Source: Zopfochytrium polystomum
Taxonomy: Eukaryota; Chytridiomycota; Chytridiomycetes; Chytridiales; Chytridiaceae
Assembly (NCBI GenBank): GCA_025765615.1
Contig: JAIVFJ010000282.1
Location: forward strand, 1 to 64,000
Direction: 5' to 3'
DNA: 64,000 bases
Shown: positions 1 through 64,000 of the stretch, piece by piece
How the letters are laid out: every line of letters starts with the position of its first letter
Numbering within the stretch: the first letter of the stretch is position 1
Notes under the pieces: generated by a model
Seen by the model: only the letters and a program-made list of their open reading frames with translations
The model's database searches: none
What the model was told of the DNA's origin: nothing
Program-made: the position numbers and the translations under genes

Positions 1-3000
1 CCGCAACCTTTGGCGAGAGCCGAGCAGGAGGAAGCCGCCTCGGCGGCCCCGTTCCCGTGGGATCCGTCAAGGGCCACGTCGGTCACGGCGAGTGCATGAG
101 CGGCGTCCTCAGCGTCATCAAGTGCGCCCTCATGCTCAGCCTCGGCGAAATGTACCCCACCGCAAACTGCCGCGGGCTGTCGCCCAAAATCGCCGGGCTG
201 AACGTCGCCGTCCAGACCGCGTACGGACCGTTCCCGCGAACCACCGCGGGCCGCCCGCGTCGCGTTGCTGTCAACTCGTTTGGATTCGGCGGGTCGAACG
301 CGCACGCCGTTTTGGAACAGGCGCCCCGCGCCGCGTTGTTTGACGGCGCGCACATCGCCGTCGACAGCGAAACCGCGTTCCCCGTGGTCGTGGCGGCCCA
401 TTCGCTCGCGGGCCTGCAAAACACCCTGAAGGCCGCCGTGGAAGAATCAAAAACCCCCGCGGCCCTCGCTTCATACCTCATCGCCCGATCGCACCTCTCC
501 ACCATGTCGTCGGCGTCCACCGTCCGCCTGGCGCTGGTCGTCGACGCCGAAAGGTTCGCCCGGCTGCCTGATCACTGCGCGGGCCTCCTCCACCGTCTGC
601 CCGACCCCGCGGCGGCGGCGGTGAAACCCAACACAACCGTGCCCCTGTACGACTCTAACAGAACCGTCGACGCGTACCTTTCCGTCCGCGAGCTCGGCGC
701 TCCGCCGCCCAGCGGCCACGTGTTTGTGTTTTCGGGCCAGGGCGGCCAGTGGCTCGGAATGGGCGCGGCCCTGCACCAGCGATTCCCTGTCGTCCGAGCC
801 TCCATCGCCCGCGCGAACGCCGCGCTCGCCGACCTGGGATCTACCTGGCTGCCCCTCCGCGACCCAGGTCTCCTCTCCGACGCGGCACTTACGCCATCGC
901 CTGCGACCGCCGCCACCGACGGCCCCCACGACCTGCACGTCGCCGTGACCGCCGCCGGCCTTCTGCAGCTCGCCCTCGTCGACCTCCTCGCCTCCTGGGG
1001 CGTCCGCCCCGCCGCCTGCCTCGGCCACAGCCTCGGCGAAGTCGCCGCCGCCTACGCCGCAGGCGTCCTCGACTTTGACGCCGCCGTCGCCCTCCTCCTC
1101 GCCCGCACCCGCGTCCTCCTCCGCCTCCCGCGCGGCCGCATGGTTGCCGTTCGCGCCCCCGCCGCCGCAGTCGACGCCGCCCTCCGCGACGCAGGCCTCG
1201 ACGCCGTCGCCTGGGTCGCCACCGTCAACGGCCCGTCTTCTTGCACCGTCAGCGGCCTGCCCGACGACGTTTCCGCCGCAGAGTCCGCGCTGCGGAGCAA
1301 GGGCTTTGCATTCAAGGCCGTTCAGGTCGAGAAGCCGTATCATACGATGTACTTGGACCCGTTCAAGGCTGAGGTCTGTACTGTTGGATTGGGGCGAGTG
1401 TTTTTGACGTTTTTAATGTGGGCTCACTTTGCATTTTTTTTTTTTTTCCGTATGATCTTGCGTGGGGCAGTATTTGGCTGCTATATCCCATCTACGATTC
1501 AACCAACCTCGTGCTACCTTTGTGTCGGGCATTACTGGAGCCGTCCCAGCGTAAGCAGTCATTTCATTCCCTCCTTTAATTCTTACACCTACTTTTTTCT
1601 GACAGTGTCGTTGATGCCGAATATTGGTGGACAACCGTGCGCAACCGAGTGCAGTTCTCGAGCGCCCTGCAGCACGTCAAACAACTCATGGCCTCGTCGG
1701 TTCCCACTGCCAAGGACGCGCCCGGCGCGAAACTAGGTCCCAGCTCCGCGTTCATCGAAATCGCACCGCGAGCGATCCTGCAGCGGGATATTGCGGCCGT
1801 CGTCGGCTCCGGGGCCGTCCTCGGCTGCACAGGGGCGAACCCGCCGTCGCCGTCGCCGTCGCCGACTGCCGCAACCTCTGCGCGGCCCGTCGTCGAGCTC
1901 GTCGCGAACCTAATGACCCGCGGTCACCACTGCGACTGGAAAGCCCTCACCGAGTCATGCGTCCCCGCCTTGGCATGGGCCGACGTCGCGAGAACCGTGC
2001 AGCTCTCGTACAGGCACGACTGGAATCACCAAAGGATCCTGCCTAGCTTTGCCACCAACCCGCAAACCTTGGCGACCGTCGCTGCCCCGGATCCGGCTGC
2101 GCTGAGCAAAGTCGCCCCAGCGCCGGTCGCGACAACGGCACCTACTCCAGCTCCGACAAACAGCAGCCCAGCGCCGTCGTCGTGGCTCTTTTTGGAAGAC
2201 CATCGGATCCAGTCGAACGTCGTGTTCCCCGGCATGGGCTACCTCACCGCCGCCATGGCCTCAAAGCGCCTCGCAAAGCTCCGCACTGTCACCCTGCGCA
2301 ACATCGCCTTCAAGAACATGCTCCCGCTGGACCACCGCGCCTTGGCCCAGCCTGGCTTCGAGCCCCCGATCGATCTGTGCTGGGAAAATGACCGGTCGTT
2401 CGCGGTCTGCGACGCGTCCTCGTCCACGGCTTACTGCGTCGGCCGTGCCTCCGACGAGAAAGTCGCTTTTCATTCGAACTCGCTGAGCGAAATCCGCTCC
2501 GCCATGGGCGCTAAAATTACAACCGTCGGCGCCGAGACCGTGTACACCAAGGCCGCCGGCCTTGGCCTCCACTATGGCCCCGCCTTCCGCCTGGTCCAAA
2601 AACTCGAAATCGGCGCCCAGTGGGTGATCGGCCACGTGCGCGTGCCGTCGCCGCAGAACCCGTCGCCGCCGGAGGCACCCCCGACCCTCGCGGCCCTCCC
2701 AAACGTCCTGGACGCCTGCCTCCACCCCTTCGTCGCGCTCGATCTGGACTCCAGCGCAGTCACCGTGCCCTCCGGTTGCGGCCTCATGCAAGTCTCCCGC
2801 TCGCCGCTGCCGACCGACAACGAGCCGCTGCTCTCCGCGTGTCGACTCACCTGCGTGACCCGCACCGCCTGCCGGCTATCCTTCCGCGTGTTCACGACCG
2901 CCGGCGAGCTCGTCGCCGCCGCAGACGACTTTGAGCTGAGCTTCCTCCGGAAACCAAACGCCGACCGCTCCCCGGCCGCCGCCGCCGCAGATGCGGCTGC

Positions 3001-6000
3001 CAACCCGTTGGAGCTGATCCACCAGGTCGCGTTCGGCCGCGTTGCGACCCCTCAGGCCGCCGCCGGCGGAGCAGCACCGCGCTGCGCCGTGCTCGTCCGC
3101 GAAGGCTCGACGCTCCTCGTCGAAACCCGAGACGACGACAAGGTCCGCGTCGCTTCCCGGCTCGAGGACGTTCAGGACCTGCCTGATACTGTCGTCGTCG
3201 ACGTCCGTCCCGTCGCGAAGCCGGACGTCGCGGAAACACTGGAGACGCTGAAGGCGCTCCGCGCCGCCCGCAAGGCGATCCCCTATGTCGTGATCGTCGC
3301 CGCGGATTCTCCAGTCGACTCGATGGGGAACGCGGCCTTGTCGGTGGCTGGGCTGGCTCGAGCGTTCCGCGTAGAATACCAGGTTTGTTACTTTTTTCCC
3401 CTTCTATTTCCCCCCTCTCCCTTCCTTTTTTGGCCTTTAGCACTGGGACTTACGCGCTTGGCAAACGTGTTAAGGTCACAACCGGCACGCACTACCCGAT
3501 TCTGTGCATCCAAATCGAACAAGAGCGCCTCCCGTCCGACCTCGAAATCGCCCAGTCCGTTTTACACGTGCTGCGTGCCGCCGGTCCGCCCGAAACTTGG
3601 AACCTCGAGCCAGAGCTCAAGATCGCAGCGACGAACGGTCGTGTGCTCGCAAAGACCGTCGAGCGCGTCGCGCTGTCGCCGGAACCGCACGACTTCGTCT
3701 GGGAGGCGGCCGCCGGCGCCGCCCAGATCTCCAAAATCAAGCCGCGCCGCGTCGTCCTGCCCGCCGCCGCCGCCCTGCCAGACAACCACGTCGTCGTCAA
3801 GGTCGACACCGTCGCGCTGCATCTGAAAGACGTCCTTCTGGCCCTCGGAAAGCTTCCGGGCATCGCGTGCCAGCTGGGAATTGAAGGTTGTGGCGTCGTC
3901 GAGGCCAGCACGAATCCGGAAATTCAAGCCGGAGCTTATGGTAAAAAAATCTGTTCGAGTTTGACACCCCCCTTTTTCGAACCAAAACTTGGCTTCTAAC
4001 TGACTTTTTTTCTTTCCTTTTTTGTTTGTTTGGGATTAAAGTGTACGTCTCTGCGAGGGAAGGAGGCCTGCTCGCAACGCGGGCAATCGTCGGCACCCAT
4101 ACAGGCGTGGTCATCAAGATCAAACCAAACTTTCCCATCGGCACCGTCATGGTCCTCGCGACAGTCCTCCACGGCCTCCGCGACCTCGCACGCGTCACGC
4201 GCGACGACGTCGTCCTGGTCCACGCCGCCTCCGGCGGCGTCGGCCAGGCCGCCATCAAGTACCTCCAGTCCCTCGGCGCCACCGTCATCGCCTCGGCGTC
4301 CCCGAGAAAGCACTTGTTCCTCCGCACAGAGTTTGGTCTCGACCAAGTCGTCAACTCGCGCGATCCAAAGTCGTTCTACGAAACCGTCATGAAGATCACC
4401 GCCGGCCGCGGCGTCTCGGTCGTACTGAATTCGCTCGCCGGAGAGAGTCTGATGGAGAGCGTTCGCTGCCTTGCTCCTCAAGGACGATTTGTCGAGATTG
4501 GAAAGGTGCGCGGGGGATGTCGTTTTGTTTTGTTTTTTTTTGTTTTTTTTTTTTTTTTTTTTGTGGTGTTTTACTTGTCTCGTTGTTGCTGACCCTCTTT
4601 GCATTCGACTGATTCGGCATCATTCACACCCCTTTGCTTAGACCGACATGCTGAAAGGCTCGAACCTTGGAATGAACCTGCTCTTGAACAACATCTCGTT
4701 CTTCTCGTGTCACTTGGACCTGCTGCCAACGCCCGAGCTGATTCGATTGTCCAAGGACGCGGTCGGCCTCTTGGAGACCGGCCAGCTGTCTGCGATAAAG
4801 GAGACCACCTACCCGATAGCGTCTCTCGAAAACGCGCTTCAGCTGATGATGACAAGCTCGCACGTCGGCAAAGTCTGCGTCGCAATGAACGGCAAGTTGG
4901 ATCCCTCTCGTGGAGCGCTCCCGGCGCGGGCATTTTCGCCTGATGGAGTGTACTTGTTTACAGGTTAGTTTTGTGTTCGTTAAAAGGTTAACAGCGGTAA
5001 TAACCCAACCTGTGCAGGTGCATTCGGAGGAGTCGGCTTGCAGCTTGCGTTGTGGGCTGTAAACAACGGTGCAAAGTCGCTTGTTCTCACCACCAGCCGC
5101 CCCGTGACCGACGCCGTTGCAGAGCACCCCATCGTCGTAGGAATGAGGGAAATGGGAGCGCGCGTGGACGTCCTTCAATGCAATGTCGCCGACGCAGCCC
5201 AGGTGGAAGCCCTCTTTGCGGACCGTCGGATCACGGGCGTACTCCATCTCGCGAACCGCCTTGACGACGCCCTGATTGAAAACGTTTCAACGTCGCGGCT
5301 GCGCTCCGTCTTGCAGCCCAAGGCCGTCGGGGCGTGGAACCTGCACCAAGCGAGCTTGAAGCACGACGTAAATCTCTTTGCCATGTTCTCCTCCGTCGCC
5401 GGCTGCTTCGGCCACTCTGGCCAAACCAACTACAGCGCCGCAAACGCCTACCTCGACGCCCTCGCCATCGCCAGACGCCAGCAGGGCCTGCCGGCTATCT
5501 CCGTCTCGCTGCCCATGGTCGACGGCGCTGGCATCCTCGCAAGGTGGGAGCACCAGCGGCTCCGCCAGATCCTCCTCGACCGATACGCACAGTCCATCTC
5601 CGTCGCCCAGCTGCTCGCCTGCTTGGACTCCCTCCTCGAGCCACGCGCCGACCCGCCCCCCTGCGTTGTGCTCTACGACCACTGGCACACCGCCGCCATC
5701 TCCAACCTGCGCATCGCTCCGTCGTGGATCGAGGGCGTTCTGCCCAACGCCGTGAAAAAGTACGGAACGCCACAACTCCCGCGGCGCGGCCCGCCCCCCG
5801 CACCGGCCGCGACGACAGTCGCCGCGAGACCCACCGTCAACCGCGCGACGAAACCCGTCGGATACGAGGTCCCAGCGGCGAAAGAAGCGCCTAAACCGCG
5901 CGCACAGCCGTCGCCGTCGTCGTCGCCGACCCACGCAGGGATCAACTACCGCGAGATGCTCAAGGCAAAAGTCGCGGCCATGCTTGGGATGGCCGTCGAA

Positions 6001-9000
6001 GAAATGGACGACGCCACCCCGCTGCAGTTCTACGGCCTCGACAGCCTCGCCGCCGTCGAGCTCGTCAACTTTTTGCAGACCGAGGCCGCCGTCGCCGTCC
6101 CACAGTCCGCGTTGCTGAGCGAGGATCTGTCGATCGCATCGCTCGCGAAGATGCTGGAAGAGTCCCCTTCGTTGGTGCGACAGGACGGGCAAGGTGCCGG
6201 TCGTGCGGCGTTGGTCGGAGAAGAGACGCAAGCGGTCTCGGTTGTTGAAAGAAGCATTGTTTCGGTCGAGACCCGCGACATTCCCACCCAAGCAGTGTAT
6301 GGGAAAGAAATCGCGCCGCAGCATCTCCGTCGATTCGACTCCGAAGTCTCTGCAGCCATCGATTTGACTCCACGTCCCGCGGCGTCGCAACAGTCGCAGG
6401 CTCCGGCCTCGCGGCCGGAGCCGCACGGTGAAACGCGTTCTTTGAGCTTCGACGAGGCAAAGGCCATCTTGGTCGACAAGATTGCGACCATGCTCGGCAT
6501 GGAAGCGAGCGAAATGGACGGGTCCACCCCGCTCCAGTTTTACGGCCTCGACCGCCTCGCCTCGGTGGAGCTCCTGAATTACCTGCAAACGGAAGTCGGA
6601 GTCACAGTGCCCCAGGCCGATTTGCTCGACGAAATTGTGTCCATCGACTCGCTCGCCGCCCGGCTGTCGACGGCTGCCGTCGCCGCGCCGCCTCCTTCTG
6701 TCGTTAGCGCAGGCGAAGGGTACGGCGCGAGTCGCCGAGAGGTCCTACAATACGAGGAGGCACTCGACGTGAAGCCTGTCCCAGTATCTCTGCAGCGCGA
6801 GGAAACGTTCTACGACGAGGAACCCGTTCCAGTGTCGACGCAGAGGGCGCTTCTTCACGGCGAGACCTCCGACTACGAGTTGGTGCTACGGAACAAAATT
6901 GCAAGCATGCTTGGAATGATCGCCACCGACATTGACGCGACCGTCCCCTTGCAGTTCTACGGGCTCGACAGCCTCGCCTCGGTTGAGCTCATCAATTTCA
7001 TTCAGTCGGAACTGGGGGTCGCCATCCCCCAGGCTTCGTTGCTCGAAGAAAACGTCTCGGTCGCCTCCGTCGCACGGCAGCTGGAATCGATGGCGGGACC
7101 TTTGCAGTCGAGACTGTCGACCAGGGACACTACTAACGTCGCTGACTCGAATCAAACTTTGGCCGAGAGCACCAGCGCTCCGGTACAGCAACGGCAGCAT
7201 TCGGCCGCCAGCCTCCTCGACGGCAAACCCCCCGTCAAGCAGTCCACGCCGCTCGGCGGCGGCAGCAATAGCGACGAAGTGATTGTCGAAACGACCGACC
7301 GAGCCGTGTTCATCACCATCAACCGTCCCGAGCGCGACAACGCCATGACGGAAACCATGCTCGACAAAATCATCGAGGCTGTGGACCTCGACAAGATGAT
7401 CGTCGTCGACTCCGTCGGCCCCCACTTTTGCACCGGCTGGGACCTCTGGAGCTCCGACGCCGGCTTCCACGACGAAGGAATGCAGCGCTCCATCCTAAAG
7501 TGCGGCGCACTCATCGACCTCCTGAGACGCTGTCGCCTCCCCGTCGTGTCCGTCTGCCGCGGCGGCGTGCGAGGCGGCGGCATGCTCCTCCCTTGCTGCT
7601 CCGACCTCGTCCTCGCAGAGACAAAGACCACTTTTGCGTTCCCGGAAATCAGGCTCGGCGGCATCCCCGGCGTCGTCTCCGTCGCCGCGCTCAACAGGAT
7701 CCCGCAGCACGTGGCGAAGCGCATGATGCTGCTGGGAACCAACGTTTCGGCACTGGAGGCAAAGGGGTTCGGTCTGGTCGATGTTATCGCAGAGTCGGCA
7801 GAGGAACTAGCAGGTTCGGTGCCTTGCGCTCTTTATCAAAATTGCTATTTTTTAACGCAACTCTTTTTGTTGGCAGTCGAAAAGCGTCGGTTAGTCAATC
7901 GAATGCTGGCAGTTGACCCCAAGCTCATGTCGGCAACGAAAGCAAATATTGCCGACGAGAACCTCACTTTCGAGTCTGCGATCGTCCGCATCGGAGCACT
8001 CAACTCTTCCATGCGAGGCACCGACACACCCAGCGCAACCGCCAACCTCGTTCGACTTGTCCAGGTGGAGGAAGCGATTGTCGCAATCGAATTCGACAAC
8101 CCGCCCGTCAACAGCATGACCGAAAAAGTGGCCGCGCAGCTCAAGCTGATCGTCCAGGAACTGCAGCACCGCTCCGACGTCGCCTGCGCGATTCTTCGCG
8201 CAAGGGGCGACCACTTTTGCACGGGCGGCCAGCTCCAGTCCCTCTTCTCCGCAAAGCAGTCCCTCGCAGAGGTTGCGTCGACGATCTACGCCACCTTCAG
8301 CGCCTACGCCGACCTGGCGACCCTCCCGTTCCCCGTTGTCGCCGAACTCAAAGGAAAAGTCGTCGGCGGCGGCCTCGCCCTCTCCCTCCGCGCCGACTAC
8401 AAGTTTGCCGAATCGACCGCCACCTTCTCTACGGGCCTCGTTACCCGCGGCCTCTGCCCCGGCGTGGAAATGAGCGCAAACTTGGAGGCCCACCTCGGTC
8501 GCGCCCGCGCCATGGAGGCGTACCTCGACAACAGGACCTTCCCGGCCGCGGACGCTCTCAAGATGGGCTTGGTAAATGCCGTCGCCGAATCGCGCGAGCT
8601 GCTGGAGGCCGCCGTGCTGGCAAAGGCCCGCGAGCTCGCCCGCGCACCGCGCCAGGGTCTTCGGTCCTCGCTGCGGCTGTTGCGGCCGGCCGTTGATCAC
8701 GCGCTGTTGATGAAGGAGTCGTTTGAGCTGGCGCGGTGCATCACCGAGCGCTCAAAGGGCGGCGACAGTCTGAAATTCACGCAGGCGAGAGCGGCTCGAC
8801 AGGCCAACGAGACGGATCGTTTTGGGTCGGCACACAGGGCCAACCTCCTGGAGGATCGTGTTGCGGTCCGGAGCGAACCGGAGAGCGCCTACGGTCTTGA
8901 TTCGAAAATCAACGCGCCGCTCGCAGAGACGTATCCCTTGCGACGACAAAGGTAGAGCATCGGCAGCGAAAACATTTTGATCGTCTCATCGCCTCAAAAA

Positions 9001-10400
9001 AAAACCCCCCCACTCACTCACTTTGTAGGTCCAACAGCGAACTTCCCCGACCGGAGGACGTCGGGATCTTGGCGATGGAAATCGCGTTTCCGAGTGGAGC
9101 CGTCGACATGGCTGAGCTCGAGATCAGCGACGGCGTGCCGGGCAGGTACACGAAGGGCCTCGGCTTGCAGAGAATGTCGGTCACGGGATGCAATCAGGTG
9201 AGGACTGACCTCCCGAGATAGAGGGCGTTTGCAAAAGCTGCACTCGTTTAATCCCACCGTTGGAAAATTTCACTGCACCAGGATTCGGTTTCGATGGCAA
9301 TGAACGCTATCGAACGACTTCTTGCAAAGACCGGTGTGGAGCCATCAAAGATCGGCCGCATCGACGTCGGAACGGAAACGCCAGTCGACATTTCAAAGTC
9401 CATTACAACCTTCCTCACCCAGCGCTTTGGCCCCGACGCCGATCTGGAGGGCAGCGATTGCATCACCGCTTGCTACGGCGGAACTGCAGCGTTCTTCAAC
9501 GCCGTCGCGTGGGTGCAGTCAGAGGCTTGGAACGGCAAGCTGGCCATCGTCGTCGCGTCCGACGTGTACCAGGGCAAATCCGAGCTGCACTTCTTGGCCG
9601 GCGCCGGCGCCGTCGCGATGCTCATCGGCCCGCGCGCAAACGTTGTGCTCGGCCGGCCCCGCGGCACCGTGATGACCCACAGCTGGGACTTTTACCGCCC
9701 CGTCGGAAAGCAGGACGGCCTGCCCGTCGTCAAGGCCAAGGAGTCGGTCGACGAGTACGTCCGCGCCGCCCACGTTTGCCACCAGCGCTTCACGGCCCGG
9801 CTCGCCGCCACAGGAGCACCAAGACCATCACCACTGTCCACGCGGCTCGTCGACGCCTACGATCACGTCGTGCTCCACTGCACTACCTCGAGCATGGCGA
9901 AGCGCGGCGTCGCGGCGCTCGTCAAGGCCGATGGCGCCGAGCGGGCGGCCGAGGCCGCCTCCCGCGCCTTCGAGACCAAAGCCCGCGGCGGCCTCGAGGC
10001 CAACGCGCAGCTCGGCGCCCTCTACACCGCCTCCGTCTGGATGGGCCTCGCCGTCCTCCTGGACACCCTCGGCGACGCTGCCCCCGGGAACAAGGTGCTC
10101 ATGTACAGCTTCGGCTCCGGATCCACCGCCGCGCTGTTTGAGCTCCGTGTCGCGAAACGCCTGGCCCCTATGCACGCTCGACAGCGGCTGAACGACCGCG
10201 AGACGGTCGCCGTCGACGAGTACCGCCGATTGCGCGATGCTTTCATCCGCGACGTGCACCGCGCAGGCCGCGCTCACGAGCCAGACAGCTTTGTGGTCCG
10301 CGTTCGTCCCGGAGAGTGGTACCTCGCCGAGGTGCTCGAAGATGGGGAGCGCCGGTACGCGAAGCATTCCGGCGCTGTGACGCCTGCTATGTACTACTAG
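1..10400 (+). CDS. Highly reducing type I polyketide synthase fused to ECH1-ECH2-HMG synthase beta-branching cassette (5' end outside window)
   Basis: Iterative-type PKS; the start lies left of the window. Exons read from splice signals and frame: 1-1373, 1471-1550, 1606-3382, about 3475-3940, 4042-4505, 4642-4963, 5018-7813, 7877-8951, 9029-9197, 9282-10400. They join without a stop to about 3,212 residues. Domain order by window residue: KS C-terminus 1-100 (GSVKGHVGHGE, NSFGFGGSNAH), AT 240-530 (GHSLGE), DH 680-935, structural KR about 1000-1140, ER 1150-1480 (GGVGQA), KR 1490-1745, three ACPs 1800-2190, two crotonases 2240-2430 and 2490-2700, HMG synthase 2793-3212. No C-methyltransferase is visible. 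Introns are 54-136 bp. The acceptor before 3475 is the least certain: AG at 3440 has a better pyrimidine tract but breaks frame. Inference: it makes a reduced polyketide with a beta-alkyl branch. Domain calls are firm; product and loading chemistry are unknown. Confidence 0.93.
3..330 (+). other. PKS ketosynthase domain, C-terminal part
   Basis: The reading frame is open from base 3. It shows the KS signature with the conserved Lys and catalytic His (GSVKGHVGHGE) and the end-of-KS motif NSFGFGGSNAHAVLE. The active-site Cys region lies left of the window, so one cannot tell whether this KS is condensing or decarboxylating. Confidence 0.93.
720..1606 (+). other. PKS acyltransferase domain, interrupted by two short introns
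   Basis: It starts with VFVFSGQGGQWLGMG. GHSLGE carries the nucleophile Ser. Where malonyl-specific enzymes have HAFH, this one has PYHT, so specificity is not readable. The AT C-terminus is restored only by an 80-bp exon at 1471-1550 (reads FVSGITGAVPA), between introns 1374-1470 and 1551-1605. It then continues as DAEYWWTTVRNRVQF, the usual D-x-x-Y-W-V-x-x-x-R element. Confidence 0.88.
2185..2965 (+). other. PKS dehydratase domain
   Basis: Double-hotdog dehydratase. The first catalytic motif is WLFLEDHRIQSNVVFPGMGY, with the DH His. Next comes LHYGPAFRLVQ, then LDACLHP with the catalytic Asp of the second hotdog. Both catalytic residues are present, so it should be active. The region from about 3000 to 3640 fits the structural half-KR that precedes ER in fungal reducing PKSs (SVAGLARAFRVEY). 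Confidence 0.85.
3690..4940 (+). other. PKS enoylreductase domain
   Basis: MDR-type NADPH enoylreductase spread over three exons. The N-terminal half reads VALHLKDVLLALGKLPG and LGIEGCGVVE. The nucleotide site is VLVHAASGGVGQAAIKYLQ, followed by VVLNSLAGE and GRFVEIGK. Introns are 3941-4041 and 4506-4641, both in register with the domain. Confidence 0.9.
4955..5760 (+). other. PKS ketoreductase domain
   Basis: SDR-type ketoreductase. The Rossmann motif TGAFGGVGLQLA is rebuilt across intron 4964-5017. GVLHLAN follows, then the catalytic Ser in FSSVAG and the Tyr in NYSAANAYLDAL. All catalytic residues are present. Confidence 0.9.
5941..7100 (+). other. Three tandem acyl carrier protein domains; the middle one lacks the phosphopantetheine serine
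   Basis: ACP1 (5941-6165) and ACP3 (6880-7095) carry YGLDSLA, with the Ser codon at 6043-6045 and 6970-6972. ACP2 (6448-6665) is equally well conserved but reads YGLDRLA, with CGC (Arg) at 6553-6555, so it cannot accept the 4'-phosphopantetheine arm. All three share the MLGM...DxxxPLQFYGLD frame, which indicates duplication within the gene. They are separated by roughly 90- and 70-residue disordered linkers. None has the Trp six residues after Ser that flags many bacterial beta-branching acceptor ACPs; each has Leu there. Confidence 0.92.
7255..7813 (+). other. Enoyl-CoA hydratase-like domain 1 (ECH1 type, predicted HMG-ACP dehydratase)
   Basis: Crotonase fold. It opens with VFITINRPERDNAM. 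Oxyanion-hole elements are PHFCTGWDLWSS and RGGVRGGGMLLPCCSDLVLA, then FAFPEIRLGGIPG. The order ECH1 before ECH2, and the F-x-x-P-E stretch as in PksH-type proteins, suggest dehydration of the HMG-like intermediate on ACP. Assignment to ECH1 rather than a generic hydratase is inference. Confidence 0.75.
8065..8720 (+). other. Enoyl-CoA hydratase-like domain 2 (ECH2 type, predicted decarboxylase)
   Basis: Second crotonase domain: IVAIEFDNPPVNSM, then DHFCTGGQLQSL and GKVVGGGLALSLRADY, then ATFSTGLVTRGLCPGVEMS. The last segment resembles the F-x-P-G-M region of PksI/CurF-ECH2 decarboxylases rather than a typical hydratase Glu motif. A 63-bp intron (7814-7876) separates it from ECH1; being a multiple of three with no stop, it hides inside an open frame. 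Confidence 0.72.
8952..9028 (+). other. 77-bp intron joining the ECH2 and HMG synthase parts, with an in-frame TAG at its donor
   Basis: The donor is GTAGAG at 8952, and the acceptor TTTGTAG ends at 9028. Splicing joins AG to G and keeps the frame. If unspliced, the frame stops at 8953-8955, giving a PKS that ends after ECH2. Confidence 0.8.
9045..10400 (+). other. 3-hydroxy-3-methylglutaryl synthase (HCS-like) domain at the PKS C-terminus
   Basis: The domain begins PEDVGILAMEIAFPSGAVD, spans intron 9198-9281 and ends at the stop at 10400. Three family catalytic residues are recognisable: Glu in VGTET (9375-9377), the acyl-enzyme Cys in TACYGGTAA (9471-9473) and His in VVLHCTTSS (9876-9878). 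GAGAVAMLIG, LYTASVWMGLA and MYSFGSGST also match the family; LYTAS recalls bacterial PksG/HCS proteins more than the primary-metabolism enzyme. No Met precedes the conserved core in this frame, so it is made only as part of the PKS polypeptide. Confidence 0.9.
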
Positions 10401-10838
10401 ATTCGTTCAAACGAGATGTTTTGAGTTTTCATTTTTTTTTTTCTTTTTTTTTTTTTCTTCGTGAGTGCACCGAGGCAGATATGATTTTGAAGCTACATTA
10501 TTACCGTTCGCCGCCCCCAAATTGGTGGGAAGACCAAATGAAGGTCAAAAACAAGTAACCGGTCTGAATGAAAAATAGAGAAATTCAACCTCTTGCTTTT
10601 CACCCGCGTTGACTTACACACCAATGGCATGCCGACGTGGCACTTCACACTGTATGTAATCGGTTCCCATATTATAAAAGCTGTGACGTCGGCTTTTGCC
10701 TCGAGCTCAAGCACAGCAGTCCAAGTCGACCCTTTGCTCTCTGGACCCCACCTAGTCAGTTCACGCTCGTTCAAAATTCTTGCAAGTCGACCAAAGTGGG
10801 AGAGATCTAAATATATCCCTTGCATATCCACAAACTAG
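10401..10838. other. PKS 3' flank, no gene seen
   Basis: Contains T-rich tracts at about 10428-10460, as expected of a 3' UTR. No coding signature was found. Confidence 0.5.
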
Positions 10839-10910
10839 TGGAGGCACAGGGGATCGAACCCTGGGCATCTCGCATGCAAAGCGAGCTATCTACCACTGAT
10901 ATATACCCCC
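10839..10910 (-). tRNA. tRNA-Ala (UGC)
   Basis: On the minus strand a cloverleaf folds with anticodon TGC in loop TTTGCAT, flanked by the stem CTCGC/GCGAG. The T arm is AGGGTTCGATCCCCT and the acceptor GGGGGTA/TGCCTCC. The D arm differs from the usual Ala sequence but stays paired (TATC/GATA). Confidence 0.9.
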
Positions 10911-11511
10911 ACATACTACCATCTGATGCCGTAGAATTCTAATTCTCTTCACGGCACTATTCCAATCCGTCAGCCCATGCCCGGAAAAGGAAGGGAAAAG
11001 AAAAAAAAAGAAAAAAAAAAAAAGAAAAAAAAACGCAACCACCTATCAGCCACGGTGCGGTTGCGGGTTTTGCAGGTCGAGGCTGGCGGCACGGTTCGCG
11101 GGATGCTCGCTTCCGCTCGACCGAATGCGCCATAAAAATGAACATTAGGACTTTCCAATAAGCGATTGGATCCATCATTAAAAAGTAATGCTGGGCCTGG
11201 CAAAAGCCGCGGCGAACACAAGCGCGCCGCCCCCCCCCAACTAGTTGGAGACCCGTTGACATATAAAGAAACGTGAAAAATTGCGGTCATGACTGACAGC
11301 ACAGCGAAGCCGACAAGCCCAGCCAACCCCACCCACCCCCTTCCCCCGCATTCCCAACCATGCCCGGCGGAAAGAGCAGTCTGCACGGAGGGTGGCGGCG
11401 GTAAGCGTAGTCGTACGTGTAGTAGCAGCAGCAGCAGTGGTAGTAGTAGTTTACCTTACCCACCACCAACCCAACCAAAAAATAGCCTTCACGGCAAACC
11501 TACCTCCCTCA

Positions 11512-11606
11512 CGATGCGCTTCGCGCAGTAACTCCTCGGCACGGACAAGAACGAGACGTGCATTGTCGGCGACAGGATGCACACGGATATACTCGCCGGC
11601 ACGTTT
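11512..11606 (+). pseudogene. Relic of a HAD-superfamily phosphatase (NagD-like) motif
   Basis: Frame 11532-11606 reads LLGTDKNETCIVGDRMHTDI, then LAGT. This matches the G-D-R-x-x-T-D-I-x-x-G element near the end of HAD phosphatases, with the usual preceding L-G...E-T. A stop interrupts just upstream (after MRFAQ) and similarity fades after LAGT, so only this segment survives. It could also be a small exon of a gene I cannot reconstruct. Confidence 0.45.
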
Positions 11607-11945
11607 TGCCACCGTCCTCGTCATGATCTGCATCACGAACATCGGCAACCTTTTTGACGACGCGTATCGCCCGTTCCTCGTCCTCAACGGCGTCGGTGAG
11701 GTCGCCGGGTTCAGGGGCCGTTCGGAGGAGGGCGCCGCACGCGAGGAGCGAGGAGCGCGTCGATGGGCGCGGCTAAGGGGTGGGGCAGCTTGGTTCCGGA
11801 ACATTTCCTTTTGCTTTTGTATGCAAGGTCCCGCAGCAGCGGCAGCACAAGCAGCTGGTTGCGTTTGATTTAGGCTTCATGAGATTGGAGGCGGGGAGAT
11901 GGGGGGTGGGGTTCCCAAAGTAAAAACTCTCTTCTCAGCGCCGTC

Positions 11946-11976
<31 letters not shown>

Positions 11977-12797
11977 CATTGTCTCTTATATTGTCTTTCC
12001 ATCAAATCTTCCTAACCTGTTGCCTGTTGTTGGATAGATGGCGTAGAGCGTTGAGGAGATGCCACCTTCCTACTACATTGGCGAGCACTGCTGCCACTCT
12101 GCTAGGTACTGTAGTCACAACGTGTGAGTCTGTGGTGTGGGGGTGGTGGATGGATGCCAAGAGAAACCTGGAGAGTGTGTTTCAGCAGGTGGCATGTACG
12201 GCTCGGGTAAGCGCTTTGCCTTGGACGCTTTTGCGTCGGCTGCTGGTCTGGGGGACTGAGCGTTCTTTAAAGCAGTCCCGGTGGGCGGGTGGATTAATGA
12301 GGTATTTGGCTGGCCGGGGGCCAGAAGTGAACGCACGCCGCAGAGAGAGTGTAAGGAGAAGTGACTGAAGGAAGCTGCGCCGACGAAGGGCCCTTTTATG
12401 TCCGATCGGAGCGGGGAAACTAGAATACCCGAAGTGGGGAAAGAGATTTTCCCGTGAGGGAAGAATGGAATATCTCGGGAGGATTCCCAACGACAAAATG
12501 TCTGCGGATAATGATTATTCGTTCCCACTCTCTCTCTTTCTGCATAACGTAATTTGATATCAATTGGCGGTCCATTTGTTTGTCTTACCCAGAATTTTTT
12601 TTTTTTTTTTTTTTGTTTGGTTTGTTTGTTTGAGTGAATTCCAGGGGACAACACCCGGTAACAGCCGGATTTTCTTTGCCCTGCGAGCCCGCAGCCCGGC
12701 GGATGTGTCCCCGCCTGTCGCTCGGCCAGTGTGTCTGGTCTGGGCCTTGGCCGGGGACTTCGGAGACGGATGGATATGCGTGACAGAGGGCGGGGAC

Positions 12798-12848
12798 AGA
12801 GAGAGAGAGAGAGAGAGAGACAGCGGTCTGGTCTCTCTCTCTCTCTCA
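12798..12848. repeat. GA/CT microsatellite forming an inverted repeat
   Basis: A run of about ten GA units is followed, after roughly 10 bases, by a run of CT units. The arms are complementary and could form a long hairpin. It lies about 300 bp upstream of the Zn2Cys6 start codon. Confidence 0.75.
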
Positions 12849-13145
12849 TTTCCCTTGGCCGGCGCGTGGCCCCCTTTTCCTTCCCCATAAGTTACTGTAT
12901 TTAGATGTAGTAGTATTTAACACCCAGCCGACAGATCGAGCGCAAGTCCAGGCCTGGCCCTCGTTGTCCGCTGCTCCGTCCGCTCGTACACACTACGCCA
13001 CGCACTCACTCGAAAGGGACGTGCTCAGCTGCACTCACTCTCGACTGGACTCGAACGATCAGCTGCATACTGGCTGATAGAGCTGCTGGCAGGACCCACC
13101 ACTGGCAGTCGACTGCCTGGAATCAAATCACCCTCGGCTTGCAAG

Positions 13146-16100
13146 ATGAATAATGCTCACGCACACGGCAACGACAAAAGCAACCGCAACAACGACAGCG
13201 AAAACAGCAACTTGAACAAGCTCGTCGTCGATCAGACGGCCCAACAACAAAAAAAGCATCCAAACGCACCCCGCGCCGTGCCATACCTCGCGCTGCACCA
13301 ACCGCAACAGCACAATCGGCACCAGCTGCAGCCCCAGCAGCAGCAGCAGCATTTTAACCATCCGCCCCTTTCAGCCACCTTTTTGTCGCAGAGACTCTTC
13401 GCTCCATCCCAAGTGCAGGGCGGCACTCCGTCGAATTCGTTGTCGTTGTGCCCGCCAATGTCCACATCGTCGTCGTCGTCGTCGTCTTCTTCGTCCGAGC
13501 TGCTTCTTCCAGTTGCAGAGGGTGCCACTGCCGCTGCAAACGATCGCCCAGCAGGGCGACGTCCACGGCCAGCGCACTCCACCTCGGCCGCCCATGCTCG
13601 AGCGGGTGGGGTCCCTCTGCTAACATCGTCGAGACGATGGTACGGTTCCTCTCCCACTTGTTTCGCCGAAAATCCCTTCCCTTCCCAGTTTGCCCTCGTA
13701 CTTTTCCCAGCGAGCATTCGCCTCGTAACAAGTTTTTCGACCATTCCCTCCTAACCAAAAAAGGTCGTGCGAGCCGTGCCGCAATCGTAAAAGAAAATGC
13801 GACGGAGTCCGGCCCCACTGCGGGTACTGCACGAAAAAGGGCGAGGCGGCCGCCTGCCTCTACCTCGGAACGAAATCCAAGGTAGATCCGGTGCTGGCCA
13901 ACCGATACCAGCAGCAGATTGACGCCGAACGGAAAATATGGGAGGTCAAGCTGGGTACGCACCCGAACCGAATCTGCTGGTCCTCGCCCACTCCCCCCCA
14001 CGCATGACATTTACAGATCCCGTAACACTTTCATTGTTTTCTTCTTTTTCATCTCTCTAAGCCCGAGTCGACCCGGACTGGCGCGTCACGCCCGAAACGC
14101 TCCACGAAATGCTTGTCAAAGCCAGTCTCCAGGAAAATATCCTGCGCCCCAGCTACTACCCGAACATCGACCGACCCTCCGCATCAGCGGCGTCGGCCGT
14201 GTCTGCCAGGACCGCCCCGGCGCGGACCCGTCCGAGCAGGAGTTGCTCGTGGACGCCTACTTTGATAGGGACATATTCATTCAAGTCATTCACAAAAAGT
14301 CGTACCTTGAGAAGAGAAAGCAGCTGCCGTCGTTTTTGCAGTGCGTACATCTTTGTTTTAAACCCCCACTCCCCGTGTCTAAAGCCTTTCAAAGAGCAGC
14401 AGTGTGCGCCTCGGGCGCGTCAGTGCAGACGCTGATGACGCTGCCGAAGCAGGTCCTTTTGTACTATTACGAATTCGCTCGGTCCAGGGCTCTCGATGCT
14501 TGCGACCTTCCCACGATTGAAAACCTTCAGGCGCTGTTGATCCTCGCCGACATCTCCTTGAGTGAGATTTGGGACCTTGCGCTATCGGGCTTTTGCATTC
14601 CAACTAACTCCATCGATTCCCGTTCATGACCAAACAACAAATACCAATGTCTTGCACTCCATACCTCCCTCCTCTTTCTTGCAGTACTAGGAAAAATGCC
14701 TGCCGGACGAATGCTCTTTGGTTTTGCGTGCCGCGTAGTATGTCGACAACCAATTTTTCGTGAAAAGCACCTGACCGATTTTCAATTATTTTCCGCCCAG
14801 GCGCTATTTCTAGAGTTGCACATTGATCCTGACGAGAAAACGCCGAACCTCACACCAGTCGAAAAAGAGACGCGCCGGCGGTGTTGGTGGGCGTGCTTGC
14901 TGACAGACCGATGTGAGTGAGCGGAATCATCCTTTAAGAACTTCGCAATGAGAACTAACTTCACTCAACCCCACCTTCTAGTCGTATCTACAACATCCCA
15001 CCGCCTCCCGACTCTCTCTGATGGGGCATTTCAGGTGAAGCCAATGTGCTCCGAAGACTTGTGGTTCTCAATGGAGGAGGATGCGGCAAACAAGCTTGAA
15101 CCGCTCCCCCCCAACAACCACGCCAGCTTCTTCGCCCGGCTTCTCGAAATCGCGCTCAACGTCATCAAAATATGCGCCAACTTCCGGCCGGGCAACCTCA
15201 CCCTCAAGGATTTACAGCAACTGACCGTCTTTGAAGACCAGCTGGAACAGTGGGCCCGCGACCACCCACCCGACTTTTGGACGGACGCAGACCAAGCGTC
15301 GTCGTGGCTGCCAAACCAGTCGAAAGGAGGGTTCTGCAGCGCTGCGGGGCGGTGGGCGATTTCAAACTATCTCCTGTACCACGCGACCCTCATCAACCTT
15401 GCGACCCACAACCTCCACTTGGTGGTTCCCCCGCTGATGGTCCGAGTAGACTACGAAGGATTCGTCGGTGGTGGTGGCGGCCAGACCATGACCATGGCGA
15501 CGCTCCTCGAGCCCGAAGTCGCCGCCGCCAAGCTGGCGCTGGCAAAGGGGCTCACGGCGGCCCGCAACATTGCCCGCCTCGCCACCCACCTCACCCGCCT
15601 CAACATCCAGTGCCGCGCCTTTGGCATCGTCCCCGTCTATATCGCCGCGCAGTTCCTCGCCCTCGCAGACGCCACCATGACCCGCCTCGCCCCGCTCGGC
15701 ATATTCAGCCCGCAGTCCCAGGACGTCCTCGGCGCCCTCAAACAGCTAGTCGCGTACTTTGAAAAGGGCTCCGACGCCGTCGCATCCTTTGGCGTCGCCT
15801 ACGCTCAGTTCAAAGGACCCGTCGAAAACGACTGGTTACTTCTCGACGCCGCGGTCGCCTCCGCCGCTCCAATCCCCAATCCCCACGCCGTTCAGACAAC
15901 CACCACCACCACCGCGGCAACCGCCGCCGCAGTGAAAGCGTCCTACGCCGCCGCTTTTGACCACTTGCGCACGCGCCGCTGCAACCCCGCCGCCGCCGAG
16001 CCCGTCTCGGACAGCCCCAACCCCGCCGCCGACCGCCCGTCGGCCCCCGCGCTCTCTCCGTCTCCCGCCGCAGCCGCAGCCGCCGCCAATCCGCCAACCC

Positions 16101-16519
16101 TCCCCGCACCGCAGTCGCCGTCGTCTTCCACACCCGCCCCCGCCACCACCACCACCGCAGCCGCCAACCCCACCCCATCATCAACAACAACATCATCATC
16201 ATCAACAACAACACCAATAACAACCCTCATCGACGACGCAACCTCCCGCTGGGCAGATTCCCCCGATCAGATCTGGTTCGTCCCCATCTCCTCCCTCCTC
16301 CGCCTCGTCCGCGCTCCCCCAACACCCTTACCCCCCGTGCCGTCGTCATCGGCGCCGCCCTTCGCACACCAGGACGCCGCGGGATTCCTCCTCTTCCCGC
16401 CCGCGCAGGGGTTCGCGGCGCTCGCGGCGGCGGCGGCGGCGGCGGAGAGAGCTACACAGACGGTGGAAGCTGGCGCTGCTCAGCCTGCGCCGGGGGCGGT
16501 GCTGGCGGGGTTCGCGGAG

Positions 16520-16551
<32 letters not shown>

Positions 16552-16600
16552 TGCGCTGCAGCAGCAGCGGCAGGCGGCGTTGTTTTCGGCGAGGCAGTGA
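13146..16600 (+). CDS. Zn2Cys6 fungal transcription factor
   Basis: The N-terminus is Asn/Gln/Ser-rich with poly-Q and poly-S. Intron 13640-13763 joins TG to G and creates the binuclear zinc cluster: CEPC, six residues, Cys, then DGVRPHCGYC and TKKGEAAAC. That is six Cys with C-x2-C-x6-C-x6-C-x2-C-x8-C spacing. Intron 13955-14061 follows. Next come pieces of the fungal-specific regulatory domain: LLVDAYFDRDIFIQVIHKK, LPKQVLLYYYEFARSRAL, then ETRRRCWWACLLTDR, probably divided by introns near 14341, 14562, 14748 and 14911. The C-terminus (from 15890) is Pro/Thr/Ala/Ser/Gly-rich. The frame changes near 14130-14160 and near 15020 without clear splice sites, so exons there are uncertain. It may regulate the neighbouring PKS; only proximity supports this. 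Confidence 0.82.
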
Positions 16601-18057
16601 TTGGGAGGGGGTTGGAAGGATGGATAGGAGCTTTTTTTTTTTTTTTTTTTTGGTCGGCTGGTGTGTCGACTGAAAGCGCTGTGGCTGGGGGGGGGAGGGA
16701 GTATTGGAGGTTGGGGGGGAGAGTGGGGGGAGGGGGAATTGGGTAAGATACGTAACCGAACAAACCTTTGGGACGCTTTCTTCGCTGCGGGATTATCGGG
16801 GTGGTGGCGTTTTGAGGTCGAACCGCGGCGGCTTGTGTTTGGTGCTCTGATTCCTGTTGCTACCTGCGGGGAGGCTCTGACGGTGAGAATTTGCCCCCCG
16901 GCCATGCCGTGCGGCGCGGGAAGGCGCAAGCTTAGCATCGCCGCCGTTGGCCCCTTGGCGGTGCTGCTTGCACGCCTTTTTTTTTTGCCGGGCTGGCGCC
17001 TGGCGCCCGGTGCACACAAAAAAGCAGTCATTGAGAAAGTGTGCCAGGGCGTTTCGGCAGCTGCAGGTGCGGGTCTTGCCCCGCTGCACGCTTTCCCCTG
17101 GCCCCCTGCGGCTTCTCTATGAGAGCGGAAGCGAACGAAGGTGAAAAAGAAAGCACGCGACGCGATGACCATTTGCGAGGGAGGGCCGAGAATCGAGAAA
17201 ATCGACCCCAAATCTGTTTGCTCGTGTGGGTTCCTTGAAAAATAAGAGAGAAAAAAGAAAATACCTAAAAGTCGCTTCACGGGCGGCGGGACGCTCCTCG
17301 AGAAGGAGAGCTCCTTTGAGGGGTCAAGTCATACGTTGAAAAAAGATCGATGATCGCCGCTAGAAATAGACCCACATAAGGCGATGACTCGGAGAAAATC
17401 GAGAGACTTTTGTGCCCTCGCAGGTGTGGGGAGGAAGGGGAGTTAAACTGTGCTGGAGTGAGTTTTCTTACTTAGTTTTTTTTTTTTTTTTTTTTTTCTT
17501 CATGTTTGTGCTTTCTGACCATGTCGACAATTCGTGGCGCGCAAAGACCCCTGCCGCCGCCGCCGCGGCGCACGTCACCGTTGTGTTCATGGACGCGTGC
17601 TGCACTTCCACCCCGCCTGTGGCAAAGGGGCCGGCAGATAGTCAGTGCGCTTAGAAGTGGCTGCCGTCAACGTCGCCGTCGCCGTCGTACCATTCCATCG
17701 TCAAAGAAGTCGACAAAACTTGATGTGGTGGCCCAGCCATCGTCCATTTCGTTGTTCATGGCGACACGCGAACCGTCACACACACACACACACATGCACA
17801 CAAAGGCACACACGCATGAACGGGAAAAGGTAGCTGTTCATATATTGACGGACTCTCTCAAAAATGGAATTGAACGAAAAAGCAGCGCAAAAGAAAAGCA
17901 GATTCTGCACGGAGGCACTATATCGACGGCGAATCATCAACTAATGACGCAGCAGCCACCACGTGGGGGACTTCGCATGTTTGCAAGGATGGTGTGGTCA
18001 AGTTACGTGTCAGTCGTCTCTCGAGAGAAGTAAGGAGAAAAAGAAGCGGTAGCTTAC
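16601..18057. other. Intergenic, no gene supported
   Basis: T-rich tracts (16631-16650, 17476-17497) and a CA microsatellite (17777-17815). A minus-strand stretch around 17655-17760 could hold a last exon of the secreted-protein gene to the right, but I could not join it. Confidence 0.4.
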
Positions 18058-18898
18058 CGCTGACCCGCAAGTGGATTGGCCGCGGCCGTTGGGTTGTGTA
18101 AGATGGGTTGTGGGACGTGTTGGTTGGCGGCTGCGGCGGGAGCCCCATCGTGGCTATTTCTGCTGCTCGGTGACCAAGGGTGGCGGCATCAGTGTACAGC
18201 CACAGAATGAATTGGAGTGACAAGCAAACTTACCGCTCTGCCAGATTCAAATCGTTGTCGTCGAGTGTAACGGCATTCGTGCGTCCCACGTTCGCCCTAA
18301 GATGGACAGGAACCCCGCATTTCAAAAGGAAGCAAAAACGCTCATCAGTGACGCCTCTTCCCCAACACCCTCCTCGAAATGTTTGCTCACAAATGGTTGG
18401 CAGGAACGTGGTTAGGTGCAGGTGGATTCCCAGAGGACTGTCGGCGATGGCCGTTTCTGTGGGCGAAAATGCAATTGACAACCCAAATACAACGTTAGTG
18501 GTTGTGTTGCGGTGATAAGCAGAAACTGGAATGCAAATCGGACTCACCCATGTTCCAGTGCATTCAAATCGCCGTCGGTGATTGAACCGGCGTGCGCGCG
18601 TCGTGGTTGACTGGACAAGTGTGAGCTTTTTTAATCGAGCAGGCGACACCGAAATCACGACGAAAGTGGGCACAGCAACATATTGTAAATTGGAAATAAG
18701 ATGGAGGGAGGAGTGAAGGGAGCGAATTGTCAGTGAAGTGCTGCTCGAAGCTTGACAGCAGGTTACTTCAACTTACCTGCCCGTGGGAGCTGGGCGTGCG
18801 TGGACCGGGAGTGAAAGTACGGCGCAAAGAGACAGGAGCAGCGCCGCCAGAGCAGTCATCAAGAGGACTTGGCGCATACGGGAAGCGTTGGGCTGCAT
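18058..18898 (-). CDS. Small predicted secreted protein with phase-symmetrical mini-exons
   Basis: ATG at 18898 opens a signal peptide: a short basic start, then hydrophobic LLMTALAALLLSLCAVLSL, and an Ala-rich cleavage region (VHARPAPTG). Exon 1 is 18898-18777 with donor GTAAGT. Exons 2 (18610-18548, 63 nt), 3 (18456-18391, 66 nt) and 4 (18296-18234, 63 nt) all begin and end in phase 2, with GTGAGT, GTGAGC and GTAAGT donors and CAG/TAG acceptors. Exons 2 and 4 encode similar 21-residue units ending SITDGDLNALEHG and VTLDDNDLNLAER. Exon 5 (about 18160-18058, donor GTAAGC) is provisional, and the 3' end and stop were not placed. I do not recognise the family. Confidence 0.55.
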
Positions 18899-19816
18899 GA
18901 TGTGGGGATCCGGGTGAATGAACACGAAAAGGGAGTTTGGGGGAAAGGCTCGTTGTGTTGAGGGGGGGGAGGTTTTTTTGTGTGTGTGTGTGTGAATGTG
19001 TCACAGTGTGCGTCGCTGGGAATTTGGCGGTGACTGCTGCGCCCTTTTGTACTGCTGTGAAAGCCACTGGTGGGGGCGGTGGGGGCGAGTGGGGCCGCCC
19101 CAGCGGAGGGTGGAGGGAGGGAGGGTGGAGGAGTGGAGACGGACGCGAACGCGAAAAAAAAAAAAAAAAAAAAAGCGTCTGTCGGGAGACACGCAGGCCA
19201 AGACACAAACATCTCTCTCGTTCTTTGCACAATGTGGTTGTGGGCTGGAAGGCCTCCTCCACCAACATGAATTCCACTGTGCACGGCGCGCCACCCACCC
19301 ACCGTGCTTGGTAGCGCCACACACCGCGCTGACCACATTGTCGGTGGCCCAACCGCTGCGATCACCCCCCTCCGCGGCCGCCTTCGGGGTGCAGGGCACC
19401 CACCTCGTTGAATTCTCTTGTATTCGGGATCTATATATGCGCTACCCAATCCGACCGTTGTTCCCAAAGAAGAGTGGCGATCACTTCTGTGGGCCAGAGT
19501 TGTGATTCGTCGGCTCCCGCGAGATTCTCCGCCAGGGTTATTTTTTCGGTTTGTGGGATCGGGGAAAGGGAAGAAAGACATCCGGCAGTCGGAGGGCAAA
19601 TCCGGTCCAATCAGCGCTCTGTGGCTGGGCGCTGTAAAACACATCCGGAGAAAACGCGCCAATCTGAGTCTGTGGCGCCTTCACGTATAAAAAGCGTCGC
19701 TGCAGGCTAATGAATGGCCCCACTTCCAAGCAACAAGCCATCAAGCAACATCATCAAGCGCACCGCTTAGTCTCTCGCCACCGAAGAGAAAAACAGCCCT
19801 TTCTTACCCTCGGCAA

Positions 19817-20563
19817 ATGGGATCAACCACCACCGTCGTCTTCATCACCGGCGCCAACGCCGGCATCGGCTTCGACACGGCCGCCCGCCTCGCCTCCTCC
19901 TCCGAAGGGCACTACCACGTTGTCCTCGGCGTCCGTTCCCTTGCCAAGGGAGAACAAGCCGTCGCCGATCTCCGCGCCCGCGGCGCCGCCGGCCCGCTGA
20001 CCATCGTCCGCATCGACGTCACCGACCCGCACTCGGTCGCCGCCGCCGCGTCCCAAGTCGCGGCCTCGCTCGGCCGCATCGATGTCCTCGTCAACAACGC
20101 CGGCATCGTCGTCATGTCCGGCGATCTCGCGACCCAGCTGCGTGACACGTTCGCCACCAACTCGACCGGCCCCGCCATCGTCACCGACGCCTTTGTGCCG
20201 CTCTTGAAAAAATCCTCCGATCCCCGTCTCCTCTACGTCACCAGCGAGCTGGGGTCCATCGGCGACCCCAACTCGTGGCGCTGGGGTCTGCACGGACTGC
20301 CGTACCGCATGAGCAAGGCCGCGCTGAACATGCTGGCGGCCTACCACCATCGCGAGTTTGCAGAGTGGGGGTGCAGGGTGTGGACCATGTGCCCTGGTTA
20401 CGTCGTCACGGGCTTGACCGGGGAGGAGGATCGTGCTGCGAGGATTGCGCGCGGCGCACTGAGTTCCGAGACGAGCGCTGCGACGATCGAGTCGGTCATC
20501 CAAGGAAAGAGAGATGGCGACGTGGGCAAGTTTATCCACAAGGACGGCGTGTATGAGTGGTGA
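19817..20563 (+). CDS. Short-chain dehydrogenase/reductase
   Basis: A single-exon, 248-residue classical SDR. The NADP-binding motif TGANAGIG is at residues 12-19. LGVRS with Arg after beta-2 suggests NADP preference. NNAG is near residue 93, then the catalytic Ser region (VTSELGS) and Y-x3-K (YRMSK), followed by CPGYVVTGLTG. The full family length and an early Met just before the first strand support the start. Carbonyl reductase-like; substrate unknown. It sits 9 kb from the PKS and could act as a tailoring enzyme, by position only. A TATA-like TATAAAAAG lies about 130 bp upstream (19686). Confidence 0.88.
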   Translation: MGSTTTVVFITGANAGIGFDTAARLASSSEGHYHVVLGVRSLAKGEQAVADLRARGAAGPLTIVRIDVTDPHSVAAAASQVAASLGRIDVLVNNAGIVVMSGDLATQLRDTFATNSTGPAIVTDAFVPLLKKSSDPRLLYVTSELGSIGDPNSWRWGLHGLPYRMSKAALNMLAAYHHREFAEWGCRVWTMCPGYVVTGLTGEEDRAARIARGALSSETSAATIESVIQGKRDGDVGKFIHKDGVYEW

Positions 20564-20566
20564 TGG

Positions 20567-21276
20567 TTTTCACACACACACACTTTCAGAAAGAAAGAAA
20601 CAATAAATGTTACTCTTCGCGGTCATCCTCCAAGATACCGCGCCAGCGGCAAGGCGCCTCAGTCCTTTTGCGTATTTGTGAGTGAGGAAAGAAGAATTTC
20701 TCCAAGGGTTAATGTTGATGTAAACCGCGAGAAGGTATTTTGGCTGCGATGGGCAGTGACGAAAAGGTTCGACCAGACAAGCGTCGGCTTCGATTATGAT
20801 CAATTGACATTGGTCCTCACAGCGCATTCGGCGTTGGTTTATCTGATGTTGTCGCAGGTGAAGTAAGAATGAGGAAAAATAAAAGGGAAGGGTCGCATTG
20901 AGGGTAGGGGAGGAAGTCCATCAGCCTCTCCAATAACTGGATCCGTCAAGTGAAGTGATCTTTTCCTCATCCCAAACCGGCATTGCACGAATGTGGGTTT
21001 GTATTTTGCACTTTGCCGGACACTCCAGCGGGTAGGCGTCAGAGATTTGCAACAATCAATATCAATCAAATAATGATTGGAGGATTGAGAGATACCACAA
21101 TTGCCAATTTTAGTCAATTTTTTTCCAACGCATCGCATCAGTGGCACCAGGGCTGGTTTGTTTTGAAAGCAATATAAAGTGCTGCAACAGACAACACCCC
21201 CGACCCAGACCCCTGCTGCCACGCTTCACCCACTGACCCACCAAAAAAATTAGTAAAACCCCATCGACATAGCAAA
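20567..21276. other. Intergenic; composition turns AT-rich here, no gene seen
   Basis: This marks the change from the GC-rich gene block to AT-rich, repeat-rich sequence. No coding signature on either strand. Confidence 0.5.
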
Positions 21277-22001
21277 ATGGCTGAAGTTTCAACAAATGCT
21301 GGCCACAAATTCTTGCGCAAGGAGATTGCCTGTCAGTTTTTTGAACTGAGCCAGAGCACTCACAATGAATGCACTTTGTGTCCAGGTACCAAGTTAATCA
21401 AGCAAGAGCTCACTTGCAGCTACAGCAACCTTGCTTGTCATATTTGAAGTGTTCGCCTCACGTGGCAAGAGATGATGGCTTCTTTGCTGTCAACTGCCAC
21501 TGTCAACTATCCAAAAAATTTGTCTCTCTGAACCATTTTCAAACTGTTTTGCTAGCACTTATTGTCAGGCAAGAAAAATATATGGTTGGCTTGATTGGGT
21601 CATTTCAGACAACCTTGATTCAGATTTTGCAGCAAGGCAACAGCCCACAAGTGCACAAACCTCCCTCCTCTCTCCTGCAACACTTTCATGAAGTATCTAC
21701 ATTTGACTGTTGCAGAGGCGCAACAATCTATTGCCCAAACACTTCCAACAAAGTTTGCACTTATATTTGACTCATGGTCAGAGGGTCCTGTGCAGTGTAC
21801 TGGAGTTTATGCTATCGCTGAGGGGCTTTCACAGCCTGTTCTACTAGTGCTTGCTCCACTGATAGATGAAGAGTACATGAGCACAAAAGGTCATACTCTA
21901 TTCCTTGAGGAGTCTCTTGACACGTATGGATTAGCTCTCGATAGCGTTCTCTTTCTTGTCAGAGACAACCTGATGATCAGGCTTCCAGAGACCTCACACT
22001 A
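21277..22001 (+). pseudogene. hAT-family transposase remnant with BED-type finger
   Basis: ATG at 21277 opens a BED-like finger (NECTLCPGTKLIKQ, then SNLACHI) that stops at 21448. Further pieces in shifted frames read WLDWVISDNLDSDF, then ALIFDSWSEGPVQCTGVYA and DTYGLALDSVLFLVRDN, the Trp, F-D-x-W and G-D-N-like landmarks of hAT transposases. The C-terminal dimerisation region is missing; copia sequence begins right after. A dead fragment. Confidence 0.7.
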
Positions 22002-22019
22002 GTTTGAGCTCTGCTGCAA

Positions 22020-22581
22020 CAATCACCTCTATTAAGACTGTGTACCTCTGAGGCACCTGGGACTACTATTATTCTACCAACGAAGCAACAAGCCACTACA
22101 GCTCTTCACAAATGGCACCCTTGAACCAGCTGCATACATTGACACATCCTATGGGGGCAAACCTGGAGACCACACATCGCGCACTGGATGTGTGTTTTTC
22201 CTTGTGGGCGCCGCTGTCTCTTGAATCTCATGCAAACAACATTGTGTATCGCTATCCTCCTCGGAAGCAGAATACTACTCACTTTCTGAAGCCTTCCAAG
22301 AAGCACAATGGCTCTTAGCCGTATTATCAGAGTTGCAACTCCCTGCACAGCAGCCACTTCCAATCCTCGAGGACAATCAATCTGCAATCGCACTAGTTCT
22401 CAACCCTCTCACACATGCTCACACAAAACATTGACATACGTGCTCATTTCCTCCAACAAGGCGTAGCCACTGGAGAGATCACTGTACGCTACATACCAAC
22501 TAGCAACCAGATCGCAGACATTCTCACAAAACCACTCCCAATGTCTCAGCACCAGCAACTGACCTCACTACTTGGCCTCTG
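22020..22581 (+). pseudogene. Ty1/copia pol fragment, RNase H C-terminus
   Basis: Translated pieces include LSSSEAEYYSLSEAF, QWLLAVLSELQL, LEDNQSAIAL, HTKHIDIRAHFLQQG and VRYIPTSNQIADILTKPL. These are the RNase H and tail motifs of copia polyproteins, ending at a natural stop (22579-22581). Frameshifts interrupt the N-terminal side. Confidence 0.82.
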
Positions 22582-22646
22582 ACCCCGCTCTGACCTTTTG
22601 AACACCCTTTCAGTCGAAGCCTCAGATGCTTACGCACGCTTTGCAT

Positions 22647-22899
22647 AAGTGGAACAGAAACCCAGTTTTAACAGTTTTCCTCCTCCTCTGCTCAAGCACA
22701 TAATATAGGAGAGGTTTTTACCCTGTCCTGGTCACACTTGCCTAGCAAATATTATAGCGTGCATATCATCATTGTGTTTCAATTATTCATAACAGAGTTT
22801 TCCTCTTTCTCTCCAAGTGGGGGAGAAGGACCACCCACAAACACACATCTCCACTTCATTCACTCCTTCCACTCACTCACTCAGAGTAGACTGTTTACA
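22647..22899 (+). repeat. LTR-like sequence downstream of the copia fragment
   Basis: About 250 bp is shared with 59842-60096 and partly with 50216-50275. It begins AAGTGGAACAGAAACCC and ends AGAGTAGACTGTTTACA. Its place just after the copia pol stop makes it the likely 3' LTR. Confidence 0.7.
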
Positions 22900-22904
22900 T
22901 CCCT

Positions 22905-24070
22905 GACTAAAGCCGAAGCTGCAAATTCACAGTCGTCAAATTCATCATTGTACCATTCCTTGAGGTATTCAAAGTGCTGGGCACACCGATGCCTTTTTGC
23001 AGGGAGTTGTTGATTTGCGACTTGATTTTCTGCAACTGACGCTGAAGCATTGTCTTTCTTGGCAATGGGCTGATTGCTGGGTTGTTTTGGAACTTGTTTT
23101 TCTGCAGCTTGCTCAGAAGTGCCGGCTTTTTTCATGTCAATTGGTGTGGCTTGCGGCACTCCAGGGCCTTCTGTTGAAGCAGTCTGCTGACAATACACAG
23201 GTGAGGAAGCTTGAATGTCTGTGCCACTTTCCAGGCAGCTTCTGCTGCTGCTGCGGCAGCTTGTTTGGGCCGAGCCTCAGCAGTTGCGGCCAATGAAGCA
23301 GTTGGAGTTGAGGGTCCAGAGTCCAGTGAACTCGAAGCACCACCAGTTGAGCCGCCGGTGGAACTGGCAATTTGAGAAGGTGTGTTTGCCATTGATGAGC
23401 CAGCCAGTGCAGAATCAGCAGATGGGGCAGCAGTGCTATCATCAGCCTTCATAGAATCAAGGGATTTGAGAATCAGCCTTGGTAGGACCAGCAGAGTCTT
23501 CCAACAACTACATTAGCATCTTTAAGTTTCTTCAGAAAAAAAGGTGCTGCAGCAGCAGGTGCCCAATTGTCATCAGTCCCTTCTACATTTGAAATAAGTT
23601 GGAGAAGGGACCGATTGTTTCCTTCTTTAGACAGTATTCTGATCAGATGGCTATCTTTCAATTTTGCCCCAAAAGATGTCAGAATAGCAGAAAGCGGCAG
23701 GCGGCCAGGAATGAGCTCCACAGCCTCTTTCATTTCATCCAGGCGATGCAGAGATGCACTTGTAAACTTGAGGAATGTTCCAGTGTGGTACGTAGGTTCC
23801 TCTGCAGCAGTGAGCTGAGAGAGCTGACTGTTCACTCCTAGCTTCATGGTTTGACCTCCCATAAATTGGAGTACCTCCTCAATGGCAAGCCACACAGCAA
23901 TGAAATATCAATTATTGGATGAATCAACATTTTCAGCTTCCCCAAAGGGTAGCACGTTGAAGCAGCACTTCCACACAGACTGATCAAGTCCCTCAGACTG
24001 AAAGATTCATTGAGTTTTACAACAACATCAAGAAGGGTCATGCTGATTGGGAAAAGCAAACATTAGTTCC
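22905..24070 (-). pseudogene. Unrecognised minus-strand coding remnant
   Basis: Successive minus-strand frames (24059-23844, 23895-23473, 23452-23132, 23198-22905) have protein-like composition and change frame several times, as a decayed gene or transposon would. They include LNESFSLRDLISLCGSAAS and a Gln/Ala-rich tail. I do not recognise the family. Confidence 0.3.
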
Positions 24071-24364
24071 AAAACAAAAAAACAAGTGAACTTGCACAAA
24101 CTCAGTAGTAAAAGGTACAAACGGCTCTGTGTCACGGCGATGTCGGGCACAGGTTGCGGCTGCTCCAACGGCGGCGCCAACTGCTCCATCATCGGGCGGT
24201 GGGCGAGATGAGGCCGCATCGTTGCCGCCCGTATGCGGAGGAGAGGTCGTCGTCGACATCAAGCCGATGTTGGCAAGAGTTGTGGCTCAAATTTTTCACC
24301 AAAGAAGCTTGACCGCACACAAGACTCCGCGATGTAGAGTCCCAATTATTTGCATTTCACATCA

Positions 24365-25738
24365 TCACCCAAGAACTCTGGAAGCCCCCGGCTCCTCGTT
24401 CTCCCAAACCGCATCCACTTCCGGATTCTGACCGCGAAACCGCCAATTCTCGTCCACCCCGCGCGTCAGGACCCGCCGCGCCCGCCCCGCCAGAAACTCT
24501 AGGTCCCGTGCGATCCGCCGCGCGTTCCGGCTCTCGTAGCAGAAATACGCCCGCTTCCAGTCCACGCCGCGCGCCTCGCACTCTGCCAGCGACGCGGAAA
24601 GGCGCTGCGTCGGAACTCGCGCGAACCCGTCGCGGCTGCAAAAGTACCGCCACGCGCTACCGCGGCCGTACAGGTACCAGGAGCGGTTGCAGGAGAGGAG
24701 CGCGATCGCGCCTGTTTGCGCGTGGACTGGAAGGTGTTTGAGGAGGGTGGTGATCACGACGTGAGCGAGGCGATCGGGGGTAAAGCTCGACGCTGGTGGT
24801 GGTGGTGCTGTAGCCATCGAGTCGTTGGATATGTGAGGGACTACCGGGAGCGGAACGACCTCAGCCGCGCCTTCGTATGTGCCTCGCTTCAGCGCGAGCA
24901 GACTGGCTGTGTACCCGTCGAAAATTTGCTCCCCCTTGTCGTAATCAGCAAGGTCCACCGGCTCCTCGCTGTTCTCTTCCCGCTGCCGGTCTAAAAGAGT
25001 CGCGATGCTCTCGCCTCCCCAACCGTCGCTCCACCAAAGTGAGTCCGGCCTCGCCAGAACGAAAAACTGGGGCCTTTTCAACCGGGGGTAGGGACCTTGT
25101 GTTGTTGGAATGTCCGCATCATCCGGGCAGCTCAGGTGGTCTCCTCCCCATTTATGATAGAAATTCTCGTTGGTCTTTAAAAGATAAGTGGCGAGACAGA
25201 CGAGCGGAATCGCCCGTTGCTCGAAATAAGCGTCCAGCCACTTTGCGCAGACCGCATGGAATGGAAATCCGTGCACGCTTGGGTTCGCGAAAACTGTGGT
25301 GAGGGAGGGTTGTGGATGATTCGCGAAATGCATAAGGTGTTTTTTTTAAGGAGCAACAAACCTGGATGAAACCCGCTGGAGCGAAAGACGACGATGATTG
25401 ATCTGTCGATATTCGCCATTCCGAACCAGCAAGACGGCGCAAGATCTGGATCCTGGTTGGACTGGTCCGAAACGCCTTCCAGTCGGCCCCTCATAGCGTG
25501 CAGCGACCGGTTTCCAGAGTCCTTGCCAACGGGGGACCAGCGGCCATCGTGTGTGAGGGCTTTGGGTGCGGGGATTCGCAAACACGGCATTTGGCTTCGG
25601 GCGTGATTGGATGGGAGACAAGGGGATCTTACCTCTCACGGCCGATTGAAAGGGAATCGGCTGGCCTCGGTAGCTCGTACTTTGGCCGACGGTCTTGCCG
25701 CAGAGAGCGCAGTACGACGATCCGGAACTGCGCGCCAT
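24365..25738 (-). CDS. F-box-like protein, copy A
   Basis: Exon 1 (25738 to about 25633) contains a CALCGKTV pair. Exon 2 (about 25559-25362) has SCWFGMANIDRS, and exon 3 (25293-24365) starts FANPSVHGFPFHAVCAKW. The intron 25361-25294 has a GTTTGT donor and CACAG acceptor. The C-terminal half contains an F-box-like helix set (DRLAHVVITTLLKHLPV, ALLSCNRSWYLYG, WRYFCSRDGF) followed by RGVDWKRAYFCYESRNARR. The layout, Pro-Phe-His segment then F-box, occurs in fungal F-box-like proteins of unknown target; an SCF substrate-receptor role is inference. Copy B lies directly upstream on the same strand. Confidence 0.6.
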
Positions 25739-25834
25739 TCAGCTTGCTTCGCCACCGGACCTTTTTGTTTGCTGCTCATTGCCATCGAAAAACCTAGACA
25801 CAAACTCCTTGGGTCACCGACGTTCTATTTAGTT

Positions 25835-27240
25835 TTACCGTTCTTCAGATTCCTCAGGATTCGCAGCAACCTCCGCCAGCGGGTTCCGACCAGGCAGCTT
25901 CCAATCCTCGTCCACCCCTCGCGTCTGCACTCGCCTCGCCCTTTCCGCCAAAAACCCAAGATTCCGCGCAATCCGCCGCGCGTTCCTGCTCTCGTAGCAG
26001 AAATACACCCGCTTCCAGTCCACCCCGCGCGACTCGTATTCCGCCAGCGACTCGCCCACGCTCTGCGTCGGCACCCGCGCGAACCCGTCGCGGACGCAAA
26101 AGGACCGCCACGCCGTGCTGCGGCCAAAGTGGAACCACGCCCGGCTGCTCGAGAGGAGCGCGAGGGCGCCGGCGGTCTTGCGGGCCACGGGGAGGTGCAC
26201 GAGAAGCGTGGTGACGAGGTCGTGAGGGAGGCGATCCGGTGCGAGGCTCAGAGATGTGTTTCTTGTTGTTGTTGTTGCGGCGGCGGCGGCGGCGGCGGCC
26301 CGGTCGTCGGTTGGGTGGGAGACCGTCGGGAGCGGAACCAGCTCGGCGGCGCCTTCGTACGTGCCACGCTTCAAGGCTAGCAGGCTGGTAACGTTGCCGT
26401 CGAACAGTCCCCCGTTTTCCTTGTTGTAGCGATCGGGTTGGTTCTCGTCGTCTGCTTGCTCGTCTTTCTCCTCGTTCAGTATCTGGTTCACGAGCGATTC
26501 AATGCTCGCTCCACCCGTGTCGGGGTCCCACCAGATCGAGTCCGGCCGCGCCAAAACGTAATACTGCCACCGCTCCACGCGGGGAAACTGCAGCTGGGTC
26601 TTTTGAATGTCGGCGTCGTCGGGACAGTTCAGGTGGTCTCCCGTCCATATGAAAAAGTACCCCGGGCTGGTGAAGAGTAGGTACCTTGCAAGGCACGCAA
26701 GCGCAACTCCCTTGTCGCGGAAATGCGCGTCCAGCCACTTTGCGCAGACCGCGTGGAATGGGAACCCGGGCACGTCCGCTCCTTTTTCCCAAGCCCCCCC
26801 GGATGGTCAATTCACTCTGCGAGAAGATAAAAGTTTACCTAGTGGACCGAGCCGGAACACAACCTTGCTCTCCCTGTCCACATCGACCATCCCATACCAG
26901 CAGGACGACGGCACCGCAATGTCCGGGTCCGGCTCGGTCGGATCGGAGTCGCCGTCGATCCGGCCGGGTGGCTGCGGCGGTGGCAGGAGGCCGGCTCTTC
27001 CGGAGCCGTGGCCCACCGCGGTCCAGCGACCTGCTAGCGTGAGACCTTTTCCCAAGCGATTGGAGTAGGTAAGTTTGGCGACACGAGCGGACCGATTGCG
27101 ACCCCCTTCTTTTCTTACCTCGTCCCAGCACCTGAAACGGAAGCCGCCGTCCGCGCCCGAAGCCGTGGTGCACGTCTCGCGTGTGCTCGCGGACGGTCTT
27201 GCCGCAGAGGGGCGCAGAACGAGTTGAAACCGGATCGGGC
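25835..27240 (-). CDS. F-box-like protein, copy B
   Basis: A paralogue of copy A. Exon 1 (about 27240-27122) has a PLCGKTVREH segment. The middle exon (about 27060-26839) has SCWYGMVDVDRES, and the last exon (about 26790-25835) carries PGFPFHAVCAKWLDAHF, SCPDD-like LNCPDDADI, then DRLPHDLVTTLLVHLPV and RGVDWKRVYFCYESRNARR. Most of the last exon aligns end to end with copy A, so this is a tandem duplication. Linker regions (26260-26310, poly-Ala/Thr) differ. The acceptor of the last exon is uncertain. Confidence 0.6.
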
Positions 27241-28183
27241 CATATGACCTTGTCTCACATTCGTTTTCCTTTTGTTTCTTTTTCTTTTTTTTCTTTTTTT
27301 TTTTCTTGTGGTAGTAGCCCCAAAAAGACGAAAAAAAAGGGAAATCACTCTCGCCTCCTCGTCCTCGTCCTGTCCTCGTCCCGTCCCACGCTTCGCTCGC
27401 TCCAACTTCACACACTCATGCAGGACGACCGGACGCCCAAGTTGTTCCACCCATGACGCTCGTCTGCGCCGCCTCCTGCTGGTGCTGCTGCTGCTGCTGC
27501 TGCCGCCGCCGAAGCATCTGCGCCTCCATCATGGCCATGCGCACGCTCACAACTCGAGCAAGTCGACTTGGTGGTTTGTCTCGATGGAATTTGATTGGCG
27601 TCTGAAGTCAAAAAAGCTTCCTCAAATTTGAGTGCCATTGTCGCAACAGGGAGAAGCGATCAGAGGACACCCTTGCATACCCGCATTCTCCTGCTTCTGT
27701 TCTTTTGATTGATACCTAATGCACCCCGCCACAACACCCACAGCAGGAGCTGCAAGAGATTGGATAAGGGGGTCCAAATAGTCAAACTACCACTACCTCC
27801 AACCACAATTTGTCCTTTCTTGTGTGACAAGTCACCCCAGCTGGACACCAAATTTCTCGAAGTTCTCTCTATTCCGCTCTCCTACACTCTCCAAAGAAAA
27901 CACCACCAAACCTTTGATCCTCAGCCTGAAATTTGGCACACAGTCAATATTCAACGGTGCCAACCTGCTATTCCGATTTCAGAATTTTCCGTCCATCAAT
28001 CAGCTTGCAACAAGCATTGTGTGCAACACAAATCTTCTATTCCGGGCCATTTCTCCATCAAGTAGAGCATCAAACAACTCCTAGAGTCACTTTTTGTCAC
28101 TGCCAGACTGTTGAGCAACTCCTCCAAATTTTTTCCAGCAACTGGTTTTCTCCTGCAACAGAATCATCATTACGTGCAACGCA
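27241..28183. other. Intergenic; no gene supported
   Basis: T-rich run at 27284-27304 and a CTG repeat near 27478-27505. Pyrimidine-rich sequence before 28184 could be the leader of the copia remnant, but I see no matching LTR. Confidence 0.4.
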
Positions 28184-29460
28184 ATGTCGTTTAACCTAAA
28201 CTCGTTTGTTGGCAAGTTCACTGGCAAAACGCTGACGGAATTCAATGACTTTATTAGCAACCTTCAGATCAAGGTTATTGGTGAAAAATGAATTCAGGAC
28301 CTAACGCAGACGGACCTATTCCCTTTTGAGAGACCTTTCTGCAATAAGGAGGCCTACAACACGTACGTCCCACACCTACCCAAGGATCAGTGGGACGGAT
28401 GGCGTTTCTTGTCCACAGTGACGCTAAGCTTCAATCTCTTAATTCTGATTTCTTAACTTCTCTCTCTGATGATTTTACGGATTTTCCTGAAACTGACGAC
28501 TCTCCTTCTTTCCAGCCTGTCGAGCCACCACTTGACTCTTACTGTCGATTATCCAACTCTCCTCCTGACGGTGCTCCCTCCTCTCGTACTCGCCAGCAAC
28601 TGCGCCAGGGGGGGACAGCTGCCATCATCATCAACAAACACCTCAGATCAACCTCCAACTCTTCCGATAATGTCGATAACGACAATGGTTGGAACTCTGA
28701 CACATTAGCTGTCGTCCTGGGTGAAGATGAAGACAAACCTGAAGAGAGCGTAGCTCCAACGGCAGACTGCGGAGCAGCATCCATTAACACTGAACTGGAA
28801 CCTGTCATTGAATCATCACTTCCACCATCAGTCATTGTCAACATCAAAGATGCACCAACTGGACTTCGCAAGCTACTTGCAAATCGAACAATCATTCGCC
28901 ATCTCTTGCAACTCTACCTTGCATCAGCTAAACCAGAACCACACTTCCCAAAGCACTTCCCTGAGAACCAATCCACCAATCACAACTCCCACCAGTGCCA
29001 CGTTCCCGCATCAGACTACAATGAAGAATGGATTGCATCTGAGCTTGAGGAGCTTCACTCTCTCATGGACAAGCACAAGGCCTGGGAATGGGCAGTTCTT
29101 CCTCCTGGCAAACGTGCAATGTTCTGCAAATGGGTTTATGCCTACAAGCTTGACCCCTTTGGCTGGCTGAAGCGATGGAAAGCTCGTCTTGTCGCCTGTG
29201 GAAACACCCAACGCGAAGGCATCAACTACACAGACACCTTTTCTCCTGTTGTCCAGATCCAGGCCATCTGACTGCTCATTGCAATCAGCCTTGCTTTTGA
29301 CCTCAAGTACCACAGCATGGATGTCAACACAGGCAACCTGCACGCTTTCCTCAAAGAAGTCATCTACATGCATCCACCAAAAGGCCATGAGTGATTCACT
29401 CCAGATGGAAAGAAACTATTCTGCAAACTCCTCAAGAGCCTCTATGAACTCCATCAATCT
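28184..29460 (+). pseudogene. Ty1/copia remnant, 5' part of reverse transcriptase, interrupted by the gypsy insertion
   Basis: Starts with a gag-like ATG at 28184. From 29020 it reads copia reverse transcriptase: EEWIASELEELHSL, AMFCKWVYAYKLDPFGWLKRW, KARLVACGNTQREGINYTDT, FSPVVQIQAI. Stops (TGA at 29269 and 29393) fall where the family expects Arg or another residue, consistent with C-to-T decay. The frame runs into the gypsy LTR at LYELHQS and resumes beyond it at 33416 (SG, stop, NW). Confidence 0.85.
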
Positions 29461-29813
29461 TGTCAGGAACATGGCTGGACAGGACAAGGCAAACAAGGAA
29501 CTGAGAGGAGTGATGATTGTATTGGAAACAATAATTCACTTGAGGGATGGGACAGGTCCCCCATCCCCCTTTTATACCTTTTGAGAGTCTTCCTTGTCAA
29601 GACTCAAAGAAAGTTCCAGAAAGAGCAATTAGTAATACAATGATACCAATGATACCAATGACAACAAGACAAGTCAGGAAAGCAAAGAAGGTTCCAGAAG
29701 GTTCCACAAGGTTCCATGAAGGAATGTTCTAGAAGGTTCCAGAAGGTTCCAGAAGGTTCCATGAAGGAATGTTCTAGAAGGTTCCAGAGGTTTCCAGAGG
29801 GTGATTCATAACA
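29461..29813 (-). repeat. Gypsy 3' LTR
   Basis: 353 bp. On the minus strand it begins TGTTATGAATCACC and ends TGACA. It has tandem GGAACCTTCT units and a TATA-type promoter (GGTATAAAAGGGGG). Confidence 0.92.
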
Positions 29814-32183
29814 TCATCTCCCCCTTTTAGGCCTCTTCTGCAACTTGGTGGGGTACCTGGTCTTGAACTTGAGCAGAAGGTCTTGGCAGTGAGTGAGGTT
29901 TGACTCAGGTTCCCAGGTGTTGTCAGCATCTGAGTAACCTTTCCACTTAACAAGGAACTTGAGTGTCCTTCCAAACCACTTGGCATCCAAGATTTGTTCA
30001 ACCTCAAATTCCTCTTCACCTTCTACCTCAACTGGAGGAGGAGGAGGAACAACTCTGCCTGGAATGGAATTGGCCACAAACTTCTCTAAAAGGCTGACAT
30101 GGAAAACTGGGTGGATCTTCATGGATGCAGGGAGATCCAGCTTGAAGGTGACTGGATTGATTTGCTCCAAGATCTTGAAAGGACCCAACTTGAGGTTGTC
30201 TAGCTTGGGACTTGGTCTTTTGGTCTGCAAGTTCTTCCTCAGAAGCCAAACTTGCTGACCCACAGCAAGGTCATGGTCCATTCTGTGAGTGTTGGCAAAT
30301 CTTGAGGCATCTTCTTGGGCTTGCTTCAGGGTGGAGTCCAGGAAGGAGTTGATGATCTTGAGCTTATGTAAGTGTGAAGCCGCAGCAGGAGCTTGGACAT
30401 TGGATAGGGTCTCTTGTCCCAGAAGATCTCCTCTTGGATTGAAGCCATAGGTTGCAAAGAAAGGAGATAGCTGGGTGCTTGAGTGGAGAGAATTGTTGAG
30501 AGCAAATTCTGCCAGTGGAAGGAAGGTGGGCCAATCATCCTGTTGATAGCTGACATAGCACCTCAAATACTGCTCCAGAGTCTGGTTTGTTCTTTCTGTT
30601 TGTCCATCAGTCTGAGGGTGATAAGCAGTTGACAGTTGAGACTTGATTCCAAGGGCTGCTGTGAGTGCTTTCCAAAATTGAGATCTGAACTGTGGTCCTC
30701 TGTCACTGACGATTGACTGAGGCAGCCCATGGAGCCTGAATATGTGCTGCAAAAACAGGTCTGCTGTTCCTTGTGCATCTATATTCTCAGTGCAGGGGAT
30801 GAAATGGGCCAACTTTGTCCTTCTGCAGATGACAACAAGGATAGAGTCAAATCCATGGGATGGGGGAAGTTTCACAATGAAGTCCATGGATATTGATGAC
30901 CAAGGGCTGATGGCGATTGGGAGGGGCTCCAGAAGTCCATAGGGCTTGTGTCTGCTGGATTTGTTTCTTTGACAGGTTTCACAGCTGCTGACATAGTTCT
31001 TGATGTACTTCCTCATGCCCGGCCAGTAGAAGTCTCTGGAAACAAGCTCATATGCCTTGTGCTCTCCTGGGTGTCCAGCTGTTGCTGCATCATGCCTTGT
31101 CTTGAGTATCTCAAGTTTTTCCTCCTCTTGGCTGATTTGAATCTTGTGAGGCTTGGGGTCCTTGGAAATAGCATGGGCCCACACACTGTCAGGAAACAGT
31201 GAAAGGTGTGTCTTGGATGGTGGGGTGAAACCATCTCCCCCTTCAGGTGCAAGGTCTGTCCTTCTGTGCTCATCAGTGGGGGGGCTTGAATTCTTGACTG
31301 GGAACTGCGATTCTTGAATCTTTGACTGAGGGTTCTGTTCTTGGCAAAGACTGTGAGCTGTGGAGCTTGAATCTTGAATTTGGACTGTGAACTGTGGTAC
31401 TTGAATCTTTGACTGTGGGTTCTGTGAACTACAGACTTGGCCATGACTGTGAGCTCTATGAGCTGTACTGGAATCTTGACTATGAACTGTGAACTGTGAA
31501 ATTTGAATCTTGGCTGGGATCTGTGAGCTGCAGGCTGATACTGGAGCTGTCATTTGTGGTTGACCTTGGATACTAGGCTGAGAGCCTTGAATCAGGGACT
31601 TGAGAGCATGAGACTTGGAGGCTTGACTTGAGTTTTGGGTGACTGTTCCAATTGGTGGAGGTTGGACTTGACCAGTGACCCAATCAATGTCAGGGTTCTG
31701 GGCTTGCAGCCATGGTAATCCCAGGATGACAGAGAATGTGGGTGAGCCAAGATCCAATACTTCCAGGTTGACCATGGATGGTGGAAAGTCTTGGATGTGG
31801 AGGTTTAGCTTGGTTTCATGGCTGATTTCCTTGAACAGAGCATGATTGGCAAAGTGAACCTTGAGGGGTGTGGATTTCTTGATGGTGGGAATGGCACAAG
31901 ACTTGGCAAGGGTGGCATCAATGATGTTGCAGGATGATCCAGAGTCGATAAGGGCCTTGGTTGTGATGGTTGACTTGGGTGAGAGTTGAATCTTGACATC
32001 CATGGTGAGTTGGTGGGGCTTGGAATCTGAGGTGTTTGTGGTGCTGGTGGTGGTGATGAAACAGGGGCAGCTTGGAAGGGGGTCCAGGGAATTGCCCCTC
32101 AGTGAGCCTGGACCTGGGAGTTTGGGTGCTTCTTCCTTGGGCAGTCCTTGACAGCATGCTCCTTGGAGCCACAGTAGAAACAC
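29814..32183 (-). CDS. Pol of the gypsy element: protease, integrase and chromodomain, no reverse transcriptase
   Basis: 789-residue intact frame. The retropepsin-like protease has the active site ALIDSGSSCNIID and a second motif VILGLPWLQ. A linker of about 130 residues follows, with imperfect copies of a unit resembling KIQ-x-x-QF-x-V...QDSS. Next is the integrase zinc finger (TRHDAATAGHPGEHK, CETC), then the DDE core (SMDFIVKLP, VSDRGPQFRSQF, TDGQTERTNQTLEQYLR). The chromodomain at the end reads KFLVKWKGYSDADNTWEPES. There is no Y-x-D-D motif or RNase H: the repeat linker sits where they should be. Reading it as a frame start at 32183 assumes -1 frameshifting from gag. Confidence 0.9.
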   Translation of the reverse strand: MFLLWLQGACCQGLPKEEAPKLPGPGSLRGNSLDPLPSCPCFITTTSTTNTSDSKPHQLTMDVKIQLSPKSTITTKALIDSGSSCNIIDATLAKSCAIPTIKKSTPLKVHFANHALFKEISHETKLNLHIQDFPPSMVNLEVLDLGSPTFSVILGLPWLQAQNPDIDWVTGQVQPPPIGTVTQNSSQASKSHALKSLIQGSQPSIQGQPQMTAPVSACSSQIPAKIQISQFTVHSQDSSTAHRAHSHGQVCSSQNPQSKIQVPQFTVQIQDSSSTAHSLCQEQNPQSKIQESQFPVKNSSPPTDEHRRTDLAPEGGDGFTPPSKTHLSLFPDSVWAHAISKDPKPHKIQISQEEEKLEILKTRHDAATAGHPGEHKAYELVSRDFYWPGMRKYIKNYVSSCETCQRNKSSRHKPYGLLEPLPIAISPWSSISMDFIVKLPPSHGFDSILVVICRRTKLAHFIPCTENIDAQGTADLFLQHIFRLHGLPQSIVSDRGPQFRSQFWKALTAALGIKSQLSTAYHPQTDGQTERTNQTLEQYLRCYVSYQQDDWPTFLPLAEFALNNSLHSSTQLSPFFATYGFNPRGDLLGQETLSNVQAPAAASHLHKLKIINSFLDSTLKQAQEDASRFANTHRMDHDLAVGQQVWLLRKNLQTKRPSPKLDNLKLGPFKILEQINPVTFKLDLPASMKIHPVFHVSLLEKFVANSIPGRVVPPPPPVEVEGEEEFEVEQILDAKWFGRTLKFLVKWKGYSDADNTWEPESNLTHCQDLLLKFKTRYPTKLQKRPKRGR

Positions 32184-33022
32184 AGTCCCTGCTGGGCCCT
32201 CCTTGTTTTCTCCTCTTGGCTCAGAGGACCCTTAGGAAGTGTCTCAACTGCATCCACTTGCATGGGTTCAGGAACTGTAAGAGCTTGAGGGACTGGGGTA
32301 GGTCTTGATGTAGTTCCTACTTGTCTTTGCTTCAGCCTCTTGGAGTAGAGTCTGTTGTCAATCTTGATGGCAAGGAGAATGTACTCTTCCAAGGTCTCAG
32401 GGATGTGCAGAGACTGGGAGAGCATGTCTTGGATAGACTCATGGAGACCATCATGGTACAGCTCCATCAGAGCTGCATCATTGTATCCAGAGTCTCTGGC
32501 TAGTTGCTTGAATTGGTTGGTGTAGGCCACACAAGATTGCTTCCCTTGCTTGATATGCTTGAGCTTGGATCTTGCTGTCCAAGATGCGTAGGGGTCACCA
32601 AAGGTAGCCTCCAGCCCCTCCCAGAGCTCTTGCAGGGTGGTGGGTGTGCTTGGGAGAGATCTGTACCATGATTGAGCTTGACCAGACAGGAGGGTGCTTG
32701 TGAAAAGAACCTTGACTTGCTCACTGGGAAATCTTGAAGGTTGGAGAAGGATGACATTCTCCACAGTGGCCATGAAGTTCCTAAGGTCTTTGGCCAGCCC
32801 AGTGAACTTGTCAGGGCTGGGAACCTTGGGCTCTCTTGCTTGGTTGGCTTGAGGCAGGGGAAGAGCTTGATGTTCTTGTTGGTGAAGTTGTTGTTGAAGC
32901 TGGTGCTGCTGGTGAAGGACTTGTTCTTGAAGTTGGTGTGTCTGTCTTGAGAGGGCTTGTAATTGGTCCATCAAGGCTTGGAAGGCAGTTGCATCAGGGA
33001 AGGTGTTGTTTGGGTCAGACAT
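32099..33022 (-). CDS. Retrotransposon Gag of the gypsy element
   Basis: 307 residues, intact. The N-terminus is a Gln-rich coiled stretch (LQALSRQTHQLQEQVLHQ). The capsid core reads GQAQSWYRSLPSTPTTLQEL and SYVAYTNQF-like SCVAYTNQFKQLARDSGYND. The C-terminal zinc knuckle is CFYCGSKEHAVKDC. It ends 85 nt inside the pol frame, which lies in the -1 frame, so pol is probably made by frameshifting. Confidence 0.9.
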   Translation of the reverse strand: MSDPNNTFPDATAFQALMDQLQALSRQTHQLQEQVLHQQHQLQQQLHQQEHQALPLPQANQAREPKVPSPDKFTGLAKDLRNFMATVENVILLQPSRFPSEQVKVLFTSTLLSGQAQSWYRSLPSTPTTLQELWEGLEATFGDPYASWTARSKLKHIKQGKQSCVAYTNQFKQLARDSGYNDAALMELYHDGLHESIQDMLSQSLHIPETLEEYILLAIKIDNRLYSKRLKQRQVGTTSRPTPVPQALTVPEPMQVDAVETLPKGPLSQEEKTRRAQQGLCFYCGSKEHAVKDCPRKKHPNSQVQAH

Positions 33023-33062
33023 GATGGCAGAGAGTAGTGGGAGAGGGTGAAGTGAATTATGA

Positions 33063-33415
33063 TGTCAGGAACATGGCTGGACAGGACAAGGCAAACAAGG
33101 AACTGAGAGGAGTGATGATTGTATTGGAAACAATAATTCACTTGAGGGATGGGACAGGTCCCCCATCCCCCTTTTATACCTTTTGAGAGTCTTCCTTGTC
33201 AAGACTCAAAGAAAGTTCCAGAAAGAGCAATTAGTAATACAATGATACCAATGATACCAATGACAACAAGACAAGTCAGGAAAGCAAAGAAGGTTCCAGA
33301 AGGTTCCACAAGGTTCCATGAAGGAATGTTCTAGAAGGTTCCAGAAGGTTCCAGAAGGTTCCATGAAGGAATGTTCTAGAAGGTTCCAGAGGTTTCCAGA
33401 GGGTGATTCATAACA
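33063..33415 (-). repeat. Gypsy 5' LTR
   Basis: 353 bp, apparently identical to the copy at 29461-29813. It lies upstream of gag on the minus strand and supplies the promoter. Confidence 0.92.
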
Positions 33416-33420
33416 AATCT

Positions 33421-33700
33421 GGATGAAACTGGTTCCTGACCCTAGACATATCCATCCGGGCCCTACTTAGTGAAAGTGGGGCCACTGTGGGGCCACTATC
33501 AAGTCCACACTATCAAGTCCACTATCAAGTCCATTAATGAGCCCATTTTGTGTCTCCTTAATTTTTTTTTTTGTCAATTTTATTGTTTTTGTTATGGTTT
33601 TCATTCACTATTGAGTCCACACAACTCAATATGGACTCACATGAGGCCCAAAAAAAAAAAAATCCGCCAATCAGCACACAGACCACCTGACTGCGCCACT
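33421..33700 (+). repeat. Structured repeat ahead of the LINE fragment, related to the Crypton flanks
   Basis: Contains CCTAGACATATCCATCCGG (33432-33450), tandem TATCAAGTCCA units, GTCAATTTTATTG then TTATGGTTTT, and an A-run at 33649. The first and third elements recur at 38199 and 38370, and the third also at 42315. Confidence 0.55.
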
Positions 33701-33736
33701 GCCACCACAGCTCCGATCACGTCCTCACAACCCAGC

Positions 33737-36562
33737 ATGCCTGACTCCATCGTTCATTCCATCACAACCACCTCTACGCATTTCATCCTGCGGATCTGCG
33801 TACCTCCTCCTGATGATAACAATTTCCAACCGCACATCAAGGAGATCGCTCAGATCTGTGCACAAAACGAGATCTTTCTGCAGGGCCCCGTCACCACCAA
33901 TCTGAATCCTCCGTACATCACACTCAATCTGGTCTCCGAACCGTCTGACAAATGACTTGTTGCAATCCGAACCCTCTTTACGACGCACACCCTTTTCTAC
34001 AATCGCATCCCGCAGGGTCTTCCACTCTTCAACACAGCCACGTACCTTGAGAATCGCGATTTTACCAACATCCTTCTCGCTACCCACCTTGCTCCAGGCG
34101 TCCTCTCCAATACGTTCCCTTCCCATAAGGCACCCATCACCCACACCCTTCACCAACTCCTCCACAACTGCGGGGATGTCGTCGACATCGCCTACACCCA
34201 CAATCGCAACCTCGCCTCGACTGTCGCTTTCATTTTGTTCACTGCCCCCCCCTTCTCACTTTCCTCCCTTTGCATTTGTTAACAGTGCTGGCGTTGCTTT
34301 CTGCCTCCGCGAAACCCCTGCAGAGCGTGATGCTCGAGTTAAAGATGAAAACCTTCGCACTGGTGTTCTTTTCAACTTGCCGCGTAACCTATCCGCTTGT
34401 GATCTGGTCCCCTCGCTACTGATCTTGGCTGTTCCCTCGTTCGTAACCCCAGTTATTTTAACCCTGTTACCAATTCTGCTGGACGCTCCAACAAAGCCTT
34501 CCTCATGTTTCCCTCCCGCCGTGATCTTCTCTCCCTTAACAACTCTATTCTTATCAATGGACGCTCCACCACTCTTCAACCCTATTGGAACAAGGACCAA
34601 ACCTCCTTCACTTGTTGCCAATGTTGCGGATTCACCAACCATTTCACATACGACTGCCCGCTCGCTAGACGCCAGGCCCATCGACCCCTCCCCCCACCCA
34701 ACCCACCAACTCCTCCTTACTCGAGCACGCAACGCCACCCAGACCCTCCCTCCCCCCCTAATCAAGCGGTCTCCCTTGAGCGTGCCCAATTTATGAAGGA
34801 CATGCGCAGCCTCTCCACCCAACAAGCCGCTCTGCATACGCAATTTGTTGAGTCTCAGAATGCCGCCCTCTCCACCCTCCGTGCCGAGCAAAGGCCAACG
34901 CCGACACAATCCTCGCAGACCTTCAGAAGACTCATCAGGAACACACTGCTGCTTTAGAAGCTGTCTGCTGTAATGTCTCCCACCACTCAGACAGCATCAG
35001 CGCCATCAGCACTCGACTCACCATCCTTGAGCGCCGCAAAGATACCATCACCAACGCCGTTCAGACTCAGAATGAGAATGCAGTTGCAGAAATCCACACC
35101 CGTCTCCACAACGACGTGTCTGCTGTCATCGCCCCCTTTGCTCAGCAATCCGTCGACTTTTTCCTCCAACAGCGCAGCTTCAATCCCCCCCCCCCTCAGT
35201 CCCTCCCCTCAACGCTACTCCAACCTGCGCTTCCACCCACGACATCACCATGCGCACCTCTCCCACTTACTGTGATAAGGCTCGCACCTGGCCTGTTGCC
35301 TGCACCACCGCTCCTGCTGCCTCCCACTCTCAGGGCAGCCCTCGCCGTTGAATTGCGTATAGTGTATCACCCCTTTCCTTTCCTTCCCCTCATCCTTTTA
35401 TATAAAAAAAAAAAAAATAAAAAAACGACACATCAATAAACAATGCCCCCTTCCCCCTCCCCCACCCCCGAAATGCCTCTGCCCCCCCCACCCCCTTGTT
35501 TTGCTACCTGGAATGTGGGCCGAAACCTTGCCTCCAAATGTATTTCAATACTGGAATGGATGACATCAACTGGCACAATCATCCTCGCACTTCAAGAGAC
35601 TGGCTGTTTTGCTGTTAACGCCACACATGCAATCTGCCAACACTCCTCAAATAACTACATGGGTATTTTCACTGACGCTTCAACGTCGAAACTTGCTGGG
35701 GTCGGCTTCATTTTGGCGTCTTCCTTTTACCGCCACGTCACCAACATCAGCCAACACAGCACCAGAGGACTTGCCATTACCCTCTCCTTCCACAATCGCC
35801 GTCTCTTCTTCCGTTCTATCTACTGGCCTGCTTCTCGGCTGTCCCCAGAAACCACACCTCTCCAAGAGTGGTGTACCAACCTCCTCAATCACGACTCTGC
35901 CCAACATCACCCAGCTTACTGGTTCGGTGACTTGGAATGCTCTTATCTCACCCCTCGATCATAATACTGCTGAACCCATCCCACCCTCTCGCCGCAGGTT
36001 CCTCCCTATCCTGTCAGCCAGTGGCCTATCGGATACCTTTCGCACTACCCACCCCAACCTCTCCGCCTTCTCTCACTCCTCCACCAACTCAACATATCGT
36101 TCACGCCTTGACAGCATTTGGGTCTCCGATACCTTCCTCCACCATCTTGCTTCCTCCAACATCGCTTCCCCTGAAGAGTACCCCAACCTCCCAGACATCT
36201 CCGACCACCTTCCTTGCTTTATCACACTTGCCCTCTGCCCATACACAACATTCCCCTTCACCCCCACCCGTCGACGTACTATCCAGCCTGCACAGGCTTC
36301 AGAGGATCAAAAACGTGCCTTCGCCCAAACGGTTGACACAGCTCTCCCAAACCTACAGGACAACCTCGACGCCCTTGACTCCACCCTCACCCCAGCAGAA
36401 CGAACGTTCCTCACCCAACCTTCCCTGCCCTTTGATTATCCACCCATTGGTCGCGCGTTCCAATACACTCAATCTCTTGATGCTATCTCTTCCTCCCTCC
36501 ATGTCTCAGGATGCTTGGCTTCTGTTTGGCTGTCTCATGACACAGCAGTTCACTCCAGGTGA
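33737..36562 (+). pseudogene. LINE (non-LTR retrotransposon) 5' fragment: ORF1 and endonuclease, reverse transcriptase absent
   Basis: ORF1 pieces run 33737-34960 with frameshifts, including a C-C-H-C knuckle (CQCCGFTNHFTYDC) near 34610. ORF2 starts at 35443 with an AP-type endonuclease: CFATWNVGRN, IILALQETG, then after a frameshift near 35960 SRLDSIWVS and ISDHLPCF. The frame stops at 36560, 70 bp before a tRNA-Ser gene, with no reverse transcriptase following. A LINE usually loses its 5' end, so a copy keeping only the 5' part implies later deletion or rearrangement. Confidence 0.78.
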
Positions 36563-36629
36563 GGGCTTTCTGCCAACAGTTGCGTAGCATAGAGCGGTAA
36601 TACAGTTACAGTGCTCTCCTGTCCCTGTG

Positions 36630-36711
36630 GACAACGTGGCCGAGCGGTTAAGGCGACAGACTCGAAATCTGTTACTCTTTGGGTGCGCAGGTTCGAGTCC
36701 TGCCGTTGTCG
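36630..36711 (+). tRNA. tRNA-Ser (CGA)
   Basis: 82 nt with the long variable arm of Ser tRNAs. The anticodon CGA sits in ACTCGAAA, the T arm is CAGGTTCGAGTCCTG and the acceptor GACAACG/CGTTGTC. No intron. Confidence 0.93.
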
Positions 36712-38197
36712 TTGGAGGGCATTTAAAACAGTGCAAGAGTGGTCTGGCTGTTACCCTCCATTGCCATTAGGGGTCCTGAATTTTGCCATAGGTGCATGGT
36801 CGTCCTCTAATAATTGGAGGCTGCTGGAAGTAACTAAGGATTGAAATTGATATCCTGATACCCAAGAAATATTGCATAGATCACATCACAAAAATCCTTA
36901 TGTGAAAAAACTGCAGAAACTCTCCCAGGTGACAATGGCAATACTCTGATATTTATTGGCATCAAGTCTACTTTCATTTGTTCTGGAGGAAATCAAATCT
37001 ACAACCAGACATCAATATAGATAGCCAGGTAAATAGCCAGGTAAATAGCCACTGGACCAAGCCATACAACACCAATATGGGTCCAAAAATGTCACTATAT
37101 TGTATTGATTTAGATCCTTAGCCTGTGGTTTGCCAGTTGCTGGCTGCCAGTGTGAGGATCTGCATTGCGGCAGTGGCGTTTGGTGCCTGCTAGGGTTGTA
37201 GACGCAACCCAAAAGCTTTAGGTGGCCTATGACATTTCTAATCTCATGGGTCAGTAGTTAACTGGGGTTTTACAAGCGCTCCCTGAGATAATTATTGACA
37301 ATTACCAACATAGTAGGCCCACCACCATGAAAATTCTAATTTTAAACTTTCCCATAATTTATCCTGCATAACAGCAAACCTTTGTCCTGTCCTCTGCATC
37401 ATAAAAGAGCTCCTTGTGTTCTTTATGCTGACTGGGCCAGAGCATAGAGGACACACCCCTTTTCTTTCCTGTTTACTTTTTGTTGCTTTAGTTGATGTCG
37501 CCCCCTTTTACCATTCTTCAATCCCCTTTCTGTGCAATGACGTGAGGCCTCCCAGAGCTTCAAATTTCATCCATCGTCAATTTTGAGGAACAAGGAGCTT
37601 TAAATTTAATTACTATATTCAAAAGTGATTTATCAATGATATGTATGGGTTTGAAACCTTAGTCACACTTACAAAAATTCTGTGCGGTTCTATCTACAAC
37701 AAAATTTTGCACACTTTGGCTGGCATATGGGTGGTGTCAGTCAGTTTCGTGCAAAAATGCATAATACTGCAATTGGTTGGAATGTTGAATATTGCTGTTT
37801 CCATTGAAAAGTCATTGTTGAGATGAAAGAAAAACATTGCTACAAAACCAGAGTCAGACCGCCCAACAGGGTGGTAAAATGGGGGCTGCATTTATCTGTT
37901 TCAAGATACCTTGAAAAGTTGGTGAAAAGTTTGGAGGCTGCACACAACTGACCAGAAAGAGGAAAAAAGGGGAAAAAAAGGAAGACAGTTTTTTCGTTTC
38001 TGTACAAATTTATGGTAAAACAGGAAAGACGATGAATCGTTCCCAATAAGAACGGAAAAGCATTTGGGGAAAGGGTCCGGACCGACTATGCAAATCTCCC
38101 CCTACCCCCCCTTCCAACTGTCGGGTCGCTTCATTGCGAGAGGACATTACCTAGTGCAACAGCAATTCCATGTTGATTTGGTGCTGTTCTATGGGGA
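36712..38197. other. AT-rich intergenic region, no gene seen
   Basis: Short direct repeat ATAGCCAGGTAA near 37020-37045. No coding or RNA signature found. Confidence 0.45.
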
Positions 38198-38741
38198 AAA
38201 CCTAGACATATCCGTCCGGCGGGCCGATTAGTACAAACGAAGCCGATTAGTACAAACGAAGCCGCACTGCGTCCCACAGAGGGCGCCCCCTCATCAGCGT
38301 TCCCACAGAGGGTGCCTCCCATCAGCGTTCCCACAGACTCTGCCAATTCCGGAAATTGATTTTTTTTTGTCAATTTTTTCATTTTGCTATGGTTTTATGT
38401 GAGGGCAAAAAAAAAAACTATGTCCTCACAGTGTCCCACAGAGAGCGCCCTCACAGCGTCCCACAGAGCGCCTCTCATCAGCGTTCCCACAGAGAAAAAC
38501 GAAGCTGCGTCCCACAGAGCAGGCCCCCCAACAGCGTTCCCACAGACAGAGTCCGTCAATATTTTTTTTTGTCGTAGGAGTTTGAGGCTGACAAATTTGG
38601 CGAGGATTTGTCATCACTAATTGACAAGGTTACCTCGTCTCTCCTCGCCCCTTCCTCGCCATTCCTTCCTTGTCATCCATTCAATTCCTTGTCACCACCA
38701 GAACGACCACCTTTGTCGGAGTTCGAAGTCCGAAAAGGCGA

Positions 38742-41700
38742 ATGCAACGCGTCGATGTGAGAACCACAAACTCTGCAACCAAGGACGATGGGTACTCCGA
38801 GGATGAACATGACGACTTCGGAGATTACTTTGCTGAAGATTTGGATGACGACGGCGATTACGATGGCACTCTGAATGAAAGTGAGTTGATTCACAACGTC
38901 ATTTCCGCATCAACAAGAATTTATTCACAGCAACACTAGACAACGTGCCATCTGTGACCGCAGCCACAAACGTGACAGTCGCTTCTGAATTGATTGTAGA
39001 AGCACCTCAAGTCGTTGTAGCAAGCCTCAGTTCTGCAGCACCAGCTACTACAGATTTGCACAGGTTGAACACGCCCACTCCGAACTCTTCAAACTCTGTT
39101 GCGAGGAGCTCGCATATTGGTGCTCTGACAGCAAGCCTTGGGGGAAGGGAGCCAATCCAAAGCACCGCTGCAAGTTCATCGAGAATTCCTAAAACCACCA
39201 AAACTAAGCACTCTTCAGGCACGAAAGATCCTTTTCGAATTAAGCCGGAATATGAAGCTCTGATGGAGGGAGGCATCTTAGAAGCACTAAAGCGGTTGCA
39301 GCTAGAACCTGGCGCGAAGAAAGTTCCCTTTCACGGGCAAAAAGACGTCTCCTTAAATACTCTTCGCAACTATCGGAAGCACATGAAAGGTAAGGAGATC
39401 AAGTTTTTTTTTTAAGAAATTTTTGTTTTTGTTTTTTTTTGGGAGAGACTGTGACAAGCCCCCGCTCATGTTGAAGGATGGCTGTGTTGTTGAGGTGGCG
39501 AGATGCATGGATGAGCACGCGACGAATGATCCTTGTTTTTTAGGATTTCAACACTTTTGCGCTCTTATCGGCGACCATGAGAGTTTATTAATGCTTTTGG
39601 CATCGCCTCCGACACCTATCTGCCCATCAATGCAGCCTGAAACTATAGCATCATTCATCACATACAAGAGATCTCCGCCAAACACTCCTCTCCTCGACCC
39701 TGCCGGCACAGCTATCGTGGACGTCGTTCACGGCCAACCAATTATGTGCCAGGGTGGTTGGAACGACCCAATGTCAGCAAACTCCTTTGTGTCAGTCATA
39801 AGCGGCATTCACAGATCTCGCAATCAAGGTGGTCCATTTCTTGAAGACTGCCCACGGTGCAAGGCCTTGGAAACTCCACCAACGCAAGAACCAGAACTGC
39901 CAGCGGTGCACCAGCATGAGCCAAGTACGACTGCCGCCAGCACAGGTTGCCACGCTCACCGATTTCGACCTATGCTTTATCGTATGGGAAACCCACTGCA
40001 TTGCTCCACCGTTCGAGATGCTCTTCACAACAGTTCAGACGCTGCAGCAACCTATGTGGCTGAAGGTGACACTGGCCTAACACCATGGGAATTACTCGAC
40101 GTTCGGCGACGGCTATTGAGTGGGAATAGTCTATGGGAGCTTATGATATGGACAATGGTTCTCATTGGCGCAAAGCTGTTTCTACGGAGCGCAGAATTAC
40201 TTGATCTTCAGTTTAGCTCGGAACTCGACTACAACTGCATCAATTGGGACCTGACTATATTTCAGGACAATTTTATAGAGGGTCTTTGCATCAAAGTGAA
40301 GGGAAAAAAGGACCATCAGCCTGTCCATCTCATCCTCTGGGCTGACCACGAAAATCCCTCTCTATGTCCTGTTCGGCATCTATTACTATACATTCACATG
40401 TCAGGGCTCAAAAGCGGCCACCTTTTTCCCTCGGCCGAATTCCTGAGGCGTAGTGATCGCGGGTCGCACTGCTCCGAAAAGGATTGTTTAACGTACAGCT
40501 CATTTCAGGATTACTTCAAAACCCTTTGTGCTGAAGTCATCAAGCGAGAAGGAAAATTTGGCAGCCACTCAATCCGAAAGACTGGCTATGTTCTTGCAAT
40601 TTGGGGAGGCGGCAGCGAAGCGGAAATCATGCACTGCGCTCGCCATAAATCGTACATTGACGCAAAGAAATACAAGCAGGACGCAGCTTTTCTTCTCGAA
40701 CTGTCCAAAAGAACAGGAGAGGACACGCGATCGCTGGTTGCAACATGGCATTCAAATCGAAATGATTACCAACGTGTCCCACGAGCAAACGCACGCCGCC
40801 CTTTCGACCAGGATCTCTCTGCCGCAGCCTATTATTTTTTTGTAGAGCTTTGCTGCATCAGCCTGAACAACCCGCACCGGAGCATTCTTTACTGTCTCGA
40901 ATCTGCATTAAATTACAAGCAGCCTATTTCAGTTGGTGACGAGATCACGCGGGAGTTGCAAAACATTGCCCCAGAAACCGCAAAGAGACTGGCAGCACTA
41001 CTACAACGAGCAATCATTCAAGCTCGAAGTGCTTTGTCACCAGCGCCATCTATCTTGACGTCGCAACCAGCGCAAGCACCAATCGCAATAAGAGAAGCTG
41101 GTACGATTATGACAGCAGTGGCACCTACGTCAGTTGTGGAAGGGATGGAGTCTGTTGGTGTGACAGCTGTTGCAGCAGGGCCAATGATGGATTCGCTCAC
41201 TTCAAGCAATGCCCAACTAGATGGAATTACCCGCTCCCTCTCATCCTCGTCTTTCAGGCCGGACTGCTCAGGACTCTCAGTCTTTGAGAATGCTGCCGTT
41301 GGAAACAACACAGCCCAAGCATCTTGTTCTTTAGTGATACCTCCTTCAGTCGCGATCCCGCTCAACTTCCCAATCTCTGTTGCGGTCCCGCCCTTTGTAC
41401 CAGATTCAGTTCCGACAAGGAAGCGGAAACGTGGGGGTGGTTGCGATCTGCCTGGCAGATCGGGACTGTCGAAGGCGAAGACAGGGGCTGAGAAACTCGC
41501 GCTGATACAGAGCCTGTATGATCAACTGCCAACAGATCTTTCTGAACTGATTGACTCCGTACGCACTTCTGTGCGAAACGAGGTGATACCCATTTTCAAG
41601 TGCCTCAAACATCACTTCCAGGACAATACAGCGGAGTTTGTTCAAAAGTGGGGATCCAAGGGTGAGGCGAATGGGAACTTCTCCCATTCTGAGTTCAAGT

Positions 41701-41798
41701 TGCTGTGTTGTTCAGGCGAGAAGGAGACGTGTGACAAAGAGAAGCGAGCGACGAGAAGCAGCGGAAAGCGGCAGCGTGTGGATTTTGAGAGGACATGA
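38742..41798 (+). CDS. Crypton tyrosine recombinase
   Basis: Exons 38742-38880, 38931-39389 and 39448-41798. Introns have GTGAGT/CACAG and GTAAGG/GAGAG ends, and each junction keeps frame. An in-frame Met at 38670 is an alternative start. The N-terminus is acidic (DEHDDFGDYFAEDLDDDGD). The catalytic domain has the first Arg in LFLRSAELLDLQF, the H-x-x-R box SHSIRKTGYVLAIWGGG and a candidate nucleophile Tyr in DAKKYKQD. The C-terminal part is Ser/Ala/Pro-rich with a basic RKRKRGGG nuclear signal. Long intact coding suggests a recently active copy. DNA cut-and-paste via single-strand Tyr attachment is the family mechanism. Confidence 0.82.
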
Positions 41799-42312
41799 TT
41801 CAATGTTTATTTTGCTTTTTTGAATAAAAATCATTGGAAAATCATTGGAAAAATTGATTTTGTTTGCACCAGCAAGATCCACTCTCTCTCTGCCGCCGGT
41901 TGGTGTCCTCTCGCATTACCACCTGCCTTTCGTGGATCCAACCCGATCCCGCTCACTATCTCTCAATGTCCACCCGCTTTTGTTTGCCGTTGACCTTGAT
42001 CTGACCCTCGTCAACTCTCCTACTCGATCGTGATTGCACCAGATTGCCTGTTGCGCTCAGACCAACGCCCATCATAACTCAGACGCTGGAGGATCTTGAA
42101 ACTGAAACTACGGCTCCCACAGCTCCTCCTCCTATTCTTGTTCGCTCAGGAAACCTTGGAAGTGATACTTCCCTTCTTTCTCCCTTCGACGCTTGACACT
42201 ACCGTAACGCCCTTCACAACTCCCTTGGCCCAAACCCATGAGGTGAAGACAAGACAAATTTTTTTTTTTCCCTCGCCTTCCTCGCCCCTCCCCTCGGCCG
42301 CGATAATTGTAT

Positions 42313-42412
42313 TTTGTCAATTTTTTGATTTTGTTATGGTTTTACGTGAGGGCAAAAAAAACTATGTCCTCACTGCGTCCCACAGAGAGAGCACTCACAG
42401 CGTCCCCACAGA
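42313..42412 (+). repeat. Right direct repeat of the Crypton element
   Basis: Matches 38370-38465 in the same orientation over most of its length. It ends 135 bp before the start codon of the next gene, so the element may have supplied or displaced that gene's promoter. Confidence 0.7.
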
Positions 42413-42547
42413 GTCCCAGTCAGCGACCAACGGGCGCTCGCCCCTCGTCTGTCCAGCGACGGGCTATTCCCCGCAGATTGGGAGCAGATCGACAGACGCT
42501 CGGCGGCCGACCAGAAATCGCTCGCGTCTCGCACCTCGAGAGGTAGC

Positions 42548-43993
42548 ATGGACGCTTCGTTCCACGATCGGCAGAACGGATACGCACCCTTCCGCGCCAT
42601 GGGCTACGACTTGACCGGCCTGATTGCAGACGCCGCGTCCGTCGACGGGTCCAGCCGTCACTCACTCTCCGGCTCGCCGCAGCTGTCGCGGAGGTTCTCG
42701 ATCCCGAGCAACTTGGGTGTCCGCGGTCGATGGGACTCGGATTCGCAGGTGGACCATATGCGCATGATGGACGAGTTGGCGCATAACCCGCCTGAGCCGC
42801 TCGTGTCGTCCCTTGGCCTGCGTCCGCCCGCACGGATCGTGACGCACGATTTGGGCGACCGGATACACGGAAAGTCCGGGGGACCGTCGTCCTCGTCGCA
42901 TTTCGGGCCAAAGAGCGCGACGACGGAGCGAGGGTCCCACGCGCGCTTCCCGACCTGGAGCGGATCCGACCCCGTGCACAGCCAATACCACCAACAGCAG
43001 CAGCAGTACGGCGCCAGCCCCGTCACGATCGCGCCCATCTCGCAACAATCGTTCTTCAATCGTCCGCCCTCCCACACCGCCCAATCCCCGCGCAGCCCGT
43101 ACCACACCACCACCTTCCCGCACCAATCCCGCCCCGGCCACCTCCCAGGCCCGCAGCTGGTGGCCCCCTCCCAGATGCACCAAGCACCGCCGCAGCTCAT
43201 GTTCCAGAAACGGCATTCCATCGCCTCCCTCGCGTCCACGGATACAGGTTCGGGGGGCCAGAGCAGTCTGACGGCCGGCATCGCGGCGGCGGTGAATCGA
43301 CACCAGCAAAGCTTGCAGCACGCGGATTTGGCGCGGAGGGGCAGCGTTAGCACGTTGAACCAGGACGCGACGGTCGGGAGCCAGTACCACCAGCGGGCCT
43401 TTGGCGGCGCCGGGGATCCGCTGCTGTCGATCGCGTCCGGGGTTGGACCGCTGGCGCACAGAATGCCCATGGACCAGGCAAAGTTCCAGCAGCAGCAGCA
43501 GCCGCTGCAGGGTTCGGTTCAGCAGCAGCAGCAACCGCATACGCAGCAGCTCCTCGCACGTCGGCTGTTTGAACGACGGAGCCGACACGCGTCGTCCTCG
43601 CCTCCGACGCAGCTCCCGGCCTCGGCGGCGGCGACTGTGGCTATACTCACAGCGCGGGGGGGGAGCTTCCCGATACCGCTTGTTATTCCTTCGTCTTCCT
43701 CGTCGACGTTGGGATTTGGTCAGACGGCGGCGGCGGCGGCGGCGGCAGGTAGCAGCAGCGCGGGTCTCGCGAGCGCCGGCGCGCCGCCGTACTTTTACGG
43801 AGGGGTGATGCCGGGGGGTAGTCCGCTGGCGGCCGTGCCGCCGACGTCGGCGGCGGCGTTTGCGCCCGTGTCGTTCTTGTCGGGGGGAAAGGGTGGGGGG
43901 AGGGCTGGGACGGGGGTCGAGGCGGGCGGCGGCGGGGATGAAGGTGGTGGTGGTGGGATACCGGCGTCGGCGAGGGGTGACGGGGAAGGATGA
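42548..43993 (+). CDS. Hypothetical low-complexity protein
   Basis: 481 residues, single exon, with GC-rich codon use like the PKS block. No known domain is recognised. The N-terminus (DASFHDRQNGYAPF) and a Ser/Arg-rich region with RRFSIP and KRHSIASLAS resemble phosphorylation sites. The middle is Gln-, His- and Pro-rich with two poly-Q runs, and the C-terminus is Ala- and Gly-rich. It is probably a disordered regulatory protein. A longer antisense frame (44509-42662) exists but is Arg-rich and looks like a shadow. Confidence 0.6.
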   Translation: MDASFHDRQNGYAPFRAMGYDLTGLIADAASVDGSSRHSLSGSPQLSRRFSIPSNLGVRGRWDSDSQVDHMRMMDELAHNPPEPLVSSLGLRPPARIVTHDLGDRIHGKSGGPSSSSHFGPKSATTERGSHARFPTWSGSDPVHSQYHQQQQQYGASPVTIAPISQQSFFNRPPSHTAQSPRSPYHTTTFPHQSRPGHLPGPQLVAPSQMHQAPPQLMFQKRHSIASLASTDTGSGGQSSLTAGIAAAVNRHQQSLQHADLARRGSVSTLNQDATVGSQYHQRAFGGAGDPLLSIASGVGPLAHRMPMDQAKFQQQQQPLQGSVQQQQQPHTQQLLARRLFERRSRHASSSPPTQLPASAAATVAILTARGGSFPIPLVIPSSSSSTLGFGQTAAAAAAAGSSSAGLASAGAPPYFYGGVMPGGSPLAAVPPTSAAAFAPVSFLSGGKGGGRAGTGVEAGGGGDEGGGGGIPASARGDGEG

Positions 43994-43996
43994 CCT

Positions 43997-44825
43997 TCTA
44001 TTTTTTATATTGAAGGCGACTACCTCGATGATAAGCGAAAGGGCTAAAACGCGATCAACGTTTTTCATGATCGCTTTATGATTGATTTTGAACACTGGCG
44101 GGCGCTTTCTTGCCACTCGTCTAGCTTGATCATTGCAGCTAGTAACGCAGCAATGCCGTAGCCTGAAACGGCGTCGACGCTTTTCGCACGTTCTGCCGCG
44201 AGCTCTTGTGGGGTTTTGAAAGCGGGCAAGCTGGTTTGGCTCTTTAGGTTGGAAAGTATTCAGCAAACAAATTGGGTTAAGAGTCGATGGTTGGCCGTGC
44301 GAATGGTGGTCCGGTCGCACCAAGGCGAAGCCGAAAGCGGTCGCGTGTGTGAGTAGACGAACAGGACTGAGCCTTTTGATGCGCATGCGGCAAGCTGTTG
44401 GGCGGCTGGCACGCACACCCAGCCGGGACCGAGATGCCGCTGCGCAAGATCGTTCAAGAAAACTCTGCGACTGGTGGAGTAATAGAATTTCGGAACAACG
44501 CATTAACAAGCTACTACCCGCCGAAGGGCAGTGGCCCGTTGATGACTAAGCGATGGAGCCATCCGGCGTCTCGGGCACATCAGCGCAATTTGGTTCCTTG
44601 AGCACAGTTCATGATTACGCTAACAGAGTGGCGCCCGAACCGTTTGAGCTGATCGATTCTCCGTTTTCGTGAGTTTAGCTCCGGTGCTGTGACTCTTAAT
44701 TTGTTCGAAATCAGGTGCTTCTGGAATGAGGTAAACGTAGCTTCTAGAAATCATTAGCGATGTTGGTTGGGTTGGTACAGCAAATGTTCTTCTATTAGTA
44801 GTCACACACACACAAGGAAATGGAA
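43997..44825. other. Intergenic, no gene supported
   Basis: Short open frames only; no family signature. Confidence 0.4.
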
Positions 44826-45377
44826 TCACGTTGCAGTGGGATCCAGCAGCCCGCTTGCTTCCCACCAGACAACAACCTCCCGCTTCCCATGGTTCCGCGC
44901 CCACTGAAAACCATCAACCGAAAGCTTCAAAGGGAGCCCGTTATCCTTCCACCACTGAAGGACAGGAATGCTTTTTCGGTCGCCTGTCTCGTAAACAGAG
45001 CTTCCGACCATGCTTGCATTCACAAGCGACCTGTCCGTGTACTCCAGTTCCAAGCCACTCTCCTTCCACCACTGGAGAACCTCAATGCGAGCATAATGAG
45101 ATGCAACATCCATGGCGCCCTTGTACTTGAGCAGTAATCTGCTGTCCTTCCACCACTGCAAGACATCAAGGTGTCCTCTTCCACTGGCAAGGGACATTGA
45201 CCACTCGTAGCGGAGCTCCAGACCACTGTCTTTCCACCACTGCAGCACCGCTGTGTGGCCGTTACAACTGGCCCCATCCATGGCTCCAGCATCATATTTG
45301 AGTTCGAGACCACTGTCCTTCCACCACTGAAGGACCGGTATTTGCCCATCCCTGCTTGCCAATTGCAATGTGTGCAG
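44826..45377 (-). pseudogene. Ankyrin-type repeat protein fragment with LQWWKDSGLEL units
   Basis: The minus-strand frame ends at a stop at 44826 and holds five to six repeats of about 27-33 residues: VLQWWKDSGLELKYD, VLQWWKDSGLELRYE, VLQWWKDSRLLLKYK, VLQWWKESGLELEYT, VLQWWKDNGLPLKLS, then VVWWEASGLLD. Between them lie ankyrin-like turns (ASGRGHLDVL, ASCNGHTAVL). Its upstream side ends at telomere-like repeats at 45378, so it is the C-terminal part of a longer gene. Such proteins are expanded in chytrid-like fungi; function is unknown. Confidence 0.65.
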
Positions 45378-45404
45378 GGTTAGGATTAAGGTTAGGATTA
45401 GGTC
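45378..45404 (+). repeat. Degenerate telomere-like repeat at a breakpoint
   Basis: Reads GGGTTAGGATTAAGGTTAGG followed by ATTAGG. It lies where the ankyrin fragment stops and LINE sequence begins. A second short run (TAGGGTTAGGGTT) is at 57322-57334. Confidence 0.6.
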
Positions 45405-45413
45405 ACACCGGAT

Positions 45414-46225
45414 GTGGATCTGTATTTTGGGTCGGTGCCACAGAAGGCCTTGGCACAGATTCCGTTTGTCAGACACAGGACTTATCCGTATGACCTTGAA
45501 GTTACCAGATCTGAGCCCAAGAACATTGATGCTGTTGCTATGCAGAAGATGCACACTGTGTCACTTGAGAAGTATAAGGAAAAGGCCACCCTGACTGGAG
45601 TGGCGGCACCCCTGGCGGTCCCCCCTCACCGGGGGCCCTGCCAGGTGGTTCGTTCTGGTGCAATGTTTAACAGGAGGTGGTTGAGATGCCTTGTGGCTTG
45701 GATGGGAGGCCGTGTGGCCTATCATCAGACGTGTAAGAAGTGTGATGCAGAGCTGGACAGGAATCACGCTTTGGAGTGTTCAGGTGTGCGCCGCCTCCTG
45801 GAGGCGGACCACCCTGAGTGCGTCCCAAGCCTGGAGCAGGTGAGGAGGAACATCACAGTGCTGGATCTGCTGCTGCAGACTCTGACTTTCTGGGCGCCCT
45901 ACACAGCCAATGACGCAGATAAGATTCCTCAGGAGACGAGGGTGGCTTCAAAGAAGCTGGGGATGAAGCTTGCTAGGCTGATTGCAAAGATTCGAGTGGA
46001 ATGCGCTGGAATGAGGGACTTTGTGGATGCTTCAGGAACCACAGCAGAACAGGAGGCAGATTATTTGATGGAAGCAGGGACAGTGGATGATAGGAGGGCG
46101 GGTCTTAGGACTCGCATGCAGATGGCGCAGGTGCGGAGGCAAGCTAGGGAAGCTCTGCGTGTACACTGGGATCCAGTACACAACAAGGAGTTTAGGGAAT
46201 CGAGGGACAGGTGGCTGACGCACGG
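45414..46225 (+). pseudogene. LINE 3' fragment: C-terminal region after reverse transcriptase
   Basis: The open frame contains a reverse-transcriptase-associated zinc-binding segment: WLRCLVAWMGGRVAYHQTC, then KKCDAELDRNHALECSGV, followed by a basic helical tail ending EFRESRDRWLTHGN. The reverse transcriptase core is missing upstream. The frame continues into antisense tRNA sequence (CRLNRSATL) and stops at 46293-46295. Confidence 0.7.
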
Positions 46226-46275
46226 AAACCGTAACAGATTTCTAGTCTGTCGCCTTAACCGCTCGGCCACGTTGT
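46220..46275 (-). pseudogene. 5' half of tRNA-Ser with CTA anticodon, joined to a LINE 3' end
   Basis: On the minus strand it matches the tRNA-Ser at 36630 from the first base through the anticodon arm and start of the variable arm. The anticodon reads CTA (amber) instead of CGA, and the T arm and acceptor 3' strand are absent. It is replaced there by LINE sequence. Confidence 0.8.
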
Positions 46276-46295
46276 CTGTGCCTCCTGGCCAATAG

Positions 46296-47213
46296 GCCAC
46301 TTTCAATTCGTACTTACCAGTGCCACTTGCAGGCAGCTCCAAACCTGGATGTGCAGCAGCAGCCTGATATTGCACTGATCCACAGACAACTTCAGTCCCT
46401 GGCTTTGGCTTGCCAATGGCCCAACACAAAATTTAAATCATCCAAAAAGGTGATTCTCCTGGTTTGTTTTCATGAAAAGAAATGGTGCCAAGTTGGAAAG
46501 CACCAGCTTGCCTAAGTGTGCTTGTGCTTTTTGTCAGTTTGGGAATTTTTGAGTGGCAGAGGAGAAAGGGGCGTCCAAAAATTTGAGCTCATAGAGAGCA
46601 TCCCTGTCAGCTCAAGGAGGATTTCTGTTGCTGCATCACTGCTGCTTTGCCATTACATTTGCCACAACACTATTGCATCCTGCTTGATTGCCGCCACACA
46701 CAGTGCTGCTTCCTCACACCCAGCTGTCAAGCCCCACACTTTGTCTCGACCTGTTCTCCAGAGGGATTGTCCTGGAGCGCCACGCTCCATGGTCTGCCAG
46801 GAGAAGTAGGAGATTCTCACACCTATGCCAGAGAGTGCATGCAACAGGTCCAGATGAGACTGATTCAGAGGTGGCTTTACATTTCCTGCTTCTAAAGCAG
46901 GCACCTGAGTAAGGATCCATGGGCGTGCCTGGTGAAATACTGCAGAGGTGGGTTGATTGTGGGATGGACAGGGTCTGAAATTTGCACCAACAATCACTTT
47001 TCCTGTTTGTTCATTCACGTCAACTGGCTTGCGTGATGGAGTATTCAATTTCTAACAAAATCAGATCCTAGGAAAAAAGCACAGAAACAATTTGAAGTGA
47101 CTTAGCAGAAAAAAAGCAGCCAGTGGCAGTCAAGTGAACGCCAAGCCAGTCCAGGACTGGAGTCTGAGCCTGGAAGTGGAAGCTCTGTCCAGCAAGTGAA
47201 GTCCAACTGATGG
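46296..47213. other. Non-coding, no feature recognised
   Basis: No coding signature or RNA fold recognised. Confidence 0.4.
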
Positions 47214-47285
47214 CTCCCAGACGGGGAATCGAACCCCGATCGCCGCCGTGAAAGGGCGGAATCTTGACCGTTAGACGATCTGGGA
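47214..47285 (-). tRNA. tRNA-Glu (UUC)
   Basis: 72 nt, loop CTTTCAC with anticodon TTC, stem CCGCC/GGCGG, T arm CGGGGTTCGATTCCCCG, acceptor TCCCAGA/TCTGGGA. No intron. Confidence 0.95.
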
Positions 47286-47416
47286 ATAGCAAAAGCTAAC
47301 AAAACTTGCATCCTGATTGCGTGGCATGAGGAGAATCCTCCAGCCATGTTCCACTAAAACAAGTGAGAAAATGGCAGGCACACGACAACACATGCAGTGC
47401 ACCCACTTATGCGATG

Positions 47417-47531
47417 GCTCTGGTGGCTTAGTTGGTTAAAGCGTCGGTCTCATACATGACACCACCTGGTTGCACAGGTGCTCCTCCACACAGTCATCCG
47501 AAGGTCGTGAGTTCGACTCTCACCCAGAGCA
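47417..47531 (+). tRNA. Elongator tRNA-Met (CAU) with intron
   Basis: The 5' exon ends GTCTCATA and the 3' exon begins ATCCGAAGG. The intron is about 41 nt (47455-47495) at the canonical position after base 37. Acceptor GCTCTGG/CCAGAGC, T arm GTGAGTTCGACTCTCAC. Confidence 0.92.
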
Positions 47532-48084
47532 CCCCATTCCCTTCCACTGGCTGGTTGGAGCACTTTCTCCTTGAAAGGAGAAATGACAATTCTGTACAGA
47601 CATATGGCAGGAAGATTGTTCTCCTGGTGAGGCACACTGGGGAGCACAGGGGAGGTGCTCACACTGCTGCTCCTCCACACTGCTGCTCCTCTGCTGGGCT
47701 CTGGGTCAGCACACAGATTCAGGCTGTGCCATCACCACTGAGCTACTACACAACTCAATACCGTTAAGGCCCTTTTTGTCACAAATAGCGAAATTGTATT
47801 GATTTTGGAACCTGAGCTGCTCCACCTCCATCCTCAGTAGAGCTCCTCATTCTGCCTCCAAGGACCTTCTGTTGATTCCAGTTTGTTGTTTGCACGACTT
47901 TGGCACTGGTGGCATTGGCCATTTGTCAAACCTGTATGAACAAGTGCTTTTGAGCTCCTAACTATGGGTGAGATGGCTGGCTAAAGTGCTGCCAATGGTG
48001 GCAAACATTGGAAGGAACGTGATGCTTGGCATTGGTTGGCAACAGGATGGGTACTGGAACGACAACCCCAAGTGACTTAAAAAG

Positions 48085-48167
48085 GCGCTGGTAGTTTAGT
48101 GGTAAAATAGACGCCTTCCACCCGTGGGAGATAGCATCAGCCCCGGGTTCAATTCCCGGTCAGCGCA
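48085..48167 (+). tRNA. tRNA-Gly (UCC) with short intron
   Basis: Acceptor GCGCTGG/TCAGCGC and T arm CCGGGTTCAATTCCCGG. The anticodon loop starts CTTCCA, followed by an intron of about 14 nt. One mismatch in the GACGC/GCATC anticodon stem makes the exact intron limits uncertain. Confidence 0.85.
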
Positions 48168-48586
48168 ATGGTTAGTCAAAGCTGCTTTTACTGATTGCGC
48201 TCGCAATTGGATTTTGAAGATCTTCATGAGGTTGGTGTTACTGTGCTGACAGTGATTGTTGTGTCTGATCACATAGTTTGCCTTTGTTTACGCACCTGTG
48301 TTGTTTGCTTATTCCTTCAGTCAAGCTGCTTTTAAATATTCTTGTGGCTGGTAGAGTTTGATGCATGATTGGCTGCAGCCATCTTGCAGAGATGCGTTGC
48401 ACAAGTGCTGCAACTGATCCACACACCAATCAAATTTCTTGTAAGCAAAGGACACTGGTGGGTCCATGGAATGAGGGCTCTTTCTGGGACCCTGGTGTTC
48501 TTCCAGCAACACTGCAAAGAAACTTTTTCTCCAGTACCTATAAGTAGATTAGTGATCAATCTAAAACGACATCAATAACATCCAGC

Positions 48587-48657
48587 GCAACAGTGGTTCA
48601 GTGGTAGAATTATCGCCTGCCACGCGGTAGACCCGGGTCCGATTCCCGGCTGTTGCA
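48587..48657 (+). tRNA. tRNA-Gly (GCC)
   Basis: 71 nt, anticodon GCC in CTGCCAC, acceptor GCAACAG/CTGTTGC, T arm CCGGGTCCGATTCCCGG. Confidence 0.95.
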
Positions 48658-49541
48658 AGGCGGTGCTGCAAGCTCCTGCGGTAGCTGTAAACTGTGAATT
48701 ACATTGGACATGTCCTTGCAAATTTTTCTCGTTTTTTTATTTCTCCACTCCTCTCATGTTTCCATCAAAAGCAAGAAAAGGACCAATCACCAAAGAAGTC
48801 CAACATGTGACTCCACTGTCCTCCCTGGTGTTTGGTGCAGTGTGGTGCCACTGCTACTGTGCTATATTTGTTGGGTCTCTGAAGGAAGGGTCAAGGGGAA
48901 AGAGAATCAGTGACCCCACTCCATTCGTTTCTTATGGCTGGTGCGCACTGTGCAGTGGGAACCCCAATTTACTCATGTTTCACAGCAGCCCCTCCTCCCC
49001 AAAGGTGTGGGTGCCTGGGCAAAGTGTGGCTGTGTCTTGGCTACAGAACAACAATGTGGCAGTCGAGAAACTGTGAGAGATTGGCTTGGCAGGCAACTGG
49101 CAGACTGGCCTGCAGGAGCTGCCACAGAGTTGATGCAGAAGCAGCCAAAGCGGCAAGGTTTCTGATACCATGAGATCTTTTCTATTTCTCATTGTTGAAA
49201 TAGGGAAAGGAAAAGCATTTGTAAGGACAAAAAAGGAAGTACAATCTTCTTCTACAGCAGGGGAATTCGCTCAGCCATACCATTGTTCTGAATCGCAGGA
49301 ATAGTGCCTGCATAACTTAATCTCCCTCTTTTAAAATACTGGCAGTGGCAAGTCCTGGAATTCCTGGAGTATCCAAGGCTCAAGCTCCTACACGTGCCAG
49401 CACTGCTGTACAGCAACTGGATGATTGGGCTAAAGCAGGTTGCCCTTGAAAATTTCCCCTCAGCATCATCTGAGGATCACTTAAGGGGACAAAGTTGCAA
49501 GCCATCCAGTTGCGTGCTCGCCACAGAAACCCTCAACCGTA

Positions 49542-49613
49542 CTCCCAGTCCGGGAATTGAACCCGGGTCTACCCCGTGACAGGGGGTGATACTAGCCACT
49601 ATACTAACTGGGA
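49542..49613 (-). tRNA. tRNA-Asp (GUC)
   Basis: 72 nt, anticodon GTC in CTGTCAC, stem CCCCC/GGGGT, T arm CCGGGTTCAATTCCCGG, acceptor TCCCAGT/ACTGGGA. Confidence 0.95.
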
Positions 49614-50104
49614 CTGCACTATTCCCTCACACTTGTATTTACAATGTCTATAGAGATTTTTAGGATCTCAGGTTTCTGTAAAATTTTCCAACCAACAGCT
49701 GAAGCCCTTGTTGCCAATAGCCCACTTCATGCCCTGTTGGAAATTACTTCTTGATTGGCTGGCTCCACTTATCATGTGAGGTCCCTTTCAAGGTGCTGGA
49801 ACCAAAAAATCCGAAACAAAGGATATCTGTAATGCTCCAGTGGCGCTATGGCACCCATCATTTGGGTGTGACAGATATGTGGTACAATAAGAATCCAGTG
49901 TTTGTCTCATGATCAGTTTAGGATACTGATATCCCTGCACACACCATGCTTGTCAGCTCTGTTGACCTTTAGGGTTGATTCTGCAAAAAGCAGAAACAAG
50001 GTATCTATCATGGAAAACCATTGTGCAGTTTGCTGAAATTTGTTTTGTGTTGCCAACACCCACACAGCCACAACCAAGAACACCTTTGGGCTGGCCTTTT
50101 CATG

Positions 50105-50275
50105 TAAGGCAGAGCTGACTGGTTAGCAGCAAGAGGCACAAGACAGACCTGAACCTATTGTGGCTGTCAGTTATTGTGATACACTGGCTTGCACTGTTGA
50201 CAAAGACTCCGAGTATAGTGGAGCAGAAACCCAGCGAAAACAGTTTTCCACCTCCTCCACTCAAGCAGATAGTGT
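50105..50275 (+). repeat. Partial copy of the copia-type LTR repeat
   Basis: Shares GACTGGTTAGCAGCAAGAGG and the stretch around ACTCCGAGTA with 59696-59840. It then has a diverged AGTGGAGCAGAAACCC start of the segment seen at 22647 and 59842. Confidence 0.7.
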
Positions 50276-50716
50276 CCATGCTACGTAAGAACGTAAGACA
50301 CAAATGCATTGGTTGGATAAGGGTCAACATAGCATTGCAAAAGTGCAATCTCCGTAGCACCTACTGACTACTGATGGTTGTCAGCATGGACACCCTTAGC
50401 AACGTTGAATCAATTCCGTGATGTTATCACTCCACTGGTTCCTCTGAATTGGATTTTTTTTTCAGGATTATATCAGGAAATGGACCCTTTTGACCTAACC
50501 TAACTGAGCCCCCAAACCTTAAACTACACACCTTTGTTGTCAACTGCATGACCATTCTTGGCATTCGACGTATATCCAGCTGCACGGCCAATTGCTACGG
50601 CCCATGCCCTCCCCCTTACCTTTTCCTGCACTGCCTTCAGACACTGAGTATTGTCACTGGTACTTGTGCAATAACCTTGCAAGTCGGAGGACCAGTTTGC
50701 AGCCCATCTGCAAGCT

Positions 50717-50807
50717 CCGACCATAGCTCAGTTGGAAGAGCGCATGACTGTAATGGTTTCTGCCTGGTGCCATCATGAGGTCCCCAGTTCGAACCTGGGT
50801 GGTCGGA
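50717..50807 (+). tRNA. tRNA-Tyr (GUA) with intron
   Basis: The 5' exon ends CATGACTGTAA, the intron is about 19 nt, and the 3' stem TCATG re-pairs with CATGA. Acceptor CCGACCA/TGGTCGG, T arm CCCAGTTCGAACCTGGG. Tyr tRNA genes of eukaryotes normally have an intron here. Confidence 0.93.
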
Positions 50808-51892
50808 TGCACTATACTCAGCACTGAATGCTCATTTGTTCATTCCAAGCTCCTGCAACTGACATGCGCTCCACGTGTGACGCAATTTGCGTGGTGGTGC
50901 CAACTGCTGATAATCTCTTCTTTTGCATCAGCCAGCAGTCCCCATGCTTGTCTGTGGTTGAACCTTCATTGCCCAGGAGAAAGGCTTCAGCATGGGCCAC
51001 AGCTCAAATACTCTTACAACTACTGGGGCTTGGCAGTGTTCTATGTTGCAATTGTTTCCCACTTTTTGGTCTCCTTCAAGTAGCTGAGGCCAGATTCCTG
51101 TTGGAAACATAACTGGCGCTGGTCAGTGGTACTAGAAGTCAAAAGACTGCTAGTTTATTGATCCAGTTTCCTACCTTCACATTCTGCATCCAACTGTGAC
51201 AAAATTTGATGAGAGGATTGCAAACTGTTGCCCCAAAGACTCAGTGCCAATAGAGAGGGCAGCCTCACCCAAACTAAGTCTCCACTCTCCTGTAAAGGCT
51301 GCAGTCTGCTTATCTCAGATAAATTGGTTTCTTTGCAGTACTAACTCTGCCAAAAAATCGTAAAATCTGGCCAAAGTTGGCATAAAATGGGCACTGAAAT
51401 ACCACATTGTGTGTCTACAGTAAAAACCCAACAAATTTTATGGTTTTATGGAAAACTCAAGAAATATTCAAGATCATCTGAAATATCCAACAACAAGCAG
51501 ATAATTAGGATACTTTGCCTTTTCCTGATACTTTCTCAATCAAATTTCTTTGGATTTTGGACACAATATGGAGTTCTCCAATGTGTATTTTATGCCAACT
51601 TTGGCAGGATTTTACAAATTTTTTTGGTGGAGTTAGTGAAAATAATAAAATAAAATAAAAAAAGGAAAAAAAAACCCCAATAGAGATAAGCGGACGACAG
51701 CCTTACTCTCCCTGGGGCTGAAGGGCTCATTGTTGCAGTTGGGGAAATCTTTCTCGATTGTCACACAAAACCAAGTTGAATCCATGCTTTGGGCTCCAGA
51801 CATTGCCTGCACCAGCGGCGGAAAGGGAGCTGGAACTGAGTAACTCAAACACTGTCAATAATAAATATATGGACTGTGTAGTAGGTCTTAAA

Positions 51893-51964
51893 TGACCCCT
51901 ACGTGATTTGAACACGCAACCTTTCGATCTGGAGTCGAATGCTCTACCGTTGAGCTAAGGAGTC
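51893..51964 (-). tRNA. tRNA-Trp (CCA)
   Basis: 72 nt, loop CTCCAGA with stem TTCGA/TCGAA, T arm GCGTGTTCAAATCACGT, acceptor GACTCCT/AGGGGTC with a wobble pair. Confidence 0.93.
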
Positions 51965-52519
51965 CACTCATGTCACACTCCATGGAAATTATGTGCAATG
52001 GATTGTCATGACTTGTCCACTGCCAGATATCCTGCATTCCATAAAACTCGCCTTGGAAAGGATAAGGACTCACTCTGATCCTTAAGACTGCATTTCCTAT
52101 GTGATTCAATTTGATTCAATCCTTTGACCTCAAAATGCAACTTTCCCAAAGGGTTTTGTTATCTAATTTGGAAAAACAGTGGCACAGACTGGCACAATGG
52201 CACTGTAGGTTGCCCTCCTCAAGTTGTGGAAGGTTTAAACACTGCCTGGTCTGCCATTTCCAAACCGCTGAGGTTTGTGGCCTGCTAGACGCTCCATACA
52301 GTGCGAGGCCTGGGGAGCGAGGTGATGGCAGACAACAGGCAGCAACAAACAGAACTCAGTTCTGTGTGCTAATAACATAAGGGCATGTTGGAAGGAAACA
52401 AAATGAAGAAGAAAAGGAAGCTTTCTTCTTTTCCTTTTTTTTTTTTTTTTTTTGGAAAGAGGATCTGATGCGAAGTTTTGTCCACAAACATGGTCCTTAC
52501 GGTTTGCTGCCCTGGGCAT

Positions 52520-52591
52520 GGCTGCATAGTGTAGGGGTTATCACATCAGATTTTGATTCTGGGAACCCCGGTTCGAATCCGGGTGCGGCCT
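52520..52591 (+). tRNA. tRNA-Gln (UUG)
   Basis: 72 nt, anticodon TTG, acceptor GGCTGCA/TGCGGCC, T arm CCCGGTTCGAATCCGGG. Confidence 0.93.
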
Positions 52592-53595
52592 CAACATTTG
52601 GGTTGACAGTCTCCCCACAGTGGAAATTGTGATGGTGGGGGCCTTGAAGACTCCCACAATCAGTCTGGAGTGTCGAGGGGAGGCTGGTTGGTGGTGCTGC
52701 CACCAAACAGAGGCAGGTGACACTGAGCAGGTATTTTTCTCTTGTTTTTCTAACTACACTGGGCAGTGATTGCTTTGTCAAAGCATAGCAAATAAATGAT
52801 GCGAGGGGCTTCATTGCAATTCGCTTTGATGGGTACAAGTTGATCCAATAAATTGGTATTGCTGTTTTGCTCCAGACTGTTTCTGTGCAGGAGAAAAAAA
52901 AAAAAAAAAACAGCCTGAGCAGAGCCTCCAGACAGAGCTTGTTTCATAGCTAAAATGATCAAAAGTGGCAGTGGCAAGAGTGGTTCAACCTCTAAGGCGA
53001 GACCTTTTCTTGTTCTTGACTGTTTTTATGGGCAAAACTAAATGTAAAAATCAATTTGGGAATGCAGGAGACTGACCTGACAAAGATCGCGACAAAAAAG
53101 AAAAGAAAACTTTTTAACTTATTCTTTGCTGCCTTGCAGCACATCAAAAACTGTCACGCTTGGATTGCTGTTCAAACAAAATGGGAAAAGTTTTTCTGGA
53201 CAAACCAACAGACCCCCCAGTTTTTTCTGCGCAGTGTCGATTACAATCTGTGCACAGCAACACTTTTAAACAAAGCAGCAATATTTGTCCCTTTTTTCTG
53301 GCCATGGGGAGGACACAATTACACCTGAGTTGCGTCATGTTGGAGCCTCACCTGGGAATGATCAGGCTTTCTCTCCTTGAATTTGCCCCCCACCAGGTGG
53401 GCTCTTGAAAAAAAAGACCAGAGTGTATATAATGGAACTTTTTGGAACAAAGTTCTAGTCATGCAATGCTGCAGGTGTGGTCCACTCTGAGCACACTGAC
53501 CAACTTTGCTGTTCTTGCTGGAAAATGCATTGGAGAAGGCTGAGATACTAGTCAACAGAGTAACACTGGGTATTTGCCATATTCATAGGCACTGC

Positions 53596-53655
53596 CCAAC
53601 AGTGGATTCAGTGGTAGAATTATTGCCTGACGCACAGTAGGCCTGTTGCCCTCAA
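53596..53655 (+). pseudogene. Degenerate tRNA-Gly(GCC)-like 5' half
   Basis: CAACAGTGGATTCAGTGG and TAGAATTATTGCCTGACGC closely match the functional copy at 48587. The anticodon is altered, one base is inserted in the D region, and the T arm is missing. Confidence 0.7.
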
Positions 53656-53818
53656 CACACTGTCCTGTCCAATACCTTTTTAGGGCTCTGGAGTCCACCT
53701 TCCTGATTTGGGAACTGAAACCCACACAAAACCCCTTCACCAGCCCAGCATCCATCTTTTGCCAACAGCACAAACACCACAAGCAGACAGTAGAGCTGGG
53801 ACAAGAAAGAGGAGAATT

Positions 53819-53892
53819 TGGTCACATCCAGACTCGAACTGGAGACCGTCTGTGTGTTAGACAGACGTGATAACCAACTACACCATGTGACC
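53819..53892 (-). tRNA. tRNA-Val (AAC)
   Basis: 74 nt, loop CTAACAC, acceptor GGTCACA/TGTGACC, T arm CCAGTTCGAGTCTGG. Very close to the general eukaryotic Val sequence. Confidence 0.95.
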
Positions 53893-54239
53893 AGTGCAAA
53901 CACTTCGTGGGGTTTGCAAAATCTTGTGGGAAGAACGACAACAACCAGTTTAGCCAAGTAAACAAATAGGCTAGCATGCCTGACTCTTCTACCGTGCTGA
54001 GACTTTGCCTTGTGGCAAATGTGTCTCACTTAGGAACATCATACAATTATAAAGAGGCTGGGTGCAGATTTGTGCCTCACTGTAAATGAAAGGGGGGAGA
54101 AAGAAAAAAACCAAAACTGCTTTCCTGATTAAGTGCAAGTGGTATGACTTGAACACAGTTCTGGAGTATGCACACAATCAATGGGCAGTGCTGGAGAACA
54201 GCTTCCTTTAAGGCTGGCATCTGAGAAAGTGGAGACTGG

Positions 54240-54435
54240 ACCTCGGCCGGATCTCTGCCGGATCTGCTCCAAACCTCTGGCGGATGTGGTGGACAGATAT
54301 GGTTACTGCCCACATCTGCCTCACAGATAATTCCCAGTCACTGATATGCAAAAAAGACCAAATATCTGCCCAATCTGCTGACAAAGTCCAGACATCCGCC
54401 CTCCACCAGATATCTGGGTCTTTAAACAGATATGA
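54240..54435. repeat. Degenerate GATATCTGCC-type inverted-repeat sequence
   Basis: Many copies of AGATATCTG / CGGATCTCTGCC-like units in both orientations. A related stretch lies at 56135-56246 and resumes at 56592-56660 beyond a solo LTR. Confidence 0.5.
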
Positions 54436-54628
54436 GAACACCATGTCTGTGTGTATTCTTGGATACGGAGCTCTTAGTATCTGGTCTGAATCCAGCCAGC
54501 CTTAGCCTCCTTCCTGGCTGGTTTCAGATTGATTGGAAAATAACCCAGAAATGCAGATCAATGCAGAAAGCGCTCCCTGCCAGTAAGGCTCAACAATGGG
54601 ATAGAACAGGCCCACTTCCTGCCAGCCA

Positions 54629-54722
54629 TGCCTTCTACCAGAATCGAACTGGTGACCTTCTCCTGCCGTCAAGATTCACTCCTGGTACTAGGGAGACGCT
54701 CTGCCAACTGAGCCAAGAAGGC
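54629..54722 (-). tRNA. tRNA-Thr (AGU) with intron
   Basis: Loop CTAGTA follows stem TCTCC. An intron of about 20 nt precedes the 3' stem GGAGA. Acceptor GCCTTCT/AGAAGGC, T arm ACCAGTTCGATTCTGGT. Confidence 0.88.
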
Positions 54723-54911
54723 TGTATTCCAGCCTTCCCCGCTGCATTATTTGAAATCAGGACAATGTTCTTGTAGTTGCCATTGTGTAAATATTGTACT
54801 GGGGAAAGACTCTGATTGAGTTCCTTCTCGGTATCCATTATCCTTCATGGATACACTGCCTTGATGAGCGGCTAAGTGCACGCTATTATTAAAAGGGGGA
54901 TGTGTGAGGAT

Positions 54912-54993
54912 GGGGGCAGATGGCCGAGCGGTCCAAGGCGCTACGTTCAGGTCGTAGTCTCGAGAGGGGCGTGGGTTCGAATCCCACTCTGCT
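54912..54993 (+). tRNA. tRNA-Leu (CAG)
   Basis: 82 nt with long variable arm. Loop TTCAGGT in stem CTACG/CGTAG, T arm GTGGGTTCGAATCCCAC, acceptor GGGCAGA/TCTGCTC. Confidence 0.92.
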
Positions 54994-56246
54994 CATTCCT
55001 CCATCTGTTACTGCGATATCCTGAAAACCTTGGTGAGTGACCCACTTGCAAAGTTGAAATCAACACTCCTGTCAGTGACTGGACCGCAGACAGACCTGCC
55101 AATACAAAGAAATCACTAGTTTGTCAGCATTTTGTTATTTCTGGCAATTTTTCAGCTGACAGTCTCTGGCCCTGTCTCACTCACCAAAATTTTCAGGATA
55201 TCTCTGTAAATAATTTTGCCCTCATGTCTCTGTTGGATGTCACCATTGGTGTCAAGCCGCTTCAGATCAAAAAGTCTGCGCAATTGGAGCCCCACAGTCC
55301 CATTTTCTTAAGGGATCACCTGCCCATCAACCCCTCCCCCACCTCCCAATTGCGCTGCAGACACTTTAATCCACTGTGCTTTGCCTTCATTTGAAGGCTT
55401 TTGTAAGTTTATTATTTATGGTTTGCTCAATGCCACTGTGTTGTCTGTCACACCCTGGAGCCTGATGTAGAATCAGTGGGCTTGTTTGTCTGTAATGTCC
55501 ACAAACGCAGCACTGCTGACATTTGCGGTTTCACACTACATTTTGTCACTGAGCTCAAACTGACCCTAAATGGGAGTAGCTACTTTTGCCTCAAGGTTTC
55601 TGGCCTTCCACAACGAGCTGCAATCTTTGAATCCAAAATTGTCTGCTGGACCAGCTCTTTCCCAGTCGCCAGGGACTGTTCCAGGGTGAGATCTTTGGTC
55701 GAATCCAGCTATAGTGTCGAGCAGAGGGGAACTACAGCATAGATCCAACTATCGTAATCACAGGGTTTGTCATGGCAGAGGCTAGCTGTGAATCCAGTAA
55801 TGAATATAGCTGTCATCCAAAAAAAACCACATATTGTTGGCAGACGGTGACAGTGCTGGTGCTGACGTAAAGCAATTTGGTCAGAGGGATACTGGGCCTG
55901 TTAGAGACGCAGGCTTGCCACTTTGGACACTGGGGAACATCCCAGGACCCAATGCATTAGGTGATGTAATGGCGGTATTAGGCACCCCAGGATAGGCAGT
56001 CAAGTGATGTGGGAGCAAGTCCTACGTCTGTGGGAAACACACGCAAAAAAAAAAAAAAAGAAAAAAAAAAAGAGAAAAACCACCACACTTATCAGTCCCA
56101 GCACAAACAACAAAGGTTGTGGTCAAACACCAACACATACCGGATATCTGCTTCTGGATGCAGGTCAGGTAGAGATGGACAAGGGTTACTAACCGACTTG
56201 CAGACATTTGGCAGATAATGATATAAGCAGATGCAGATATCAAATT
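54994..56246. other. Non-coding interval, no gene seen
   Basis: Contains an A-rich tract (56045-56078) and the start of the GATATCTG-type repeat. Nothing else recognised. Confidence 0.4.
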
Positions 56247-56591
56247 TGTTATGAATCACCCTCTGGAAACCTCTGGAACCTTCTAGAACATTCCTTCATG
56301 GAACCTTCTGGAACCTTCTGGAACATTCCTTCATGGAACCTTGTGGAACCTTCTGGAACCTTCTTTGCTTTCCTGACTTGTCTTGTTGTTATTGGTATCA
56401 TTGGTATCATTGTATTACTAATTGCTCTTTCTGGAACTTTCTTTGAGTCTTGACAAGGAACACTCTCAAAAGGTATAAAAGGGGGATTGGGGGACCTGTC
56501 TCATCCCTCAAGTGAATTATTGTTTCCAATACAATCATCACTCTCAGTTCCTTGTCTGCCTTGTCCTGTCCTGCCTGTTCCTGACAAAATT
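56242..56591 (+). mobile_element. Solo LTR of the chromodomain gypsy family with target duplication
   Basis: LTR 56247-56586 (340 bp), TGTTATGAATCACC to CTGACA. It is related to the LTRs of the 29461-33415 element but inverted relative to them and diverged, with small indels. Flanked by perfect AAATT (56242-56246 and 56587-56591), as after LTR-LTR recombination. Confidence 0.9.
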
Positions 56592-56880
56592 TGACTGTGT
56601 ATATCTGCTTGCATCCAAAGAAAACCTGCTGATATCTGCTGTATCTGCTGGTGTTCAAGCTTTTGGAGCAGAATGTGCAGATAGGCAATTGCACCAATAC
56701 TCTGCCGCAGAAAGGGGGGCATAGTAACGTGGACTTGTTTAGGAGTCGTGCTGGTGCATGATTAGTGAAAGGTTGTCAACTGCATCACTGCCTGAAGAAA
56801 GAAATGAATCTGGGGCCAGTAGCTGTTGGGGCCCTTAAGGCAAATCTGTACAAATGTGATTTACTTTCAAATGAGGCGGA

Positions 56881-56952
56881 GGGTTTGTGGTCTAGTGGTA
56901 TGATTCCTCCTTCGGGTGGAGGAGGTCCTGGGTTCAATCCCCAGCAAGCCCC
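56881..56952 (+). tRNA. tRNA-Pro (CGG)
   Basis: 72 nt, loop TTCGGGT in stem CCTCC/GGAGG, acceptor GGGTTTG/CAAGCCC with C discriminator, T arm CTGGGTTCAATCCCCAG. Confidence 0.92.
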
Positions 56953-57831
56953 AGGGTCGCCCACTTGTGCAACAATGGCTAGGACATAGGGAGCCACAAT
57001 TCCTTTATTTTCTGATGTCTTTGGAAAAGCAGTCAAGCAGAAAAATTAAAGCAAAAGTGCATGAAAAATCAAGATTTTTGTTGCACACATGTTACACAAG
57101 AAGTCCAAAATTCTCAATTGAAAGAAAGGACAGAATTCCAGTCCTCCCATCACAGATATCAGTGAGCAGTTGTTTGCTTATTTTTCCTGATTTCTATAAA
57201 AACATTCAATTTTTCCTGCAGAAAGTGTGGTTCCAAAACCTCAATTTTTGTCTAGTGACTTGGGCTGTGTGACAATCTGCCACCCACCTGGAGGATCTCC
57301 GCCGGCTCGCTGCCAGCCACTAGGGTTAGGGTTTCAAATTGATACTATAGCCCAAAATATGGCGATACTTTACTATTAATATCATGACATATATCACAAT
57401 ACTTTTGAGACTTGAAATAATTTTTGAGCCAGAATAATTTCTTTGCACATAACAAAGCAGCAGGAAAAATTTCTGCTGTGAATTCCACTGATTGAATACA
57501 CTTTTGTGGCCTCAAATATTGACAATGTTTTTACCAGCCACTGCAATTTGCAGTTTGCTGACAATGACTCGCTTTGGTTTTGTCGACCTGCAATTTGACT
57601 TCTTGCTGTTTGTCGCCTACGCCTCCTAGCGCATCTGACGACGTCCACTGCCATTGCATCTGGTGCCTGCTAAACCAGCAACCAGACCACCAACAATTCT
57701 TGGTCTCAGTACCTTGCGCTAAAACCAGATCAACAATTCAAACTAGCTCAGTCTTTTGGAGTTAAGGAACCAAGGGCAGCTTAAGCTTAAGGTGTGGTGT
57801 TCAAGAGAATCAGTCACCTGATTTATCCACA

Positions 57832-57926
57832 TGCTCTGTACAGGGATCGAACCTGTGACTTTAGCGTACCTCCAGTCACAAGAGGGCGTATTAGCACTAC
57901 ACTCTAACCAACTGAGTTAACAGAGC
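57832..57926 (-). tRNA. tRNA-Ile (AAU) with intron
   Basis: The 5' exon ends GCTAATA, the intron is about 21 nt, and the 3' exon starts ACGCTAAAG. Acceptor GCTCTGT/ACAGAGC, T arm CACAGGTTCGATCCCTGT. Confidence 0.9.
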
Positions 57927-58312
57927 TTCCCCACAGAGGACAGCCTACTGCTCTCTCACACCAGCAGAATTTTTTTCAAGGGTGATTGAGGGGGTGCAGG
58001 GCTTTCAAAAGGTTAATTGTGTGGTGTATAATGCAATGTCAGAGCGATTGGTTGGGTGAGATTCTCGTAAGGAAACAATTCCTGAAAGGCCAAAAATTGT
58101 GGGTCAAAAGGTGCAGAAGCCTGCAGCCATTGGACCTCATTGGCGCTCTGCCCATTCCACAATTACTTCAATTGTTCTTCCAATTTTCCCTGAGATTTAT
58201 TGGTGTGCTCAGCAATTGGGAGATAGAAGTCCGATTACATTCAATTGTCAAAACTGGGCCGAAAGGGCAGATCATGAAGGCTCAGGGTTGAAAGGTGATC
58301 CTGGCAGTGTAT

Positions 58313-58391
58313 TGAGAGTGGATTCGAACCCACGCCTCCGGAGAGACCAGAGCCTTAATCTGGCGCCTTAGACCAACTCGGCCATCTGCCC
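58313..58391 (-). pseudogene. tRNA-Leu (AAG)-like gene with broken T stem and acceptor
   Basis: The 5' part is intact (GGGCAGATGGCCGAG, anticodon stem CCAGA/TCTGG, loop TTAAGGC, variable arm). In the T stem one C is lost (GAATCCAC instead of CCCAC in the Leu at 54912), and the 3' acceptor strand no longer pairs with GGGCAGA. Probably non-functional. Confidence 0.75.
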
Positions 58392-59680
58392 TTCATACAG
58401 TATAAACACATTCAGCAACCACAAAATTTTTGCACAACTTCCTGGCACTATTGCTAAATTGAGGACTCTCAACTATCAGACAGGGTGCTCCAAAACCAGA
58501 ACCCAATGTGCACAAACTGTTGATCTGACCAGGTTAGAGGGGCTTCCTACCTTACCCAACCTGCCAAAGCTGGATTTTACATGTTTTAGGTTTAAATCTG
58601 TTGTTGGACAGAGCTGGTACTAAAAGCATAACACTGGCACTTAGCATGTACACCACCTACTGACCAGTGTGCTACTGTGACTGTAGTAGTACTCAAATCG
58701 TCTGGACTATGAACAAATAGTACACTTTCTGTGTCTGCTCCATTTGTCTATGTGTTGTTTCTTAATTTGAATTTTGTCCTTTGTTGTCTGCCTAGACTAG
58801 TAGACTGTCTCTGACCCTGTCTGTTGTAGTCAATCCAAATTTCCTCTGCAAAGCTGCTTCCTCCTGCTAAAGTTGACTTGGTGAGGTAGGGCAAGAGGGT
58901 CTGAGTCCTGACAGGCAGCATTCCCCTGACTCGAGCTGGGAACAGGACAGACACTTCCCGCCTCCCCACCTCCTTTGTAGACAACTGCTCCACCTCCCAT
59001 AGGTACAGAGACAGATGTACAATTGTCTGTCCCTGGTGGTCACTCACAAATCCTCTGCCACACCCAAGGGTATCCCCCTCAACTGGGTCAGCAGCACAGC
59101 TGGTGGGCTGGAGAGAGGAGCATACTCTTCACCTGTCCCCTGCAGTCGTTCCTGTCACGCCACGGCCTGTTTATGAGACCACCCTGGTGGCAACTCTGTC
59201 TACAGCCCAGTCAAGGCAATTACTAAGGTTTCAAATCAACACATTCTCATGACATTTGACCTCGTATTGTTATGGTAACAAAGCCGCCCATCGTTATCCG
59301 GTTCCAGGTTCGATTCCCTGCGATACACTAATTATACGTCATCCATATGTGATAAATTTCGCGATAACGTACTGCGATACCACATAAACTGATGCTGGAA
59401 TGCCCTATCCTTGTCGCATCATTTATCGTCTGTCATGTGTTGATTTGGAACCTTAGTGATTACCATTGATTGCAACATACAATAGATGGTTGCTTGCTGT
59501 GCACTCTGCTCTGCACACATACCCCATACACTCTGTTATAAGGCAAGTTATAAGCCGTCCCTTGCCGTCTCGAAACTGAAAAAAAAACTAACAGCAAAAT
59601 CCTGGTAAAACTGGCGGTAAACCTTACCTCTGGTTATGAAACTCTTTCAACCTCATCAGCTTGGTTTGTAGGGCTTAATA
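58392..59680. other. Non-coding interval, no gene seen
   Basis: A B-box-like CCAGGTTCGATTCCCTG at 59302-59320 lacks a matching tRNA fold. Nothing else recognised. Confidence 0.4.
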
Positions 59681-59690
59681 TGCGTTAGGC

Positions 59691-60096
59691 GGAACTGACT
59701 GGTTAGCAGCAAGAGGCACAAGACAGACCGGAACCTATTGTGACTGTCAGTTATCGTTCTCACAATGCCCATGGTAGAGCGAGCCACCGCCAATGCAGAC
59801 CTGGGTGCTGGCTTGCGCTGATGACAAATACTCCGAGTATTAAGTGGAACGGAAACCCGGTGTCAACAGTTTTCCTCCTCCTCTGCTCAAGCAGATAATA
59901 TAGGAGAGGTTTTTACCCTGTGCCAGTCACGCTTGCCTAGCAGCTATTACAGCGTGTGTATCATCATCATGTATCAATAATTCATAACAGAGTTTTTTCT
60001 CCTTTCTCTCCAAGTTGGGGAGAAGGACCACCCACAAACACACATCTCCACTTCATTCACTCCTTCCACTCACTCACTCAGAGTAGACTGTTTACA
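59691..60096 (+). repeat. Copia-type LTR repeat, longest copy
   Basis: 59842-60096 matches 22647-22899 closely, and 59691-59840 matches 50105-50215. A short inverted fragment is at 61976-62024. Ends AGAGTAGACTGTTTACA, like the 22.9-kb copy. Confidence 0.75.
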
Positions 60097-60251
60097 ATAT
60101 GAATTGAATTGTATGAAAAAAAGGTCTGATTTGGGTCTGATTCAAAAAATCAAATCAAATCAACTCAAATGATTGTTTGCCAAAATCAGCCATTTGCGTT
60201 TGATTCAAAGCTTTTTAATGAGTATTTTTTCAAATGTCTGCCCTATTAGGG

Positions 60252-61054
60252 GTGATTGTTGGAGTTTGCACACATTACCAACACCTTTTAAGATCCTCTG
60301 ACCTGTCTTCAAGAGTAACGATAAGTTAAGATGGCATAAGGGCTGATCCCAGTGTCATCTACACTTTTCTCAATCTCTGACACTGTACGAGTGCTTAGAG
60401 GTGGTTTCAATCCCCAGTCTGGGTAGACCACATCAGTGTGCTTCCACTCTTGCAATTTGATAGGAATGATTACAGGAGCTTGACAGGGAGCCTGACTTAC
60501 TTCTTTGCACACATAACTCCATGGAAGTTCTGGCCAAATCAGCGTGATGCAACAATGATGTCATGCCTGCCTCCTGACTCCTCAAAGTCTAAACTCTATC
60601 TCTCAGAGCTAAAAGGCTATCACCAAAGTCTGATTCCTGAGACCACCTGCAGTATAAAAGGGGGAGCCCCAGCAGCTCCAGAGAAGCATCATCGCAGATC
60701 CTGATCACATCTGCCTGCTCTCTCTCTCCCCTCGAATACAACAAACAAAAACCATTATTCTTATCTGAGTCAACATACCCTCTACCTTGAGCCTGCGAAG
60801 CTCTTCAAGTTCTACCTCGGGTCGATAGCCTCGTTCGTATAGGGCGCTTCACTCTTACAAGAAAAGGGTGTGCTCTGCACTCTAAACAAGACCAATCTGT
60901 CTGAGAGCATCGGCTCTCCATCTACTTTGGCAACAAAGGGCGCTTCGCTCTTAACAAGAGAAGGGCTCACGCTCTAAACAAGCTTTATCGCTCCACGCCG
61001 ACTCAAGTCTGTTGGCGCCCTTCTGACACGCCAGGCGCAATCACCAACAGTGAT
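60252..61054 (+). mobile_element. Solo LTR of a third retroelement family with target duplication
   Basis: 60257-61049 (793 bp) begins TGTTGGAG and ends ATCACCAACA, giving inverted ends. It is flanked by perfect GTGAT (60252-60256, 61050-61054). A TATA box (AGTATAAAAGGGGG) lies near 60650, with GGGCGCTTC repeats downstream. No coding region. It resembles neither LTR family above. Confidence 0.88.
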
Positions 61055-61521
61055 TCGGCCTAAAAATGCCTAATTTGGCGAATCAAATGTCTGGCATACT
61101 GCAAAAAATTGTCATTTGAGTTTGGAAACCCAAATTGAATCAAGTCAAATTGCAAATCCAGCCCAACCTGTGTTAAACCCTATTGGTTGGGGAAAAAGCC
61201 ATTCATTCTTAAGGCTGTGCAGTACAGACTTGGGACGGACAATCCAGGAAAACGGTCTGCGTCTGCCCTTGTGGTTTCCCGAAAAGAGCCCTCTGTATAT
61301 GGAGATCCACAGGGTCCCCGCAAGTTTTCAGGCGGATTCCTCAAAAATCAGGCAGAAAAATTCCAGTTTGGATAAGGATCAGGGTCAAAACTGGCTGACT
61401 GCTGAGCCCTACCCAACATAGTCCTTCGGTCTATCCTCTGACCAAGCAGCAAGTAACTTTTGTGCCTTCAAAACATCACACTGGCAGAGAGACATACCCC
61501 TGAAATTGAATACGCATTTTT

Positions 61522-61595
61522 TGGAGAATCAGGGGTATCGATCCCCGTGCCTCTCGCATGCTAAGCGAGCGCTCTACCATTTGAGCTAATTCCCC
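61522..61595 (-). tRNA. tRNA-Ala (AGC)
   Basis: Anticodon AGC in TTAGCAT with stem CTCGC/GCGAG, acceptor GGGGAAT/ATTCTCC, T arm CGGGGATCGATACCCC. Confidence 0.92.
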
Positions 61596-64000
61596 AAGTC
61601 CCATAGGCGGTATATACAGAACTGATTGACATGTGTGTTTGTGAGTTTGTCGGGAGTCCTTCTTGGAGAGCAGGAAAACTCTGCTGTGAGTAATTGAAAC
61701 ATAATGATGATATGCATGCTATAATAGCTAAGGCTTGGGGTTTGGCTAACCCAACAGGTTCACTGTTGCTTAACAGGCTGGTTTTAGTGGGGCACAGCCT
61801 GCAGAATCAAACAAAACCTTGTCAGAACGTTTTGGTGGCTTTAAAGTTTCCTCTAATGCACATTAACCAGAAAAATTCCAGGCAGAATGATTGGAATGTG
61901 AATCCTGGTAAGCCAAACACCCAAGCTGTGATAATAGTCACTGGTAGAGCGTAACCAACCCCATAATCATCTGCTTGGCAGAGGAGGTGGAAAACTGTTT
62001 ACACTGGGTTTCTGTTCCACTACATACCATGGGTTCCTATAATTGAATTACCAATTGAATTTCTTTCTTCCAATTAATGAGGGAGCCAGTTCAATTATTG
62101 AAAAAATTGGAACACCAATTGGGAATGATTAAGAAGGACAGATCACTGACAAGGTCTTATGGTGAGGGCAGCCTCCTTTCCACCCACTGTTTTTGCCTTT
62201 CAGCAATTGTTTCCTCTGGAGGCCTTTGCGAAAAAAATTACTCTGATGTGGCATTTCCCACCAAACAATTAAGTTTTCAGAACCACTGCTACATACTCAG
62301 ACTATATAAGGCTGTCATCCAAAAAGGCGGTAGCAGATAGCCCCTTACATGTGCTTCTCATTGTCCTGGTTTTCTTGCAGACATGAAGCAGATACAGATA
62401 TCCAATCTCTGCGCTTCTTATTAAGTTTACTCAGAAATTTTCTACTATGCAGACTAAATATTCAGACTAATTGTCAAGCTTCCTGCTCTAATTCCATTGT
62501 ACAGTTGGGGGGAAAAAGTGCAAAAAGTTCCAGCGTCCTTCACAGAAGCCCAATATACAAAACTTTCCCAGTTCTCAATCTTTTGATGCCAAACTTTGAG
62601 CACAATTAGGAATTTGGTGGAGTGATATGCTGCTAAAAAATTTTATGAAGTTGCAGCAGCTCAGTCCCCAGATAATAGCAATCAAATAGGAAAACACTGG
62701 GAATAGACAGACCCTCTTGAGTTGCTCTCTTTGAGCAGTTTGGACGAAAATGCCTCAACAGGAGCTGATTGATAGCGCATCATTTTTCAAATACCAAGTG
62801 TGAAACTGAATACACTGTGTGATTTTCAGCAGCAAAAGAAGTTGGAGCAACCAGATAACTTGCAAACATGCAATTTCTAAACTCAAATACCTTCCCATTT
62901 GAAGCCTCTTTAGAGACGCTGCTGAAGAAGATAGGCGCTTGTGAAACATTTTGGTGAATAAGTCGCAAGCTTCGTGTGATCAGAAGTTTTTTTTGAACCA
63001 ATAAGCAATAAGTTTGCAAGTTTTGCTGTGAATGACTTCTCCAACTGTTTAGGTTTTAAGTTGACTGAGAGGGTAGACGATCGTAGCTTCGAGGCGTGAG
63101 GATGAGGTAGGAGTGAGGCAACCGAGTTTCTTAATTTAGAACTTAATTATATTCTTGTTATTCTCTTTATTCTCTAATCACATTTCTAGCCTGACGCGTC
63201 CTTTCAGTCCAGAACGAGAATCCGAGGGTATCTCTTCTTCTAGGCTAGTGATTGCTTTAATTGCTCTTTCTAAGCGATTATTACTATGCGTGGTTGATTT
63301 CCCCCTTAACCGCGCCCATCCTTCAAAGGACCCAATGGCGCTGGATACTGTTTTGTATCGAAGAAACCCTGGTGTTCTGGGGCTCCAGGTTACACGCTGA
63401 GTAGATCGCGGAGGGTACGTTGACACCAACTTCTGGAGCTGCTGGAAAATGCCACAGTCCATTTCATCATATCAAAGCTATGTATGTGGTGATCTGTTTC
63501 AGATTGTTTACCAGTACTACTGGTTTGCAGTGTGCAAAGTGTGTAAATCAGATTAGGAAGAGTGAAAATTGACAGGCAGCTCATTTCCAAAATTTTCATG
63601 TAAAATTCCTATTATCAGGAGAATGAGCCGCAGACGTCTCGTCAAAATTCTCTAATGTATTTGACTACTAGTGCCCTATCAGTGTACAAAATCTCCTAAC
63701 AAAATATTGGAAATTGACAGAGTTCTCTGCCATGGACTTCTGTCTGAGAATTCAGAAAATTCAGAGTGTCAGAGGACTTTTTTCCCTCCTCTGTACTTCA
63801 CTATGTTTGATAGTGAGAAGAGCTCTAGGGTCTGCTGCAGACCGAATCAGGCTGGACTTTGAGGAAATTTTATAGTTCAATGTTTGAATTCGATTCAATT
63901 CAACTTCATTAATAGACATTTCGTATTTTATTCAAAGTTGGCAAAATTTGATGTAAAATTAGCAAGATGTCAAATTCAAATGTCTGAAAACAGCAAGAAA
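61596..64000. other. AT-rich non-coding tail of the window
   Basis: An inverted scrap of the copia-type LTR at 61976-62024. A GC-richer island at 63060-63460 has no coding sense on either strand. No tRNA or gene recognised. Confidence 0.4.

Follow-up and report, generated by a model that had tools for sequence, protein, structure and literature searches.

A predicted highly reducing polyketide synthase of Zopfochytrium polystomum with a fused ECH-ECH-HMGS cassette points to beta-branching in cis

A polyketide synthase gene ending in two crotonase domains and an HMGS domain

Zopfochytrium polystomum is a chytrid of the order Chytridiales. The window analysed here comprises the initial 64 kb of contig C282 of its assembly (80.2 Mb in 761 contigs), and all coordinates refer to it. 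A polyketide synthase (PKS) gene lies at its left edge and was modelled with 10 exons spanning 3-1373, 1471-1550, 1606-3382, 3475-3940, 4042-4505, 4642-4963, 5018-7813, 7877-8951, 9029-9197 and 9282-10400. The domain order in the model is KS(partial)-AT-DH-ER-KR-ACP-ACP-ACP-ECH-ECH-HMGS. Because the contig begins inside the KS, it lacks the 5' end of the gene and, with it, the KS active site. The features are as follows.

3..10400, + strand: whole gene, 10 exons, 5' end lost at the contig edge (nine GT-AG introns, single 3212-residue frame up to the stop)
42..168, + strand: C-terminal part of the incomplete KS (Pfam PF02801, positions 76-118 of 119)
717..1772 (end approximate), + strand: AT with GHSLGE motif and two introns within (Pfam PF00698, motif)
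2192..3032 (ends approximate), + strand: DH (Pfam PF21089 and PF14765, motif)
3634..4891 (approximate), + strand: ER with introns within (Pfam PF00107 in exon 5; extent by alignment with the Blyttiomyces protein)
4963..5575, + strand: KR with GAFGGVG and YSAAN motifs, intron 6 within (Pfam PF08659, motifs)
5959..6156, + strand: ACP1, Ser present, codon 6043-6045 (Pfam PF00550)
6469..6666, + strand: ACP2, Arg for Ser, CGC at 6553-6555 (Pfam PF00550)
6886..7080, + strand: ACP3, Ser present, codon 6970-6972 (Pfam PF00550)
7273..8008 (end approximate), + strand: ECHa, first crotonase, likely dehydratase, intron 7 (7814-7876) within (Pfam PF16113/PF00378, tree, Glu column)
8032..8818 (end approximate), + strand: ECHb, second crotonase, likely decarboxylase (Pfam PF00378, tree, Glu column)
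9051..10377, + strand: HMGS with intact Glu, Cys and His, intron 9 (9198-9281) within (Pfam PF01154 and PF08540, alignment A3, model of P0003)

The uninterrupted frame at 4984-8955 matched KR, three PP-binding and two ECH_1 stretches in Pfam, and HMG_CoA_synt_N and HMG_CoA_synt_C were matched in the frame at 9252-10400. Introns 1-7 are predicted splice sites, and introns 8 and 9 are spliced in the same way in the public record P0003. The motif GLDSL, with Ser encoded by AGC, was found in ACP1 and ACP3 and reads GLDRL in ACP2, which, judged by this replacement of Ser by Arg, is a dead carrier. An earlier note on this DNA had read KS-AT-DH-ER-KR-ACP3-ECH-ECH-HMGS in one frame; the order and the fusion stood in the 3212-residue model, and the reading had to be amended in that the KS is partial and ACP2 lacks its Ser. 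The highly reducing PKS set of KS, AT, DH, ER, KR and ACP was present by Pfam and motifs, with the KS in part. Pfam found no methyltransferase domain in the scanned frames of the Zopfochytrium PKS or in its Blyttiomyces counterpart. Since there is a single module and the host is a fungus, the predicted synthase is likely used iteratively.

Elsewhere in the window, a short-chain dehydrogenase gene lies about 9 kb behind the PKS (19691-20560, + strand). Two frames on the - strand (24368-25345 and 25838-26806) are similar by eye (FPFHAVCAKWLDA...) and gave no Pfam match. Retroelement pieces follow, namely an RVT_2 stretch of a retrotransposon (28348-29268, + strand) and a Ty3/gypsy-like gag with a protease/integrase part and a chromodomain (29817-33064, - strand). 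In the rest of the assembly, the contigs C2 and C444, and likewise C243, C323 and C247, carry matches whose scores and frame lengths are the same, pointing to haplotigs or recent duplications.

The joined frame and the public annotation

The public protein P0003 of Z. polystomum (509 aa, 'hydroxymethylglutaryl-CoA synthase') is 100% identical over the query and is annotated alone, as would be expected if PKS and HMGS were separate genes and the joined frame were never made. Several observations make this arrangement very improbable. The start of P0003 is an internal Met within the frame of the second crotonase, the frame stays open upstream of it, and nearly all of the first 81 residues have a pLDDT below 50 in the predicted structure. 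A further HMGS record, P0004 (468 aa on a contig of 1507 bases), has a start that resembles the tail of ECHb, although the match is weak (it scored 42, and the best of 200 shuffles scored 41). Furthermore, the counterparts in Blyttiomyces and in bacteria are fused. Because the Blyttiomyces protein aligns over 97% of the 973-residue tail with 55% identity, the fusion is not a product of chance. On the gene model, the PKS-ECH-ECH-HMGS fusion of Zopfochytrium is real and has been shortened in the public annotation.

Fused relatives in a second chytrid and in bacteria

When the 973-residue tail was used as query in a protein search, 7985 candidates were scored and 10 proteins were obtained at E <= 0.001. 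Seven of these combine ECH, HMGS and PKS domains, and the other three are bacterial PKS-type proteins with ECH and without HMGS. The order ACP-ECH-ECH-HMGS was seen in six of the seven fused matches (P0123-P0128), including the Blyttiomyces protein (P0123, Blyttiomyces sp. JEL0837, HDU76_012478, 'hypothetical protein'), which has two ACPs with Ser and whose annotated chain is without KS. The remaining one, P0129 (2080 aa, source ena), has its HMGS behind a KS, with crotonase stretches after the HMGS, and forms a long branch in the HMGS tree; its sequence reads as the same parts in another order.

A prokaryote genome collection was scanned with four fused HMGS, which gave 257 relatives. Among the best 80 of the 257, five loci stood out, sharing 56-69% identity with the bacterial query; the next-best one shares 33%. 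All five are in metagenome-assembled genomes (MAGs), and the fused cassette occupies a single uninterrupted frame in four of them.

L035, Myxococcales MAG: ER(part)-KR-ACP-ACP-ECH-ECH-HMGS
L036, Rhodospirillales MAG: ER-KR-ACP-ECH-ECH-HMGS-GNAT
L037, Alphaproteobacteria MAG: ACP-ECH-ECH-reductase-HMGS, plus a second ACP stretch without assigned place
L038, Candidatus Thiosymbion MAG: KS(part)-AT-ECH-ECH-HMGS-ACP
L039, Symploca MAG, frame 1: KS-AT-DH-ER-KR-ACP-ECH-ECH
L039, Symploca MAG, frame 2, overlapping frame 1: HMGS(first part missing in frame)-C-A-KR-ACP

In the Symploca locus the two overlapping frames join inside the start of HMGS (9932-10010), either by an assembly error or as a true break. 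The GNAT/FeeM-like domain after the cassette in L036 (frame 2-5329) raises the possibility of release by N-acylation. In L037, genes for the three parts of a 2-oxoacid dehydrogenase complex adjoin the fused gene on the other strand (4947-11662); if the complex is a pyruvate dehydrogenase, it could be a source of acetyl-CoA, or else a chance neighbour.

The five domain orders in bacteria indicate that the cassette is a unit placed in several module contexts. Between the two chytrids, identity was 70% for ECHa, 59% for HMGS and 51% for ECHb, and 43, 37, 57 and 60% for AT, DH, ER and KR of the PKS core, respectively. As the cassette values are comparable with or above those of the core, the cassette has been kept as well as the core. 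The gene is not a fungal singleton, as fused relatives occur in Blyttiomyces and in bacteria of several groups. Judged from these sequences, the fusion is not unique to Zopfochytrium and is conserved across chytrids and bacteria, through common descent of the fused cassettes.

The fused HMGS belongs with eukaryotic HMG-CoA synthases

The HMGS tree was built from 56 sequences, comprising 14 fused, 15 eukaryotic, 10 free-standing beta-branching and 17 further HMGS from bacteria. All 14 fused domains fell into one clade (100/100), which was joined to the 15 eukaryotic sequences (100/100), and the 10 free-standing beta-branching HMGS of the CurD type formed their own clade (100/100) apart from them. 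The free-standing set was anchored by a Symploca protein (L135) whose match to CurD of curacin stands at 7e-272, against only 2e-24 for eukaryotic HMGS. A joint clade of fused and free-standing HMGS was rejected with a p-AU of 3e-64 in a test chosen with the tree already known; together with the separate clades, this rules out the fused HMGS as a member of the PksG/CurD lineage. Within the fused clade, the two chytrids and P0004 (100/99) stand against the other eleven (99/93). The separate mevalonate HMGS of the host, encoded elsewhere in its genome, groups with fungi (97/92).

In direct comparison, the fused Zopfochytrium HMGS showed the reverse of L135: it matched human HMG-CoA synthase at 8e-60, the best among solved structures, CurD at 1e-13 and PksG at 9e-12. 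Against TIGR01833 (eukaryotic HMGS, cut-off 286.2 bits), P0003 scored 283.5 bits, which is 2.7 under the cut-off, and P0004 reached it with 314.3 bits. The predicted structure of P0003 has a mean pLDDT of 81, with low values only in the first 81 and the last 7 residues, and is nearest to HMG-CoA synthases with CurD and PksG close after, a fold comparison that cannot separate the kinds of HMGS. The catalytic Glu, Cys and His, which the earlier note had judged intact, were invariant in all 38 rows of alignment A3. Where mevalonate HMGS has the Asn of its GNxYT motif, the Zopfochytrium domain has another residue (GALYT). The eukaryotic type of the fused HMGS suggests that this domain, at least, originated in a eukaryote.

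The two crotonase domains form lineages of their own

The crotonase tree contained 59 rows, including 13 ECHa, 13 ECHb, 8 trans ECH1 and 6 trans ECH2. Each of these was recovered as a clade (ECHa 100/99, ECHb 100/98, trans ECH1 98/92, trans ECH2 100/100), and both ECHa and ECHb fell outside the two trans clades, so that their assignment to the trans ECH1 and ECH2 lineages was ruled out. ECHa lies in the same half of the midpoint-rooted tree as ECH1 (93/95), and no specific tie of ECHb to trans ECH2 was found among the 59 rows. Within the ECHa clade, and again within the ECHb clade, the two chytrid sequences branch separately from the bacterial ones. The HMGS and crotonase trees are concordant, and the three domains therefore moved as a set and did not come from the sampled known cassettes. 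Nor is this a known bacterial cassette joined to a fungal PKS, as in the trees the HMGS goes with the eukaryotic type and the crotonases lie outside trans ECH1 and ECH2.

The catalytic columns were read with the Glu164- and Glu144-type numbering of rat crotonase. At the Glu164-type position, ECHa has Glu in 12 rows and Asp in one of 13, and ECH1 has Glu in 8/8, whereas this Glu is absent from ECHb (13/13) and ECH2 (6/6). The Glu144-type Glu is absent from all 40 rows of ECHa, ECHb, ECH1 and ECH2. Among control crotonases, the Glu164-type Glu was present in one of five general ones and in two of the host's own three, so that its loss is frequent among other crotonases as well. The pattern, expected if ECHa and ECHb perform the ECH1 and ECH2 steps, fits a dehydratase followed by a decarboxylase, with the limit that loss of Glu alone is not specific.

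If ECHb were an isomerase or a weak decarboxylase, the branch would be processed incompletely and a carboxymethyl, hydroxy or exomethylene group would be left. Its separate lineage without a link to ECH2, and its score of 94 bits against a 'polyketide synthase' crotonase model with a cut-off of 215, would agree with such an outcome. We nevertheless regard it as improbable, as ECHb is without both Glu residues in the manner of the ECH2 rows.

Proposed mechanism

The beta-branching role that had been proposed for the locus is supported by the intact triad of the HMGS, by the Glu residues kept or lost in the crotonases and by the common cassette. We consider it fairly probable that the gene encodes a highly reducing PKS, likely iterative, which would use the fused ECH-ECH-HMGS to branch the chain it is building with beta-methyl (or related) groups. 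A beta-ketoacyl chain would be held on ACP1 or ACP3, and the Cys of HMGS would be acetylated, most likely by acetyl-CoA. By attack of the acetyl carbanion on the beta-keto group an HMG-type thioester would form, from which ECHa would remove water and ECHb CO2, leaving a beta-methyl enoyl chain that the ER may reduce ahead of the next round. Trans cassettes depend on recognition of the carrier; placement in cis would stand in for it. The earlier note had named acetyl-ACP as the donor, which was not supported: neither a KS N-terminal match, as expected of a free KS, nor an ACP beyond the gene's own three was found on contig C282. Acetyl-CoA is the likelier donor on account of this absence from the one contig.

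The cassette might instead act once, on acetoacetyl-ACP, to give a 3-methylcrotonyl or isovaleryl starter on the same protein, with ordinary reducing cycles in the later rounds. Of the possible substrates, acetoacetyl comes closest to what a mevalonate-type HMGS uses, and in work on the ACT-toxin cluster of Alternaria HMGS and ECH are proposed as the source of an unsaturated isovalerate unit (PMC8102738). The three ACPs and the reducing domains in one protein suggest repeated access, and the bacterial contexts are varied, including one in which C and A domains follow the cassette; both are still compatible with a starter role, which we regard as rather unlikely. Branching of the growing chain by the fused cassette is the reading we prefer, and in its phylogenetic setting the cassette is most likely a cis-acting beta-branching system, independently assembled and common to fungi and bacteria. 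In its fullest form, this would be a convergent second beta-branching system made of a mevalonate-type HMGS and two crotonases from outside the known lineages, loaded by acetyl-CoA, acting in several rounds and spread between bacteria and chytrids, which we put forward tentatively as a possibility.

Comparison with known systems

Most of the beta-branching known is carried out in trans, as an addition to bacterial assembly lines. In its established mechanism, acetyl-ACP is provided by a donor ACP together with an inactive KS and is joined by HMGS to the beta-keto group; dehydration by ECH1 is then followed by decarboxylation by ECH2 (PMC10006238). The trans HCS cassettes (CurD, PksG, VirC/VirD/VirE) resemble the fused one in having HMGS and two crotonases, chains bound to carriers and often repeated ACPs (PMC10006238), and they share the Glu pattern of ECHa and ECHb. 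They differ in being mostly free-standing enzymes, whereas HMGS, ECHa and ECHb of Zopfochytrium are fused and each is of another lineage. In the annotated trans plasmid loci, a free ACP stood beside HMGS in six of eight and a free KS in six of eight.

Crotonases in cis are described in bacterial PKS, such as the ECH1 in OnnB of onnamide and others, and likewise place a beta-branching crotonase inside the PKS chain, but the passages on them do not mention a fused HMGS (PMC10006238, PMC8739492). In fungi, beta-branching through separate HMGS and ECH genes has already been proposed for the ACT- and AK-toxins of Alternaria; these clusters also combine fungal HMGS and ECH with an HR-PKS, and acetate labelling is said to agree (PMC8102738, PMC9134587). 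The genes there are separate, and the likeness stands on the published descriptions. XilA of xylariolide D is likewise a fungal chain-branching HR-PKS, for which an acetyl branch is proposed, but its order is KS-AT-DH-MT-ER-KR-ACP and the text of the paper is without mention of HMG (PMC9147667). Eukaryotic mevalonate HMG-CoA synthase is the closest in sequence and tree and has the same intact triad, whereas the fused HMGS is the last domain of a PKS and is about 59% identical between the two chytrids. Within the open-access literature searched, no paper joined 'Zopfochytrium' with 'polyketide', and no description of a PKS with a fused HMGS was found in the titles, abstract openings and passages covered.

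Significance

A fused form of beta-branching, present in fungi and bacteria and put together from enzymes of different descent, would imply two separate origins of one chemical logic. With all parts on one chain, the gene allows direct tests of how the carrier is chosen, where the acetyl group comes from and when branching takes place, and for engineering it is a compact module. It is also an entry point to the genetics of branched reduced polyketides in chytrids, and, if the convergent reading is true, isoprenoid-like chains could be made by a single protein that needs neither the mevalonate pathway nor SAM.
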